Below, one piece after another: positions 1 to 64,000 of a stretch of DNA of 64,000 bases. Both the position numbers and the translations under genes were made by a program. This stretch comes from Pedinophyceae sp. YPF-701 (Eukaryota; Chlorophyta; Pedinophyceae). The stretch is taken from NCBI GenBank assembly GCA_916048055.1, contig CAJZHL010000023.1, forward strand, positions 158,318 to 222,317. Direction: 5' to 3'. Below the pieces are notes generated by a model. It worked only from the letters and a program-made list of their open reading frames with translations. It was not told the origin of the DNA and made no database searches. Each line of letters starts with the position of its first letter. Position 1 is the first letter of the stretch.

Positions 1-1847
1 ACCTCGAGCGGCAGCACCGTGAACGGCTGCAGCGTCGCGCTCGCGCGCGCGCCCTCGGCGCGCACCGTGCTGGACAACACCCCCGCGAAGACCCCCCCCA
101 CGATGGAGTCGTGCGCGTCGCCGCCCGCCTCGCGCGTCACCGCGGCCCTGTTCTTCGGCCCCACCGTCGCCCACTCCTCGGGGTCCTCCCACGCGACACC
201 CCCCCCCTGACTCCCCGCAGGGTCCGGCGCGCCCCCCGAGCCGTGCCGCCGCCGCAGCTCCCGCAGCTCCTCGTCGGCGTGGTCCACGGCGTACGACAAA
301 AACTCCTGCGCGTCCTCCTGCGCCGCCGCGCCGCCGTCGGCCGCGAACCGCTGCACGATGACGTCCAGCATTCGACAGTTAATGGTGGGCGCCTCGCCGC
401 GCGGGCCGAAGCGCTCCTGCCGCGCGAGCTCCGCGGGCGTGGGCTCGCGCCACGAGACGTCGCCTGCGGGCCGAGCGGCGGGGCGAGAACGGGAACAGAT
501 GGGGGCGAAGGAAGTGAACGGTATGATACTATTGTATTGAGAACGTATCGATGATTACTGATTGCCGAGTGATAGTTCGTCAAAGACTGAGCGGGTCGCG
601 GAAGGACGTTGCTGGAGAGCGCCGGCTGCCCGGGTGTGCGGGCGCGAGCACGGGGGCGGCGGGCGTGCTCCGCCACACCGTCGCGCCTCGTTCGGAAGGA
701 GTGCGAACCAATTAGGGATTCCTGTCTCCGCGCACCTTGCAACGCCCTGGAGAACTCGGCGAGGCCGCGCAGGACGGGGGAGGCGTCCAGCGCGGGCCTG
801 CAGCGCCCGAGCACGCGCAGGGCCCAGCAGAAGGGCGTGCACGCGAGCAGGGCCTGCATGACGGCATTCTGATAGCAGGAGTTGCCAGTGTTGCCCAGCC
901 CGCGCACTGGGAGCCGCGGGCTCTCGACGGGGAACGTGGGCGGCGCGAGGAGCGTCCGGAGGTCTTCCTCGGAGACGGTGTCCGCGGCTTCGTCGCTCGC
1001 GGCGTCCGGCGCGGCCGGGGGGGGGAACGGTGAAGGTTGGGAGGACCCTGCAGGGGCGGTGTCGCGGCGAATGCGCGAAGTGAGGTCCTCGTTGCGAGGC
1101 CTATACGGGTGTGCGCAGGTGCCGGATACAGGATGCCGTGCGTGCGCCGAGAGAGAGGGTCGTGCGGAGGGGACGAGGCTACTGCGTGCACACACATGGC
1201 GCGCGGCGCGGCGCACGTCCTTTGATTTTTCGATATTCGCGCACCTGGACCTCCGTCCTGCATCGATGGATGCTCAGACATCGCACTGAGCTCCGTTCCT
1301 GGGCTTCTACCCTCTGTAGAGCACTCCTCCATTCGTCCCAGCATCGGCTCCGCCATCGCGTGCTGCAAGCGGTGAACAGAGCGCTCCGTCACCCCGCGCT
1401 CTCTCGCGACACATAGCTACGCCTCGAACGTGCTTCGCGGCCCTGCCGGCCCTTCCACGCGCGCCCACGGCGCCCGGGGACGCCAGCGAGACTCGCGCGC
1501 CCCCGCACGCGCGGCACAGCGGCCGCCACCGCGCTGGCCGCCTCTCCCCGCCCCAAACGTCCTCATACCGGCACCCCGCGGGCCGAACGCGCTACGCAGA
1601 CCCGCACGCGCCGCCGTTCGCAGCCCGCTTCGCACCATCAGTGCCACCCCCGCGGCCGCCGCACCTTTTCGTCGCCCGGCATCCGCACGACGCCCCACAT
1701 CGCCGGGTCGCCCGCGAGCCTCGCGAGAAGACGCGCGTCCACGCCCCCGAACCGCAGCTGCGACGCCCACGCTGCGACCCCCACCGCCCCCCCCGCCGCC
1801 ACACCCACCGCCGCCCCCCCCTCCGCCGACGCGAGCCTGGCGGCCAT
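1..1847 (-). CDS. USP10: USP10/UBP24-type ubiquitin carboxyl-terminal hydrolase (3' part outside window)
   Basis: Cysteine protease of the USP family that removes ubiquitin from substrates. Proposed exons on the minus strand are 1665-1847, 1245-1362, 736-1047 and 1-463, the last running off the left edge; all junction phases agree. The Cys box GLGNTGNSCYQNAVMQAL (nucleophile Cys near residue 158) and a QEDAQEFL box are present. They are followed by a segment reading EEWATVGPKNRAAVTR and later SATLQPFTVLPLEV, which resembles USP10 and its plant counterpart UBP24 rather than other USPs. The His/Asp catalytic residues lie beyond the window. The ATG at 1847 sits in a good context (gacATGG) and opens a hydrophobic Ala/Gly/Val stretch unusual for this family. 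Assignment to USP is firm. The USP10 subfamily is inferred from the insert, and the first two exons are predicted only from splice phase. Confidence 0.85.
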
Positions 1848-3061
1848 GTCGCGCCCTCCTATGCCCCTAGCGCTACCTGCACCGCAATGCCGCGGCCTCC
1901 GCGCTGCGACGGCGCGTCCGCACACCCTGAACTAGCACAAACAAGTGCCCCGCTGTCGAGGAACACTGACGCGTGAAAGCAGCGTAATTCCCGCGCGAAC
2001 GCGAAGAGTGTGCGCCGCGCGAGGGCCCCGTGCGCCTCGCGAGGCCCGCCACGCCCGCCCCGCGACGCACTGATGTCAGCCCTCTGTGGGAGGAAGACCC
2101 ACGTCAGGGGTTCGCGGTGCGCGTCGCTGGGCCGGCGTGGCCTCAAGCGCGGCCGCCGCCGGCGTGGCGCGGCAGAGAGTGGCCTCCGGGCAGCGTAGGA
2201 GCACGCGCCGCGCGGTGGCAACGCGCCATCGGGGCAACGAGGCTTGCAAGACAGAGCCTTTGGTAATTGGGCTGCCAGGGGCTGGTGGCGGAGCGAAAAC
2301 GCACGCCAGCGCGCGAGAAAGGTGAGATCGCTGCGGAGATGCCGTGATCGCGGCCGCGCGGAGCCGCGTGCGCTGTGGGGCTCGCGGGCCGCGGAAGATC
2401 TCCAGGAGCCCGGGCTAGGCTTCCGCTGGTTAGCGGCGCGTGGGGCGCCGCGTGAGGTTGCGGCCCGGTTTCTCGGCGAGAGAGTTTTGCGGGCTCGCCG
2501 TCGAGCGGCCGCGAGGCTCGCGTGGTGCGCCGCAGCGGCTCCGACGCTGCGTCGAGCTGGCGCTAGGCTGCTCGCGCGGTGGCCCGGCCGTCGCCTGGGG
2601 CGACGAGGGCTGCGCCGGGGACGCTCGCGAATGAGGTCGGACGAGGCAGGCTCGGCGCTGGCCCCGCGTCTGCGGCGCGGACCGCGCAGATGCTCCGCGC
2701 CGAGATCGCTGCCGTCTGCCCACGTCTCGCGTCTCCGCACGGCCGCAATACCGTTGTTTAAGGCCCCCTGCCGCATCATCGAAAAAACTTGCCCGCGAAT
2801 CCGGCGCAGTACGCGGCCACCTCGCGCGCATGCGAGCTGTGCCGCCCCACGCTCCACCTCAGGCCATACATCACCGCGCCCCCGCAGCGCACACACAGGG
2901 CCGAACGCGCGCCGCCAACGCCCGGAACCTGCTCTTCGCTGTACCAGCTACCTAACCTAGGCAATCCAAGAGCCATGCGATGCCGCAACCCGCCGCGCGA
3001 ACCCCCACAACACCACACCTGCCTACAGGCTGCCACCGCGGCGCCGGGCGCGAACGCCGCC
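1848..3061. other. Divergent intergenic region
   Basis: Lies between the deubiquitinase start (minus) and the next gene start (plus). Only arginine/proline-rich open frames typical of unselected GC-rich DNA are visible. It presumably holds both promoters, but I recognise no specific element. Confidence 0.4.
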
Positions 3062-4380
3062 ATGGAAGTCTCCAGCGGCAACGCCTTCCTCCTCCACCGG
3101 GACGCGGCGCTGAATTCCGTCACCGTCGGCTACCACGACCCCGCGCGCGACCCCTCCTGTGCCTCCCCGCGCGCTCGCGCCTCCGTCGCCGACTCAGGGC
3201 ACACCCCGGGCGCCGCAGCGCCCACGCACATCTCCTGGCTCCACGAGGTGCGCACCCGCGCGCGCTACACACCGCAGCGGGCCCCAGCGCGGCGCGCAAT
3301 GCGGCACCACCGCACCGCTCTGACCCTGCTGTCGCCGTGCCGCGGTCCCCGCAGGCCGCGTCCACGCACGCGAAGAAGTATGCCGGCCAGGAAGGCGGGC
3401 AGCCCGAGTCGCCGGCCTCCGCGCGCCGCCTACCGGGTCTGTCACTCCCTCCCGACGCTCTGTCGTCGCGGCGGTGCTCCGGGCTGATGGACCCGGCCGC
3501 GAACGCGCGCGGGTCCGCCGGCCTCGTGGACGACGCCGCGGTGTTCTCCGCGAGCGCGCGCGTGAGCGCCGTGGGCGCCCCGGACGCGCCGGGGGACCCG
3601 TCGGACAGCACGCGCTCCGTGCGCCGCGAACGCGCGACGCCGCTCCTGCCGCAGCGCACGCGCGCCGCGCTGCGCAGCGGCGTGCCCAGCGAGCTCCTGC
3701 TCCTCAGCCAGTCCGCCCACGGGCGCGCCAGCAGCCGCGGAACGCACACGCCCACGCCGACCTTCAGCGGCCCGCGACGCACCGGCTTCAGCGCCCGCGC
3801 GGAGCCGCAGCAGCGCAGCGTGACGTGCAACGGCGAGAGCGCCCGCGCGGAGCCGCAGCAGCGCAGCGTGACGTGCAACGGCGAGAGCGCGGGCCCGAAG
3901 GGGCTCTCGCCGGCCTCGGTCGCGAACACCCCCTCTGTCAAGGTGTTTGCGAAGTCGTCGTCGGCGCGCACCGAAACGAGCCGCGGGCGGCTCATCGACA
4001 ACGCCGCGGACCTCGAGGCGGACGCGGATGCGGACGCGGAGTGCGTGGCTGCGGGCGCCGCGGCGCCGCGCCAGGGCCGGTCGGTGAGGGTCTCGCACAT
4101 AGGCCTGAGTCAGGCGGGGCTGCACACCGGATCGAGCACTGGGCGGGACAGCTCGGCGACGCCGAACTACAGCCGCGTGAGCAACGTGTCGGCGCTGGGG
4201 CCCGTCAAGTCGACCTGCGAGAGCCCGCGGTACGTCGGCACGATCGCGGAGTCGGGCCCGGGGGCGGCGTCGGCGGCGGAGCCCGCGAGGGAGGCGAGCA
4301 CGGCCGGCGCGGGCAAGAAGAAGTCGCGCGGACTGTTCCGGTGTCTGGGGAAAAAGGTGACGGCGGTGGTCGCGGAGTGA
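3062..4380 (+). CDS. Unknown protein with 16-residue tandem repeat and basic Cys-containing tail
   Basis: Two exons, 3062-3247 and 3355-4380, give 403 residues. The start is chosen because GCCGCCATGG is a near-ideal translation context. The intron uses GTGCGC/GCAG and keeps phase 0. I do not recognise a domain. Visible features are Ser/Arg/Ala-rich low complexity, a perfect 16-residue tandem duplication (unit beginning ARAEPQQRSVTC) near residues 209-240, an acidic Asp/Ala run (EADADADAE), and a C-terminal basic segment KKKSRGLFRCLGKK. That last segment could be a membrane-binding or palmitoylated tail (inference). Codon and base use match the neighbours. Confidence 0.6.
3793..3888 (+). repeat. 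48-bp tandem duplication inside a coding exon
   Basis: Two adjacent identical 48-base units (3793-3840 and 3841-3888). The length is a multiple of three, so the reading frame of the unknown protein is kept and 16 residues are duplicated exactly, implying a recent event. Confidence 0.9.
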
Positions 4381-5177
4381 CGCGGATGATCACCGCCCGG
4401 AGAGATCCGGGGATGTTCCTTTGCGCAACGCGACACGATGGTTCTTTTCAAACCCCTCCCCCCCCCCTTTCTCTCCCCTCCCTATATCCCGCCGTTCCGG
4501 TGGGTCGAGCCGTCCGTCGGCCCGCGCATGCCAGGCGCTAAGTCGAGTGCACCCTGCATGGTGACGGCGAGGAGCCTCTGCATAGACACTCCGCCTCACT
4601 GCTCATCATCCGCAACACACCCCCAGGGACCCCCCCTGCCCTCCCCTGCCCTCCCATTCACACACTTGGCGCGCCCTGTCGCGGTGGTCCGCCGCACTGT
4701 TGCGGGCCACTCTTCACAGGCCCCAATAACCCCCTCCTCACCCCCTCTCTCCCCGCGAAGCTGAGCCCGACACCGCGGCTGTAGGCCGTGGCGCCGCGCG
4801 GCGCGCCTCGCCGCTCTTGCGTGAGGCTGCCGTCGGCGCTCGGCCCCCCAACATGCGTCACTGTCATACGCGTCGCATGCAACGGGCTCTTCAAATCCCC
4901 GTCGAATAAAACCCTCCCGAACCATCAGCAAAACCCCCATAGCCCCCACGTCCCTCTGACGTAGATTCTTCGTCCCGCGCCGCCTCGCCCGGAACTCGGC
5001 TGGCTGCGCGGCACCTGCGGCGTGTCACGTGACACCGCCCGCGAAACATGACTCCGCGGCCCCCTGTGGCCGCGCCAAACGCTAGAATCGGCCTGTAAGA
5101 CCGAAACGCGGCCGACCCGGCTCTCTGGGCCGAAGGATCCGAGCTGCCACCGACGCTGGCCGCGCGGGCAAGCGCCG
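4381..5177. other. Convergent intergenic region
   Basis: Between the 3' ends of the basic-tailed unknown gene and the RING-CH gene. It is C-rich with pyrimidine tracts near 4445-4490. No gene, RNA or clear element recognised. Confidence 0.4.
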
Positions 5178-6486
5178 TCACCGCGCCTGCGCCCTGATGA
5201 GCATCGCCAGGCCCACGACGTGCAGTCCGCCGCCGGTGACGAGGCCGAGCAGCGCCCCCAGCATCGCGGCGCCCGCGGCGCCGCAGCCCGTCGCCACCAG
5301 CGCCCACGTGACCGCAAGCGTGCTGGCCACGACACACGCCTCCAGTGCCCAGTGCGCGAGCACTGCGGAGCACGCGCGGCGTGGAACGGGCGGTGCGTGG
5401 ATCCGCGGGCGGGCGCGGGCAGTCGCGTCGCGTGCGCGCGAGGCGGCGGCGGGGGGAGTCCCGTTCAAAGCACGCGTGGTCTCGATTGCGCGATGCCGTG
5501 CCGTGCTGCGGTCGATCGGGGCGCGCACCTGCCGTGGGCGCCGCGACCCAGTGCGCGAGGCACACGGACGGCACGAAGATGGCGAGTCCGGTGGTGAGGG
5601 GGGCGCCCAAGTGGAGGTATGAAATGTAGAACGCCACGAGCGCGGGCGGCATGAGGAGGGCGGGCAGGAGGCAGCCGAGGATGTAGTTCGCCATGGAGAC
5701 CTCGGCCTGCGCGCCGCGGTACCCGAGGGAGGCCGCCGCGGCGCGAGTGCGCTTACGCGCGGAGATCTGCCGCAACACGCGCGGGGGCAGGCCCGTGGCT
5801 TCGCCGCGACACACCTCGCAGATCGTGGTCCAGCGAAACCACCGCTCTGCGCGGGCACACGTCCGGGGGGCGGAGCAGGCTGAGCGAGATCGTCGTAGAT
5901 TGTATGTCAGACTGGACTGTGTCGGGCGTGTGCTTCGCAATAGTCCCCCCCCCGTCCCAAACGGACGGTGTATGCTGCTCAGACTGCTTGGATCAGTCGG
6001 GGCGAGGAGCGATCGGGTTTCCCGGGGGCGATTTGAGACTGAGACACGCATGATGTCAGGGGGGGGTGTCACCTGCGCAGGAGGCGTGCATCCTCGCTGC
6101 GCCGGCGTGGCACCGGCACCCGAGGGCGAAGGCGTCGGGCCCCGCCGCGGCCTCGAGGCAGATACGGCAGTCCAGGGGTGGCGGGTCGTGCACGACCAGC
6201 GCGCCGGCGTGGTCCCCGCATGGCGCGTCGTGCTGCGCAAGGAGAGTAACCACGGACCTCGACGTGTTAGTTGGATTTTTCGTCCGCCAGAAAGCGCACG
6301 TTCGGCCGCGCGGACGTCCGAGCGACGGAGCAGCAGTCGCGGATCCGTCGAACATCCCTCCACGCGATCTGTGTGGTCGTAGCGCCGGCCGTGCGCCTCG
6401 CACTTCGACCGCAGCCCGCTAAATACAGCGAGAACGCCGGCGCGGGAGCTCACGCTGTCCACGCGCACCGACAGCGCGCCCGGCAT
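5178..6486 (-). CDS. RING-CH (MARCH-type) membrane E3 ubiquitin ligase
   Basis: Minus-strand exons 6469-6486 (weakly supported first exon, six residues), 6073-6232, 5529-5846 and 5178-5362 join in phase to 226 residues. The variant RING is spread over two exons. The first gives the Cys pair CRICLE, then GCRCHAGAARMHASC with the Cys, His and Cys ligands. The next exon supplies WFRWTTICEVC with the conserved Trp and final Cys pair. This C4HC3 spacing is the RING-CH signature of membrane-bound E3 ligases. After it come four hydrophobic segments (beginning ANYILGCLL, LTTGLAIFV, LEACVVAST and GAAGAAMLG), so a polytopic endomembrane protein is expected. Substrate unknown. The 5' end is the least certain part; an alternative upstream exon is possible. 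Confidence 0.75.
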
Positions 6487-7135
6487 CACAGTCGAAGTCT
6501 CCAAGGGTGGTGGTCTGCCGCGCGGCCGTGCGCGCGCTCTCCCTACCAGGAGCGCGGCGGGCGCGTCAACAAACGCCCCGGTGCCGCCTCCGCCCCGCCC
6601 GTCCCCAGGTCGCCCCGGCGACCGCTACGCACGTCGCCACGGAGCCCGACGCCTCTATTCTCGTCACCACGCAGGACACGAGTCTCCGCAGACCGCCCAC
6701 GCGCGTCGGCCATGCTCTGTGGGTGTGCGGCCGCGCCGCGGCGATGCTGCGCCCTCGACCGCAGCCCAGAGACGTCAGGCGGACGCACAGAAACCCCCCC
6801 GCGGGGTCAGACAGGCCGAGAACGGACGCGCGGGCGCGCGTGCAGTGCTGTCCGGCGCCCGCGTGCCTCCGCAGATCTCTGAACTCCGCCTCTACGGCGC
6901 AGGAGTCGCGGATTAGGCCCGTGCGCGCGCGAAACAGCGCGGAAGGTGTGGCGTTGAGAGGCCGCCCGTGCTGCCGTGCAGGGGCCCGAGCACGGCTGTC
7001 GGCGCGGCGCCGAAGCTCTGCTCGTATCTGCGGGGGGCGCCGCGCGGTCGCGACGGCGGTGTAGCCGCGAGGGGGCCCGGTGCGGGCCCCCCTGTGCAGC
7101 AGGCAGGGTCGCGCAGCGCCGCGACGCGGGGCGCA
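6487..7135. other. Divergent intergenic region
   Basis: 649 bases between the starts of the RING-CH gene and the CFAP65 gene. Open frames here are arginine-rich shadows. Likely shared promoter region; no element identified. Confidence 0.4.
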
Positions 7136-10100
7136 ATGGTGTCCACGAGGATATCGAACATCGGGACTAGTCTCACGTATGTCAAGGGGCGGCACATTGC
7201 GGTGTCGGAGTCCCTCGGGCTCGAGATCTCGGAGGTGCTGGAGTGGTCGCGCTGGACGCCTGGGGCAGAGCACGTCAAGTCCATCACGCTCAAGAACGTC
7301 TCCTTCGACGTCATCAAGATCAAGTACGGCCTGCCGTCCACGCGGTACTTCCAGATGGACTTCCCAGAGCCCGTGAGGCTCTCCCCGGGTGCGCCTCGCC
7401 TCCGCCCGCGGCCCTCGCGACGCGCACGAAGCGCCCCGGCCCCCCCGCGGCGCCGCACGCGCTCCGCACGAACCACAGCGAGCGTCCGCGCCACGAATCC
7501 CCGCGCGTTCCCGTCCGTAGAGCGCGCTGTCGCCGCACGCATGTCACGGGTACCTTCGCTTCGCTGCGAGCGTCCCGCGCCCGCCGCGCCCGGCTCGCTC
7601 GGGCCCGGGAACGCCTCCGCTGACGCCGCCGGGGTCGTTCCTGCGCGTCGCGCGTCGCTTGAGCGCGCTGGTCCGCGCTGCGGCGCGCGGCGGGCGCGCG
7701 ACGGGCGCCATGCTGCGTGCACCCCCGCTGGCTTCCCCCACAGCCGCGGAACACGCCGGCGCTGCCGCGCTCCGTTCCGTACGCGCACCGCGGCATCGCG
7801 TCGCTGCGTCGCGCGCGCCGCCTCGCGCCCGCGCGCCGCGCTGCGTGCACCTGCAGCCCTGCGCAGGGCCGTCGCGGGCCCCGCGAGGCCCCCCCGCTGC
7901 CCCCGCGCGCTCCTTACGAAGCGACACGCGCGTGCGCGCCCGGCGGAGCGCTCAGCGGCCGCGCCCGCCCGCGCCCGCGTCGCAGGAATGACGGCAACCA
8001 TCCCGGTCATCTTCTGCCCGACCAAGCTCGTGCCCTACTCGGACGCGGTCCAGTTCAACACCACGAACGGCTCCTTCGCGATCCAGCTCGAGGGCACGCT
8101 CCCGGAAATGGACCTCCAGATGCCCAGCGAGCTCGACTTCGGGTACACGCCCTGTCTGGAGCCCAGCCGGAGGCACCTACGCGTCCGCAACGTCGGCCGC
8201 GCGCCCGTCAGCATACAGTGGAAGGTCCCCGAGCCGTTCCAGATCGAGCCCGCCGAGGTGCGCGCCCCGCGGCCCCGCACGCGCCCCGGGAGAGCGTGCG
8301 AGAGAGAGACGGAAAGCATGCGACGCCCCGTTTTCGCCCGCGTGGTCCGCGCAGGGCAACATACAGCCGGACCGCGAGCTCGTCTTCAACGTGGTCTTCG
8401 AGCCCCCGGACAGCAGCGTGTTCAGCGCGGCGGCGGTGTGCATGATCCGCGGCGGACCTTCTATGGTCACTCGGCTCGCCGGGATTGGGAAATACCCCTA
8501 TCTCCGCCTCGAGCGCTCAGTCCTGGACTTCAGAGAGGTGCCCCCGGGCACCGCCGCCGCCGCGGACCTCCACCTCGTCAACGCCTCCGTCGTCCCCGCG
8601 CGCTTCGCGATCTCCGAGGCCGTCGGCGTCCCCGGGCAGCCCCAGTTCGAGGTCGCGCCGGACGAGGGCGTCGTGCCCGCGGGCGGCAGGCTGCCGCTGA
8701 CCGTGAGCTTCCGGCCGACGTTCACGACGGAGCAGAAGGTGTCGGCGACGTTCCACGTGCAAGCGCAGGGCGGCAACCGCGTCGAGCTGCAGCTCCGCGG
8801 CGCTGCCGTGGGGCCGAAGGTGGCGGTGAACACCAGCTGCCTCAACTTCGGCGACGTGGCCGCGGGGCGGCGCGCGCGGCGCGCCTTCATGCTGCAGAAC
8901 CTCTCGAAGGTCCCCGTGACGTTCCAGGTCGGCGCGGACCCGCGCGGGCTGTTCCAGCTCGACACCCCGGGGGGGGTGTTGGGCCCCAAGGCCTCCCTGC
9001 TCATCAACGTGGCCTTCTGCCCGAAACACCCCTCCCAGTACTGGCGCCGGCTGCCCGTGCTCGTGCGCGACCTCGTCGACCCCGTCTCGATCGACCTCAT
9101 CGGCACGTGCCACAACGACACGTGGCACCCGGATCCGATCTCGGAGTGGCACGTGGACCTCGCGCTGGGGCGGATCGCGGGCCCCCCGCGCGAGATCTTC
9201 GTCGCGTCGGACATGCCGAAGGTCTTCACGGAGGCCTCCGGCGCGTTCTCGCCGCGCCGGAGCGGCGGGACGGACGGCGGCGGCAGCGTGGCGGCGCCGC
9301 TGGTGGTCCGCGACGCGTGGTCGTCGTACTTCCGGACGAGCGTCGAGGCGGACAACGGCGCGATGCGCGTCGACACGTCGGTGGTCGACTTCGGGGCGTC
9401 CTCGCGGCTCCGCGCGGCTCCGCAGCGCGTCGTCACCGTGACCAACACCGCCGCTCAGAAGCTCGCCGTGTGCTGGCACTGCCCCGCGGGCGCCGAGGAG
9501 CGCGCGCCGGACGCGCCGCCGAACCCGAAGGCGCTCATCGCCGGCGGCGGCGCGCCGCCGGGGCCGTTCCAGGTGTTCCCAGAGGCCGCCGACATCCCCC
9601 CGGGGGGCTCCGTGCAGTTCCGCGTGCAGTTCCGGCCGCAGCGCGACGCGGCGTACTACGCGTCGACGCTCGAGTGCTACTGCCAGGTGAAGCAGGCGCT
9701 CGTGTCCTCGCTCGTCACGGGCACCGCGCAGCCGGGCCAGTCGCTGTCCCTCGCGATGATCCCGCCCCCCGGCGTGCTCACGGTGCGCGCCGTCGGGCAC
9801 ACGTTCGGGCAGGGCCGCCAGGAGAGCCTCCCGATGATCTCCGTCGGGAGCCCCGCGCGCGTGGACTTCCCCGCCGTATACATGGGCGCGGTGGCGCACC
9901 AGGTGTTCCCGATCACCAACTCGGGCAAGACGGCCGTGTCGTACACGGTCGCGGTGGACCGCGTGTCGGCGTCCGCGGGCGTCTTCGCGGTCACGCCGGA
10001 GCACGGCGTCGCGGACCCTGACTCAACGACGCTTGTCGCGGTCCGGTTCCACGCGAAGGACGCGCGCGCGTACGCGGGCAAGGTGACGGTGACGTTCAAC

Positions 10101-13097
10101 GGGAACAAGGACGCGGCGCAGACGGTCGCGCTCGCCGGCGCGGGGTACCGCCCCGTGCTGCAGATGGGGGAGGGCGGCGCGGTCTACCTCAAGCCGACGT
10201 GCGCGGGCGCGGTGAGCCACACGCGGATGACGCTGCGCAACCCGTCGCAGGTGCCCGTGGCGTACGCGTTCCAGGTCCCGGACGCGGCGCGCGGGCTGGT
10301 CGCGGTCGACGAGGAGACCGGGATGGTGCCGCCGGGGCAGGCCGTGGCGGTGACGTGGACGTTCGCGCCGCGCCGCGCGCGCACGTACGCGCTGCAGGTG
10401 CCGTGCCTGCTCACCGCGCCGCACGGCGCCGTCGATGCGGAGACGGGCGCGCCGCTGGAGGAGTCGCAGGTGCTGAGCCTCGTAGGGGAGGCGACGAGCG
10501 GCGGCGTGCAGGCCACGCCGGACAGGCTCGACCTCGGCGTCGTGCGCATCGGGCACCACGCGCAGGGCGGCGTGTCGCTGTACAACGCGTCCCCGGGCGT
10601 GCTGCAGTACATGCTACGGTGCTCGCGCGTCCTCCCGGACGGCTCCGAGGAGCCCGCGCCGCCCGAGGAGCTCATCCCCTCCGAGGTCGAGGGCTCGCTT
10701 CCCGGGCGCGTCGCGAAGACCGTCATCTTCACGCTCGGCCCGCGCGCGCGCGAAATGTACACGTACCGCGTGCGGTGCTACACGTCGACGGGCGCCGCGC
10801 CGGGCGGCGGCAAGCACGCCGCGGGCAAGCACGCCGAGCCCGCGACCGTCTTCGAGGTCCTCGCGGAGGGCCAGCACCCGATGCTCCAGGTGCAGGACAT
10901 TCTGGCGTCGCCGCTGCAGAAGTCGGCCGCGTGGGACCTCGCCGAGGTGCAGCTCATCAACCAGCACCTCGCGCTCCCGCTCACGCCGGAGGAGCTCGCG
11001 ATGGTGGAGTCGCTCGCCATGGGGCACGCGACGGTGCAGGACGTGCTCGGCGCGGTGGCGCCCATCCCAGTCGGGCTGCCGGCGGGCCGCGCGGGCGGGC
11101 CGGCGTCGGTGGTGCGGCTGCTGCTCGGGAACACGAGCGACCTGCCCGTCGAGTGGAGCGCGAGCCTCCCGAACGAGACCGACATCGATATGGAGCACTG
11201 GGTGCAGCCGCGCTACCCTCCCGACGAGCTCCAGGCCATGGAGCACCTCTTCGCGCTGTCGCCGCGGAACGGCAAGATCGCGCCCGGCGCGACGCAGGAG
11301 CTGACCGTGCGCTTCGAGCACGAGGCCGCGGGCCTGCGGCGGTTCCCGGTCCTGCTGACGGTGGCCAACGGCAAGTGCGTGCGGCTCGACTTGATGGGCC
11401 GGACGCTCCCGGCGGGCGAGAAGACGCTCGCGCTGGGCGGCGAGATGCGCCACGAGCTGCAGCCCGTCGAGCTCGGCTGCGGCGCGCCGCCGGCGCAGGC
11501 CACGATCCTTTACAACGAGGGCGTGGAGGCGGTGACGTACGAGATCGACACGACGCCGCTCGCGCAGCTCGCGGCGGAGAACCACAAGTTCCCCGTCCTG
11601 GAGCTGCTCTCGCCGGCGGCCGGCGCGCTCCCCGCGGGCGGCCACGCGGTCCTGTGGTGGAGCTTTACGCCGATCGAGGAGGGGACGTACGTCAGCGAGC
11701 TGCCGGTGCGCGTCGAGGGCGGGGAGGACGCGCTGATCGTGGTGACGGGGAGCGGCGTGCTGCCGGCCGCGCCGCGGCCCCCGATCGACGAGGTGCTGGA
11801 GCCGGCGCGCGACCTCGTGACGGCGCTGCGCCCGGACGTCGTGGCGGAGGTGGCGCCGGACGCGGTGGGGTTCCCGGCGGCGGGGCCGCCGGAGCTGAGC
11901 GACCCGAGTCTCGCGCGGATCGGCGGCGGCGCGGACGCCGCGGGCGCGGGCGCGCGGGCGAGCTACGGCGGCGTGATGGGGCGCGGAGAGAAGCAGCCGT
12001 TGCCGGCGCGCGTCGAGGCGGTGACGGCGCTCGTGGAGTTCTCGCGGATCACGGCGCCCGGGCAGATGCTCGCGGTCAGCCAGGACGTGATCACGTCCGG
12101 GCCGCTCGCGATCGGCGGCGTGCAGACCAGTATCCTGGTGTTGCACAACGTCTCCGACGTGCATGTCCGGTACGCGTGGACGCTCGGGGACTACGCGGCG
12201 TCCGCGGCCGCGAAGGGGCGCGACGCGCTGTCCAAGCGCGCGAGCAGCGTGGACGCGCTGTCGGACCGCGGGGGGGAGGAGTTTTCCCTCTTCGACGGGG
12301 GAGTCGAGGTGGAGCCCCGCGGGGGCACGCTCAAGCCCGGCGAGCGCTGCCTGTGCCGCGTCAAGGTTACGGCCGGCGCGCGCGCGCTCGTGTTCGACGG
12401 CTACATGAAGCTCGTCACCAAGAAGGAGCCGCACTTCACAAAGCAAAACGCCCCCGGTGCGCCGCGGCTCGACCACTCCCTCGCGCTCAGCAACACGGCC
12501 AACCTGAGCCCGCGGCAGAAGAGGACGCTCCTGCGCGGCCCGCCCAAGTCCGGCGTGCTCCCGCTCGACGTGAAGCTTGCCGGCGAGCCCGACGGCGGCG
12601 GCGGCGCCGCGGCCGCCCAGGCCGGGAGGGCCGGCGGCGACGACGAGGACGAGGAGGGCCAGACGCTGCGTGTGCGGCTGCGGGGCACGGTGGACGCGAC
12701 GCTGCCGCTGGCGCGCAACGTGGAGAGGGAGTGGCAGCTGATCGCGGGGTCCTATGAGCGGGGTGCTGCCGCCGGGGGGGGTCTCGACGTCGGCGCGGGC
12801 GTGTCGGCGGACGAGCTGGCCGCGGCAGTGCGCGCGGTGCTGTCGGACGCGCTCGCGGACCTCGCGCTGGACCCGGAGGTGTATTGCAAGGCGCTGACGC
12901 AGCCCGAGGGGGGGGAGTCTGGGGAGGAGGAGGAGGCGGCGGGCGACCGGGCGCGCGCGGCCGCGGAGAAGCAGGCGCTGCTGCTGGAGGCGGAGCACTT
13001 TGCCGCGGGCGTGCTGGAGGGCGCGGTGGCGTCCCTGCTCATCGAGAGCGTCATTGGGGCCTTCCCGGCCGGCACGGGGAGCGCACGGGCGCCGTAG
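7136..13097 (+). CDS. CFAP65: CFAP65-like flagellar ASH/MSP-domain protein
   Basis: Three exons (7136-7388, 7986-8257, 8355-13097) give 1,755 residues, close to the usual CFAP65/CCDC108 size of about 1,900. The N-terminus contains LGLEISEVLEWSRW and a KSITLKNVSFDVIKIKYG beta-sandwich start. It is followed across introns by SPG-MTATIPVIFCP, matching the pattern of CFAP65, an axonemal protein needed for flagellar assembly and motility. Many ASH/MSP-like immunoglobulin folds follow, recognisable by repeated signatures such as LNFGDVAAGRRARRAF, VDFGASSRLRAAPQRVVTV and VDFPAVYMGAVAHQVF. The last 200 residues are acidic and helical. Both introns use GTGCGC donors and were placed by conserved phase. 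It implies that the organism makes flagella. The family level (ASH-repeat ciliary protein) is firm; CFAP65 rather than HYDIN or CFAP47 is judged from the N-terminus. Confidence 0.85.
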
Positions 13098-13411
13098 GCT
13101 TGTACTTCGCTGACCTACAAGCACCCTCACCGCGAGGACGCTTGAGCGACCGAAATGGTACGCTGTGACGGGGCTATGCGGTCGTTGCTCGTGAGTGCGC
13201 GTGTGCGTGAGTGTTGTCAAATCAACGGCATGCACGCTGCCAGATTCGAATCAGATTCGAATTACAAGTTTTCAGGGCCTGGTTTTGAATCACCGCACTG
13301 CAGCTAGCGCTGCGGGCAGGACACTACTCGCGTGCACTCGCGCGTACTTGCGACAGGCCGGTGACGCCGCTCGCGAACGGGTGCTGCAGTCGCGCCCGCG
13401 TCGCGCGCGGC
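13098..13411. other. Convergent intergenic region
   Basis: 314 bases between the CFAP65 stop and the Hint-gene stop. Contains a direct repeat of CAGATTCGAAT near 13240-13262. Nothing else recognised. Confidence 0.4.
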
Positions 13412-16400
13412 CTACGCAGCTGCGCTCAGCTCCGCGCGCGCGCCGCCGCCGCCCACGAGCGTCGACGCCGTCTTCAGGGCGTCCACGACCCACCACAGCA
13501 CGCGCTGCGCGTCCACGCCGCCCACCACCGTGCCGATGCTCCCGGGCCTGCCATGCGCCATGCGCACCAGCCAGGTGTTGACCCGCTGAGCGGTATCTGG
13601 GAAGAGCCACGTGAGCACGGAGAAGGGCTTGTGCAGGATCTTGACGACGGGCTCCATGCCGTTGTCCGCGTGCTCCGACGCCGCGACGCCGTCCACGATC
13701 AGAGGCAGCCCCGACGCCGTGTGGATGCTCCAGACACCGAGCTGCGAGAGAGACAGGCGCGGTGACCTCAATCAGCGGTTGCGCATTGTTTGCGTGTGAG
13801 TGAGTGAGTGAGTGTACTCGCAGCAACCACGCGCGTAGGCAGGACCAACCGCCGTGTGGTCAATGCCAAGAAACACATTGAAACACTCTCATGATGGTTT
13901 TAAAAAGAAACAAATAGAAACAACAACCAATCAATCCCATGAGCAGAAACAATCAGGCCTCACCTTCTCCTCCACGCGCACCGTGTCCACGACGTCCCAC
14001 ACCGTCCCGGACGGCACCTGCCCGGCCACATCGTCGTCGTCCGCCGCCCCCGGCAGCCCGTCGCGCAGCACAGGCACCTCCCAGCCCACGCGCACCGCGT
14101 CCGCCCTCACCCGCCGCGCCGCGCCGCCCGCGCTCCGCGCGATCAGGTAGTGCGACGCCGTCACCGTCACCCGCGCGCCCGCCCGCGTCGTCACCTCCAC
14201 CGACAGGGCCTTGCGGTTCGGGCCCATCTGACCGAACCACGCGATGCGCGAAAACAAAACAGTCCCCCCGGGACCCTGCACGGCGACCATGTCGCCGATC
14301 CGGGCGTCCTCGACGGGGGTCCAGCGACCAGAGGGGCCGAGCAGGCGCGCGCCGCCCGTGAGGCAGCCCTCGCTGGAGCTGGGCGGGGCGGGACAGCTGT
14401 CAAGGTACCCGACGCACTTGTATCCGTCGAACACCGTGGGGCCGATCGCGCAGTACTCGTTGTTGATCGGGCACTTGGTGCGGTACGAGCTGATGGCCGC
14501 GCACTTCGTAGTGTCTCTTCCGGCATCCTCGCACGCACGACTCGCGCAAAGCGAACCTGCGTGACACCGACGGCTGCCGCGGCACAGCTCAGTCAGGCGT
14601 GACGAGCACAATGGGGGTGTGCATAATGGGGGTGTGCATAATGGGGGTGTGCATAATGGGGGTGTGCATACCGTGAAACCATTTGCAAACGCGCTGACCG
14701 GAAACGACCTCGGCGTGGCACCTGGACTCGCTTGTGAAGGCGCGGCATGGCGACACGCCGGGCGCGAGCTGCAAGCTCCTTTCGCGCCCGGGCGCGCGCC
14801 CCTCGGCCAGCAGCTCCTTCAGCAGCGAGCGCTCGTACTCCTCGTTGTCGATCCGCACCGCCTCGGATTGCCTCGCGCCCGACAGCACGTCAGGTGCGAG
14901 CTGCGCCTCGCGGCGCGCGCGGTCCCCGCCGCCGAGGCCCAGCATCTTCCGGACCAGGCGCGAGCTCTGCGCCAGCACCACGCACGTCGCGCTCGCGGGC
15001 GGGCACGCCACCGCGCCGCTCGCGGCCCGCGCGTCCCACGCCACGACCTGCCACCCGTCCGCCGTCGCCACGGACCGCGAAAACCGAGCCGCCACCGGCA
15101 CGCTGCTCAGCCGCTCCGTGTCCACGCGCACCATGTGCCTGCGCCCGCCGCCGCTCATCATCGTCTCGACGTGGTGCCTGTCCATCGAACCCACGTACGC
15201 GAGCTCGTCGTCGCCGTCAGCGCCCAACTCGAGGAGCCGCGCGACCTGCGCGCGCGCCGCAGTGAGCGTCTCGGCGCCGCCGGGCGCGTCAAGGAGCTTG
15301 CGGCGCCCGCCCTGCGTTGCCGCGACCTCCGGCGTGCCCTCGCGAAGGTGGATGGGGCACGTGCAGTCGTCGCTGTCGACGTCCATGGACGAGATGGCCG
15401 ACCCGCAGTCCAGCCGGTACGGCGCTACGGCGTCACTCTCGCCCTCGACGGCGCACATGGCGTCGATCCAGCCCTGCGGCGCGCTGAAGACGCCCGCGCG
15501 GCAGTCGAAGACGTGCGTGGTGCTGCGGACACGTGGGCGCGCCGGAAACAGGTCAGTCGCGACGTTCACGTGACAGCGGGAATTTCAGGGTTTCCGAGCG
15601 GTGTTTCCAGAGCGGGGGGGTGTTTTGGGGGGGTTGAGGGTGTTGCACCTCTTCCACTCCATCTTCACGAGGCCGCCCGTGTTCTCGCGCGCGAGTTGCG
15701 TGAACCACTCCTCGGCCTGCTTGCACGTTGCGGTGGCCATCATCCTCCCGACGGAGGTGGCGTCCTGCTGCAGCCCGCGGCGGCTGCGCCTCCGGCCCTC
15801 CTTTGTCGCGGCAAACGTGACCGAGCCCAGCGACGCGGCGGTGCGCACGGGCGTCGAGCCGGAGCTGCTCAGCAGCACGCCGTCGTCGCCCACCTCGACC
15901 TGCACGCGGTTGCGCACCCGGTTGCAGACGGCACGGTGTTGACACGTGTGTGCCGCCCTGGTAGTTACCATATTTAGGAGATGCGATGCGCGCGCACGCG
16001 GGGGTTGCGACGCGCGATATCGCAGCCGCCGCGGCGAATGCAAGCTGCCCGGCGCGGGCGCGCACCTCCTTCGACAGGAGCACGACGGCCACGACCAGCC
16101 CAGTCATGCACGCCAGCAGAAGGAAAAAGAAGACTACGGAGCCGGCGATCACCCGGCGCCAAAACGTGCGCTCGGTGCGCATGTTCTTGTACGCCTGCGC
16201 GGTGCGGGGAAGGGGGCGCGCGGGTGAGCGGGGGGAGCCGCTGGCGCATACTGACCTAGCAGTGGGGGGCGGGTTGCGGGGCGAAGGTGGCGTGTGGGGC
16301 GGGCGGGCGCACGTGGTAGGCTTCCACGAGCTCCGTGGCGTCGACGTGGCCGTCCTTGTTCCTGCGGGCACGCGTTATATGCGCAGGGGGCGGTGGGGAA

Positions 16401-16650
16401 TGCGATTACATTGACCTCACGTTGACGCCGCCGCAAGGGCCGGAAAATGCCTGCAATGGCGCGCTTTTGGATGCTTGGGAACGTACCGGTCGAACAGGCT
16501 CAGAGCGCGCTGCATCTCGGAGCCGTTCGGTGCGTCCAGGGCCAATTGAATGATGGAGGTGCCCTTGGCCGGCAGGGGCTTCGGGCCCTCGCCCGAATGT
16601 CCCTCGCGGGGCAGACTGGCCCGCTCGGTGGCGTCGTCGAACGCGGTCAT
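13412..16650 (-). CDS. EF-hand / single-pass membrane / hedgehog-type Hint (Hog) protein
   Basis: Seven minus-strand exons (16487-16650, 16313-16361, 16012-16194, 15649-15899, 14672-15522, 13964-14556, 13412-13741) join with consistent phase into 806 residues. Residues 54-65, split by an intron, form one canonical EF-hand loop (D-x-N-x-D-G-x-V-D-x-x-E; DRNKDGHVDATE). A strong membrane segment follows at about 86-110 (VIAGSVVFFFLLLACMTG). A long soluble region then has an RRSRRG site and a cysteine-rich stretch at about 480-555. From Cys564 (GCLTGGARLL) there is a Hint domain: the T-x-x-H block is at 632-635 (TVTASHYLIA), and the last exon supplies the hedgehog-like end GVWSIHTASGLPLIVDGV. There is no His-Asn pair as in inteins. 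Hint domains cleave the chain at their N-terminal Cys. By inference the EF-hand is cytosolic and the rest lumenal or extracellular. The 15900-16011 intron boundaries are the weakest. Confidence 0.75.
14611..14671. repeat. 15-bp tandem repeat at the 5' end of a Hint-gene intron
   Basis: About four units of ATGGGGGTGTGCATA on the plus strand. On the gene's strand the predicted donor GTATGC at 14671 lies at the edge of the array, so the intron begins with the repeat. Unit number could vary between individuals. Confidence 0.85.
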
Positions 16651-18323
16651 CTTGGCGGTCAGGAGCGGGTTTTCCCGGCCGTGCTCGCCTCGTGCGGGCA
16701 GCTAGGGTGGCAAGCTCACACGAGCCCGCTCCGCGCGGAACGCGGGACCAAAAGGGCTCCTGATGAGCGGGTACGCCGACCACGAGCCTCTGCTGCGCGA
16801 CCGGGTCCGATTTGCGCGGCCTCGCGCGCACCCGCGGCAACGAGGTCGCATCCCCCACCAAAGGGGTCAACTGCTTCAGCCCGTCCGACCTGACACCCAG
16901 TGCGACCCGGGCCCCCGAGCGGCACCCCGGCGACTCTGAATAGGCCCGATGCGTTCGCTACGGAGCCCCGTTCGCGCAGGCACGCGGCCCGAGGTCATCG
17001 CTCGCGTGCTCGTGGCGCTAGTCAACTGCAGCGGTTGCACGCGCTGACTAGGGAGGCGCTGCCCTGCGACGCGACGCCGCGACGTCTCTCTCCAGCGCTA
17101 CTCCCTGGCGCGGCTCGTGGCGCCGCGAGCGCGGCTGTCTGACCGCCAGGGTGGGGTGGGTGCACATGTGTGTGTGGTCGCAGCGTCCGTCACGGACGAC
17201 GACGGTTGCTCCGACCGCGCGCGTGGCGCCGCGCGGTCGAGAGCACTGGCGCTGCGAAGGGCGGGCCGTCGTCGACCTCACCGACGTCTCCAGCGGCCGA
17301 GCAGACCTCTGTGAATGACTACAACGCTGCCGGGGTTGCGTGAAGCACGCGCTGCTGCTCGCGCGTACTTGCACGCCACGGCAGGCTGCGCGGTGCTGCT
17401 GATCGCCCCCCGCTCGCAAGCGGGCAGCCGGGCCGGTAGTTGTCGGTCGTTGCGCACTTCGTGCGCGGCGCGTTCAGCAGCGTCGGTGCGAGCGCGCCGT
17501 TCCCGCGGCAAACTTCGCGCCACGAGAGGGCGTATGAGAACGTCTGCCCTGGCGGCGCGTCCCGGTCTCAGTGAGCTGGAGGCGTGCTGTGAGGCCGAGC
17601 AGTGCGAAGATGGCTGCTTCTACCGCTCGGTATGTGCGAGCGTACTCGCAACAGAGCTTCTGCGACCCCTACTCAGGTCCATAGGCGTCCGATCCGAGCC
17701 ATGGCTGATGATCAGTATCCATGCAGCGTCGCGTGGGAGGCGTGGAAGGCTTCGGCGGCGTCCGGAGCGATATTTCGAGCACTGTGACAACTGTATTCTC
17801 TCTTGCATGCTTGCGTATGACATCGGCATCCTCTTGAAGTGACAATGTCGGCGATTACGGCCACGTACAGCGTCCCCGACGCGTCTGGGCATCGTGCCAA
17901 GTGGAGCTCCCGTTGCTGGCTAGCGTGCTCCGTGTCGAGCAGCGCACGTGATCGGCATCGACGGCGCAGTATTTCTCCTCGCGCTTGAGCGCAAGCGGTC
18001 TGCCGTGCCGCCCCGGACGCGACCGCCCGTCGCCTCCAACGCGCTTTCCCGCGTTCGTGGCCCGCGCGACGGCATGGCGCGAGAGGAGCGTGTCGCGGAC
18101 GCGATCGTGGTTCGCTATCGCCGAATCACGACCACGGAGCGCCACAAGGAGCGTTGCAGGTTGACTACGGCGCGGTTCGAGGCTGTTTCCGTTTCACAGC
18201 AAAGGCATGCATCGCGGCGCTCCGTCGCGCGGCCGTGTGGGGCTCCGAGCCCGCGAACTGCGCTTCACTACGCAAGATCGCCCGCCTCGCCGCCCGCTCC
18301 CGCGCCGCCGCCCGCGCCACCGC
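16651..18323. other. Gene-free stretch of about 1.7 kb
   Basis: Upstream of the Hint gene. Open frames on both strands are short and compositionally biased (Arg/Ala-rich) with no recognisable motif. Local AT content rises near 17640-17860. I see no gene here. Confidence 0.35.
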
Positions 18324-18617
18324 CTAGCCGCCGAGCTCGATGTGGAGCGGCTGGCACATGTCGCGCCAGTTCGGCACGCCGGCCTCCAGCACCTCGAGCA
18401 CCTCGTCGTGCAGAATCAGATCGTGGGTGGGCTTCCCCTCGGCGCGCAGCTGAACGACCGCGCGCGCGGACCGCACCCAGCACGCCGCGCACACCTCGTC
18501 GACGTCCTCCGAGTCCAAGCTCGGAAGGACGCCGCACTGCTTGTAGTGCGCGACGGTCGCGTGCGCAAGCTGCATCGCGGCCCTGAGGGCGCGGTTCTTG
18601 CCGCGCGGCGCGACCAT
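18324..18617 (-). CDS. Small protein of a local repeated family (97 residues)
   Basis: An uninterrupted frame starts at ATG 18617 in a good context (ccATGG) and encodes 97 residues. The N-terminal half contains NRALRAAMQLAHATVAHYKQ and then GVLPSLDSEDVDEVCAACW, followed by an acidic helix and a short end (LHIELGG). The same module occurs twice more within 1.5 kb (19.66 and 19.96 kb), and those copies are broken, so this is probably the most intact member. I do not recognise the family. The Cys-x-x-Cys and conserved His residues could bind metal (speculation). It may be the last exon of a longer gene, because a splice-acceptor-like CAG lies just upstream of the ATG. Confidence 0.4.
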   Translation of the reverse strand: MVAPRGKNRALRAAMQLAHATVAHYKQCGVLPSLDSEDVDEVCAACWVRSARAVVQLRAEGKPTHDLILHDEVLEVLEAGVPNWRDMCQPLHIELGG

Positions 18618-19660
18618 GGTGATTTGTCGTAGATCCTGCGAGGTGGCGTTGGGGGCACCGCGGTTGAGATCGCAGCTTGCTACCGCTGTCGACGGCTGGC
18701 GCGTACGGACACAGCGCGCGCGCGGTGCTGGAAGGCGGACTGCGCAGGCAAACGTCCGGTCCGGTGTGTTCAACGTTCAAAGTTGAGTGTGTTCGAACCT
18801 GGGAGGTGCGCTGGCGGTCGGTGGGCTCGGAGTCCGCGGTGTTTCCGGACGTGGACGACGGAGAAGCTCGAGGAGTGTGCGGCGGTCGCGACGCACGCGG
18901 CCCTTTGCTCGCCCCGGCCCGATCTTGGCCGGCAGGGGGTGTGGGGACAAACGAGAGGCCCCCAGGGCTGACGGCTGCTGACAGTGTCACTGGACCGGCT
19001 GTCGGGCGCGCCGCGGCCACCTGATGAGGCGACTCGCGGGCGGAACGCGCCAGTAGGTGGCCGGGGGCGACCGGGGCGACACCGTGGCGGTCGCAGAGCT
19101 GCGTTTCGGCCGGCCGTCTGCCGTCCCGTCAGTAGCCGAACGGGCCACAACGGCCATGTAATATTGGGAACCGATTTTTTTGCCCCGATATATCGCGAAA
19201 CGTAGCCGCGACGGTCCTCTGTCAACGCGTTGCAGCGCGGAGGAGCTGTGCCCAACGGCCTAGCGCATCACGGGCGAGCCGGCGCGCTCCTACGCCCAGG
19301 TCGACACACACGTGGTGAGAGCCTGTACTGAAGAGGGTGTCCCGCGCCGCCGCTGCTCGAGCGCGCCACCCCTCGGTGCGGAAGCGCCCACCAGCACTGG
19401 ATTCGCCGAGTCCGCCTGCTTCGTCGGAGCCGACCGGGCTCTCCTGCACCCGGTCATTCTCTCCGTCTCAGAGCATCCGGCGAGCGCGCGCACGGCCCTT
19501 CGACGACGCTGAGCCGCTCGCGCCCGCTCCTCGAAGCTCTGGCACCACGCCCCTGCTCTCCCACCTCCCCCGCCGCGGAATGCACGCCGCGCATGTCCGT
19601 GACAGAAGCACGACACGCACGGCCCCGTGCGCACATCCCTGCAGCACGGCGAGCGACGGG

Positions 19661-19812
19661 AACCGCGCCCTCAGGACCGCGATGAAGTTCGCACACGCCA
19701 CCGTCGCGCATTTCAACGAACGCGGCGTACTGCCGAGCCTGGACTCGGAGGACGTCGATGAGCTGTGCGCGTGCTTGGTCAGGGTCGCGCGCGCGGCGGG
19801 CTTCCCTACACC
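19661..19812 (+). pseudogene. Fragment of the local repeated module, plus strand
   Basis: The plus strand reads NRALRTAMKFAHATVAHFNE then GVLPSLDSEDVDELCA, clearly related to the 97-residue minus-strand frame at 18.3-18.6 kb. No convincing start or continuation is seen. It forms the left arm of an inverted repeat with the next copy. Confidence 0.6.
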
Positions 19813-19814
19813 AC

Positions 19815-19990
19815 AGCGCGCGCGACCCGCACCTAGCAGGCCGCGCACTGCTCGTCGACGTCCTGGGAGTCGAGGCTCGGCAGGACGCCATGTTTGTTAA
19901 AATGCGCGATCGTGGCGTGGATGAACTTCGTTGCGGCTCTGAGGGCGCGGTTCCACTTGTTCCTGCCCCTCGGCGCGACCACCCCGCACC
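19815..19990 (-). pseudogene. Fragment of the local repeated module, minus strand, with in-frame stop
   Basis: The minus strand reads NRALRAATKFIHATIAHFNK then GVLPSLDSQDVDEQCAAC, followed immediately by a TAG stop where the intact copy has Trp. It is the right arm of an inverted repeat facing the plus-strand fragment, with almost no spacer, so transcripts could fold into a long imperfect hairpin. Confidence 0.6.
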
Positions 19991-20310
19991 CCGGCACCGG
20001 AACTTGCAACAGTTGCGCTGACATCAGGCCCCTGTTTGGCTGACTCAGGGGTACATGGGCGGCAGTGCGGCTTGAGGGCGACGAAGGAGATGTCGTGTGA
20101 GTCTTCACGCGCCAACGCCCCTCTGTGTCTCACTGGTGGCAGAACTACACGCGCACGTTGTAGCACGCTGTTGCTGTGTGATCGCTTCCAGGTGAGCAAC
20201 GGCTCTGGGCACCAGCTGGTGGGCCGCCAGCATGCCACCCCGCCGCACGCATCGTGCGCACCGCCTTCGCGGCTTTCACAAGCATTTGTGTTGGTTCAAA
20301 TGTGCTCTGA

Positions 20311-20328
20311 ACATATGTATACATATGT
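20311..20328. repeat. Perfect 18-bp AT-rich palindrome
   Basis: ACATATGTATACATATGT is its own reverse complement and stands out in DNA that is otherwise strongly GC-rich. Function unknown; could be a protein-binding site or a chance motif. Confidence 0.8.
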
Positions 20329-20896
20329 CCGCGCGTAGCAGCCGCGCGCCTCGCGCGGGAGGCGGTCGACGGCCCGCTGCCCGCCGCGGTGAGGCCACGC
20401 CGGCCCCGCTGGCGCGCGCGGCCGCACTGGGAGGTCAAGTTTGCGCGCCCCGCTTGCCTCGCGCATCCCGCCCGCGCCGCGCGACGGCTCCCTGGAGCGC
20501 TGCCCGTCTGCCGCGACTCGCGGCGCCGCTGGCGTGGCTGTCCGACCGACTGCGTGTGAGCGGGTCGCATGCGTTCGAGCTCACGATTCACTGCAGACGA
20601 TGATTGCTACGATGTGTTATTTTCGTGCTTATAATACATAGAAGCTCCGAGCTCCCTCCCGCAACGCGTGCGGCGCCGCGCCGGCCATCGAAGGAGGCGC
20701 CGCGCCCACCGCCGCTCGAGCGCGCTGTCGGTCGCCGCGACTGGCACCGCCAACAGCGTGGCTGCGGCGCACCGACCGGGCGGGTCACTGGTCGCATTGC
20801 GTCACACTGACACTCCCTCGCGCCGCGCGGGCCGGTCACGCGGCGACGCGCGGCGCGCGCGCGCTCCCTGGCCAGCGCGGCGGCGGTCCTATTGGA

Positions 20897-21833
20897 TCAA
20901 ATAGGTTTGATGCGGAAATGGAGTTGGATGAGCGAGAAGACGAGGCACTTGAGGTCCTGGACGAGGTAGTAGAAGGTCCGGAGGCCCTCGGGGTCCTTCG
21001 AGTTGTTGACATCCACCATCGACCCTATCTTGGTAGTCGCAAAAGAGATATGGTCGGGCCCACACACCACCTCGAGTTCCTGCCGGCCGGCCTTGTCCGG
21101 CTCCGGCCAGTTCGAGTCGTCCTCCTCGATAATCTTCGAGTCCTGCGGCCGGGAAACGCGCGCGGGGCCGCGTGGGCGCGGAGCGCCGGCGCCTGGGCGG
21201 CGCGGAGGGTGCGCGCGTGTGCTGGGACGCACCAGAATGATGCGTTTGAGCTCCGCGAGGACCTCCTTGGTGACGTAGCACTCCTTGCGGATCATGGTGT
21301 CGTTCTTGTAGTTCGAGTTGTTCGCGTACCGGAGCTGCGTGGGCGCGGGAGGGGCGGGGGAGCGTCGCGGCGGGGCCGTCGTGCGGGATGCGCGGCCGTT
21401 TGGCGCGGCAGTGGAGCGCTCGGGTGGCGAGCGGCCGCGTGGGATGAGAAATCAGTGCGGAAGCGAGCATAAAGCGCGGTGGCGGCGAAAAACAAAGCAG
21501 CATGCAACAAGGCGCTCGTGTGCCTCCCCAGGAGCAAGATACACCTCGAATTTCGATCCACCTGGACCTCCACATAGCGTGCGTCAACTGGAGACGTCGC
21601 ACGAGCCGCGCGCGGCCCCCGGACCGCCGCCCGCTCTCAGCAGCAACACACCAGCGGCCCGCCGGGGCCCGCTCGCGCGCCGCAGCCCCGCGTTCGGCCG
21701 CCAGACGGCGCCACAGCACCCCCACGGCGCTCACCTTGCCGTCCGGCTGGAACTCGAACTCCAGAAACTCGTGTCCGAACTGCCCTTTGTGTCCAACATA
21801 GTATCGCACGTAAAAATCGTCCCCCCCCGACAT
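20897..21833 (-). CDS. MAGO: Mago nashi, exon junction complex core subunit
   Basis: Exons 21735-21833, 21233-21334 and 20897-21142 give 148 residues, the normal Mago length. The start [20 protein letters not shown], the middle [18 protein letters not shown] and the end [20 protein letters not shown] are near-invariant family sequence. Mago dimerises with Y14 and clamps eIF4A-III onto spliced mRNA as part of the exon junction complex. This fits an intron-rich genome. The central [17 protein letters not shown] stretch is closest to plant and algal forms from memory. It has two short introns (GTGAGC and GTGCGT donors). Its 5' end faces the FAD-CS gene across 357 bases. Confidence 0.97.
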
Positions 21834-22190
21834 CCTGCGGCCCGGTTCCCTCGCCCCACGCACTCTACAGCGCTAGCTCCGCCGCGTGACAAAGTGCGAC
21901 CGCGCCTAGCGCTCCACAGGGCCCGGACGGCCGCGCAGCAGTTTGCGACGGGTGTCAGAGAGGCCGGTGGCGGCTTGGACGCTGCGCTGCGACGTCGTAC
22001 GAGGGCTCACGCGTTCGCGGAGGGCGCGGGAGTGCCGGGGCGCGCGTGCGGCGTGAGCCCTCGCCCCGGCCGCGCTCGCTGACAGGTGGGGGGGCGTGTT
22101 GGCGACGCCCCCCGGCCGCGAACGCGGCGCCGCTGCGGCCAAGGCCGCGGCGGACGCTCGGCTGCCAGCACGACCTCGTGGATACGGAAG
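21834..22190. other. Divergent promoter region
   Basis: 357 bases between the Mago nashi start (minus) and the predicted FAD-CS start (plus). No specific element recognised. Confidence 0.4.
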
Positions 22191-24822
22191 ATGATCATGC
22201 CAGGCGACCGTTCGGCCGGAGAGGTGCGTCGCGGATCGTCGGTGTCGATGCGAGCGCCGTGGGTGCTGCTGCGATCCTACGCTACGGAGCGCGTTGCCAC
22301 GCAGCACGACGGCGCAAATAATACACGTGACTCTCAGCGCGTTCCGCGCGCAACGCTGGGACGGTGCGGGCCCTCAGAAGCGCATCAACGAAATACGATC
22401 GTTCGTGTTTTTTTTTTTGCAGGCGGCTCCGGCGCCGGAGAACGACCCCTGCTACGACGTCGTGATTATAGGCACCGGGCTGGCCGGCCTCGCAGCCGCG
22501 ACGCGCCTGCCGCGCGGCGTGCGCGCGGTCGCCGTGTCGCAAGCGGGCGCGTGGCTTGCCGGCGAGCGTCAGCGCGCCGCGCGCCTCGAGGCCGAGCTCT
22601 GGCGGTACCCCAGCACCACGAGCCTGCACGCGGACCCCGAGGCGCTCCGCAGCTTCGCGAAGGAGCACGGAAGGCTGAACGAGCTGCTCAAGGTGCGCTG
22701 CGTGAACGAACGCGCCGAAGCTCTGTGGCGCGCGAATGCGGCCAGCAGCACTCGCATCTGCCCTTGTCGGCTGCACCGGCGCACGGGAAACAAATCACAC
22801 GGCGTCCTGGGCGGTTGGTGCGCCGGCCTCGTCGATCGAGAGGCCGTCAGAGCCGAGCGTTCGACGGACTCGAGAGCGCAATGACTACGTGGCCCGAGGC
22901 GGCCGTTCCGCGCCCCGCGCCCCGCAGACGAGCGCGTCCATGGGCGAACGACCGACGTCGCGCCTGATGCTCGACTTCCAGGACGCCGTGGTGATCCCAG
23001 CGCTCCCCGACGCCCTCCGGCAGCCGATGAAGGCCACCGTCCTCTCCGTCGCGTCGGTTCGCCCGACGTCCGGACCCTCACACTGCACCAGCGATTTTTC
23101 AGCGTCGCAGCCCGCCGGTACCACCCAGCGCAGCGACGGCAACGCGCGGAACGCTGCGAAGAGGGATCTCACCAGCCCTGGACAAGCGTGCGTGTCCATC
23201 GCGCTGTCCGGCGGGCGGCGCCTCCTCGCGCGCGCGGCCATCGTGGCGACGCGCTTCTCGCGCCCGTTTGTCCCCGCGGTGCTCGAACGCGCCGCAGCGG
23301 ACGCCGGTGGCGGTGACAACGCAACGTCGCCGCCGTCGGCGCTGCAGCACGCGTCGGCGCTCGACGTGCGCGCGCTCGAGGCCCGCGGAGTTCGCAAGGC
23401 GGTCGTGGTCGGCGGCGGCATGTCCGCCGCGCTCGCCGCCGCCGCCCTCGCGCGGCGCGGCTTTTCCACAGCGCTGGTCAGTCGCAGGTGTGCTGGCACG
23501 CACCGACGCCCGCACAGCGCTGTTGATGCCGCCGCGGCGTCATGTATGTTTGCGTCGTCGTCGGTGCAGGGACCTGGTCGTGAGCGACGTGGGCGCGAGC
23601 CGCGGGTGGTGCGGGCAGCGCAACTTGCGGGCGTACCACGCACTGGGGTGCCCGAGGGACCGCGCTGCGCTGTGCCGGAGCGCGCTGCAGGGCGGGAGCA
23701 TCACGCCCGATCTCGCGGTACGCCCCACACACACAAACACACACGCGCACACAAATATGATTTGAACAATATTGGAACAGTTTGTTTTCTTCATGTCTTG
23801 TTGCGTGGTTCCATGCTTGGCGTGCGCTCGTGCCATTCAAGAAAGAGAGCTTTTCGTCGCTCCCCGGTCCGGCCGTGACCGTCCCGCCCCGCGCCGCCCC
23901 GCAGGCGGCCCTCAAGCAGCTCGAGAAGTCCGGCAGGCTCGAGATCCTCCAATCCCTATCTATCACCGCAGCCACGCTCTCGACTCCACCCTCCCCCGCG
24001 TCCGCCGACCCGAAGCCCCGCTGGACCCTCGTCCTCAGCAGCGCCACGCTCGGCCAGCGCTCCCTCCTCTGCGACGCCGTCGTGTGCGCCACCGGCACCA
24101 CCTTCGACGTTCGCGACACGCAACACCCGTGCGCGTCCCTCCCGCCGACGCGCATCGTCGCAGGCGCGCCGTGGCTCGACGACGCAACGCAGTGCTGGCC
24201 CGGCGCGCCCGTCTTCGTCCTCGGGGGCCTCGCCCGCCTCGCCGCGGGGCCTCTCTCACACACCCCCGGGGTCCTGCAACGTCAGACCGCGCAGGTCGCC
24301 GCCGCGCTGCGCGCGGTCCTCGCGCCCGTGCCCGCCGTCGACAAGGCGCCCCCGCCGTGGATCGCGGCCCCGGGGGGGGTGTTGGACGCCGTGTCTGACC
24401 CTGCGGTGACGGCGGGGGACTGCGGTGTTGCTGTGGACGGCGAGGCCCCCCCGGCGGGCCCGCTGCGCGCGGTGCGCGCGCCGACGGTTGTGGATACCGC
24501 GGTGCTGCCCGCGGGGCGGTCGCGGGCGGAGGTGCAGGCGTTCCGCTGGGAGGATCGGGGGTGGGATGTGCGGATTGACATCCCCCTGCCTGAGTCAGTG
24601 GATGGGGCGGGCGGGGGCGGGGGCGTGTTCGTGGTGGCGACGCGTTCGTCGCTGGACGTGTGGGCTGTGTGCGCGTCGTGCGCGCACCGGCTGCACGTGC
24701 CGAGGCTGTACGCGTGCGTGCAGGCGCGGCGGACGGCGTGGGCGGTGGACAGGGGCGGGCGGCGCGTGGTGGTGACGCTGGTGAAGGAGAGCGACGCGCC
24801 GTGGTACCACCTGCGCAGCTGA
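22191..24822 (+). CDS. FAD/NAD(P)-dependent oxidoreductase with C-terminal CS domain
   Basis: Five exons (22191-22223, 22423-22692, 22928-23487, 23570-23717, 23905-24822) give 642 residues with all phases consistent. The second exon carries a dinucleotide-binding Rossmann start, DVVIIGTGLAGLAAATRL. Near residue 275 a second nucleotide-binding motif, KAVVVGGGMSAALAAAALA, is followed downstream by DAVVCATGTTF, the ATG-type motif of two-dinucleotide flavoproteins. The last 110 residues (from about FRWEDRGWDVRIDI to DAPWYHLRS) look like a CS/p23-type beta-sandwich, usually a chaperone-interacting module. Substrate is not predictable. The first exon (11 residues) is the least certain. The upstream neighbour is Mago on the opposite strand. 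Confidence 0.7.
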
Positions 24823-25084
24823 GCTCGCGCAGGCACCGAAACTGCACTTGATACATATATAGATAGATAGAAAAAGGAACTCTCAATTGTTTAGACTGTT
24901 GTGAATACTCGATGCATTTTGCGGCGCATGACACGCACCGTTCGCGTTATCTGAATATCGGCCCACGGTCCGTCGTATCAGGTAGAAGTAGAACAAACAA
25001 TAGGAAATCATACCAATCGCTCGCGTGCTTGTGAGTGACCCTCACCCCGGACAAGTCCCGGCGCCTCACACGCCGCCGCGCGCA

Positions 25085-27000
25085 TCAGTGCGCCCCGAAC
25101 CGTCTCGACCGCCCCGCGAAATCCTCCACCGCCGCCTTCAGCTCCCCGCTCGTAAAGTCCGGCCACAACGCATCGCAAAACCACAACTCCGCGTACGCCG
25201 CCTCCCACAGCAAAAAGTTGCTCAGGCGCCGCTCGCCCGACGTCCGCACCAGCAGGTCCACGTCGCCCATCCCGGAGCTCCCCAGCCGCGACGCAATCGC
25301 CTCCTCCGTGATGTCCGCCGCCGCCGCGCGTCCGCTCGCGACCTCCGCTGCCAGCTCCTGCGCGGCGCGCACCACGTCCTGCCGCGCGCCGTAGCTCAGC
25401 GCGACGCCGAGCCGCAGCCCGCCGCCCCCGGCCGTCTCCGCCTCGGCCCACCGCGCCGCCGATTGCAACGGCAGCGGCAGGCGGGATAGGTCTCCGAGAA
25501 ACCGGAGCTGGACGCCGTTGCGGCGCAGCTCGGGCACCTCCTGCGCTCGGAGCGTGGGCGGGGGCGCGGTGTGGGGCGGCGCTGCGCGCTGGCGAGCACT
25601 TGGATGGCGGACGCAGCGGGAATTGAGGATTCAAGACTGGTGTTTGAACTGAATTCGCGGGAGTTGAGTTGAGTTGCGTGGACGGTGCGCAGTGGTGGTG
25701 CGCAGCGTGGCGCGGGCGCGGCGCACGGCCGGCGTTCCGCCTCGTCCGCGCTCCGGTGCGCAACGCACAACAGTAGCAGCTGCGCGTACAGCACAAAGAT
25801 GCACAGTGGGGCACACGCCTTGCGAAGCGTGGACTCGAGCAGGGAGAGCAGGCCGGACACCTCGCTGCTCCCGCGTCGCCAGTTCTCCGTCGAAAACGCA
25901 AACACCGTGATCGCCGGCACCCCCCACGCGCCGCAAGCGCGCACCGTCTCCCTGAGAGCGTCGACGCCGCGTTCGTGCCCTGCGCGGGGTGGTGCGGCGG
26001 GCGGAGGGCTGTCGGGGGGCGGTGCGGCGCGGCGGGGCAGTCGGGCGCGTAGGACGCGTGGGGAGTTGCGGAAACATGGTTGGCGGTGGGACGGTGCGTG
26101 CCGTTGAGGGTCGGGAGGCCGCGTTGCTCGGCCCAGCGCGTGTTCCCGTCCATGATGATGCCGATGTGCTTCGGGAGCGACGCCTTCGGAATCGAGAGCT
26201 CCGGAATGTCGCGCCCTGCGCACAGATGCACCGATGCGGGGCTATGAGAGCGCGCGAGCGGCGGTCCGAGGCCCCGCGGCTCCGAAGGAAGCGCGTGCTG
26301 CGATAGCGAGGAGCTGTGCGGGTGCGTTGCGTGCGGAACCGCGGCGCTGGAAGGGCGCGTGCGTGCGTGTGCGGGGCGTTGTGTGGCACCGGCTCCGGCA
26401 GCAAGAAACGCCCGGGGCGCTCCGGACGGCGCTGAGCGGAGCGGGAGGCTGGAAGTTCGATACGACGTGTCGGTGTGCGGCGTTGTCGACGGAGAGGGAG
26501 GCCCGTTGCAGGACGCGGGCGGCCTGGGCGGCCGCGAGCCGTTGCAGTGCCTTCCCTGGAGTCTCCCGCAACACGCAGCGGACGGCATCGACTGCCGTCT
26601 CCTGGGCTGCTGGAACAATACAGCGACTTTCCTTCGGGCGCCGTGCGGCCGCGTGCGACGGCGTCCATGTGGCGCAATTCGCACCTGAGTCCTGTAGTGT
26701 CTTCTCCGCACCCTCCCCAGCCCTCGGCAGCAGCGCTGACGTCACGACAACGTGCCGCGCGGTTAGCTCCGCCCTCGGACCGCACGCCCGGCGCCCGCGG
26801 CACGGTGGCGCCCGCGCACGCAGCGCGTAGCCGGCCCCGCGCCGTGCGGGCGGCAAGCCCGCAGTGCACCGCGCGTTCGGCGTCGCACCGAGCTGGACCG
26901 ACATGCTCCCCGCGCTCCACCGAATGGCGCGCGCAGCCGCCGCGGCGGCCCCATCGGCCGCGGCGACCCGCAGCACGCCCCGGAAGTAGACCCCCACCAC
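25085..27000 (-). CDS. cis-prenyltransferase (undecaprenyl/dehydrodolichyl diphosphate synthase family)
   Basis: Adds isopentenyl units in cis to an allylic diphosphate, giving long polyprenyl chains (dolichols or plastid polyprenols). Exons 26685-27000, 26102-26215, 25819-25979 and 25085-25540 give 348 residues, or 316 if translation starts at the in-frame ATG at 26904. Conserved regions appear in order: HIGIIMDGNTRWAEQRGLP with the catalytic Asp, GHERGVDALRE, ITVFAFSTENWRR, LRFLGDLSRLP, and VDLLVRTSGERRLSNFLLW followed by AELWFCDALWPDF. The N-terminal 100 residues are Ala/Arg-rich without acidic residues at first and may be a plastid transit peptide. Two introns begin with GC rather than GT (26101 and 25818), as required to restore the family sequence. 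The first exon rests on phase and a CAG|GTGCGA donor only. Confidence 0.85.
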
Positions 27001-27193
27001 GACTGGCGGGGGTGCTCGCGCCTGCGCAGACCGGCACGCGGTATCTGAGGCGCTCTGCGCGCCTCACCGCGATAGATACGATACATAGCTACCTATTTCT
27101 CTCAGTTTCGCTCCACATCACGACTGAACTAGGCTACTTTTGCGCACGCACTCGCTATTGCTGTTGTGCTGCAGCTGCTCCCGCGCGTGCGCG

Positions 27194-28530
27194 ATGAGCA
27201 CCGCTCTGGCCCGCCTGCTGCTCCGCGACACTCTCCCCTCTGCGCGGCGCGCGCACGCGTGTCTCCGCGGCATGAGCAGCGCGCGCGCCGCCCCGAGCCC
27301 GTCGGCACCCGAAGCAGCCCCCAGCGACGCGATCTACGGGTGCAACGTGTACGTCTCGGAGGCCGAGCGGATAGATATCGTCAACGAGCTCGAGGGACTG
27401 TGCCGCCGCGACCCGAAGGTCGCGTACATGGGCCGGTTCGTCGACCTGCCCTACCAGCGCACCAGTTTCTCCCTCGTAGCGGCCGAACGCGACGGGTGAG
27501 ACACCCCCGCACCACACCCAGGAACCAAACATCTTGTTTACTACACGTTCATTTCATTTTAATGGTAATTACTTGACTGATCATCCCGCGCGGTGGACAC
27601 ATAATAACACTTGCGCGCTGGTCGCGTGCCGTCCGCAGGGAGGCGCTGGCGCGGCGCGTGGCGGACGTGGGCACGCGCGCCGTCGCGCTCATCGACCTGC
27701 GCGCCCACGACGCCACCCACCCGCGCCTCGGCTCCCTGGACCACGTCAGCGTCCACCCTCTAACCCCCGCCGCAACCCTCCACGCCGCCGGCGTGATCGC
27801 GCGCGCCGCGGGCGGCGCCGTCGCGCGCGGGTACCCCGCGATCCCCGTGTACTACTACGGCCACGCCGCCGCGGGCCCCGCGCCGTTCCCGCGCCTGGCG
27901 GACGTCAGACGGAAGCTGGGGTACTTCCGGGGGGGGTCTGTCGGGCGGTGGCGCGGGCCGCGCCGGCGGCGGCGGCGGCCCGCGCGTGACGAGGGCCCCG
28001 CGGCGCCGCGCGACGCGACGGGGGTCTGCACGATCGGGGCGGTGCCGTGGGTCGTGAATTACAACGTGGCGCTGCGGTGCGGGGAGGAGAGGATGGCGGA
28101 CGCGCGCGCGATCGCGCGGGCAGGTGCGCGGACGCTTTTCCGACGAAAGATTCGTGCGTTTATTTTATTTCACGGATTTTCCCGCGGTTTGCGCGCCGTG
28201 GGGTGCCCGCGCGCGTTGTTTTGAGCCTGCACGTGCTGCGTGATTGCGCGACGACGGTCCGCGCGCGGGTGGCTGCGCGGTGCTGCAGTGAGCGAGCGCG
28301 GAGGGGGCCTCGCGGCCGTGGAGGCGATGGCGTTGCCGCACGGCGGCGGGATCATCGAGGTGGCGTGCAATTTACTGGACCCTGACGTCAGCGGGCCGGG
28401 GGGGGTGTTGCGCGAGGTCGAGCGGCTCGCACGGGAGCGCGGCATCGAGGTCGCGGGGGAGTACACGATCAGGGAGAGCGCCACGGAGCTCGCGGCCCGC
28501 GCTGCCGCGCAGCTTGCAACGACAGCGTGA
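27194..28530 (+). CDS. Formiminotransferase-like protein (FTCD N-terminal domain type)
   Basis: Exons 27194-27495, 27639-28123 and 28289-28530 give 342 residues. After an Arg/Ala/Leu-rich leader that looks mitochondrial, the domain runs through YGCNVYVSEAERIDIVNELE, HPRLGSLDHVSVHPL, ADVRRKLGYFRG and GVCTIGAVPWVVNYNVALRC. These match the formiminotransferase N- and C-subdomains of FTCD, which transfer a formimino group from formiminoglutamate to tetrahydrofolate. There is no cyclodeaminase domain, as in plant homologues whose true reaction is uncertain. The final exon includes a Gly-Gly-Val-Leu encoded by the recurrent G-run motif. It is divergent from the cis-prenyltransferase gene. Confidence 0.85.
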
Positions 28531-28709
28531 GCGAGGGTCGTGGCCGTGGCGGGGCGTCGCGCGGGCCGCTGTGAGTCGCAGCGCGCCGGCGCGGCTCACA
28601 TTTTATTTTTCTAGCCGGCCTCGGCCGTCGTGGGCCGCTGGAGTCGCGGGTCGCGCCGCGCGCGGTGTCGCAAACGCGTGCCGGTGTGCTCTCTCTCTCT
28701 CGGGGCGGA

Positions 28710-30566
28710 TCACGACATGAACAGGCGGAACATCGTCGCGCCGATGGCCACGAACGTCATGAGCGTACCGGAGAAGTACTTGATCTGCACACACGGCACG
28801 GCCAACACGAGTTCAGACCTCGTCAAACGGCGCATGCCCGGGAGCGACGCACGGCCCGCGGGACGGCCGCCAGGCCCGCAGCTCCGCACGAAATAACGCG
28901 AAATGATCTCTCGCGCGCGCGCGTCGGCGCGGGCGCACCATGTCGTTCTTGTTGGCCTCGAGCGCCGTGCGCTGGACGTGGATCTCGCGTTCGACGCGCT
29001 GGTCCTGCTGGTTGAATCCTTCTTCCATCTTCTTCAGCTCCTCGCGCAGCCGCGACCGCTCGAGGTTCAAATCGAGCCGCTGCGAGCTCGCCTGCTTTTC
29101 CAGCTCATGCCTCGCGTCGACGCGCAGGCTCCGCACGTCGTTCTGCAGGCCCTGAATGTCCCGCTGCGTGGACGCGCGGTCCATTTCGCGCTGCTTCACC
29201 GTGTCGAGCCGCCACCGCTCCTGGTCCTGCGCCAGGTCCCGCAACGCGTCCCGCACGTGCGCCGTCGTCGCGTAGTCCCGCGCCACCTTCGCGAGAATCT
29301 CGTTCGAGATCTCCGCGATCACCTGCGTCACCGCGTCCGCCTGCACGCACGCCGCACCGCACCGCAAACTCAAAACACCCCCCCCCACACCGCCGCGCTG
29401 CGCGAGCGGCGGGTGCGGCGCGGGCCCGCACCTGCTCGCGCGTGAGGCCGCTCTTGCCGCCCTCGACCCCCAGCCCCTGCAGCTTGCGCGAGATCTCGAT
29501 CTGATTGACCAGCAGGCCCGTTCCCGCGCCGAGGTATGACGAGCGCTCGCGCTCCACCAGCTCCTGGAAGCGGGCGTCCGCGGTGCCCGGCGCGCCCCCC
29601 GCGACGTCGCTCGGGTACAGCGGCGACCGTTCGCGCCACGGGCGGCCGCCGTCGGCGTCGCCGCCGCCCCCCGCGGCCCCCAGACCCACCGCGAGGTCCA
29701 CTGGCGCGCCCGCGTCGCCCTGCTTGCGCTGCTGCTCCTGCTGCTGCGCCTGCGCGGAGAAGGACCGCCCCGGCGGCTCCGCGGGCGGCGCGCCCGCCTG
29801 GGCCCGCGCGCCGGTCGCGGCGAGCGCTGCACCACTGGCAGCTGCAACGGCCGGAGCGGCCGCCTCCGCAGCGGGGCCTCCGGCCGCACCTGCGCGCCGA
29901 GGGGCGAGATACAGTGAGGAATAGGCGGGAGGGGCGCGGAACGGGCCGGTATAGGCGCGGACGCGCTCAAAAAGCGTGACGTAGGTCGTGTTGCAGTTGT
30001 GGGGTGGGGGGCGGAGCCGGGGCGCGCGCGTTCGCGGCGCGCGCGGGCGCGAGTGGCGCAGGGGGCGCGGAGGTGCGCGCGGCGCGTGTTTTGGGGCGGA
30101 GCCGTGCGGGCGTACCGGCGGCACCCGTGCGCGCAGGTGCGGAGGTTGCGGGCTGGGTTCCCGGGCCGTCGCCGGCCACGGGGCCCGGCATTGGGATCGC
30201 GCCGCCGTCTATGCTGTGCGTCGCGGGCGAGCTACCCGGGGCGCGCGAGAACGCCCGCGCGCCGCCCGCGGCGCGCCGTCGCAGCGTGCCTGGACTCGCG
30301 CACCCAAACCGGCCGAACACGCCGCCGTCCGCGGTGCCCTGGCCTTCTCCGCGCTCGTGCGCGAAGAACTGCGACACAGACGCCGTCTGCGCGCCGTTCA
30401 GGCGCGCTTCGATGCGCGACGCGGCGGGGAGAGCAGCCTCCAGGGCCCCAGGCAGGGCGCCCGCGGCCCCGCCTGGGAGGCGGTTCCACGCCGCAGCGCC
30501 CTCGCACACGCTCGCTAGCGACGCGAGCGACTCGCCGGCGGCGCGCAAGCGCCCCAGACTGCGCAT
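28710..30566 (-). CDS. CCDC90/MCUR1-family mitochondrial coiled-coil membrane protein
   Basis: Exons 30116-30566, 29432-29889, 28939-29340 and 28710-28784 give 461 residues. The first 260 residues are Ala/Pro/Gly-rich, starting with an Arg-rich leader likely to target mitochondria. The conserved part includes GLTREQADAVTQVIAEISNE, a long coiled coil (LQNDVRSLRVDARHELEKQ; RLDLNLERSRLREELKK) and a C-terminal membrane helix (IKYFSGTLMTFVAIGATMF). This layout is the DUF1640 family (MCUR1, CCDC90B, yeast FMP32), inner-membrane proteins tied to calcium uptake or complex assembly. The role in algae is not established. The family match rests on the coiled-coil plus C-terminal anchor pattern and is strong. 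Confidence 0.85.
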
Positions 30567-31025
30567 GGCGCCGCGTCTGCCCAGATCGCCCTCGCCGCGA
30601 TGCGCCCTCAACGACCGCACCCGATTCCGCGCGCGTGGTCCGGAAGAGAGGCTGCGGGGCGCGTGCGTTCGCTAGACGGCCGCGAGTGCCGCGCGGCGCG
30701 CTGCCGCGCGGGCCTTGGGGGCCGCGCACGGCCGTGTGATGCGTGTCGCAACGGGGGGGGAGCAGTAAAGAGGATTGTTTGGGGAGTTGGGGTGGTCGGG
30801 CGAGGTGGCATTGGGCTGCGGCGGCGGCGGCGGCGCGGAGGCGGAGGGGGGCTGTCGTGGAGTGACGGTGCGGGCACGCGGGACGCCGCGGCGAGTTGTC
30901 GGAGGGCTGCGAGGCGTTGGAAGGCACGCGCAGGTGCGCGGCGTAGGTCTAGGCGGTCGCGGCGCTGCGAGCGTGAAGTTTGGGAGCAGCTGAGTGGTCC
31001 ACGGTTGGTTTGAGGTGGGGGGGGC
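30567..31025. other. Divergent intergenic region
   Basis: 459 bases between the CCDC90-family start (minus) and the acidic-tailed gene start (plus). G-rich on the plus strand toward 31020; no element recognised. Confidence 0.4.
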
Positions 31026-32244
31026 ATGGACGTGGAACCAGCGGGCAGTGATGGGTGGCAGGAGTTGGTGAGGGCGATTCCGTCCGCGGAGGTGTTCCGC
31101 AGCGACGAGTTCGGCGCCGTAGCGGAGCGTCTGCGATCGAGGTACGCCGCGGGGCCGCCACACGCGCGGACCGAGCGCCCACGCCGCTGGCACGAGCGCT
31201 GAGGCTCCACGCACGAACCGGACGCCGCGCTTCCGTGCCCGTGCGCAGCTGCGAGAAGCTCCACGCGGCGCTATCGACATGCAACCGTCTCGACGCGTCC
31301 GGGGCGGTGCCCCAGGGCGGCAGCAGTAGCGCGGAGGCGCGCCTGGAGGCTGCGCTGCAACTCGCCCACAGCTCACGCCTGACGGTGCTCGCGCCGCCGT
31401 GGTTCACGCCGGGACAGGACCTGCTGTTCTACAAAGGGCCGTACCCGGCGCAGGAGATGCTATCCTCGACGCTGTTCGACCTCGACGACAGGTAAACAAC
31501 CAAACACGTGTTCGTGTTCATCCGCAGTCATGAAAACATGGTTCTGTGTTTCTTTTGGCCCTATAGCTACCTGCGCGCGGCGCCGACGTGCACGCGCTCG
31601 GCTCGCGCGCGCAGGGACCGGGCGGCGCGGGCGAAGGCGGCCCGTGCGGCCGCCGCCAGGCAACGGGCTGCGGCACCCAGACAGCAACCTGTGGAGGCGC
31701 CCAGCGCGGAGCCGCAGACCCCGTCCGAGACCCCAGAATCGCCCGTCGAGGTGAGATCCGCTCGCGCAGCCCAATCGCGCGCCGCCATGCTCGACCCCCC
31801 CCCAACCCAACCCCCCCCCTCAACACATGCCACCCTACTACTACTTGTCATTTTGCGAATCAAAGTTGGTTGCAACTCTCTGATTGACTCATTATGAATT
31901 ATTCAATGGATTCTCGACGTTTTTGTTCCACTTCGCGGGCGCTTCTGCCACCGCTGGTGTGTTGTTTTCAATGACACTGCGTTGCTCCTCCGCTCTGCCA
32001 AGCGCACCGCGTCGCGCCGACAGCCGCCCCGTCTGTCCGCGCGCAGGAGGAGGCCGCGAAGGAGCCGCAGCCGAGTGCGGTGGACATCGCGGCGGCGGCG
32101 GGCGGCATGCAGGGCGAGGGCGAGCTCGGCGGGTTTGCGATGGACAACGACGACGTCATGGCCATGGCCATGGGGGAGTTTTACGAGGGGGAGTCGGGGG
32201 GGGAGTCGGACGAGGAGGAAGACAGCGACTCGGACGAGGACTGA
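31026..32244 (+). CDS. Unknown protein with Arg/Ala-rich helix and acidic tail
   Basis: Exons 31026-31141, 31249-31491, 31567-31750 and 32047-32244 give 246 residues with consistent phase. No domain is recognised. In order it has a helical N-terminus (WQELVRAIPSAEVFRSDEFG), a segment rich in aromatic residues (APPWFTPGQDLLFYKGPYP), a basic Arg/Ala-rich helix starting YLRAAPTCTRSARARRDRAA, and a strongly acidic Ser/Asp/Glu tail (GESDEEEDSDSDED) that looks like a casein-kinase-2 target or a nuclear/chromatin-type acidic tail. The acidic end and smooth splice pattern argue that it is a real gene. Function unknown. Confidence 0.6.
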
Positions 32245-32759
32245 GCGCGGCGTCGTCGCTTGCGGCGTGTGACGGGAGCGCGAAGGGCAACGTGACGATG
32301 CCTGGCAGCTGAGTGCCTGCGCGTGCTGGCCCGTGCGGGAGACGCGCGCGGTTGGGGCTGGCCGCGGTGATGTGCGGATCCGCCTCGTAGAGCGCTTGTC
32401 TGGGGAGCTTGCGGCCGAGTGACCTGCCTGAGCTGTTTTTTCGTTTTTTTATTTCTAATTATTATTCACTATTTCAGTGATCTAGCAGCCCGTGCTCGCT
32501 GTCAGTACAACGCAAAACAACTCAATCGTCGCACCGACCACCAGGCAGTCCAACCGCGCGGGCCGCCCCTCTCTTAGGCAGCCAGCAGCGGCGCACCGCG
32601 CGGCTCGCCGCGCGCGCACGTCCGCCACCGCAGCGACGCCACGGCGCTCACCTATGCTACGTATGCATGTTTACTCCCCCCGCACCGCCCGCGCGTGACT
32701 GTCTGTGCGGACTCATGGCTCAGTCTCACAGGCTGCGCATGCGTCGCGTGATTCGCTTG
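32245..32759. other. Convergent intergenic region
   Basis: 515 bases between the stops of the acidic-tailed gene and the large coiled-coil gene, with an AT-rich core near 32435-32480 (TTTTTTCGTTTTTTTATTTC). No gene recognised. Confidence 0.4.
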
Positions 32760-35700
32760 CTACGCGAGCAGCAGGTTCAGGTTGTACGCCTCGATCCGTC
32801 CGCCAGCCCCCGCGTCCCCCCTCGCCGCCACCGGCGCGCTCACTGCCCCCCGGGACACCCCCCCCTCGTCCTTATACACCCCCGCAGAGTACGCCACTGG
32901 CGCCGCCTCCGGCGGCGGCGGCGGCGGCGGGTCCGCAGCAGGCGCTGCCGGCGCGCGCGGGGCCTGGAAGTACGCCCCCGCCTGCCCGTACCACCACCCG
33001 GGGGGTCCGCCATAGTCGGCCGGGACTCCCCCCGGGACTCCCCCCCCGCCGTATCCCGGCGGCTGCATCCACGGCCCGGGCGGCGGGCCGTACGGCCCCC
33101 AGCCGTGGTAGTACGCCTGCGCCGCGTGCGCCTGCTGCGGCGCCCACGCCCCGCCGTGCGGCGCCTGGGCGAACGCGAACCTCTCGCGTGGCGACGGCCG
33201 GTCGCGCGCCGCGGCCTCCTGCCGCGCGTGGTCCTCGACCCACCGCGACACGCGCACCATGCTCGCGTCCTGCGGTATCGTCGGCACCGGCCGCGCCTGC
33301 GACTGCGCGAACCGCCGCGGCGCTGGCTGCGGCGGAGGGACGGGGACGGGTGGCGGCGGGGCCTGGCTGGCTGGTGGCGTGGCCGCGGACGCCGTGCTCG
33401 GCGCGGCGCTCGGCCAGGCCGGCTGCGGCGCGTGCTGCGCGTCCCCCGCGTCGCGCCGGGCCGCCGCGGGCGCCGCGATGTCGCTCGGCGCCGGGGAGAG
33501 CTGAGAGCTGCGGCGACTGAAGCGCTCGCTTGTGGCGCGCGCGTGGAGCATCTGGCGGACGAGCTCCGCGTCGCGCGCGTACGGCGACGGCGTCCGGCGC
33601 AGCGGCACGTCGGCCAGCCCGCTGTCGACGTCAGGGGGGGGAGTGTTAGGGGCCGGCGGGGCAGCGGTGGCGTCGTGCGCGGCGCGCTGCCGCGCGCGCA
33701 CCGCCTCGCGCGCCTCGCGCAGCGCAGCGGCCTGCTTGTCCTGCCACGCGCGGTCCCGCGCCTCGGCGACCGCGCGGGCGTGCGCGGCGGCCTGCGCCGC
33801 CGCCGCCGCCACCGCCTCTCTCTGCGCCGCCTGCGCCTCCGCGGCCTTCTCGCCCCCGCGCAGCCGGTCCAGCTCCATATCCAGCCTCGCCAGCGACACG
33901 CGCAGCTTCTGCACGTCCACCGACAGCGCCGCGCCCGCCTTGATCGGCCCCGCGACGCCGCCCGCGGGCGCCGTGATGTCCTTCGGCGTCCGACTCAGCC
34001 CCTTCTTCGCCGCGCGCTCGTCGATCTTCCGCAGCTGCCGCAGCAGCGCCTCCTCCTCCGCCGACACCCCCGTGAACCCCGCCGGCAACACCCCCTGCTT
34101 CCCGCGACCGCGCGCGGATGCCGCCCGCGCCTGCCGGTCCAGCGCGCGCTCCTGCGCCGACTTCGGCCCCAGCGCGTGCCGCCGCTTGATCCGCGCCGCC
34201 TCGGCCTCCTCCCGGCCCCGCTCAACAACACCCCCCGCGCCCTCTCTTGCTTTCGCCGCCTGCGCCTTCAGGCCCGATCGGATGCGGTCGCGCTCCGCCT
34301 GCTCGCGCGCGGCCCGCTCGCGGGCCTCCTGCGCCGCGCGCAGGAAGCTCCCCTCGCGCTTCAGCACCCCCTCGAACCCCCGGTCGCCCTCCCGCATCAC
34401 CCCGACCAGCTCGACCGACTCCGGCGGCGGCGCTGACGTCAGGGGGGGGCGTTCCGGGGACGCGGCCGGCGGCGGGGCCGCGGACGACGACGCCGTTCCT
34501 GGCCGCTCGGCCGCGCCGGCCCGCGGCTCCGCGTCCGGCTTGCCGTTTGTGTTTGCATCATCCTGGGGACTTGTTGCCTCCTGCGATGGGTCTTGGTGTT
34601 GTTGCTGTTGCTTCGGAGGTCGCGATTTCGCGGCGGACGGCGCGCGCTTGTCCTCCTGCGCCCTGCGGCGCTGCTCGCGCACCGCCAGGTACGACCCCTG
34701 CCGCCCGAGCGGGCCCATGATGCCTGACGTGGCTTTCACTCCCCCCCCGCCAAGCGGCCGGTCCTCCGGGGTCCTCGCGCTCAGCCGCGCCGACGCCGGG
34801 CTGTCTGCGCGCCGCTGCGACGCCCGCGACGACGCCCGCGACTGCCCCGCCGCCGCCGCGCGCGCCTTCGCCGGCGACGGTGACGCCCGCCCGCGCCGCT
34901 GCACCGACGCCGGCTGCCCGCGGGTGCCTGCTCGCGCACGACGGCGCACGCTCGGCTTCCGCGCGACGCCGTCCGCCGGCGCGCCCGGGCGCCGCCGCCC
35001 CGGGGTCGTCCGCTTCGCGGACGGAAGCACCGCTGTTCGAGGATTGCTATTTCCTGCCGCGCCCCGAGGCATATCTGATTTGCTGGCCGGAACGGGCTGC
35101 ATCGGAGGCGGCGCCCACGGCGCCGCGCCGGTCGGCGCGGGGCTCGCGTACCGCGAAGACCCCGCCGTGACGGGCGAGGTCCCCGTGCCCGCGTGCTGCG
35201 GTGGCAGCCAATGCAGCTGCAGCGGCGGAACGACAGCGGCGCCTCCGCCGCCGCCAGTCGGCGCCGGCCCGCGGGCGCCCGGGGCCGCGCCACCGACGCG
35301 GCGCTCGGTGAGGCTCACCTCGGAAATCGTCGACACCGCGCCGACGCTCCCGCGCGCGGGGTCGTGCCGCGACACACCCCCCTTGCCTGACGCGGCGGCG
35401 CGGGGGGGGTCCGCCTTGCGCGGAGACTCCCCCCGGCGCTGCGCGCCCGCGAGCGCCGCGCTGTCGCCCGCCGCGGTCGTCGTCGAGCGGTCCGCGGACG
35501 CGCCGACGTCCGGCGCATCCAACCCCCCCCCCTCCTCCGAGTCTGTCGCCTCCCGTGCCCTTGGTGTCTCTTGCCTGGGCTGATGAGGGGGCTGCGCGAC
35601 GCCCGTGCCGAATTGGAGCCAGGGGAAGGCCGCCTGGAGGCCCTGCGGGTCGATTGCGAGGTCGCCGTCGCCCAGGTCCGCGCCCGACTCCTCGCGCGCC

Positions 35701-37800
35701 GGCAACATCGAGGAATCGCTATTCACCGCCTCGCCGGTATCTCTCGACTGGTTCGAGCGCCTGCTGCCGTGGCTCGCCGCGGCCCCGCCCGCGCCCAGCC
35801 GCTCCTCCGACGTCTCCGCGTCCGGCGTCGGCGCCCCGAGCAGGATCTCCGGCGTGGGGGGGGGGTTCTCCGCGACACCCCCTCCGCCGCCGGGTCCCAC
35901 CCCCAGACCGCCCCCGCCGCCGAACTGGAACGACGCGAGCAGCGCCGCGCCCGCCGCCGCCTCCGCGAGGTGCCGCGCCAGCGTCTCGTCCGCCTCCTTG
36001 TCCCCAACACCTCCCCTCAGAGACAGACTCGACAAGAGAGCCCCCCCATTCCACATCCCAAGGCTCGCCAGCGCCGCCTCCGGGGACGCCGGCCGGCCAG
36101 GCGACGCGCTCGGTCGCCGGCTGCCGTCCGGCGTCGCCACGCGCTGCGGCGCGGGCGGCTCGGGCTCCGGCGCTGGCGCTGGCGGCGGCGCTGGGGGGGC
36201 CGCGAGCGGGGAGCGCATCCGCGCCGCGAGGTGCGCGATGCGGCGCGCGGGCGAGTTCGGCATCGTCGCCTCCGACCCGCCCTCGCTCTCGCCCGGCGCG
36301 CGCGCCGCGGGCCCGGGGGGGGGGACTTCGTCCTCCACGCGGGGGGGTGTGAGAGGGCGCGACTCCTCGATCGAGTCCCCCGCGACCAGCGGAGTCTTCC
36401 GGAACCGCGCCGCCGACACGACGCCTCGCCGCAGCCCCCCCTTCGTCTCCAGCTCCTGGTACGCCTCCCCCTGAGACCCCCCCTCAACACCCGCCCCCTC
36501 CGTCGCCCCCGCAGGCGCGCGGTCCGCGCCGGGCTCGGCGCCCGCGGCCCCCATCAGCAGCCCCTGCAGATTCTGCTCCGCCAGCTCCCGGATCCGGCCC
36601 CAATCCACCCCGGACTGCGCTTTATTCGACGCAGGTGCCGGCGCTTGTGCCGTCGTGCCGTGCGCGCCCCGGCCTCCCGTGCCGCGCGCGCCCGCCGCGT
36701 CCGTAGACGGCGCCGCCTTCCTGTGCCCCGCGGGGGTCGCCGGCACGCTCACGCTCACGCGGACTGCATCTCCGTTGCCGTCTTCGTCGCCGCGCTGCGG
36801 GCTGCCGTCCGCCGAGCCGCGGACCATCGCCTTCTGCTTCCGGATGTACGCGCGGAGGTCCTCGCGCCACTGCGCGCGCCGCTGGGCCGTCTCCGGGTCG
36901 CCCGCGCCCCGCGGCGACACTCCCCCCCCCGCCGCGACGTGCCCCGTGCGCTTGCGCAGGAACTGCCGCTTCGGCTCCGGCGGGGGCGTCGCGGGCGACC
37001 TCAGATACCTGCGCGGGCGGGCGGTGTCTGCGCGTGTGAGCGTGCTCGGCGCGCGCGCGGGGCGCCGGCGCGGGTGCCGGGGTGCGACGCGCACCTGTCC
37101 TGTGCTTTCCGGGCCTTGCGTCGCGCCTCGAGGGCCTCCTGCGCGCGCTGCGCGTCCTCCTCCTCGCGCTTTCGACGCTCCGCGTCCGCGACCCTGCGGG
37201 AACGGCGCGGGCGGTGAGCGGGCGCCGATGAAGCGATGCGCGGCGCGGCAGGGTGATGCAGCGTTTGCGCGCTGTTCGGGCCAAGATGGTGCCAATCTGC
37301 CAAATCTGCGTGTTCATCATGGTATGGACTATATATGAGGGGTGTCTTGTGGATGTGCGCGGGCGCACGGCGGCGGTGCGGGGCCTGAGCACTTGAGCCA
37401 TCTGTTGCGTCGCTGAGCTGCTCTGGCGGCTCGAAACGACGCATGAATGGTTCCTTGGTACTGATATGTACCGGAAAAATCTTCGCGTCGCATCGGGGCG
37501 AGATGAAGCGTCGCGACGGGGACGTGCGCGGGGCTGAGGGCCTTTGCAGGCGTCCTGTGCGGCCAAAACGACCCCTACTCGGCTCTTCCATTCCGCTACT
37601 CTAACCTCAAAGCATCCGACCGATATGAGGAATGCCCGGAATGCAAGAAACCACGCTCAGCGCCCTCGAGCGCCCCGCCGCAGCCCCCCGTATCCCTCCG
37701 CGGCCTGCGCGGCGCCCTGGGCGGCGTACCTTCGCCTCCGCGCGTTCTCCTTGGCGCGCTCGCGGAGCCGCAGCTCCTGACTCGCCCGCAGACCCGCCAT
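32760..37800 (-). CDS. Large low-complexity coiled-coil protein (1,472 residues)
   Basis: Exons 37730-37800, 37095-37193 and 32760-37008 join in phase. The start MAGLRASQELRLRERAKENA opens a charged helix that continues over two introns (RRVADAERRKREEEDAQRA) into YLRSPATPPPEPKRQFLRKR. A conserved-looking patch AQWREDLRAYIRKQKAMV follows. The middle is Pro/Ala/Ser-rich with several short basic coiled coils (for example KREGSFLRAAQEARERAARE and LSVDVQKLRVSLARLDMELD). The C-terminus is rich in Pro, Gly and Tyr (YYHGWGPYGPPPGPWMQPPG). The pattern resembles centrosomal or ciliary scaffold proteins, but I cannot name a family. The last exon of more than 4.2 kb has no in-frame stop. A long open frame on the opposite strand (33532-35583) is a shadow of it. 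Confidence 0.7.
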
Positions 37801-39370
37801 TCTTCCCTCACCACCCACCAACCACTTAGCTCTGAACGCACATTCCCTCAGCTCCTATCTCCGCCGCGTCCGCAACGCCTCGAACCCCGCGCGCCCGCGC
37901 TCCGCCGCCGACCCGGCAGCCAACCGCCCACGCAAGGTCCAGGCGCGCGCACGCGTCCGCTGCGCCCGCCAACGCGCCCCCCAGGGCCGTCGCTCCCCGG
38001 TGTTGTGCACACAGGAGGGTCTCGTGGCCGATTCTACCGTCGTTTCCGAGTCTAGCGCGCTGAAATCACTGCCAGGCGGCAGACTGTGCCCCAGGCCACG
38101 CGTACGGGCGGCAAACGGCCCCGCGGAGCCCGCACCGGCGCGCAGACACGCCCCCGCGGCCTCGGCGATCCAGCCCGACGGTGCGTTCTACCGAACCCGC
38201 GCGGTATAATACGAGCCACCTCCCGCCTGCGCTCTCCGCCGCAGTCTCGATCCGGGAGCGCGGCGAATTCCACGTCAGACCCGGTCGTCGAGCGGCAGCG
38301 GGCGGCCGCTGTGTCGCGCCACGCACAGGCACGGGCGCCCCCCGGCGCGCCGCAACGTGGTGAATTGGCGCCACAAGGCCGCAGATGCACGGACGAGCTT
38401 GGTATTGACCGCCTCGCGCCCGCGGCGCGATTTGCGTCCCACCGAGACGACGTGGCGGGGGCCTGGCTTGATGCCGGGCAGTCAGGTGTGTTCGGGGCGC
38501 CCGCCCGCCCTCCGTAGGGCCCGCGCTGCTCGGTCGATGCGCAGATCTTGCCGTCGGGAGCACTGAGGGACCGATTTCGAGCTTCGTTTTGTAGGTACGG
38601 TCCGCCGTACGTGCGTTGCGGACACGGCGAGGGTCCCATGGTGCATGCCGCGTGCGGGGCGCAGATGGACCCGGTGCCGCGTTCGGCGGGTGTTCCCGCG
38701 GTGAATATCGCTGGAGATCTCCGTTGCCGCGCTTTCGCCCGACGGATTTCGCGTATCGGCACAAACGGCCGGTGGTCGGTTGAGGCTGGCGCCCGCGCGC
38801 GTCGCCTCGCTGCGCCCGCGCGCCCGCTGCGCGCCCGTTCGTCGCACCACATTTCCTCCGCCGCTTCCAGCGCCGCGCGACCGCGCCACGGCGCGTGCGC
38901 ACCCGCGTCGCGCCACGCTCACTCGTCCCGGCTCCGTCTCGTGCCCGCGCAGGGCTCTCTCAACGGTATCTCGCCTGGCGCCGCCACGCCAAGCCGCCTG
39001 CCGCGCACACGCGAAACCCGTGACGCCTCGCGCGCCATGCCGAACGCGGACGCCCCTGGCCACACGCCCACCACCTCGGCTGGCCTGGGCGACGTGCCTG
39101 CGCGCGGCATGCTGCGCCCGCCGTCCGGCTCCCGCCGCCAGGTGCGCGAACGACCCATTCGCCGCGACGGATCGCTCCGGGCCGATGCGGCCGGCGCGCC
39201 CCACCGCGCGCTCCCTCGCGCCTCGCGTCGTCCCAGGCCAACCGACCGCGCTGTCCCGCCGCGCGGCGCGCCGCGAAGCGGGCGCGCGGGCGCGCTTCGG
39301 GTTCCCGCGAAACTGAATTGCCGAACGCGCGGACCGACGCGGCGCGTGCTGCCGCGTGCTGTGCGCGCAG
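37801..39370. other. Divergent intergenic region of about 1.6 kb
   Basis: Between the coiled-coil gene start (minus) and the sucrose synthase start (plus). Long open frames here are Arg-rich and overlap on both strands, so I treat them as chance. No element identified. Confidence 0.35.
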
Positions 39371-42300
39371 ATGAGCGTGCAGGGCCAGGAGGGAGGCGAG
39401 CCGAGTGAGTTCACGACCATGGTCCAGGCGGTCATGTCGTCGCAGCGCAACGTCATGTGCGCGCTGCTGCAGCGCCTGATCTCCATCGGACGCGTGAACC
39501 GCGGCATCCTCCTCCCGCACGTCCTGGAGGACGAGCTCCACGACATCGTCAACAAACAGGCACGCGCAGACCTGAATCCTCGACTCCCAGCCCACTCTTC
39601 CTCTCCGCGCGCGTCCCCACCGCCCCCGCCCCCGCCGCCCGCCCCGCAGGACTCCGGCCACGAGCTCCTGTCGTCGGACTTCTTCCTGACGTGGAAGCAG
39701 TGGGCGCAGGAGGTCGCGGTGCTCGGAAACAGCATCATTGTAGCGCTGCGGCCCCAGGTGGGGCTGTGGTCGTACGTGTGCCTCAACGCGCACTCGATGA
39801 GCTGCGAGGACATCACTGTCTCGCAGTTCCTGCGCCTCAAGGAGCGCCTCATCAAGCTCGAGACCGAGGAGGGGAAGCCCGTCGTGGAGAACAAGCTGGT
39901 CAGTCTCGCGGACGACCCGTTCACGCTCGAGATCGACATGGAGCCGTTCAACAACGACTTCCCGAAAATGACGCGCTCGTCCTGGATCGGCCAGGGCGTC
40001 CAGTTCCTCAACAGGTGCGCGCACGCGCCGTGACTCGACCACTGATGTCTTCTGTTCCGTTCCCACGCCGCGACTGCCCCGGCTCTCCCCTGCTCCCGCT
40101 CCCACGGCCAAAATATTAAATCATTCCGCTCGGCCCGCGCAGGTACCTGTGCGCGCAGCTCTTCGGCGCGCAGCGCGCCCGCAGCACGTCGGCGTCGTCG
40201 GTGGCGGTGCAGTCCTTCGACATGCTCCTGGAGTTCATGCGCACGCTCGAGCACAAGGGCGAGTCGATCCTGCTCGACCCCGAGCGCATCAAGACGGCGC
40301 GGCAGCTCTCGACCGCGCTCGCGCGCGCGGACCGCGTCCTGAACGCGCACGACGAGCAGCACGCCCACGGCGACGAGCGCCACGAGAAGCACGCCGTGCG
40401 CGCCGTGATGGCGCGCCTCAAGGACCTCGGCTTCCAGAACGGCTGGGGCAACACCGTCGCGCGCATCCGCGAGACGTTCCACCTCCTGCAAGATCTGATG
40501 CAAGCGCCCGAGGAGTCGACGCTCAAGAACTTCCTCGCGCGGCTCCCGATGGTGTTCAGCGTGGTCATCATGTCCCCGCACGGCTTCTTCGGGCAGTCGG
40601 ACGTCCTCGGGCTCCCGGACACGGGCGGCCAGGTGGTATACATCCTTGACCAGGTCAAAGCGCTGGAGCGGGAGATGGCGCGCCGGATCCACGAGGCCGG
40701 GCTCGACGCGACGCCGCGGATCCTCGTCGTCACGCGCCTGATCCCCGAGGCGCGCGGGACGACGTGCGACCAGCCGCGCGAGAAGATCCACGGATGCGAG
40801 CACTCGATGATCGTCCGCGTGCCGTTCCGGGACGGGAGCGGGATCGTGCGGCCGTGGGTGTCGCGGTTCGACGTGTGGCCGTACATGGAGCAGTTCACGC
40901 TGGACGTCGCGAGCGAGGTGCGCGCGGAGCTCGGGGGGAAGCCCGATTTCATCATTGGCAACTACAGCGACGGAAACCTCGTGGCGAGTCTCCTGGCGAC
41001 GCGGATGGGCGTGACGCAGTGCAACATCGCGCACGCGCTGGAGAAGACCAAGTACCCGTACGCGGACATCTACTGGATGAACCAGGAGGAGAAGTACCAC
41101 TTTTCGTGCCAGTTCACTGCGGACCTGATCGCCATGAACACGGCGGACTTTATCATCACGTCGACGTACCAGGAGATCGCGGGGACGCGGGACACCGTCG
41201 GGCAGTACGAGAGCCACCAGCACTTCACGATGCCCGGGCTGTACCGCGTCGTCAAGGGCATCGACGTCTTCGACCCCAAGTGCGTGTTCCTAGTACTAGT
41301 ATTCAAACAAAAACCATCATTCCCTATTTGTTTGTGTTTTTTTTCTCCCCGCTCTCTCTTGATTGTCGTGCGCCGGCTGCGTGCGCGGCGATCGCAGCGG
41401 GCAGCACGCGCGCCCCGCCGTGTGCGCGCGCCGCGCCTCCGCTGCGCACGTTGCCGAGTGCGCGCTATGTCTGCGGCCACGCGCAAGCGCGATGTGCTCT
41501 TCCGCGCCGACCGGCACCGCATGGCTGCTGCGCCGGACGCGAGCCCCGTCGCGGCGCGCTGCCGCGGCCGCGGACGCGGTCCCTGCCGGCGAGTGGGCGC
41601 AGCTGTCTCGCCGCGCACACACACCCACGACGCAGCGACGCGAGACTGCCCTCTGCGCCGTTTGCGGGGCCTCCGCGCTCGCACGCTGCGCAGCCGCTCT
41701 GCTGCAGCCCGGCACCACCTCTCAGCGCGCCAACGCACCACCTAACCCCGTCGCCGCCGCACGCGCAGGTTCAACATCGTGAGCCCCGGCGCGGACCAGG
41801 AGGTCTACTTCCCGTACACGGACAAGGAGCGCCGCCTCACGGCGCTGCACCCGGAGTTCGACGAGCTGCTGTACGGCCCCGAGGGCGACGGGCAGACGGC
41901 GGTGGGCTACATCAGCGACCCGAGCAAGCCCGTGCTGTTCACGATGGCGCGGCTCGACAAGGTGAAGAACCTCACGGGGCTCGCGGAGTGGTACGCGCGC
42001 TCCGACAAGCTGCGCGAGCTGTGCAACCTGGTGATCATCGGCGGGGTGGTGGACCCGGACAAGAGCGGGGACCGCGAGGAGCGCGACCAGTGCGAGCGCA
42101 TGCACGAGCTCGTCAAGGTGCGCGCGCAGTCTCCGCCCGCACGGCCCTCGAACTGCCTGTTTCTCGCGCCCTCCGTTGCGCAACTTGTTTCGGCCGCCGG
42201 GATCTCGGCACGTGGCGCCGTCTCCGTCCGCCGCCCCTCACGTGCGGCGCCGATGCCCGCCTCGCGTGCACGCAGAAGTACGACATGCGCGGCAGCTTCC

Positions 42301-43181
42301 GCTGGATCGTGAAGCAGACCAACCGCGTGCGCAACGGCGAGCTGTACCGGTACATCGCGGACCGCCGCGGCGCGTTCGTGCAGCCCGCGCTGTACGAGGC
42401 CTTCGGGCTCACCGTGATCGAGGCCATGACGTGCGGCCTCCCGACCTTCGCGACCAACCGCGGTGGTCCCGCCGAGGTGATCAAGCCGGGGGTGTCTGGG
42501 TTCAATATCGACCCGTACCACGGCGACCGGGCGGCGCAGATGATGGCGAACTTCTTCGAGCGCTGCCAGCGGGAGCCGGAGCACTGGGACAAGATCTCCA
42601 AGGGCGCGATCGACCGAATCATGAACAATTATACCTGGGAGATTTACGCCGACCGGCTGCTGACGCTGCAGAACATCTACTCGTTCTGGGGCCACGCGAC
42701 GCGCCTGGCGCGCACCGACGCGCGGCGCTACCTCGAGATGTTCTACATGCTCAAGGTAACACCCCCCTGAGGCTTTTCAGCACTCCCCCCCCCCGTTTCC
42801 TGTGGTTTCGAGGGGCCTGTGCGCCGGATCGCGCATGCGCGCAGCGCGTGGCCGTCGCGGCCGACACGCGCGTTCGCGTTTCCTCGTCCGCGCGCGCAGA
42901 TGCGGCCCCTGGTCAAGACAGTCCCCACGGTGGACCGGCAAAACACCCCCTCCATCCTCGAGACGGCCGGGCCGCTGCACGGCGCGGAGGACTGCGGCCC
43001 GCCGATGCACGACGTGACGCCCTCGGGCGCGACGTCCTTCCCGGACCGTCGCTCCTCAGGCCTCATCGCGACGTCGGCGGGGAGGGCGGTGCCGAAGATC
43101 GCGACGCCCTCCGTCGACGTGAACGACCCGCACCTGCCGCTGTCGTCGCCGTCTTTCAACCGCGGGCTCCTGCACCTGTAG
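39371..43181 (+). CDS. SUS: Sucrose synthase
   Basis: Reversibly converts sucrose and UDP to UDP-glucose and fructose. Exons 39371-39559, 39650-40014, 40143-41279, 41769-42117, 42276-42755 and 42900-43181 give 933 residues, about 120 longer than typical plant enzymes. The N-terminal regulatory half includes [20 protein letters not shown] and [14 protein letters not shown]. The GT-B glycosyltransferase part includes [17 protein letters not shown] (about 346), [54 protein letters not shown] and the E-x7-E motif EAFGLTVIE (Glu at about 721 and 729). The extra C-terminal exon adds about 94 unrecognised residues ([18 protein letters not shown] onward). The first intron appears to start with GC (CAG|GCACGC), although an in-phase GT site lies 12 bases upstream. 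Sucrose synthase is uncommon in chlorophyte algae. Confidence 0.95.
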
Positions 43182-43849
43182 GGCGCGATGCGGGGGCGCG
43201 GTGCGCGACGCGAACCTGCGGGCGGGGGGGACGCGCGCGACGTGCTGCGGTGTGGAGCGCGGAAGGAGCGAACGTGGGGATCTAGAGGGGTGGTGCGGAA
43301 GGGCAGGGACGGCCTGCGGCCCGTCGCGGCGCGTCTTGGATCCTGAACGAAACGAAGCAACCAGCAAATACCAAACAGTAAGTAATTCTCGTGTGAGACC
43401 AGTTATCCTGACTGGCTGTTGTGTCCGGAAACCGGGACCGCTCGCCGGGTGCTCCAGGCTCGCCTGAGCGCCCCTGGATTCGCGGAAGAGCACGTGCGCC
43501 TCAGTCCTAGGACAATAGTCAACGACTCCGAGCTCCCAAAAACACCCCCCCGCGTGTTGCCCGCCGGCTCTTCCAGCGCGCAAGCGCCCTGCGCGCGCTT
43601 CGAGGAGCGCGCACGCCGAGGCTGTCCTGCGTCGCGTGCGGCCGCGAGGCCCCGGGACGCGCGATCTCCCCCGGGGGCGCCGGTGTTGCGGCGTCAGACG
43701 TGGGGCCCCGGGCACGTCGGGCGGCGCCTCCAACCACCCGCTCACTCTCAAGCTACACAAGAGCGGACCTCGCGGACATTTCTGACCAGCGTGCAAAGGC
43801 CGGCGCTGTTCCCGCAGAGCAAGAAACAACTGACACCAGAAAAGGAGCG
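43182..43849. other. Intergenic region downstream of sucrose synthase
   Basis: 668 bases between sucrose synthase and the tiny membrane-protein candidate, both on the plus strand. A C7 run preceded by AACA occurs at about 43541. No gene seen. Confidence 0.4.
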
Positions 43850-44225
43850 ATGGCGGGCGGAAACTCCGACGACGGAGGCTGCAAGCACATCCCGGAGATC
43901 GTGCTGACCTCGGTCGCGGCGGCGTGCCTGGCGGCGGCGGGCATCGTGCTCGGGTGAGTCCCCTGCGGCCGCTGGCAGTTCGGCATCAAGACACCGCTGT
44001 CGCGGGCCGCTCGCGCGGCTCCGTGGTCGCAAACCGCACGGAATCGATTGGTGTTATTTGGCGTAGCGTGGTTTTGGCCCGTCGCGGTCTAGGCCGTGCC
44101 GCCTGGCGCCGTCACACGGGCTGTTTCTGCGTCGGCGAATGAACGCGTCGCATTGGCCTGATGCAGCTGCTCGCACGATTCCACCGCAACGCAGGGTCAG
44201 GAAGGCGAAGAAGGACAAGGACTGA
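43850..44225 (+). CDS. Candidate 44-residue single-pass membrane protein
   Basis: Two tiny exons, 43850-43953 and 44195-44225, join in phase. The start ATGGCGGGC follows AAGGAGCG, a good context, and the donor is a strong GTGAGT. The product has a short polar start (MAGGNSDDGGCKHIPEIV), one hydrophobic helix (LTSVAAACLAAAGIVLG) and a basic end (VRKAKKDKD). Such size and shape are typical of small organelle-membrane or tail-anchored subunits, but I do not recognise it. It lies between sucrose synthase and the convergent FAD oxidoreductase gene, which would otherwise be about 1.2 kb apart. Low confidence, since short frames arise easily here. Confidence 0.35.
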
Positions 44226-44439
44226 GCGATGTGCCCGTCCGGGACGACCGGAGCGTCGTCACACGTCGTCGAACGCTCGTGTTCGACCCATGCATGCTTG
44301 AGGGGCAAAAATGATCGACCGGGGCCGTTGGACGGGCCTCTGGATTTGCGGAGCGCGAAATCGGCATACTGGATTTGCTCGCGTCAGCCCGGGGCGGGGC
44401 CGCCGCGAGCGTCAATGTGAGTGCTCGCCCTCAACCCGG

Positions 44440-46726
44440 CTAGTTCGCGGTCGCCTCGCGCTTCATGGCCTGCTCGCCGCTGCCGTGGAACTGCAAATCG
44501 TACGGGTTGTCGCCCTGCGTCCCGAAGTCGCGGTCCGTCGCGTAGTGCGCCAGCGCCGGCACCTCCTGCACGTCACCAAGCAACATCGCCCTCGATCGTC
44601 GTCGCACGACGCCGCGAAGGCCGCACGAGCGCTCCACGCGAGCCAGACATTTCCTCCCCCCGCGCACCTGCCCGAGAATCTGCTTCGTCGCCAGCCGCGC
44701 GATCGCGGGCGCCAGCGTCACGCCCGAGTGCGACACCATCAGATACGCCTTTCCCTCGTGCCTGGGCAGCCAGCCGACGACAGGGAGCCCGTCCGCGGGG
44801 TACGGGCGCATTCCGAGCGTCACGCGGCCGAGCTCCGTGCCCGCCAGAGCCGGGAGGACTCTTGCGGCAACAGACAGGACACGCTGGCCGTTGTCAGCGG
44901 ACGCGTCGTCGGCTCTCGCGCCGCCCGCGGACCCGTTCTGGTCCTCTCCGATCACGACGACCCCGTCCCGGCGCTGCAAGCACGCCGCGTGTACGAGGCG
45001 CGTCAGGCACGAGCGCAGCGCATCGACAGGGGTGGCGACGACGACGACGCGAGCAGCAGCTCGCCGACACCGCAGCACGCCGGGACCGCCCCGGGCGACC
45101 ATTCGCGCTCCACAGCCCGAGCACTGAGCGCGGTCGACACGCAAGCAAGCAAGCACTGCGCGTGGCAACCGCCGCCTCAAGCAGACAACAGCAGCCACGC
45201 ACACGCACCTGGAGCATGTAGCACGACGGCGCGACGACGATGTGCTTCAGCGTCCCCGGCGGCATCGGCGCCGTGTGCACCAGGATGCCCGGCCGGTGCA
45301 ACATCGGCACCTCCGTCCCGAGTCCCGCCGCGAGCGTCCGCGCGTCCACGCCGCCCGCCAGCACCACCGCGTCCGCCTCGACCGCCTCGGCCTCGCCGGA
45401 CAGCGTCAGCCTGACACCCCCCCCCTCCACGTGCACGTAGTCGGCCGACTGCCCAAAGATGACGCGCGCGCCCAGGCGCTCGGCCTCGGCGAGGATGGCC
45501 TCCGTGGCCTGCACGGGGTCGCAGAGGCCCTCCTGGCGGTAGATCCGCGTCCCGTGCGCCGGCGGCGCCGCCAGCGGTGCGAGGCCCGGCTCCGCCGCTG
45601 TCAGTTGGTCCTGAGTCAGGGGGTCGGACGGGTACGCCTCGCCCTGGCCGCCCGTGGCGTCGTCGAGGACGATGCAGCCGTTGAAGTCTGCGCGCAGGAA
45701 GCGACGCGCGGCAGCGCCAACTTGAATTGTTGCATCAACATGCGGTGGCGGGTGCGCGTGTGCGGGAGGGCAGTGGCGCGGAGAGGGCACAGGCCGTGCG
45801 GTGCGCGGGGCGCGAAGGAGACGGAGCCCGTGGGAGCGGTGCTGCGCGCCGGAGCAACGCACTGGTCCCTTCCCAAACACTGGTGAACAAACAACCAGCA
45901 TTAAACATCATGGTCGGCGTCAACGCGGGCTCGATCGGCACCTCCAGCCCCGCGCGCAAGAGTACGTGCAAGAAGCAGGAGCGTCCCTGGCCGGCAGCGC
46001 TGCGCCTCACGGCGCGGTGTTGCACTATGCCATGCTGCACGTGGGGCGTCGGCGCACCTGCGAGCTGGGACAGCAGCGGGTCCGTCTTCCAGATGTCCAT
46101 GCCCATCAGGTTGAGCTCGCGGTAGTGCACCGGCTCCTTCCTGTTCGCGTTCAACCACGCCCACGACGCCGCTGCGCCACACGCGCAACCAGAGGGGGGG
46201 TATTGCGTGTTGCCCGATAGGGAAAGGGGGGGGTGTTGCGGCCGCGCTCAGCCTTCGAGCAGATCACACCCTCGCTGCAACGAAACAGGACGGCGAGCGC
46301 GCGGGCCGCGCGTGCGTGGTGTGCGCGTCAGCGGGCGTCGTAGTCCCTAGGGGGGGGGGTTGTTGTCGTACCTGTGCTGACGGTTCCCGGGCGGTCCGCG
46401 CGGTCGACGACGGTCACGGGGACGCCGTTGCGCGCGAGCTCCAGCGCCATGCACGCGCCCAGGATACCCGCGCCCACAACAGCGACGCGTGGGACGTCAC
46501 CGCGCGGGGCCTCCGACGCCGCGGCGCACCGCACCTGCGCGGGCGGGTCGCGGGGGGCGAGAACTTGAGGACGAGGGGCCGCCGAGGCCGGCCGCGGCCG
46601 ACGCGGACGCGCAGCGGAGGCCGCAGCCCGGTCGCCGCTGCGCGTGCCGTTGACTTGGACAGGGGCAGCGGCAGGACACAATTGGCGGCTGGTGCGACAA
46701 ATTCTGCCCGGAAACGCGAAGAACAT
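44440..46726 (-). CDS. DAO-family FAD-dependent oxidoreductase
   Basis: Minus-strand exons 46372-46726, 46058-46171, 45209-45687, 44668-44973 and 44440-44565 give 459 residues, all phases consistent. A basic, Ser/Ala-rich leader of about 75 residues could be an organelle transit peptide. Then comes the FAD-binding Rossmann fold VAVVGAGILGACMALELA. The next exon reads ASWAWLNANRKEP and YRELNLMGMDIW, typical of D-amino-acid dehydrogenase/glycine-oxidase-like enzymes. The middle contains AVVLAGGVDARTLA, and near the end come GMRPYPADGLPVVGWLP and YLMVSHSGVTLAPAIARLA, the standard C-terminal FAD-contact region. The substrate is probably a secondary or primary amine, but it cannot be named. The 102-base last intron is free of stops and divisible by three, so it could also be retained. 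Confidence 0.85.
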
Positions 46727-47267
46727 GTCGTGGGGAGCGCGGGAATGCGTCGCGGTGGGGCGGAGAGGCGGCGCGCACCGCGCTGCGGGCGCTAAGGGTG
46801 GTGAGGTGTGCGGAGCCTCCGAGGGAGCAGACGTGCCGGCCCCGGCGCTGCGCGCGGGTTCTCGCGGCGTGGGCGGCGCCCGAGGGTACTGGCGGCGTCG
46901 CGGGGGCGCAGTTCGGGCGCCTGCCCGCGACGCTGGGGCCGCGGACGACGCAAGCGTCGCTGGAGAGCACCAGCTGCATCGTGCGTGCGTTTCGCGTCGG
47001 ACAGCGCGTCTCCGCGGGTTTTCCGGTCCTTCCAGTGCGCCTCGGGGCGAAGTGGCCGCCGGGGCTCGGTAACCGCTGCCAACGAGGGCGGGACAGGCCC
47101 ACCTGCGGTCAGGGAAGAAACACACCTCGGAGTGTCCCCCCGGGGCGCGCGCGGGCGCGTTCTGGGGCCGCGGGGCGCGCGGAGCGCGGCAGCTCCGCCC
47201 GCGCGACGCCGTGGTTCCGAGAAGTCACCGCCAGTCGAGAATTCCCGAGTTCCCGCGCGCTGCAAAG
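46727..47267. other. Divergent intergenic region
   Basis: 541 bases between the FAD oxidoreductase start (minus) and the glycerol-3-phosphate dehydrogenase start (plus). Both genes are metabolic oxidoreductases and may share this promoter region. No element identified. Confidence 0.4.
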
Positions 47268-49345
47268 ATGATCACTCCGGACCCGGGCAACCACCTCCCG
47301 CTAACCTCCGAGAAGGCGACGGTGCGCGCCCCGCTCCGCCAGACGCGATATCTGCCGCGAGACACGCGGAATCCGCGCCGCAGGGCCCGCTGCGCGCGCT
47401 GCGGACCGTCGGCCGCGCGGGCTGGGTCCGGTAGCAGCGCTAGCGTCCCCGCAGCGGCGCGCGTCGCGGGGGGCGTGACGTCGCGCGCCGCGGCGGCCGA
47501 TAGCGTCTCTGCGGGCGTGCGAATGGTTTTTCTCGGCTGAATCGCGCTCTATTGGTCGGAATTGCGCGGTCGCGCGTGCAGGTGGGCGTGCTCGGTGGCG
47601 GAGCCTGGGGCACCGCGCTGGCGATCCACGCGGCCCGCGCTGGCCACGCTGTGCTCCAATGGGCCAGGTGCGCTACGATCTAGCCTTGTACGGCGCAATG
47701 GGTGGCGCGGAGCCCCGCGAAACGCCGCAACGCGGGCCCCAGCGCGCTTGGCCAGCGGAGGCGTCTTTTGCCCGAGAGCGCCCGGGGGCGCGGCCGCCGT
47801 GTCTGGTTTCCCGGCGCGATGGAGCGTCGTTGATGTCGGTGTCGTGCAGGGATGGAGCGACGGTCGAGGCGATGAACAAGGACCGCGAAAACCCGGTCTA
47901 TTTGCCGGGCATTCGTCTTCCGCCCAACCTGAAGGCGACGACGGACATGAGGGCCGTGTTTGACTTCTGCGAGATGATCCTCATGGTCATTCCGTGCCAG
48001 TACGCAGGCGAAGCGCTGCAGCAGGCCGCCGAGTGGATCCGTCCGGGCCACATCATTGTCTCGTGCTCCAAGGGCATCGTGAACACGACGCTCGAGACCC
48101 TCGACGAGGTCTTCGAGGTGCGCCGCCCCACCTCGACCTCCGCGACCCCCCTGCCTGCCCCACACGCCCGCATTCTGCCCCTTCTCCCCGCACGAGAACT
48201 CCTCACGAGACCTCGAATACACATTACCAACTAATCAAGAACTCATAATTACCGTTCACTCTCCATGGTTGCGTGTCTTTCTCGCGACCATGTGCCGCCC
48301 GCCCCGGTCCCCGCAGCGCATCCTCCCGCCGCACACGCAGCTCGCGTACCTCTCCGGCCCCTCGTTCGCCAAGGAGGTCGCGCTCGACAAGCCCACGTGC
48401 GTCACCATCGCATCCAAGTCGCCCGAGACCGCCGCGCGCGTCCAGCTCCTGCTCTCCACGCCTATCTTCCGGTGCTACCGCACCACGGACGTCGCGGGCG
48501 TCGAGATGGGCGGCGCGATGAAGAACGTCCTCGCGATCGCGTGCGGTATCTCCGACGGCCTGGAGTACGGCGCAAACGCGCGCGCGGCTCTTATTACGCG
48601 CGGGCTGCTGGAGATCGCGCGCATGGCCGCGGCGCGCGGCGCGAACCCGCTGACGATGTCGGGGCTGGCGGGCATGGGCGACCTCGTGCTGACGTGCACG
48701 GGGGACCTCTCGCGGAACCGCACGCTGGGCATGAGGATCGGGAAGGGCGAGAAGCTGAGGGATATTCTGGCGAGCACGAAGTCGGTCGTGGAGGGCGTGG
48801 TGACGAGCGCGAGCGCGCACAAGCTCGCGGAGAAGCTCGGGCTCGACTGCCCCGTCGTGCGCGGCATCTACAAGGTCCTCCACGAAGGTGAGACTCCGCG
48901 CAAGGGGATGTGTGGGTGTTGTGCGAGTGGGGCGCGGTGCGGGGGTGCGCGGCCGCTTGCGGGCGGGGGATATGTGCCCGAACACGGCTGCATCGGTGCC
49001 GGCTGCGGGCGCGAGCTTGGCAGAATGCAGAAATGAATTCCTAGTCGTGGAATCTAGCACACAAATGCGCGCGTGCGGCGGTCTGTATCTGATTGCTGCA
49101 CGGCTCGAGTTTCCGCCTTCGAGCACGCTCCGACCGCTTGCCGTCCGGTCGTGTCGGAACGCTGCTCGCGTCGCGGGCACCGGCCCCCATCGCCACGCGA
49201 CCGATCTCCGCCGCCGCTCTCTCGCGCAGACAAGGACCCGCGCCAGATGGTTCTGGAGACGATGAGCCGCGCGCTGAAGCCGGAGATCGAGGACGACATC
49301 ACGATGGCCGCGGCCGTCAGCGTCGGCGGGTCCGGGCACGAGTGA
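47268..49345 (+). CDS. GPDH: NAD-dependent glycerol-3-phosphate dehydrogenase
   Basis: Interconverts dihydroxyacetone phosphate and glycerol-3-phosphate, feeding glycerolipid synthesis or glycerol production. Exons 47268-47321, 47582-47667, 47850-48117, 48317-48887 and 49230-49345 give 364 residues, a normal length. The NAD-binding loop VGVLGGGAWGTALAIHAA lies at residues 19-36. LPPNLKATTDMRAVFD, VSCSKGI, YLSGPSFAKEVA, the catalytic-lysine region VEMGGAMKNVLAIACG and NARAALITRGLLEI all match the GpsA/GPD1 family, as do GLAGMGDLVLTCTGDLSRNR and KSVVEGVVTS. The first exon (ATG 47268, SEKAT then GTGCGC) was chosen because it restores a short N-terminal strand and phase. No obvious long targeting peptide, so cytosolic if that start is right. 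Confidence 0.93.
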
Positions 49346-49847
49346 TGTCAACGCGACAACACGCTCTGGAGCCTGTTCTGCGCAACAGCGACGCGGTGCC
49401 GCGGCCCGCGCGCACAGCAGCGTGCGGTTGCAGGTCAGACCATGTACATTGAATTCCGTCAGCGAATCACTGCGCGCGCGCGCCGTGTGACGTGTTCCGA
49501 CTACAAACACCCCCCCTTCCCCTTTTTCCGGCCACGTCAGGGCCGCTCTGCCCCCGCCAGCACGCCGCCGGTACAGCACCGTCGAGCACGGCACCGCTAG
49601 CATCGTCGGGTCCGGTGCCAGACAGCGGAGGGAGGCGCATTGATGCGTGATAGTTTTCTCCCACGGCAGCTTTGGGGGGGCACTCAGTCGGCAGGCATTG
49701 GCACGCCTCACTCAGCGCTTGAACGCGCGTTCGGTCCGACTCTCTGACCGCCGCACGCACGCAGCTGCGCACCCACCTCGCACGCAGTTGACCACGACGC
49801 GGTGCAGAGTCTGCACCGCGCACACAAGTCGCAGGCCGGCGGCCCGC
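49346..49847. other. Convergent intergenic region at the array boundary
   Basis: 502 bases between the dehydrogenase stop and the first beta-helix gene stop. It marks the left border of the tandem array. A run AACACCCCCCC is at 49506-49516. No gene seen. Confidence 0.4.
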
Positions 49848-51806
49848 CTACCTCCTCCTGACAAGCCGCGCCCCGCCCCCTACCTGCTCGTCCCCCTCCG
49901 CCTCCACGCCCCTCACCTCCACCACCGACCCCTGCCCGTCACCGTACACCCCGTACTGCTTGTTGCCGCGCACCCAGCCGCGCTGGACATGCAGGTGCGC
50001 GCCGCCCGCCACGTGGATGCCGTTCGTGAGGTTGTCGTCGCAGATGAGCCCGTCTGCGTCCACCTTGGTGCCGGCGAAGGTGGCGCAGAGCCCGTTTTGC
50101 TTGTTGTCGCACAGCCGCCCGCTCACGTGCAGCTTCGCACCACGGGCCGCAGTCGCGCCGTGCCTGTCGTTCGCCTCGCACACCACGCCCTCCGCCCGCA
50201 CCTCCGTACCCTCGTCGGAAGCGCACACGCCGCTCCACTTGTTGTTGCACAACCGCCCGCTCGTGCAGCTTCGCACCACCCTCCACCAGCCGCGCCTGCG
50301 TTACGCCATTCGCCTCGCACACCGCGCCCTCCGCCCGGCCTCCGCCCCGTCGCCGATGGCAAACACGCCGGCTGTCCTTGTTGTTGCAACCGCCCGCTCG
50401 TGCAGCTTCGCACCGCTTCTCTCCGCAACCGCGCGGTGCTTGTCGTTCCTCGCACCGCCCTCCCGCCCGCACCTCCGTGCCTTCGCCCGCTGCCATACAC
50501 GCCGCTCCGCATTTGCTGCGGCTGCCCACCCCTCAGGTGCACCTTCGCGTCGCCTTCTCCGCGGCCGCGCCGTGCTACAATTCCTCGCACGTCACGCCCT
50601 CCGCCCGCACCTCCGTGCCCTCGCCGCTGCCAAGCACGCCGCACTCCTTGTTGTTGCACAGCCGCCCGCTCACGTGCAGCTTCGCACCATCCTGCGCAGA
50701 CGCGCCGTGCTTGCTGTTCCCCTCGCACACCACGCCCTCCGCCCGCACCTCCGTGCCCTCGTCAACTTATACACGCGCTGCACGTGTTTGTTGCACAACC
50801 GCCGCTGCAGCGTCGCACCACCCTCCGCATACGCGCCGTACTTGCTGTTCTCCTCGCACACCACGCCCTCCGCCCGCACCTCCGTACCGTCGAAAGCGCA
50901 CACGCCGCTGTCCTTGTTGCTGCACAGCCGCCCGCTCACGTGCAGCTTTGCTCCCTCCACCGCAGCCGCGCCGTGCTTCCCGTTCCCCTCGCACACCACG
51001 CCCTCCGCCCGCACCTCCGTCCCTCCATCATAAGCGCACACGCCGCTGTCCTTGTTGTTGCACAGCCGCCCGCTCACGTGCAGCGTCGCGCCGCTCTCCG
51101 CACATACGCCGTCCATGCCGTTCCCCTCGCACACCACGCCCTCCGCCCGCACCTCCGTCCCCTCCCCCTCCACTCTCAGCCCGTCCCCGCTGTTTCCCGT
51201 GAACGCGCACCGCTCCATCGTCACCTCCGCCCCGCCCATGACCTTCACGCCACACCCGCCCTCGTCCTCGTTGCCACCCTCGACCTCCATCCCCGCGCAG
51301 CCCCCATCCACTCGGCACTCCACCATCCGCACCTCCCGCGCCCCGCACACCCTCACCAGCGCCTCAACCCCCCCGCACCCCTTCCTCACGCCACCGCGCA
51401 CCACATCCACCCTCTCCAACCGCGTCCCGCTCGCGCCCGCCTGCACCTCCACCGCCACGCCCCGCAGCACGCCATTCTTCACCGTCACGGGCTGCAGCAG
51501 CTCCACCACGCTTCCCTCCTCCCCGACCACCGACCGCCCCCCCAGGTCCACCACACCCCCGGGGCCCTTGGACGCCATCAGCGACCGCAGGTCGTCCAGC
51601 GTGCACTCGCGCGCGTCGCCCGCGCCCGCGCCGGAGCCGCCGCGCGACGCCGCCATCTCCGCCCGCATCGACTCCAGCATCTCCTGCGTGCGCGCCTGCG
51701 CCTCCTGCTGTTGCTGCAACATCGTCGCAAGGTCTGCATTGTCCACTCGCGCGCGTTTCGCGGGGCGTGACGGGCCCGCGCCGTCGCCCGAGGACCCGGC
51801 CGTCAT
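49848..51806 (-). CDS. Right-handed beta-helix repeat protein, array copy 1 (frame interrupted)
   Basis: From ATG 51806 the protein starts MTAGSSGDGAGPSRP and has a nuclear-signal-like PAKRARVD and a Gln-rich coiled coil (MLQQQQEAQARTQEML). A conserved CTLDDLRSLMASKGPGGVVD leads into stacked short repeats. Each full repeat is about 46 residues (two turns), for example GTEVRAEGVVCEGN followed by LHVSGRLCNNKDSG, with regular Cys and Asn positions that suggest ladders in a parallel beta-helix. This copy is open for about 345 codons, to roughly 50770. Several frame changes lie between about 50280 and 50770, and the C-terminal 140 residues are open again in another frame down to the stop at 49848. 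It is either a pseudogene or carries sequence errors. Function unknown; such folds often bind carbohydrate or other proteins. Confidence 0.6.
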
Positions 51807-52116
51807 CGTGTCTGGTGTGCCGTCCCGCGTCGCTCGCTTAGAGTCGTTCCGTGTGCGATCCTGCGCCCGGACAGATGGTGCACTGGGGAATCACCGGCCA
51901 GGGGGTCGCGCAGGTGATTCAGTAGCGCGGCTCGCACAGCGCGCGAGTCTGCACGCGACACGCATGATCCAACAAGCGCCCACCCGTGACCCAGCGCCTC
52001 TCCACCACGCCGCACGCCAGCCCGAGGCGGTGGGCGCTAGCAGTTGGCGGGGCTCGCTCGCACGTCGCAGCAATCACCGCACGCATCGAGCACGCCTCGC
52101 GCCCGTGCTCGCATCA

Positions 52117-52593
52117 TCAGTCTCTCACCTCACCGCACTCGGCAAGCACGCCAGTGCGACCGCCCGGCCCAATTTGCGCACAGCCTCTTGCACAAGGAAC
52201 CTGCTGCAGCGCTGACGTGCAAACGGTCGGTTCGCCGCCCTGACAGCCTCGAGTGACAGCATGTATCCGCCGCACGCGCCCTCGTCGCCGCCCGCGCCTC
52301 TGCGAGCGCGCACGGCACGTCCCGCGACACACACCCCCACCTGCTGTGTCAGGCCCGGCCGGGGCAAAGGGGCGCCGGGGAACATGCAGAGGAGCCGTGC
52401 GTGTCGGTGCGGGTCTGGCGCCGCCCTCCACCACCGTCCGCACGTGCGCCCGCTCCTCGTGCGTCGTTTGACCCCCAATGTGCAACATGAGGCCCATCGC
52501 CGCAGAATCGGTCGCAAGCCCGCCCAGGTGAGCCCGAGCCGCAGCGCCGTGCTGCGCCGCGCAGGTGCCGCGCCCGGGACCCATGCAATGCAC
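52117..52593 (-). other. Conserved open segment upstream of each array gene (possible 5' exon)
   Basis: A minus-strand frame beginning MHCMGPGRGTCAAQHG and containing MGLMLHIGGQTTHEE recurs upstream of every unit, at 54702-55187, 57618-58094, 60215-60700 and 63099-63572. A donor-like GAG|GTGAGA at 52129/52128 and an acceptor GCGCAG|GATCGC at 51860 would join it in phase to the beta-helix frame. Against a simple exon, copies differ by 2-base indels in the middle of the segment. It may therefore contain an intron or be non-coding DNA that is similar only because it was duplicated. Confidence 0.3.
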
Positions 52594-52823
52594 GTGGCCT
52601 CATTGCCTTAGCGCACAACCCTTGCTGCGTTGTCATCATCGTCGCCCAGCACAGCACAGCACCTGCCGCGCACGCCGCCCCCACGCACATCAGCCGCCCG
52701 CCCGCGCTCAGCGGCTCAGAGCCCGCCGCCTCACATGCACTCATGCTCACAGTCCGCCCCCCTGCAAACCACGCAGCAGCCCACAAGCATTTGCCACCCA
52801 CACTTGCAGGCCCGGCGGCCCGC

Positions 52824-54391
52824 CTACCTCCTCCTCACGACCCGCGCCCCGCCCCCCACCTGCTCGTCCCCCTCCGCGTTCCCCTCCGCCTCCACGCCCC
52901 TCACCTCCACCACCGACCCCTGCCCGTCGCCGTACACCCCGTACTGCTTGTTGTTGCGCACCCAGCCGCGCTCGACATGCAGGTGCGCGCCGCCCGCCAC
53001 ATGGATGCCGTTCGTGAGGTTGTCGTCGCAGATGAGCCCGTCTGCGTCCACCTTGGTGCCGTCGAAGGTGGCGCAGAGCCCGCTCCACTTGTTGTTGCAC
53101 AGCCGCCCGCTCACGTGCAGCTTCGCACCACCCTGCGCAGCCGCGCCGTGCCCGCCGTTCCCCTCGCACACCACGCCCTCCGCCCGCACCTCCGTCCCTC
53201 CGCGGCTGGCAATCACGCCGCACTCCTTGTTGTTGCACAGCCGCCCGCTCACGTGCAGCTTCGCCCCACCCTGCGCAGCCGCGCCGTACTTGCTGTTCGC
53301 CTCGCACACCACGCCCTCCGCCCGCAGCTCCGTGCCCTGGTTGAAAGCGCCCACGCCGCTGTCCTTGTTGTTGCACATCCGCCCGCTCACGTGCAGTTTC
53401 GCACCCCTGGCTGCACATGCGCCGTGCTTGCCGTTCCCCTCGCACACCACGCCCTCCGCCCGCACCTCCGTCCCCCCGCCTCTGCCATACACGCCGCCGC
53501 CCTTGTTGCTGCACAGCCGCCCGCTCACGTGCAGCTTCGCGCCCTTCTCCGCGACCACGCCCTGCTTGCCGTTCCCCTCGCACACCACGCCCTCCGCAGT
53601 CACCTCCGTGCCCTCGTCGAACGCGCACACACCGCTGTCCTTGTTGCTGCACAGCCGCCCGCTCAAGTGCACCTTCGCTCCACCCTCCGCGATCATGCCG
53701 TGCAGGCCGCTCGCACACCACGCCCTCCGCCCGCACCTGTCCTCCCCTCCGCTGCCAGCCCCGCCCCTGCTGTTCCCCACCACCACGCACCGCCCACTCC
53801 GCACCCGCCCCGCCCTCCACCCTCACCCCGCAGCATTCACTCCCCCCCTCGCTCTCGCTGCCGCCCTCCGCCCCCGCCCCCGCGCAGCCCCCGTCCACCC
53901 GGCACTCCACCATCGCCACCTCCCTCGCCCCGCGCACCCTCACCAGCGCCCCCGGCCCCCGCCCCTTCCCCTGCCACGCCCCCGCGCACCACATTCACCT
54001 TCTCCAACCGCGTCTCCGCCGCGCCCGCATGCACCTCCACCGCTGCCCCGGCAGCACGTTGCTCCCGGCACCACCGCCTGCTCCAGCACCTCCACCACGC
54101 TCCTCGCCTCACCACCGTCCGCCCCCGCAGGTCCACCACACCCCCGGGGCCCTTGGACGCCATCAGCGACCGCAGCCCGTCCAGCGTGCACTCGCGCGCG
54201 TCGCCCGCGCCCGCGCCGGAGCCGCCCCGCAACGCCGCCATCTCCGCCCGCATCGACTCCAGCATCTCCTGCGTGCGCGCCTGCGCCTCCTGCTGTTGCT
54301 GCAACATCGTCGCAAGGTCTGCATTGTCCACTCGCGCGCGTTTCGCGGGGCGTGACGGGCCCGCGCCGTCGCCCGAGGACCCGGCCGTCAT
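52824..54391 (-). CDS. Right-handed beta-helix repeat protein, array copy 2 (frame interrupted)
   Basis: The same start (MTAGSSGDGAGPSRP) and coiled coil as copy 1 run from 54391 to about 54060. The repeat region is open without a stop from about 53700 to the stop at 52824 and contains about six GTEV/GTEL-type turns, ending NNKQYGVYGDGQGSVVEV and a basic VVRRR tail. Between 53700 and 54060 the sequence is littered with small indels relative to other copies and no frame runs through. From 53700 leftwards it is almost base-for-base identical to copy 4. One difference I noted is at about 53398. Confidence 0.55.
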
Positions 54392-55410
54392 CGTCTCTCT
54401 CGCGCCGTCCCGCGTCGCTCGCTTAGAGTCGTTCCGTGTGCGATCCTGCGCCCGGACAGATGGTGCACTGGGCAATCACCGGCCAGGGGGTCGCGCAGGT
54501 GCTTCGTGAGCGCGGCTCGCACAGCGCACATGGCTCCACGCGTTACGCATGATCCAACGCGTGCCCTCCCGTAGTCCACCGCCTCTCCACCACGCCGCAC
54601 GCCAGCCCGAGGCGGTGGGCGCTAGCAGTTGGCGGGGCTCGCTTCAACGTCGCAGCAATCACCGCACGCGTCGAGCACGCCTCGCGCCCGCGCTCGCATC
54701 ATCAGTCTCTCACCTCACCGCACTCGACAATCACGCCGGCACGACCGCCCGGCCCACTTTGACGCGCACAGCCTTTTGCACAAGCAACCTGCTCAGCGCT
54801 GACGTGCAAACGGTCGGTTCGCCGCCCTGACAGCCTCGAGTGACAGCATGTATCTGCCGCACGCGCCCTCGTCGCCGCCCGCGCCTCTGCGAGCGCGCAC
54901 GGCACGTCCCGCGACACACCCCCACCTGCTGTGTCAGGCCCGGCCGGGACCACGGCGACGGGGCGCCCGCAGAGGCAGCCGCGCGTGTGGGTGTGGGCCT
55001 GCGCGGACCTGGCGCCGCCCTCCACCACCGTCCACACGTGCGCCCGCCCCTCGTGCGTCGTTTGACCCCCCATGTGCAACATGAGGCCCATCGCCGCAGA
55101 GTCGGGCGCAAGCCCGCCCGGGTGAGCCCGAGCCGCAGCGCCGTGCTGCGCCGCGCAGGTGCCGCGCCCGGGACCCATGCAGTGCACGTGGCCTGAGTGC
55201 CAGAGTGCACAACCCTTGCTGCGTTGTCATCATCGCCCAGCACAGCACAGCACCTGCCGCGCACGCCGCCCCCACGCACATCAGCCGCCCGCCCGCGCTC
55301 AGCCCGCCGTCTCACATGCACTCATGCTCACAGTCCGCACCTCGCCCCCCTGCAAGCCACGCAGCAGCCCACAAGCATTTGCCACCCACACTTGCAGGCC
55401 GGCGGCCCGC

Positions 55411-57307
55411 CTACCTCCTCCTCACGAACCGCGCCCCGCCCCCTACCTGCTCGTCCCCCTCCGCGTTCCCCTCCGCCTCCACGCCCCTCACCTCCACCAC
55501 CGACCCCTGCCCGTCGCCGTACACCCCGTACTGCTTGTTGCCGCGCACCCAGCCGCGCTGGACATGCAGGTGCGCGCCGCCCGCCACACGGATGCCGTTC
55601 GTGAGGTTGTCGTCGCAGATGAGCCCGTCTGCGTCAACCTTGGTGCCGGTACTGGTGGCGCGGAGCCCGTTTTGCTTGTTGTTGCACAGCCGCCCGCTCA
55701 CGTGCAGCGTCGCACCATCCTGCGCAGCCGCGCCGTCCAGGTCGTTCGCCTCGCACACCACGCCCTCCGCCCGCACCTCTGTGCCCTCGTCGATGGCACC
55801 CACGCCGACCCGCGTGTTGCTGCACAGCTGCCCACCCCTCATGTGCAGCTTCGCACCACGGGCCGCAGCCACGCCGTGCCCGCCGTTCCCCTCGCACACC
55901 ACGCCCTCCGCCCGCACCTCCGTGCCCCCGTCGAAAGCGAACACGCCGCACCACTTGTTGTTGCACAGCTGCCCACCCCTCACGTGCAGCTTCGCGCCCT
56001 TCTCCGCAGACGCGCCTTGCTTGCCGTTCCCCTCGCACGCCACGCCCTCCGCCCGCACCTCCGTGCCCTCGTCGAAAGCGCTTACGCCGCTGCACTTGTT
56101 GTTGCACAGCTGCCCACCCCTCACGTGCAGCTTCGCGCCCTTCTCCGCAGACGCGCCGTGCGCGCCGTTCCCCTCGCACGCCACGCCCTCCGCCCGCACC
56201 TCCGTCCCTCCGTTGACGACAAACACGCCGCACTGCTTGTTGTTGCACAGCCGCCCGCTGACGTGCAGCTTCGCACCACCCTGCGCATACACGCCGGGCT
56301 GTACTTGCTGTTCCTCCTCGCACACCACGCCTCCGCCTCGCGTCTCCGTGCCGTGGAAGGCAACACACGCCGCTGTCCTTGTGCCAGCTGCACGGTGCCG
56401 CCCGCTCACGTGCAGTTTGCCCTCCGGCCAAGAGCCGCACTGCGTTTGCCGTTCCCCGCACACCACCACGCCCTCTGCAGTCACCTCCGTCCCCCTCTCT
56501 CTGGCATACACGCCGGTGTCCCTGTTGTTGCACAGCCGCCCGCTCACGTGCAGCTGCGCGCCCTCTATAGCACACGCCCCGCACTCGTGGTTGTTTTCGC
56601 ACACCACGCCCTCTGCCCGCACCTCCGTCCCCTCCCCCTCCGCCACCAGCCCGTCCCCGCTGTTGCCCACGAGCGTACACCGCTCCAGCCCCACCTCCGC
56701 GCCCCCCTCCGCCTTCACCCCGCAGCACCCACCCTCCTCGAGGAGGGCGAGCTCGTCCTCGCTGCCGCCCCCCGCCTCTGCAGCCTCCCGCCCCGCGCAG
56801 CCCCCGTCCACACGGCACTCCACCATCCGCACGCCCCGCGCCCCGCTCACCCGCACCAGCGCCTCCACACCCCCCCCGCCCTTCCTCACGCCCCCACGCA
56901 CCACATCCACCCTCTCCAACCGCGCCCCGCTGCGCTCGCATGCATCCTCCACTGCCACGCCCCGCAGCACGCCGTTCCGCATTCACCGCCCGCTCCAGCA
57001 CCTCCACCACGCTCCCCTCGCCCCCCACCACCGTCCGCCCCCGCAGGTCCACCACACCCCCGGGGCCCTTGGACGCCATCAGCGACCGCAGGTCGTCCAG
57101 CGTGCACTCGCGCGCGTCGCCCGCGCCCGCGCCGGAGCCGCCGCGCGACGCCGCCATCTCCGCCCGCATCGACTCCAGCATCTCCTGCGTGCGCGCCTGC
57201 GCCTCCTGCTGTTGCTGCAACATCGTCGCAAGGTCTGCATTGTCCACTCGCGCGCGTTTCGCGGGGCGTGACGGGCCCGCGCCGTCGCCCGAGGACCCGG
57301 CCGTCAT
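55411..57307 (-). CDS. Right-handed beta-helix repeat protein, array copy 3 (single frame break near N-terminus)
   Basis: The least damaged long copy. The body is one open frame from about 56982 to the stop at 55411 (some 520 residues, about nine repeat turns). The N-terminal coiled-coil part is open from ATG 57307. The two are separated by what looks like one extra base near 56981 (CGCATTCACC here against CGCACCACC in copy 5). Some turns carry the variant LHVRGGQLCNNK instead of LHVSGRLCNNK, adding one residue. An acidic linker (EDELALLEEGG) unique to this copy lies after CRVDGGCAGREA. Repeats around 56280-56470 are irregular. Confidence 0.6.
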
Positions 57308-58324
57308 CGTGTCTGGTGTGCCGTCCCGCGTCGCTCGCTTAGAGTCGTTCCGTGTGCGATCCTGCGCCCGGACAGATGGTGCACTGGGGAATCACCGGCC
57401 AGGGGGTCGCGCAGGTGATTCAGTAGCGCGGCTCGCACAGCGCGCGAGTCTGCACGCGACACGCATGATCCAACAAGCGCCCACCCGTGACCCAGCGCCT
57501 CTCCACCACGCCGCACGCCAGCCCGAGGCGGTGGGCGCTAGCAGTTGGCGGGGCTCGCTCGCACGTCGCAGCAATCACCGCACGCATCGAGCACGCCTCG
57601 CGCCCGTGCTCGCATCATCAGTCTCTCACCTCACCGCACTCGGCAAGCACGCCAGTGCGACCGCCCGGCCCAATTTGCGCACAGCCTCTTGCACAAGGAA
57701 CCTGCTGCAGCGCTGACGTGCAAACGGTCGGTTCGCCGCCCTGACAGCCTCGAGTGACAGCATGTATCCGCCGCACGCGCCCTCGTCGCCGCCCGCGCCT
57801 CTGCGAGCGCGCACGGCACGTCCCGCGACACACACCCCCACCTGCTGTGTCAGGCCCGGCCGGGGCAAAGGGGCGCCGGGGAACATGCAGAGGAGCCGTG
57901 CGTGTCGGTGCGGGTCTGGCGCCGCCCTCCACCACCGTCCGCACGTGCGCCCGCTCCTCGTGCGTCGTTTGACCCCCAATGTGCAACATGAGGCCCATCG
58001 CCGCAGAATCGGTCGCAAGCCCGCCCAGGTGAGCCCGAGCCGCAGCGCCGTGCTGCGCCGCGCAGGTGCCGCGCCCGGGACCCATGCAATGCACGTGGCC
58101 TCATTGCCTTAGCGCACAACCCTTGCTGCGTTGTCATCATCGTCGCCCAGCACAGCACAGCACCTGCCGCGCACGCCGCCCCCACGCACATCAGCCGCCC
58201 GCCCGCGCTCAGCGGCTCAGAGCCCGCCGCCTCACATGCACTCATGCTCACAGTCCGCCCCCCTGCAAACCACGCAGCAGCCCACAAGCATTTGCCACCC
58301 ACACTTGCAGGCCCGGCGGCCCGC

Positions 58325-59904
58325 CTACCTCCTCCTCACGACCCGCGCCCCGCCCCCCACCTGCTCGTCCCCCTCCGCGTTCCCCTCCGCCTCCACGCCC
58401 CTCACCTCCACCACCGACCCCTGCCCGTCGCCGTACACCCCGTACTGCTTGTTGTTGCGCACCCAGCCGCGCTCGACATGCAGGTGCGCGCCGCCCGCCA
58501 CATGGATGCCGTTCGTGAGGTTGTCGTCGCAGATGAGCCCGTCTGCGTCCACCTTGGTGCCGTCGAAGGTGGCGCAGAGCCCGCTCCACTTGTTGTTGCA
58601 CAGCCGCCCGCTCACGTGCAGCTTCGCACCACCCTGCGCAGCCGCGCCGTGCCCGCCGTTCCCCTCGCACACCACGCCCTCCGCCCGCACCTCCGTCCCT
58701 CCGCGGCTGGCAATCACGCCGCACTCCTTGTTGTTGCACAGCCGCCCGCTCACGTGCAGCTTCGCCCCACCCTGCGCAGCCGCGCCGTACTTGCTGTTCG
58801 CCTCGCACACCACGCCCTCCGCCCGCAGCTCCGTGCCCTGGTTGAAAGCGCCCACGCCGCTGTCCTTGTTGTTGCACATCCGCCCGCTCACGTGCAGCTT
58901 CGCACCCCTGGCTGCACATGCGCCGTGCTTGCCGTTCCCCTCGCACACCACGCCCTCCGCCCGCACCTCCGTCCCCCCGCCTCTGCCATACACGCCGCCG
59001 CCCTTGTTGCTGCACAGCCGCCCGCTCACGTGCAGCTTCGCGCCCTTCTCCGCGACCACGCCCTGCTTGCCGTTCCCCTCGCACACCACGCCCTCCGCAG
59101 TCACCTCCGTGCCCTCGTCGAACGCGCACACACCGCTGTCCTTGTTGCTGCACAGCCGCCCGCTCAAGTGCACCTTCGCTCCACCCTCCGCGATCATGCC
59201 GTGCAGGCCGTTCCTCGCACCACGCCTCCCGGCTCCGCACCTCCGTCCCTCCCTCTCCGCTGCCAGCCTGCCCCTGCTGCCCCTTTCACCACCACGCCCC
59301 GCGCCACCCGCACCTCCGCCCCGCCCTCCACCCTCACCCCGCAGCATTCACTCCCCCCCTCGCTCTCGCTGCCGCCCTCCGCCCCCGCCCCCGCGCAGCC
59401 CCCGTCCACCCGGCACTCCACCATCGCCACCTCCCTCGCCCCGCGCACCCTCACCAGCGCCCCCGGCCCCCCGCCCCTTCCTCACGCCCCGCGCACCACA
59501 TCCACCCTTTCCAGTCCCTGCGCCCGCTGCGCCCGCATGCACCTCCACCGCCACGCCCCGGGCAGCACGCCGTTCCCCACCACCGCCCGCTCCAGCACCT
59601 CCACCCCGCTCCCCTCGCCCCCCACCACCGTCCGCCCCCGCAGGTCCACCACACCCCCGGGGCCCTTGGACGCCATCAGCGACCGCAGGTCGTCCAGCGT
59701 GCACTCGCGCGCGTCGCCCGCGCCCGCGCCGGAGCCGCCGCGCGACGCCGCCATCTCCGCCCGCATCGACTCCAGCATCTCCTGCGTGCGCGCCTGCGCC
59801 TCCTGCTGTTGCTGCAACATCGTCGCAAGGTCTGCATTGTCCACTCGCGCGCGTTTCGCGGGGCGTGACGGGCCCGCGCCGTCGCCCGAGGACCCGGCCG
59901 TCAT
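58325..59904 (-). CDS. Right-handed beta-helix repeat protein, array copy 4 (frame interrupted)
   Basis: A near-duplicate of copy 2 displaced by 5.5 kb. The C-terminal repeats are open from about 59215 to the stop at 58325, and the N-terminal coiled-coil part is open from ATG 59904 to about 59560, where an extra G in a CCCCGGGCAGC stretch shifts the frame. The intervening 59215-59560 differs strongly from the same segment of copy 2, although both flanks are almost identical. That is unexpected for a simple recent duplication. Confidence 0.55.
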
Positions 59905-60923
59905 CGTCTCTCTCGCGCCGTCCCGCGTCGCTCGCTTAGAGTCGTTCCGTGTGCGATCCTGCGCCCGGACAGATGGTGCACTGGGCAATCACCGGCCAGG
60001 GGGTCGCGCAGGTGCTTCGTGAGCGCGGCTCGCACAGCGCACATGGCTCCACGCGTTACGCATGATCCAACGCGTGCCCTCCCGTAGTCCACCGCCTCTC
60101 CACCACGCCGCACGCCAGCCCGAGGCGGTGGGCGCTAGCAGTTGGCGGGGCTCGCTTCAACGTCGCAGCAATCACCGCACGCGTCGAGCACGCCTCGCGC
60201 CCGCGCTCGCATCATCAGTCTCTCACCTCACCGCACTCGACAATCACGCCGGCACGACCGCCCGGCCCACTTTGACGCGCACAGCCTTTTGCACAAGCAA
60301 CCTGCTCAGCGCTGACGTGCAAACGGTCGGTTCGCCGCCCTGACAGCCTCGAGTGACAGCATGTATCTGCCGCACGCGCCCTCGTCGCCGCCCGCGCCTC
60401 TGCGAGCGCGCACGGCACGTCCCGCGACACACCCCCACCTGCTGTGTCAGGCCCGGCCGGGACCACGGCGACGGGGCGCCCGCAGAGGCAGCCGCGCGTG
60501 TGGGTGTGGGCCTGCGCGGACCTGGCGCCGCCCTCCACCACCGTCCACACGTGCGCCCGCCCCTCGTGCGTCGTTTGACCCCCCATGTGCAACATGAGGC
60601 CCATCGCCGCAGAGTCGGGCGCAAGCCCGCCCGGGTGAGCCCGAGCCGCAGCGCCGTGCTGCGCCGCGCAGGTGCCGCGCCCGGGACCCATGCAGTGCAC
60701 GTGGCCTGAGTGCCAGAGTGCACAACCCTTGCTGCGTTGTCATCATCGCCCAGCACAGCACAGCACCTGCCGCGCACGCCGCCCCCACGCACATCAGCCG
60801 CCCGCCCGCGCTCAGCCCGCCGTCTCACATGCACTCATGCTCACAGTCCGCACCTCGCCCCCCTGCAAGCCACGCAGCAGCCCACAAGCATTTGCCACCC
60901 ACACTTGCAGGCCGGCGGCCCGC

Positions 60924-62780
60924 CTACCTCCTCCTCACGAACCGCGCCCCGCCCCCTACCTGCTCGTCCCCCTCCGCGTTCCCCTCCGCCTCCACGCCCC
61001 TCACCTCCACCACCGACCCCTGCCCGTCGCCGTACACCCCGTACTGCTTGTTGCCGCGCACCCAGCCGCGCTGGACATGCAGGTGCGCGCCGCCCGCCAC
61101 ACGGATGCCGTTCGTGAGGTTGTCGTCGCAGATGAGCCCGTCTGCGTCAACCTTGGTGCCGGTACTGGTGGCGCGGAGCCCGTTTTGCTTGTTGTTGCAC
61201 AGCCGCCCGCTCACGTGCAGCGTCGCACCATCCTGCGCAGCCGCGCCGTCCAGGTCGTTCGCCTCGCACACCACGCCCTCCGCCCGCACCTCTGTGCCCT
61301 CGTCGATGGCACCCACGCCGACCCGCGTGTTGCTGCACAGCTGCCCACCCCTCATGTGCAGCTTCGCACCACGGGCCGCAGCCACGCCGTGCCCGCCGTT
61401 CCCCTCGCACACCACGCCCTCCGCCCGCACCTCCGTGCCCCCGTCGAAAGCGAACACGCCGCACCACTTGTTGTTGCACAGCTGCCCACCCCTCACGTGC
61501 AGCTTCGCGCCCTTCTCCGCAGACGCGCCTTGCTTGCCGTTCCCCTCGCACGCCACGCCCTCCGCCCGCACCTCCGTGCCCTCGTCGAAAGCGCTTACGC
61601 CGCTGCACTTGTTGTTGCACAGCTGCCCACCCCTCACGTGCAGCTTCGCGCCCTTCTCCGCAGACGCGCCGTGCGCGCCGTTCCCCTCGCACGCCACGCC
61701 CTCCGCCCGCACCTCCGTCCCTCCGTTGACGACAAACACGCCGCACTGCTTGTTGTTGCACAGCCGCCCGCTGACGTGCAGAAGCCAAGACCACCCCAAG
61801 ACACGCCGCCGTACTTGCTGTTCCCCTCGCACACCACGCCCTCCGCCCGCACCTCCGTGCCGCCGTGGAAGGCACACACGCCGCTGTCCTTGTTGTTGCA
61901 CAGCCGCCCGCTCACGTGCAGCTCTGCTCCCTCCGCCGCAGCCGCACCGTGCTTGCCGTTCCCCTCGCACACCACGCCCTCCGCAGTCACCTCCGTCCCG
62001 CCGTCGAGAGCGCTTACGCCGGTCCACTTGTTGTTGCACATCCGCCCGCTCACGTGCACCTTCGCGCCCTTCTCCGCGACCACGCCCTGCTTCCCCTGCT
62101 TCCTCGCACACCACGCCCCCTGCCTGCACCTGTCCCTCCCTCCGCCTCCAGCTCCTGCCCCTGCTGTTCCCCACCACCACACGCACTGCCCACCTGCACC
62201 TCCTGCCCTGCCCTCCACCCGCACCCCGCAGCATTCTCCACTCCCCCTCGCTCACTGCCGCCTCCTGCCTCGCCTGCGCAGCCCCTGTCCACCTGGCACT
62301 CCAGCACCATCGCCACCTCCTCGCCCCTGCGCACCCCTCACCAGTGCCCCCGGCCCTGCCCCTCACGCCCCCGCACCACATCCACCCTCTCCAACCGCGT
62401 CCCGCTCGCGCCCGCATGCACCTCCACCGCCACGCCCCGCAGCACGCCGTTCCGCACCACCGCCCGCTCCAGCACCTCCACCACGCGCCCTCGCCCCCCA
62501 CCACCGTCCGCCCCCGCAGGTCCACCACACCCCCGGGGCCCTTGGACGCCATCAGCGACCGCAGCCCGTCCAGCGTGCACTCGCGCGCGTCGCCCGCGCC
62601 CGCGCCGGAGCCGCCGCGCAACGCCGCCAGCTCCGCCCGCATCGACTCCAGCATCTCCTGCGTGCGCGCCTGCGCCTCCTGTTGTTGCTGCAACATCGTC
62701 GCAAGGTCTGCATTGTCCACTCGCGCGCGTTTCGCGGGGCGCGACGGGCCCGCGCCGTCGCCCGAGGACCCGGCCGTCAT
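60924..62780 (-). CDS. Right-handed beta-helix repeat protein, array copy 5 (frame interrupted)
   Basis: N-terminus as in the other copies (ATG 62780, here MRAELAALRGG). A one-base loss near 62487 (CCACGCGCCC against CCACGCTCCCC) shifts the frame. Further irregular stretches lie at 62090-62340 and at 61783-61810, where an unrelated short sequence replaces part of one turn. Downstream the repeats are open to the stop at 60924 and match copy 3 almost exactly up to 61783. About eight turns are visible. Confidence 0.55.
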   Translation of the reverse strand: MTAGSSGDGAGPSRPAKRARVDNADLATMLQQQQEAQARTQEMLESMRAELAALRGGSGAGAGDARECTLDGLRSLMASKGPGGVVDLRGRTVVGGEGAWWRCWSGRWCGTACCGAWRWRCMRARAGRGWRGWMWCGGVRGRAGGTGEGCAGARRWRWCWSARWTGAAQARQEAAVSEGEWRMLRGAGGGQGRRCRWAVRVVVGNSRGRSWRRREGQVQAGGVVCEEAGEAGRGRGEGREGARERADVQQQVDRRKRSRRRDGGDCGGRGVRGERQARCGCGGGSRAARERAAVQQQGQRRVCLPRRHGGAGGGRGVRGEQQVRRRVLGWSWLLHVSGRLCNNKQCGVFVVNGGTEVRAEGVACEGNGAHGASAEKGAKLHVRGGQLCNNKCSGVSAFDEGTEVRAEGVACEGNGKQGASAEKGAKLHVRGGQLCNNKWCGVFAFDGGTEVRAEGVVCEGNGGHGVAAARGAKLHMRGGQLCSNTRVGVGAIDEGTEVRAEGVVCEANDLDGAAAQDGATLHVSGRLCNNKQNGLRATSTGTKVDADGLICDDNLTNGIRVAGGAHLHVQRGWVRGNKQYGVYGDGQGSVVEVRGVEAEGNAEGDEQVGGGARFVRRR

Positions 62781-63785
62781 CGTGTCTCGTGTGCCGTCCC
62801 GCGCCGCTCGCTTAGAGTCGTTCCGTGTGCGATCCTGCGCCCGGACAGATGGTGGACTGGGCAATCACCGGCCAGGGGGTCGCGCAGGTGCTTCATGAGC
62901 GTGGCTCGCACAGCGCGCGTGGCTCCACGCGATAAACATGATCCCGCGCGCGTCGTCCCGTGACCCAGCACCTCTCCACCACGCCGCACGCCAGCCCGAG
63001 GCGGTGGGCGCTCGCAGTTGGCGGGGCTCGCTCGCACGTCGCAGCAATCACCGCACGCGTCGAGCACGCCTCGCGCCCGCGCTCGCATCATCAGTCTCTC
63101 ACCTCACCGCACTCGGCAATCCCGCCGGTACCCCCGCCCAGCCCACTTTGACGCGCACAGCTCTTTGCACAAGGAACCTGCCCAGCGCTGACGTGCGCAC
63201 GGTCGGTTCGTCGCCCTGACAGCCTCGAGTGACAGCATGTATCCGCCGCACGCGCCCTCGTCGCCGCCCGCGCCTCTGCGAGCGCGCACGGCACGTCCCG
63301 CGACACACCCCCACCTGCTGTGTCAGGGCCGGCCGGGACCACGGCGACGCGGCGCCCGCAGAGGCAGCCGCGCGTGTGCGGGCCTGCGCGGACGTGGCGC
63401 CGCCCTCCACCACCGTCCGCACGTGCGCCCGCCCCTCGTGCGTCGTTCGACCCCCGATGTGCAACATGAGGCCCATCGCCGCAGAATCGGTCGCAACCCC
63501 GCCCAGGTGAGCCCGAGCCGCAGCGCCGTGCTGCGCCGCGCAGGTGCCGCGCCCGGGATCAATGCAGTGCACGTGGCCTCATTGCCAGAGTGCACAACCC
63601 TTGCTGCGTTGTCATCATCGTCGCCCAGCACAGCACAGCACAGCACCTGCCGCGCACGCCGCCCCCACACACATCAGCCGCCCGCCCGCCGCCTCACATG
63701 CACTCATGCTCACAGTCCGCCCCCCTGCAAACTACGCAGCAGCCCACAAGCATTTGCCACCCACACTCGCGGCCCGGCGGCCCGC

Positions 63786-64000
63786 CTACCTCCTCCTCAC
63801 GAACCGCGCCCCGCCCCCCACCTGCTCGTCCCCCTCCGCGTTCCCCTCCGCCTCCACGCCCCTCACCTCCACCACCGTCCCCTCCCCGTCAACGTACACC
63901 CCGTACTGCTTGTTGTTGCACATCCAGCCGCGCTGGACATGCAGGTGCGCGCCGCCCGTCAAATGGATGCCGTGCTTGAGGTTGTCGTCGCACACGAGCC
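63786..64000 (-). CDS. Right-handed beta-helix repeat protein, array copy 6 (cut by window edge)
   Basis: Only the C-terminal 71 codons are inside the window: LTGGAHLHVQRGW, MCNNKQYGVYVDGEGTVVEV and the basic tail FVRRR, ending at the TAG at 63786-63788. It differs from the other five copies at several residues (for example VDGEGT where they have GDGQGS), so it is a more diverged member. The 213-base gap to the upstream segment of copy 5 matches the other gaps of about 220-230 bases. Confidence 0.6.
   Translation of the reverse strand, partial: LVCDDNLKHGIHLTGGAHLHVQRGWMCNNKQYGVYVDGEGTVVEVRGVEAEGNAEGDEQVGGGARFVRRR

Follow-up and report, generated by a model that had tools for sequence, protein, structure and literature searches.

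The window, by which we mean the whole 64,000-nt stretch of DNA analyzed here, carries between positions 13412 and 16650 of its minus strand a gene that we spliced by hand from seven exons into one open frame of 788 amino acids plus a stop codon. The encoded chain contains an EF-hand loop, a single membrane helix, a long and partly Cys-rich region and, at its C-terminus, a Hint domain, and it is this combination that we describe below. The Hint gene and a plus-strand gene for CFAP65, a protein of motile cilia, lie tail to tail, the CFAP65 gene being a single open frame of great length (7992-13097); among PDB chains CFAP65 scores 525.7 bits against FAP65 of 7n61, which we take to be a Chlamydomonas structure, and 300.7 bits against 9ijj, these being the only two CFAP65 compared. 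Farther along are exons of a sucrose synthase with SUS_N and EPBD domains (39341-42755), where the stretch 40120-41289 has 3s27, Sucrose synthase 1, as its best PDB match (445.8 bits) followed by 4rbn (426.8 bits), and other exons in the window match Mago nashi, a prenyltransferase of the undecaprenyl-diphosphate-synthase type and glycerol-3-phosphate dehydrogenase. This gene content fits a flagellated alga and makes an origin in the green lineage likely. An open frame of 1517 codons on the minus strand (32763-37313) has a coding score of 326 bits over 32763-36992 and matches no Pfam family at E<=0.001. The last part of the window, 50001-64000, is apparently a tandem family of repeat-rich proteins: all four minus-strand frames tested there (from 50823, 52836, 55423 and 60927) match the right-handed beta-helix, arrays of ~138-141-bp repeats occupy 50100-62131, and the GC skew is -0.25 to -0.36 in every 2-kb bin past 50 kb, seven in all. 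A tblastn search of the window with the Hint protein found no paralogue, with matches outside the gene at E of 0.9 or worse.

Table 1. Exons, selected introns and Hint-domain residues of the gene, in positions of the window.
Feature	Position	Strand	Remarks
Exon 1	16487..16650	-	Residues 1-54: start codon, N-terminus predicted to be cytosolic, helix leading into the EF-hand loop
Exon 2	16313..16361	-	Exit helix and the part of the EF-hand loop (D54-E65) that lies past the exon 1/2 junction
Exon 3	16066..16194	-	Basic stretch and membrane helix (~residues 86-112, 16072-16152); donor 16066, alternative 16012
Exon 4	15649..15899	-	Juxtamembrane, predicted lumenal/outer; basic site RRSRR (151-155)
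Exon 5	14672..15522	-	Ectodomain, cysteines at 205-378 and 457-477; donor uncertain (14722 by gene finder)
Intron 5	14557..14671	-	Contains a 15-bp tandem repeat
Exon 6	13964..14556	-	Cys-rich stretch and bulk of the Hint domain
Intron 6	13742-13963	-	Interrupts the Hint domain
Exon 7	13412..13741	-	Final Hint strands, motif J-like VDGVAASE, C-terminal adjunct region
Hint domain	13661..14365	-	Cys546 to ~706
Cys546 (predicted catalytic)	14363-14365	-	Preceded by Gly545
T614	14159-14161	-	TxxH
H617	14150-14152	-	TxxH
Q591	14228-14230	-	Column of hedgehog Asp303

The six introns are 115-222 nt long, all have GT...AG borders, and the acceptor is GCAG in every one of them. With a codon score trained on the open frame of the neighboring CFAP65, each of the seven exons scores above zero in frame (totals of 0.7 to 99.2 bits), and third-position GC is 0.87-0.95 across them. 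The weakest scores are those of exon 7 (0.7 bits), exon 2 (9.3 bits) and exon 1 (9.6 bits), and exon 4 has 0.43 bits per codon in frame versus 0.37 in one antisense frame. At the start of intron 5, abutting the splice donor, lies a 15-bp repeat of 4.3 copies with 98% matches (14606-14670); if this intron were retained, the frame would run through MHTPI repeats and stop after 27 codons, so that a Hint-less isoform of 508 amino acids is possible. TGTAA is a polyadenylation signal of green algae. One copy of it is located 146 nt 3' of the stop codon of the Hint gene, out of six in the window on both strands, and it weighs little as a signal here because another copy lies on the same strand inside intron 1 (16410) and none was found within 400 nt 3' of CFAP65.

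The full protein matches the Pfam family PF01079 (Hint) over residues 540-706 with E=6.7e-11 and 42.6 bits, against a curated cut-off of 29.7 bits. Exon 6 by itself reaches 35.5 bits, and the chain from Gly545 to the C-terminus, with exon 7 spliced on, reaches 42.9 bits, a rise that supports the exon 6/7 junction. The offsets from the first Cys to the Thr and His of the TxxH motif, 68 and 71 residues, are the same as those of C258, T326 and H329 in Drosophila Hh, and the alignment to Drosophila Hh, the sequence of which was verified against PDB 6td6_B, runs without gaps from Cys1 to beyond TxxH. In a local comparison with the Drosophila Hint domain the score was 74, which none of 2000 shuffles reached (maximum 60). 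The single-sequence search of PDB chains gave a hedgehog match that was not significant (E=0.18 for the full protein and 0.096 for the Hint piece), and single-sequence folds, with a mean pLDDT of 34.1 for exon 6 and 39.9 for exon 5, were too low for use. As judged from its sequence, the Hint/Hog domain is homologous to that of hedgehog, and it is likely to form a thioester. An earlier note on this DNA had proposed a Hint domain, with a profile search as the test, at the end of one gene of seven exons; the match to PF01079 above the curated cut-off bears out the first point, and the 788-residue open frame, the GT-AG introns and the optimum of a gene finder (see below) bear out the second, with a difference at the exon 5/6 junction. 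The Cys and the TxxH that it named are present, but its numbering of them as Cys564, T632 and H635 changes to Cys546, T614 and H617, a shift of 18 residues that fits the use of donor 16012 for exon 3, and the VDG that it saw near the end belongs to the motif J-like VDGVAASE.

Two residues specific to the hedgehog active site are altered in this domain. The column of hedgehog Asp303 (D46), which sits in a gap-free part of the alignment anchored on either side, holds Gln591, with no acid or His anywhere in residues 583-600, and the motif J Cys400 of hedgehog is replaced by Glu702 (VDGVAASE). According to the available parts of PMC9163320 and PMC13060885, Asp303/D46 activates the sterol hydroxyl, the D303A/D46A mutants show no cholesterol transfer while thiol cleavage still occurs, several D303 mutants are more efficiently cleaved by DTT, and the D303H variant retains activity, so that replacement of Asp303 is not always fatal. 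If the Hint domain and the adjunct region behind it nevertheless placed a sterol on Gly545 in the manner of hedgehog, the protein would be anchored at both of its ends. When the protein is aligned pairwise with Drosophila Hh by MAFFT, the alignment reaches near the C-terminus with 27% identity and matches W and AL in the adjunct region, in line with such a transfer, but the adjunct region by itself does no better than chance against the Hh sterol region, its local score being attained by 220 of 2000 shuffles. A hedgehog-like sterol recognition region, which we considered, is thus not recognizable above chance, and with the cholesterol-activating base and Cys400 replaced as well, sterol transfer of the hedgehog type by this Hint domain is doubtful and we regard it as unlikely. 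The Hedge signaling domain is absent from the Pfam matches, which were taken up to E=1 for the full-length chain and E=10 for pieces and from which the filters of HMMER drop most weak matches. The same two replacements could also mean that the Hint domain no longer cleaves and is kept for structure or binding alone, which we consider improbable since Cys, Thr and His of the N-S acyl shift and the preceding Gly are all retained.

The coherence of the locus as one gene was assessed with a gene finder that uses codons and splice sites, with weights of our own choosing, and is blind to protein families. Its optimum is a single seven-exon gene with a score of 273, the hand model scoring 255 under the same scheme, and the two models share exons 1, 2, 3, 4 and 7, the start of exon 5 and the end of exon 6. 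They differ at the exon 5/6 junction (14672/14556 by hand versus 14722/14489 by the gene finder), where the choice of the gene finder drops a Cys-rich stretch and leaves 749 amino acids. Twenty control sequences simulated from dinucleotide statistics score -0.8 to 10.0, and the opposite strand scores 65.3. The chain is unchanged at intron penalties of -9, -12 and -15; at -20, exons 1 and 2 are lost and the optimum begins at a Met within exon 3, and at -5, two extra introns appear within exons 6 and 7. The extra intron of exon 6 would delete 60 nt of the Hint domain, ending at Q591, and was rejected because the residues, when retained, give the exact hedgehog spacing. For exon 3, donor 16066 is chosen at all five penalties and is therefore preferred over 16012, which was judged poorer and is the one change of a single junction within ~120-130 nt that adds exactly 18 residues.

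These scores also bear on a division of the locus into two genes, one for the Hint domain and the other, made of exons 1-4 or 1-5, for a short EF-hand/membrane protein. The read-through of exon 5, which stops 27 codons into intron 5, could end such a first gene, the TGTAA of intron 1 is on the same strand, and no homologue was found in the collections scanned. A Hint gene starting alone at Met 15458 in exon 5 reaches a score of 206, and this start (MCAVEGES...) shows no signal peptide by eye; a start beyond exon 5 reaches 105.9, and the Hint frame has no in-frame Met from the stop near 14818 to the Hint domain. Frame and splice sites, on the other side, agree from the first exon to the last. 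By the scores of the gene finder a single gene is the best reading, suggesting that the EF-hand, the membrane helix and the Hint domain are likely encoded together, and we consider two genes distinctly improbable.

The EF-hand loop, D54-E65 (DRNKDGHVDATE), fits the canonical 12-residue pattern and is assembled across the exon 1/2 junction. No match to the pattern occurs in the unspliced six-frame translation, and a junction-spanning loop arose in 6 of 200,000 random GT..AG splices, the gene's own sites included. The Pfam model EF-hand_1 scores 20.4 bits with the full protein and 23.4 bits with residues 1-114, both under the cut-off of 25.4 bits, and no second EF-hand was found in the 788-residue protein, which has one loop and one stretch per EF-hand model. 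A Hint protein without the EF-hand, with the exon 3 Met (16182) as the true start and exons 1-2 non-coding, would suit this Pfam score, the low coding scores of the two exons and the optimum at penalty -20, but is very unlikely because a perfect loop forms exactly over the predicted junction, exon 1 has an in-frame stop upstream and an A at -3 of its ATG, and both exons are kept at penalties of -5, -9, -12 and -15.

The sole strong hydrophobic segment of the protein spans residues ~86-112, with a 19-residue hydropathy of up to 2.93, and is the only one above 1.6; the N-terminus is hydrophilic by eye. The net charge is +4 at residues 71-85 and -4 at residues 114-128, from which the N-terminus is expected in the cytosol, and the protein is thus predicted to be of type II (signal-anchor), with the EF-hand cytosolic and the Cys-rich part and the Hint domain lumenal or outside. 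In this topology the membrane would separate the EF-hand from the Hint domain. The call is weaker with the alternative exon 3 donor, with which the charge after the helix is ~+1 by eye. The predicted lumenal part contains no N-glycosylation sequon and so gives no help to the topology; the sole NxS/T of the protein, at residue 42, falls in the part predicted to be cytosolic. Since the EF-hand is single, below the Pfam cut-off and predicted to lie across the membrane from the Hint domain, calcium sensing through it is only possible. For residues 112-453 and the Cys-rich residues 454-544, Pfam returned no interpretable family (best E=0.083 and 0.2, respectively). Basic sites are found at residues 151-155 (RRSRR) and at 399 (RARR).

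The perfect EF-hand loop at 54-65, the membrane helix at 86-110 and the basic site of the earlier note all agree with these observations; its idea of a self-releasing surface protein is not supported by them. The predicted helix is N-terminal to everything outside, so that the predicted cleavage before Cys546 would free the Hint fragment, and the ectodomain, as part of residues 1-545, would stay in the membrane. To set the ectodomain free, a separate protease would have to act, possibly at RRSRR or RARR as a candidate site. The note had also called the layout convergent with hedgehog; this fits the rest of the protein, for which no similarity was found, and does not fit the Hint/Hog domain, which is homologous.

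For the topology, the cleavage, the fate of the thioester and calcium binding, we infer a Hog-family precursor with a type II anchor, a reading to which we give an even chance of being correct. The N-terminal 85 residues, including the one EF-hand, would be on the cytosolic side, and residues ~113-545, which are partly Cys-rich, together with the C-terminal Hint domain would be translocated into the secretory pathway. There, the folded Hint domain would use Cys546, T614 and H617 to convert the Gly545-Cys546 peptide bond to a thioester, which may give way to water or to a nucleophile lacking the hedgehog mode of activation. The Hint fragment of 243 residues (546-788) would then depart, and residues 1-545 would remain membrane-anchored with a new C-terminus, the EF-hand letting cytosolic calcium act on this anchored part. 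One could go further and suppose that, with sterol activation lost, the thioester is passed to another acceptor (water, a glycan, or a wall or lipid hydroxyl) and that the cytosolic EF-hand couples calcium to the processed ectodomain, which we offer as a long shot. If true, this would be an algal surface-anchoring or signaling layout made from a hedgehog module. Hog domains are scattered among eukaryotes behind unrelated N-termini, and their roles are mostly unknown; a protein that keeps the thioester residues, has lost the sterol-activating Asp and has an N-terminal anchor could be a clean case for the ancestral Hog reaction, posing the question of what Hog chemistry was before its use by animals in cholesterol transfer.

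Scans of viral and prokaryote contig collections for relatives of the protein, and a tblastn search of phages with exon 6, found none; because the collections are viral and prokaryotic and only close relatives are within reach of such scans, the result has little bearing on algae. With animal hedgehog (Drosophila Hh 258-471; PDB 1at0, 6tyy and 6td6) the protein shares the Pfam family, the Gly-Cys1, the TxxH spacing and the motif J region. It differs from animal hedgehog in that the Hedge domain was not found, Asp303 is Gln, Cys400 is Glu and the sterol region is at chance level. Inteins carry a C-terminal Asn splice motif. The present protein, unlike inteins, has no C-terminal extein or Asn splice motif, and the Hog-type motif J and adjunct region run to the stop codon; what it has in common with them is the Hint fold and, as described in part of PMC9163320, the N-terminal thioester chemistry.

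Hint domains are spread widely over the eukaryotic phyla and for the most part have no known function, as stated in PMC5784728. In algae, the available part of PMC12803021 reports more than 290 genes with IPR001767 in the diatom Pleurosigma pacificum and 112 in Seminavis robusta, expansions that resemble the present case in having Hint in algal proteins, and PMC9812998 describes, in the part available, kelch-Hint fusions in Cyanidiales, again an algal Hint fused to an unrelated domain, the partner there being kelch. According to the accessible text of PMC2362128 (Burglin 2008), Hog domains occur in dinoflagellates, apicomplexans, red algae, mosses and a Glomus fungus, and also in a cercozoan, a cryptophyte, a jakobid and a haptophyte. 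Their N-termini are conserved within groups only, and in motif J the Cys has often given way to another residue, to Ser, Thr or Asp in moss and red algae as compared with Glu here. In the same text, Hog proteins whose start Met can be placed with fair confidence open with a good signal peptide; GmGIN1 and Hoglet are named as having other N-terminal domains, and GmGIN1 as having no signal peptide. Our search for literature joining "Hint domain" and "EF-hand", which lay outside most subscription journals, found none, and the N-terminal arrangement of what is likely a real gene is without precedent in the literature searched, the swapping of Hog partners being already known. Unlike the Hog proteins in the available part of PMC2362128, the present one has a predicted type II anchor and an EF-hand, apparently in place of the signal peptide; like those of protists, red algae and mosses described there, it carries its C-terminal Hint/Hog domain behind a lineage-specific N-terminal region of the kind that often contains Cys.
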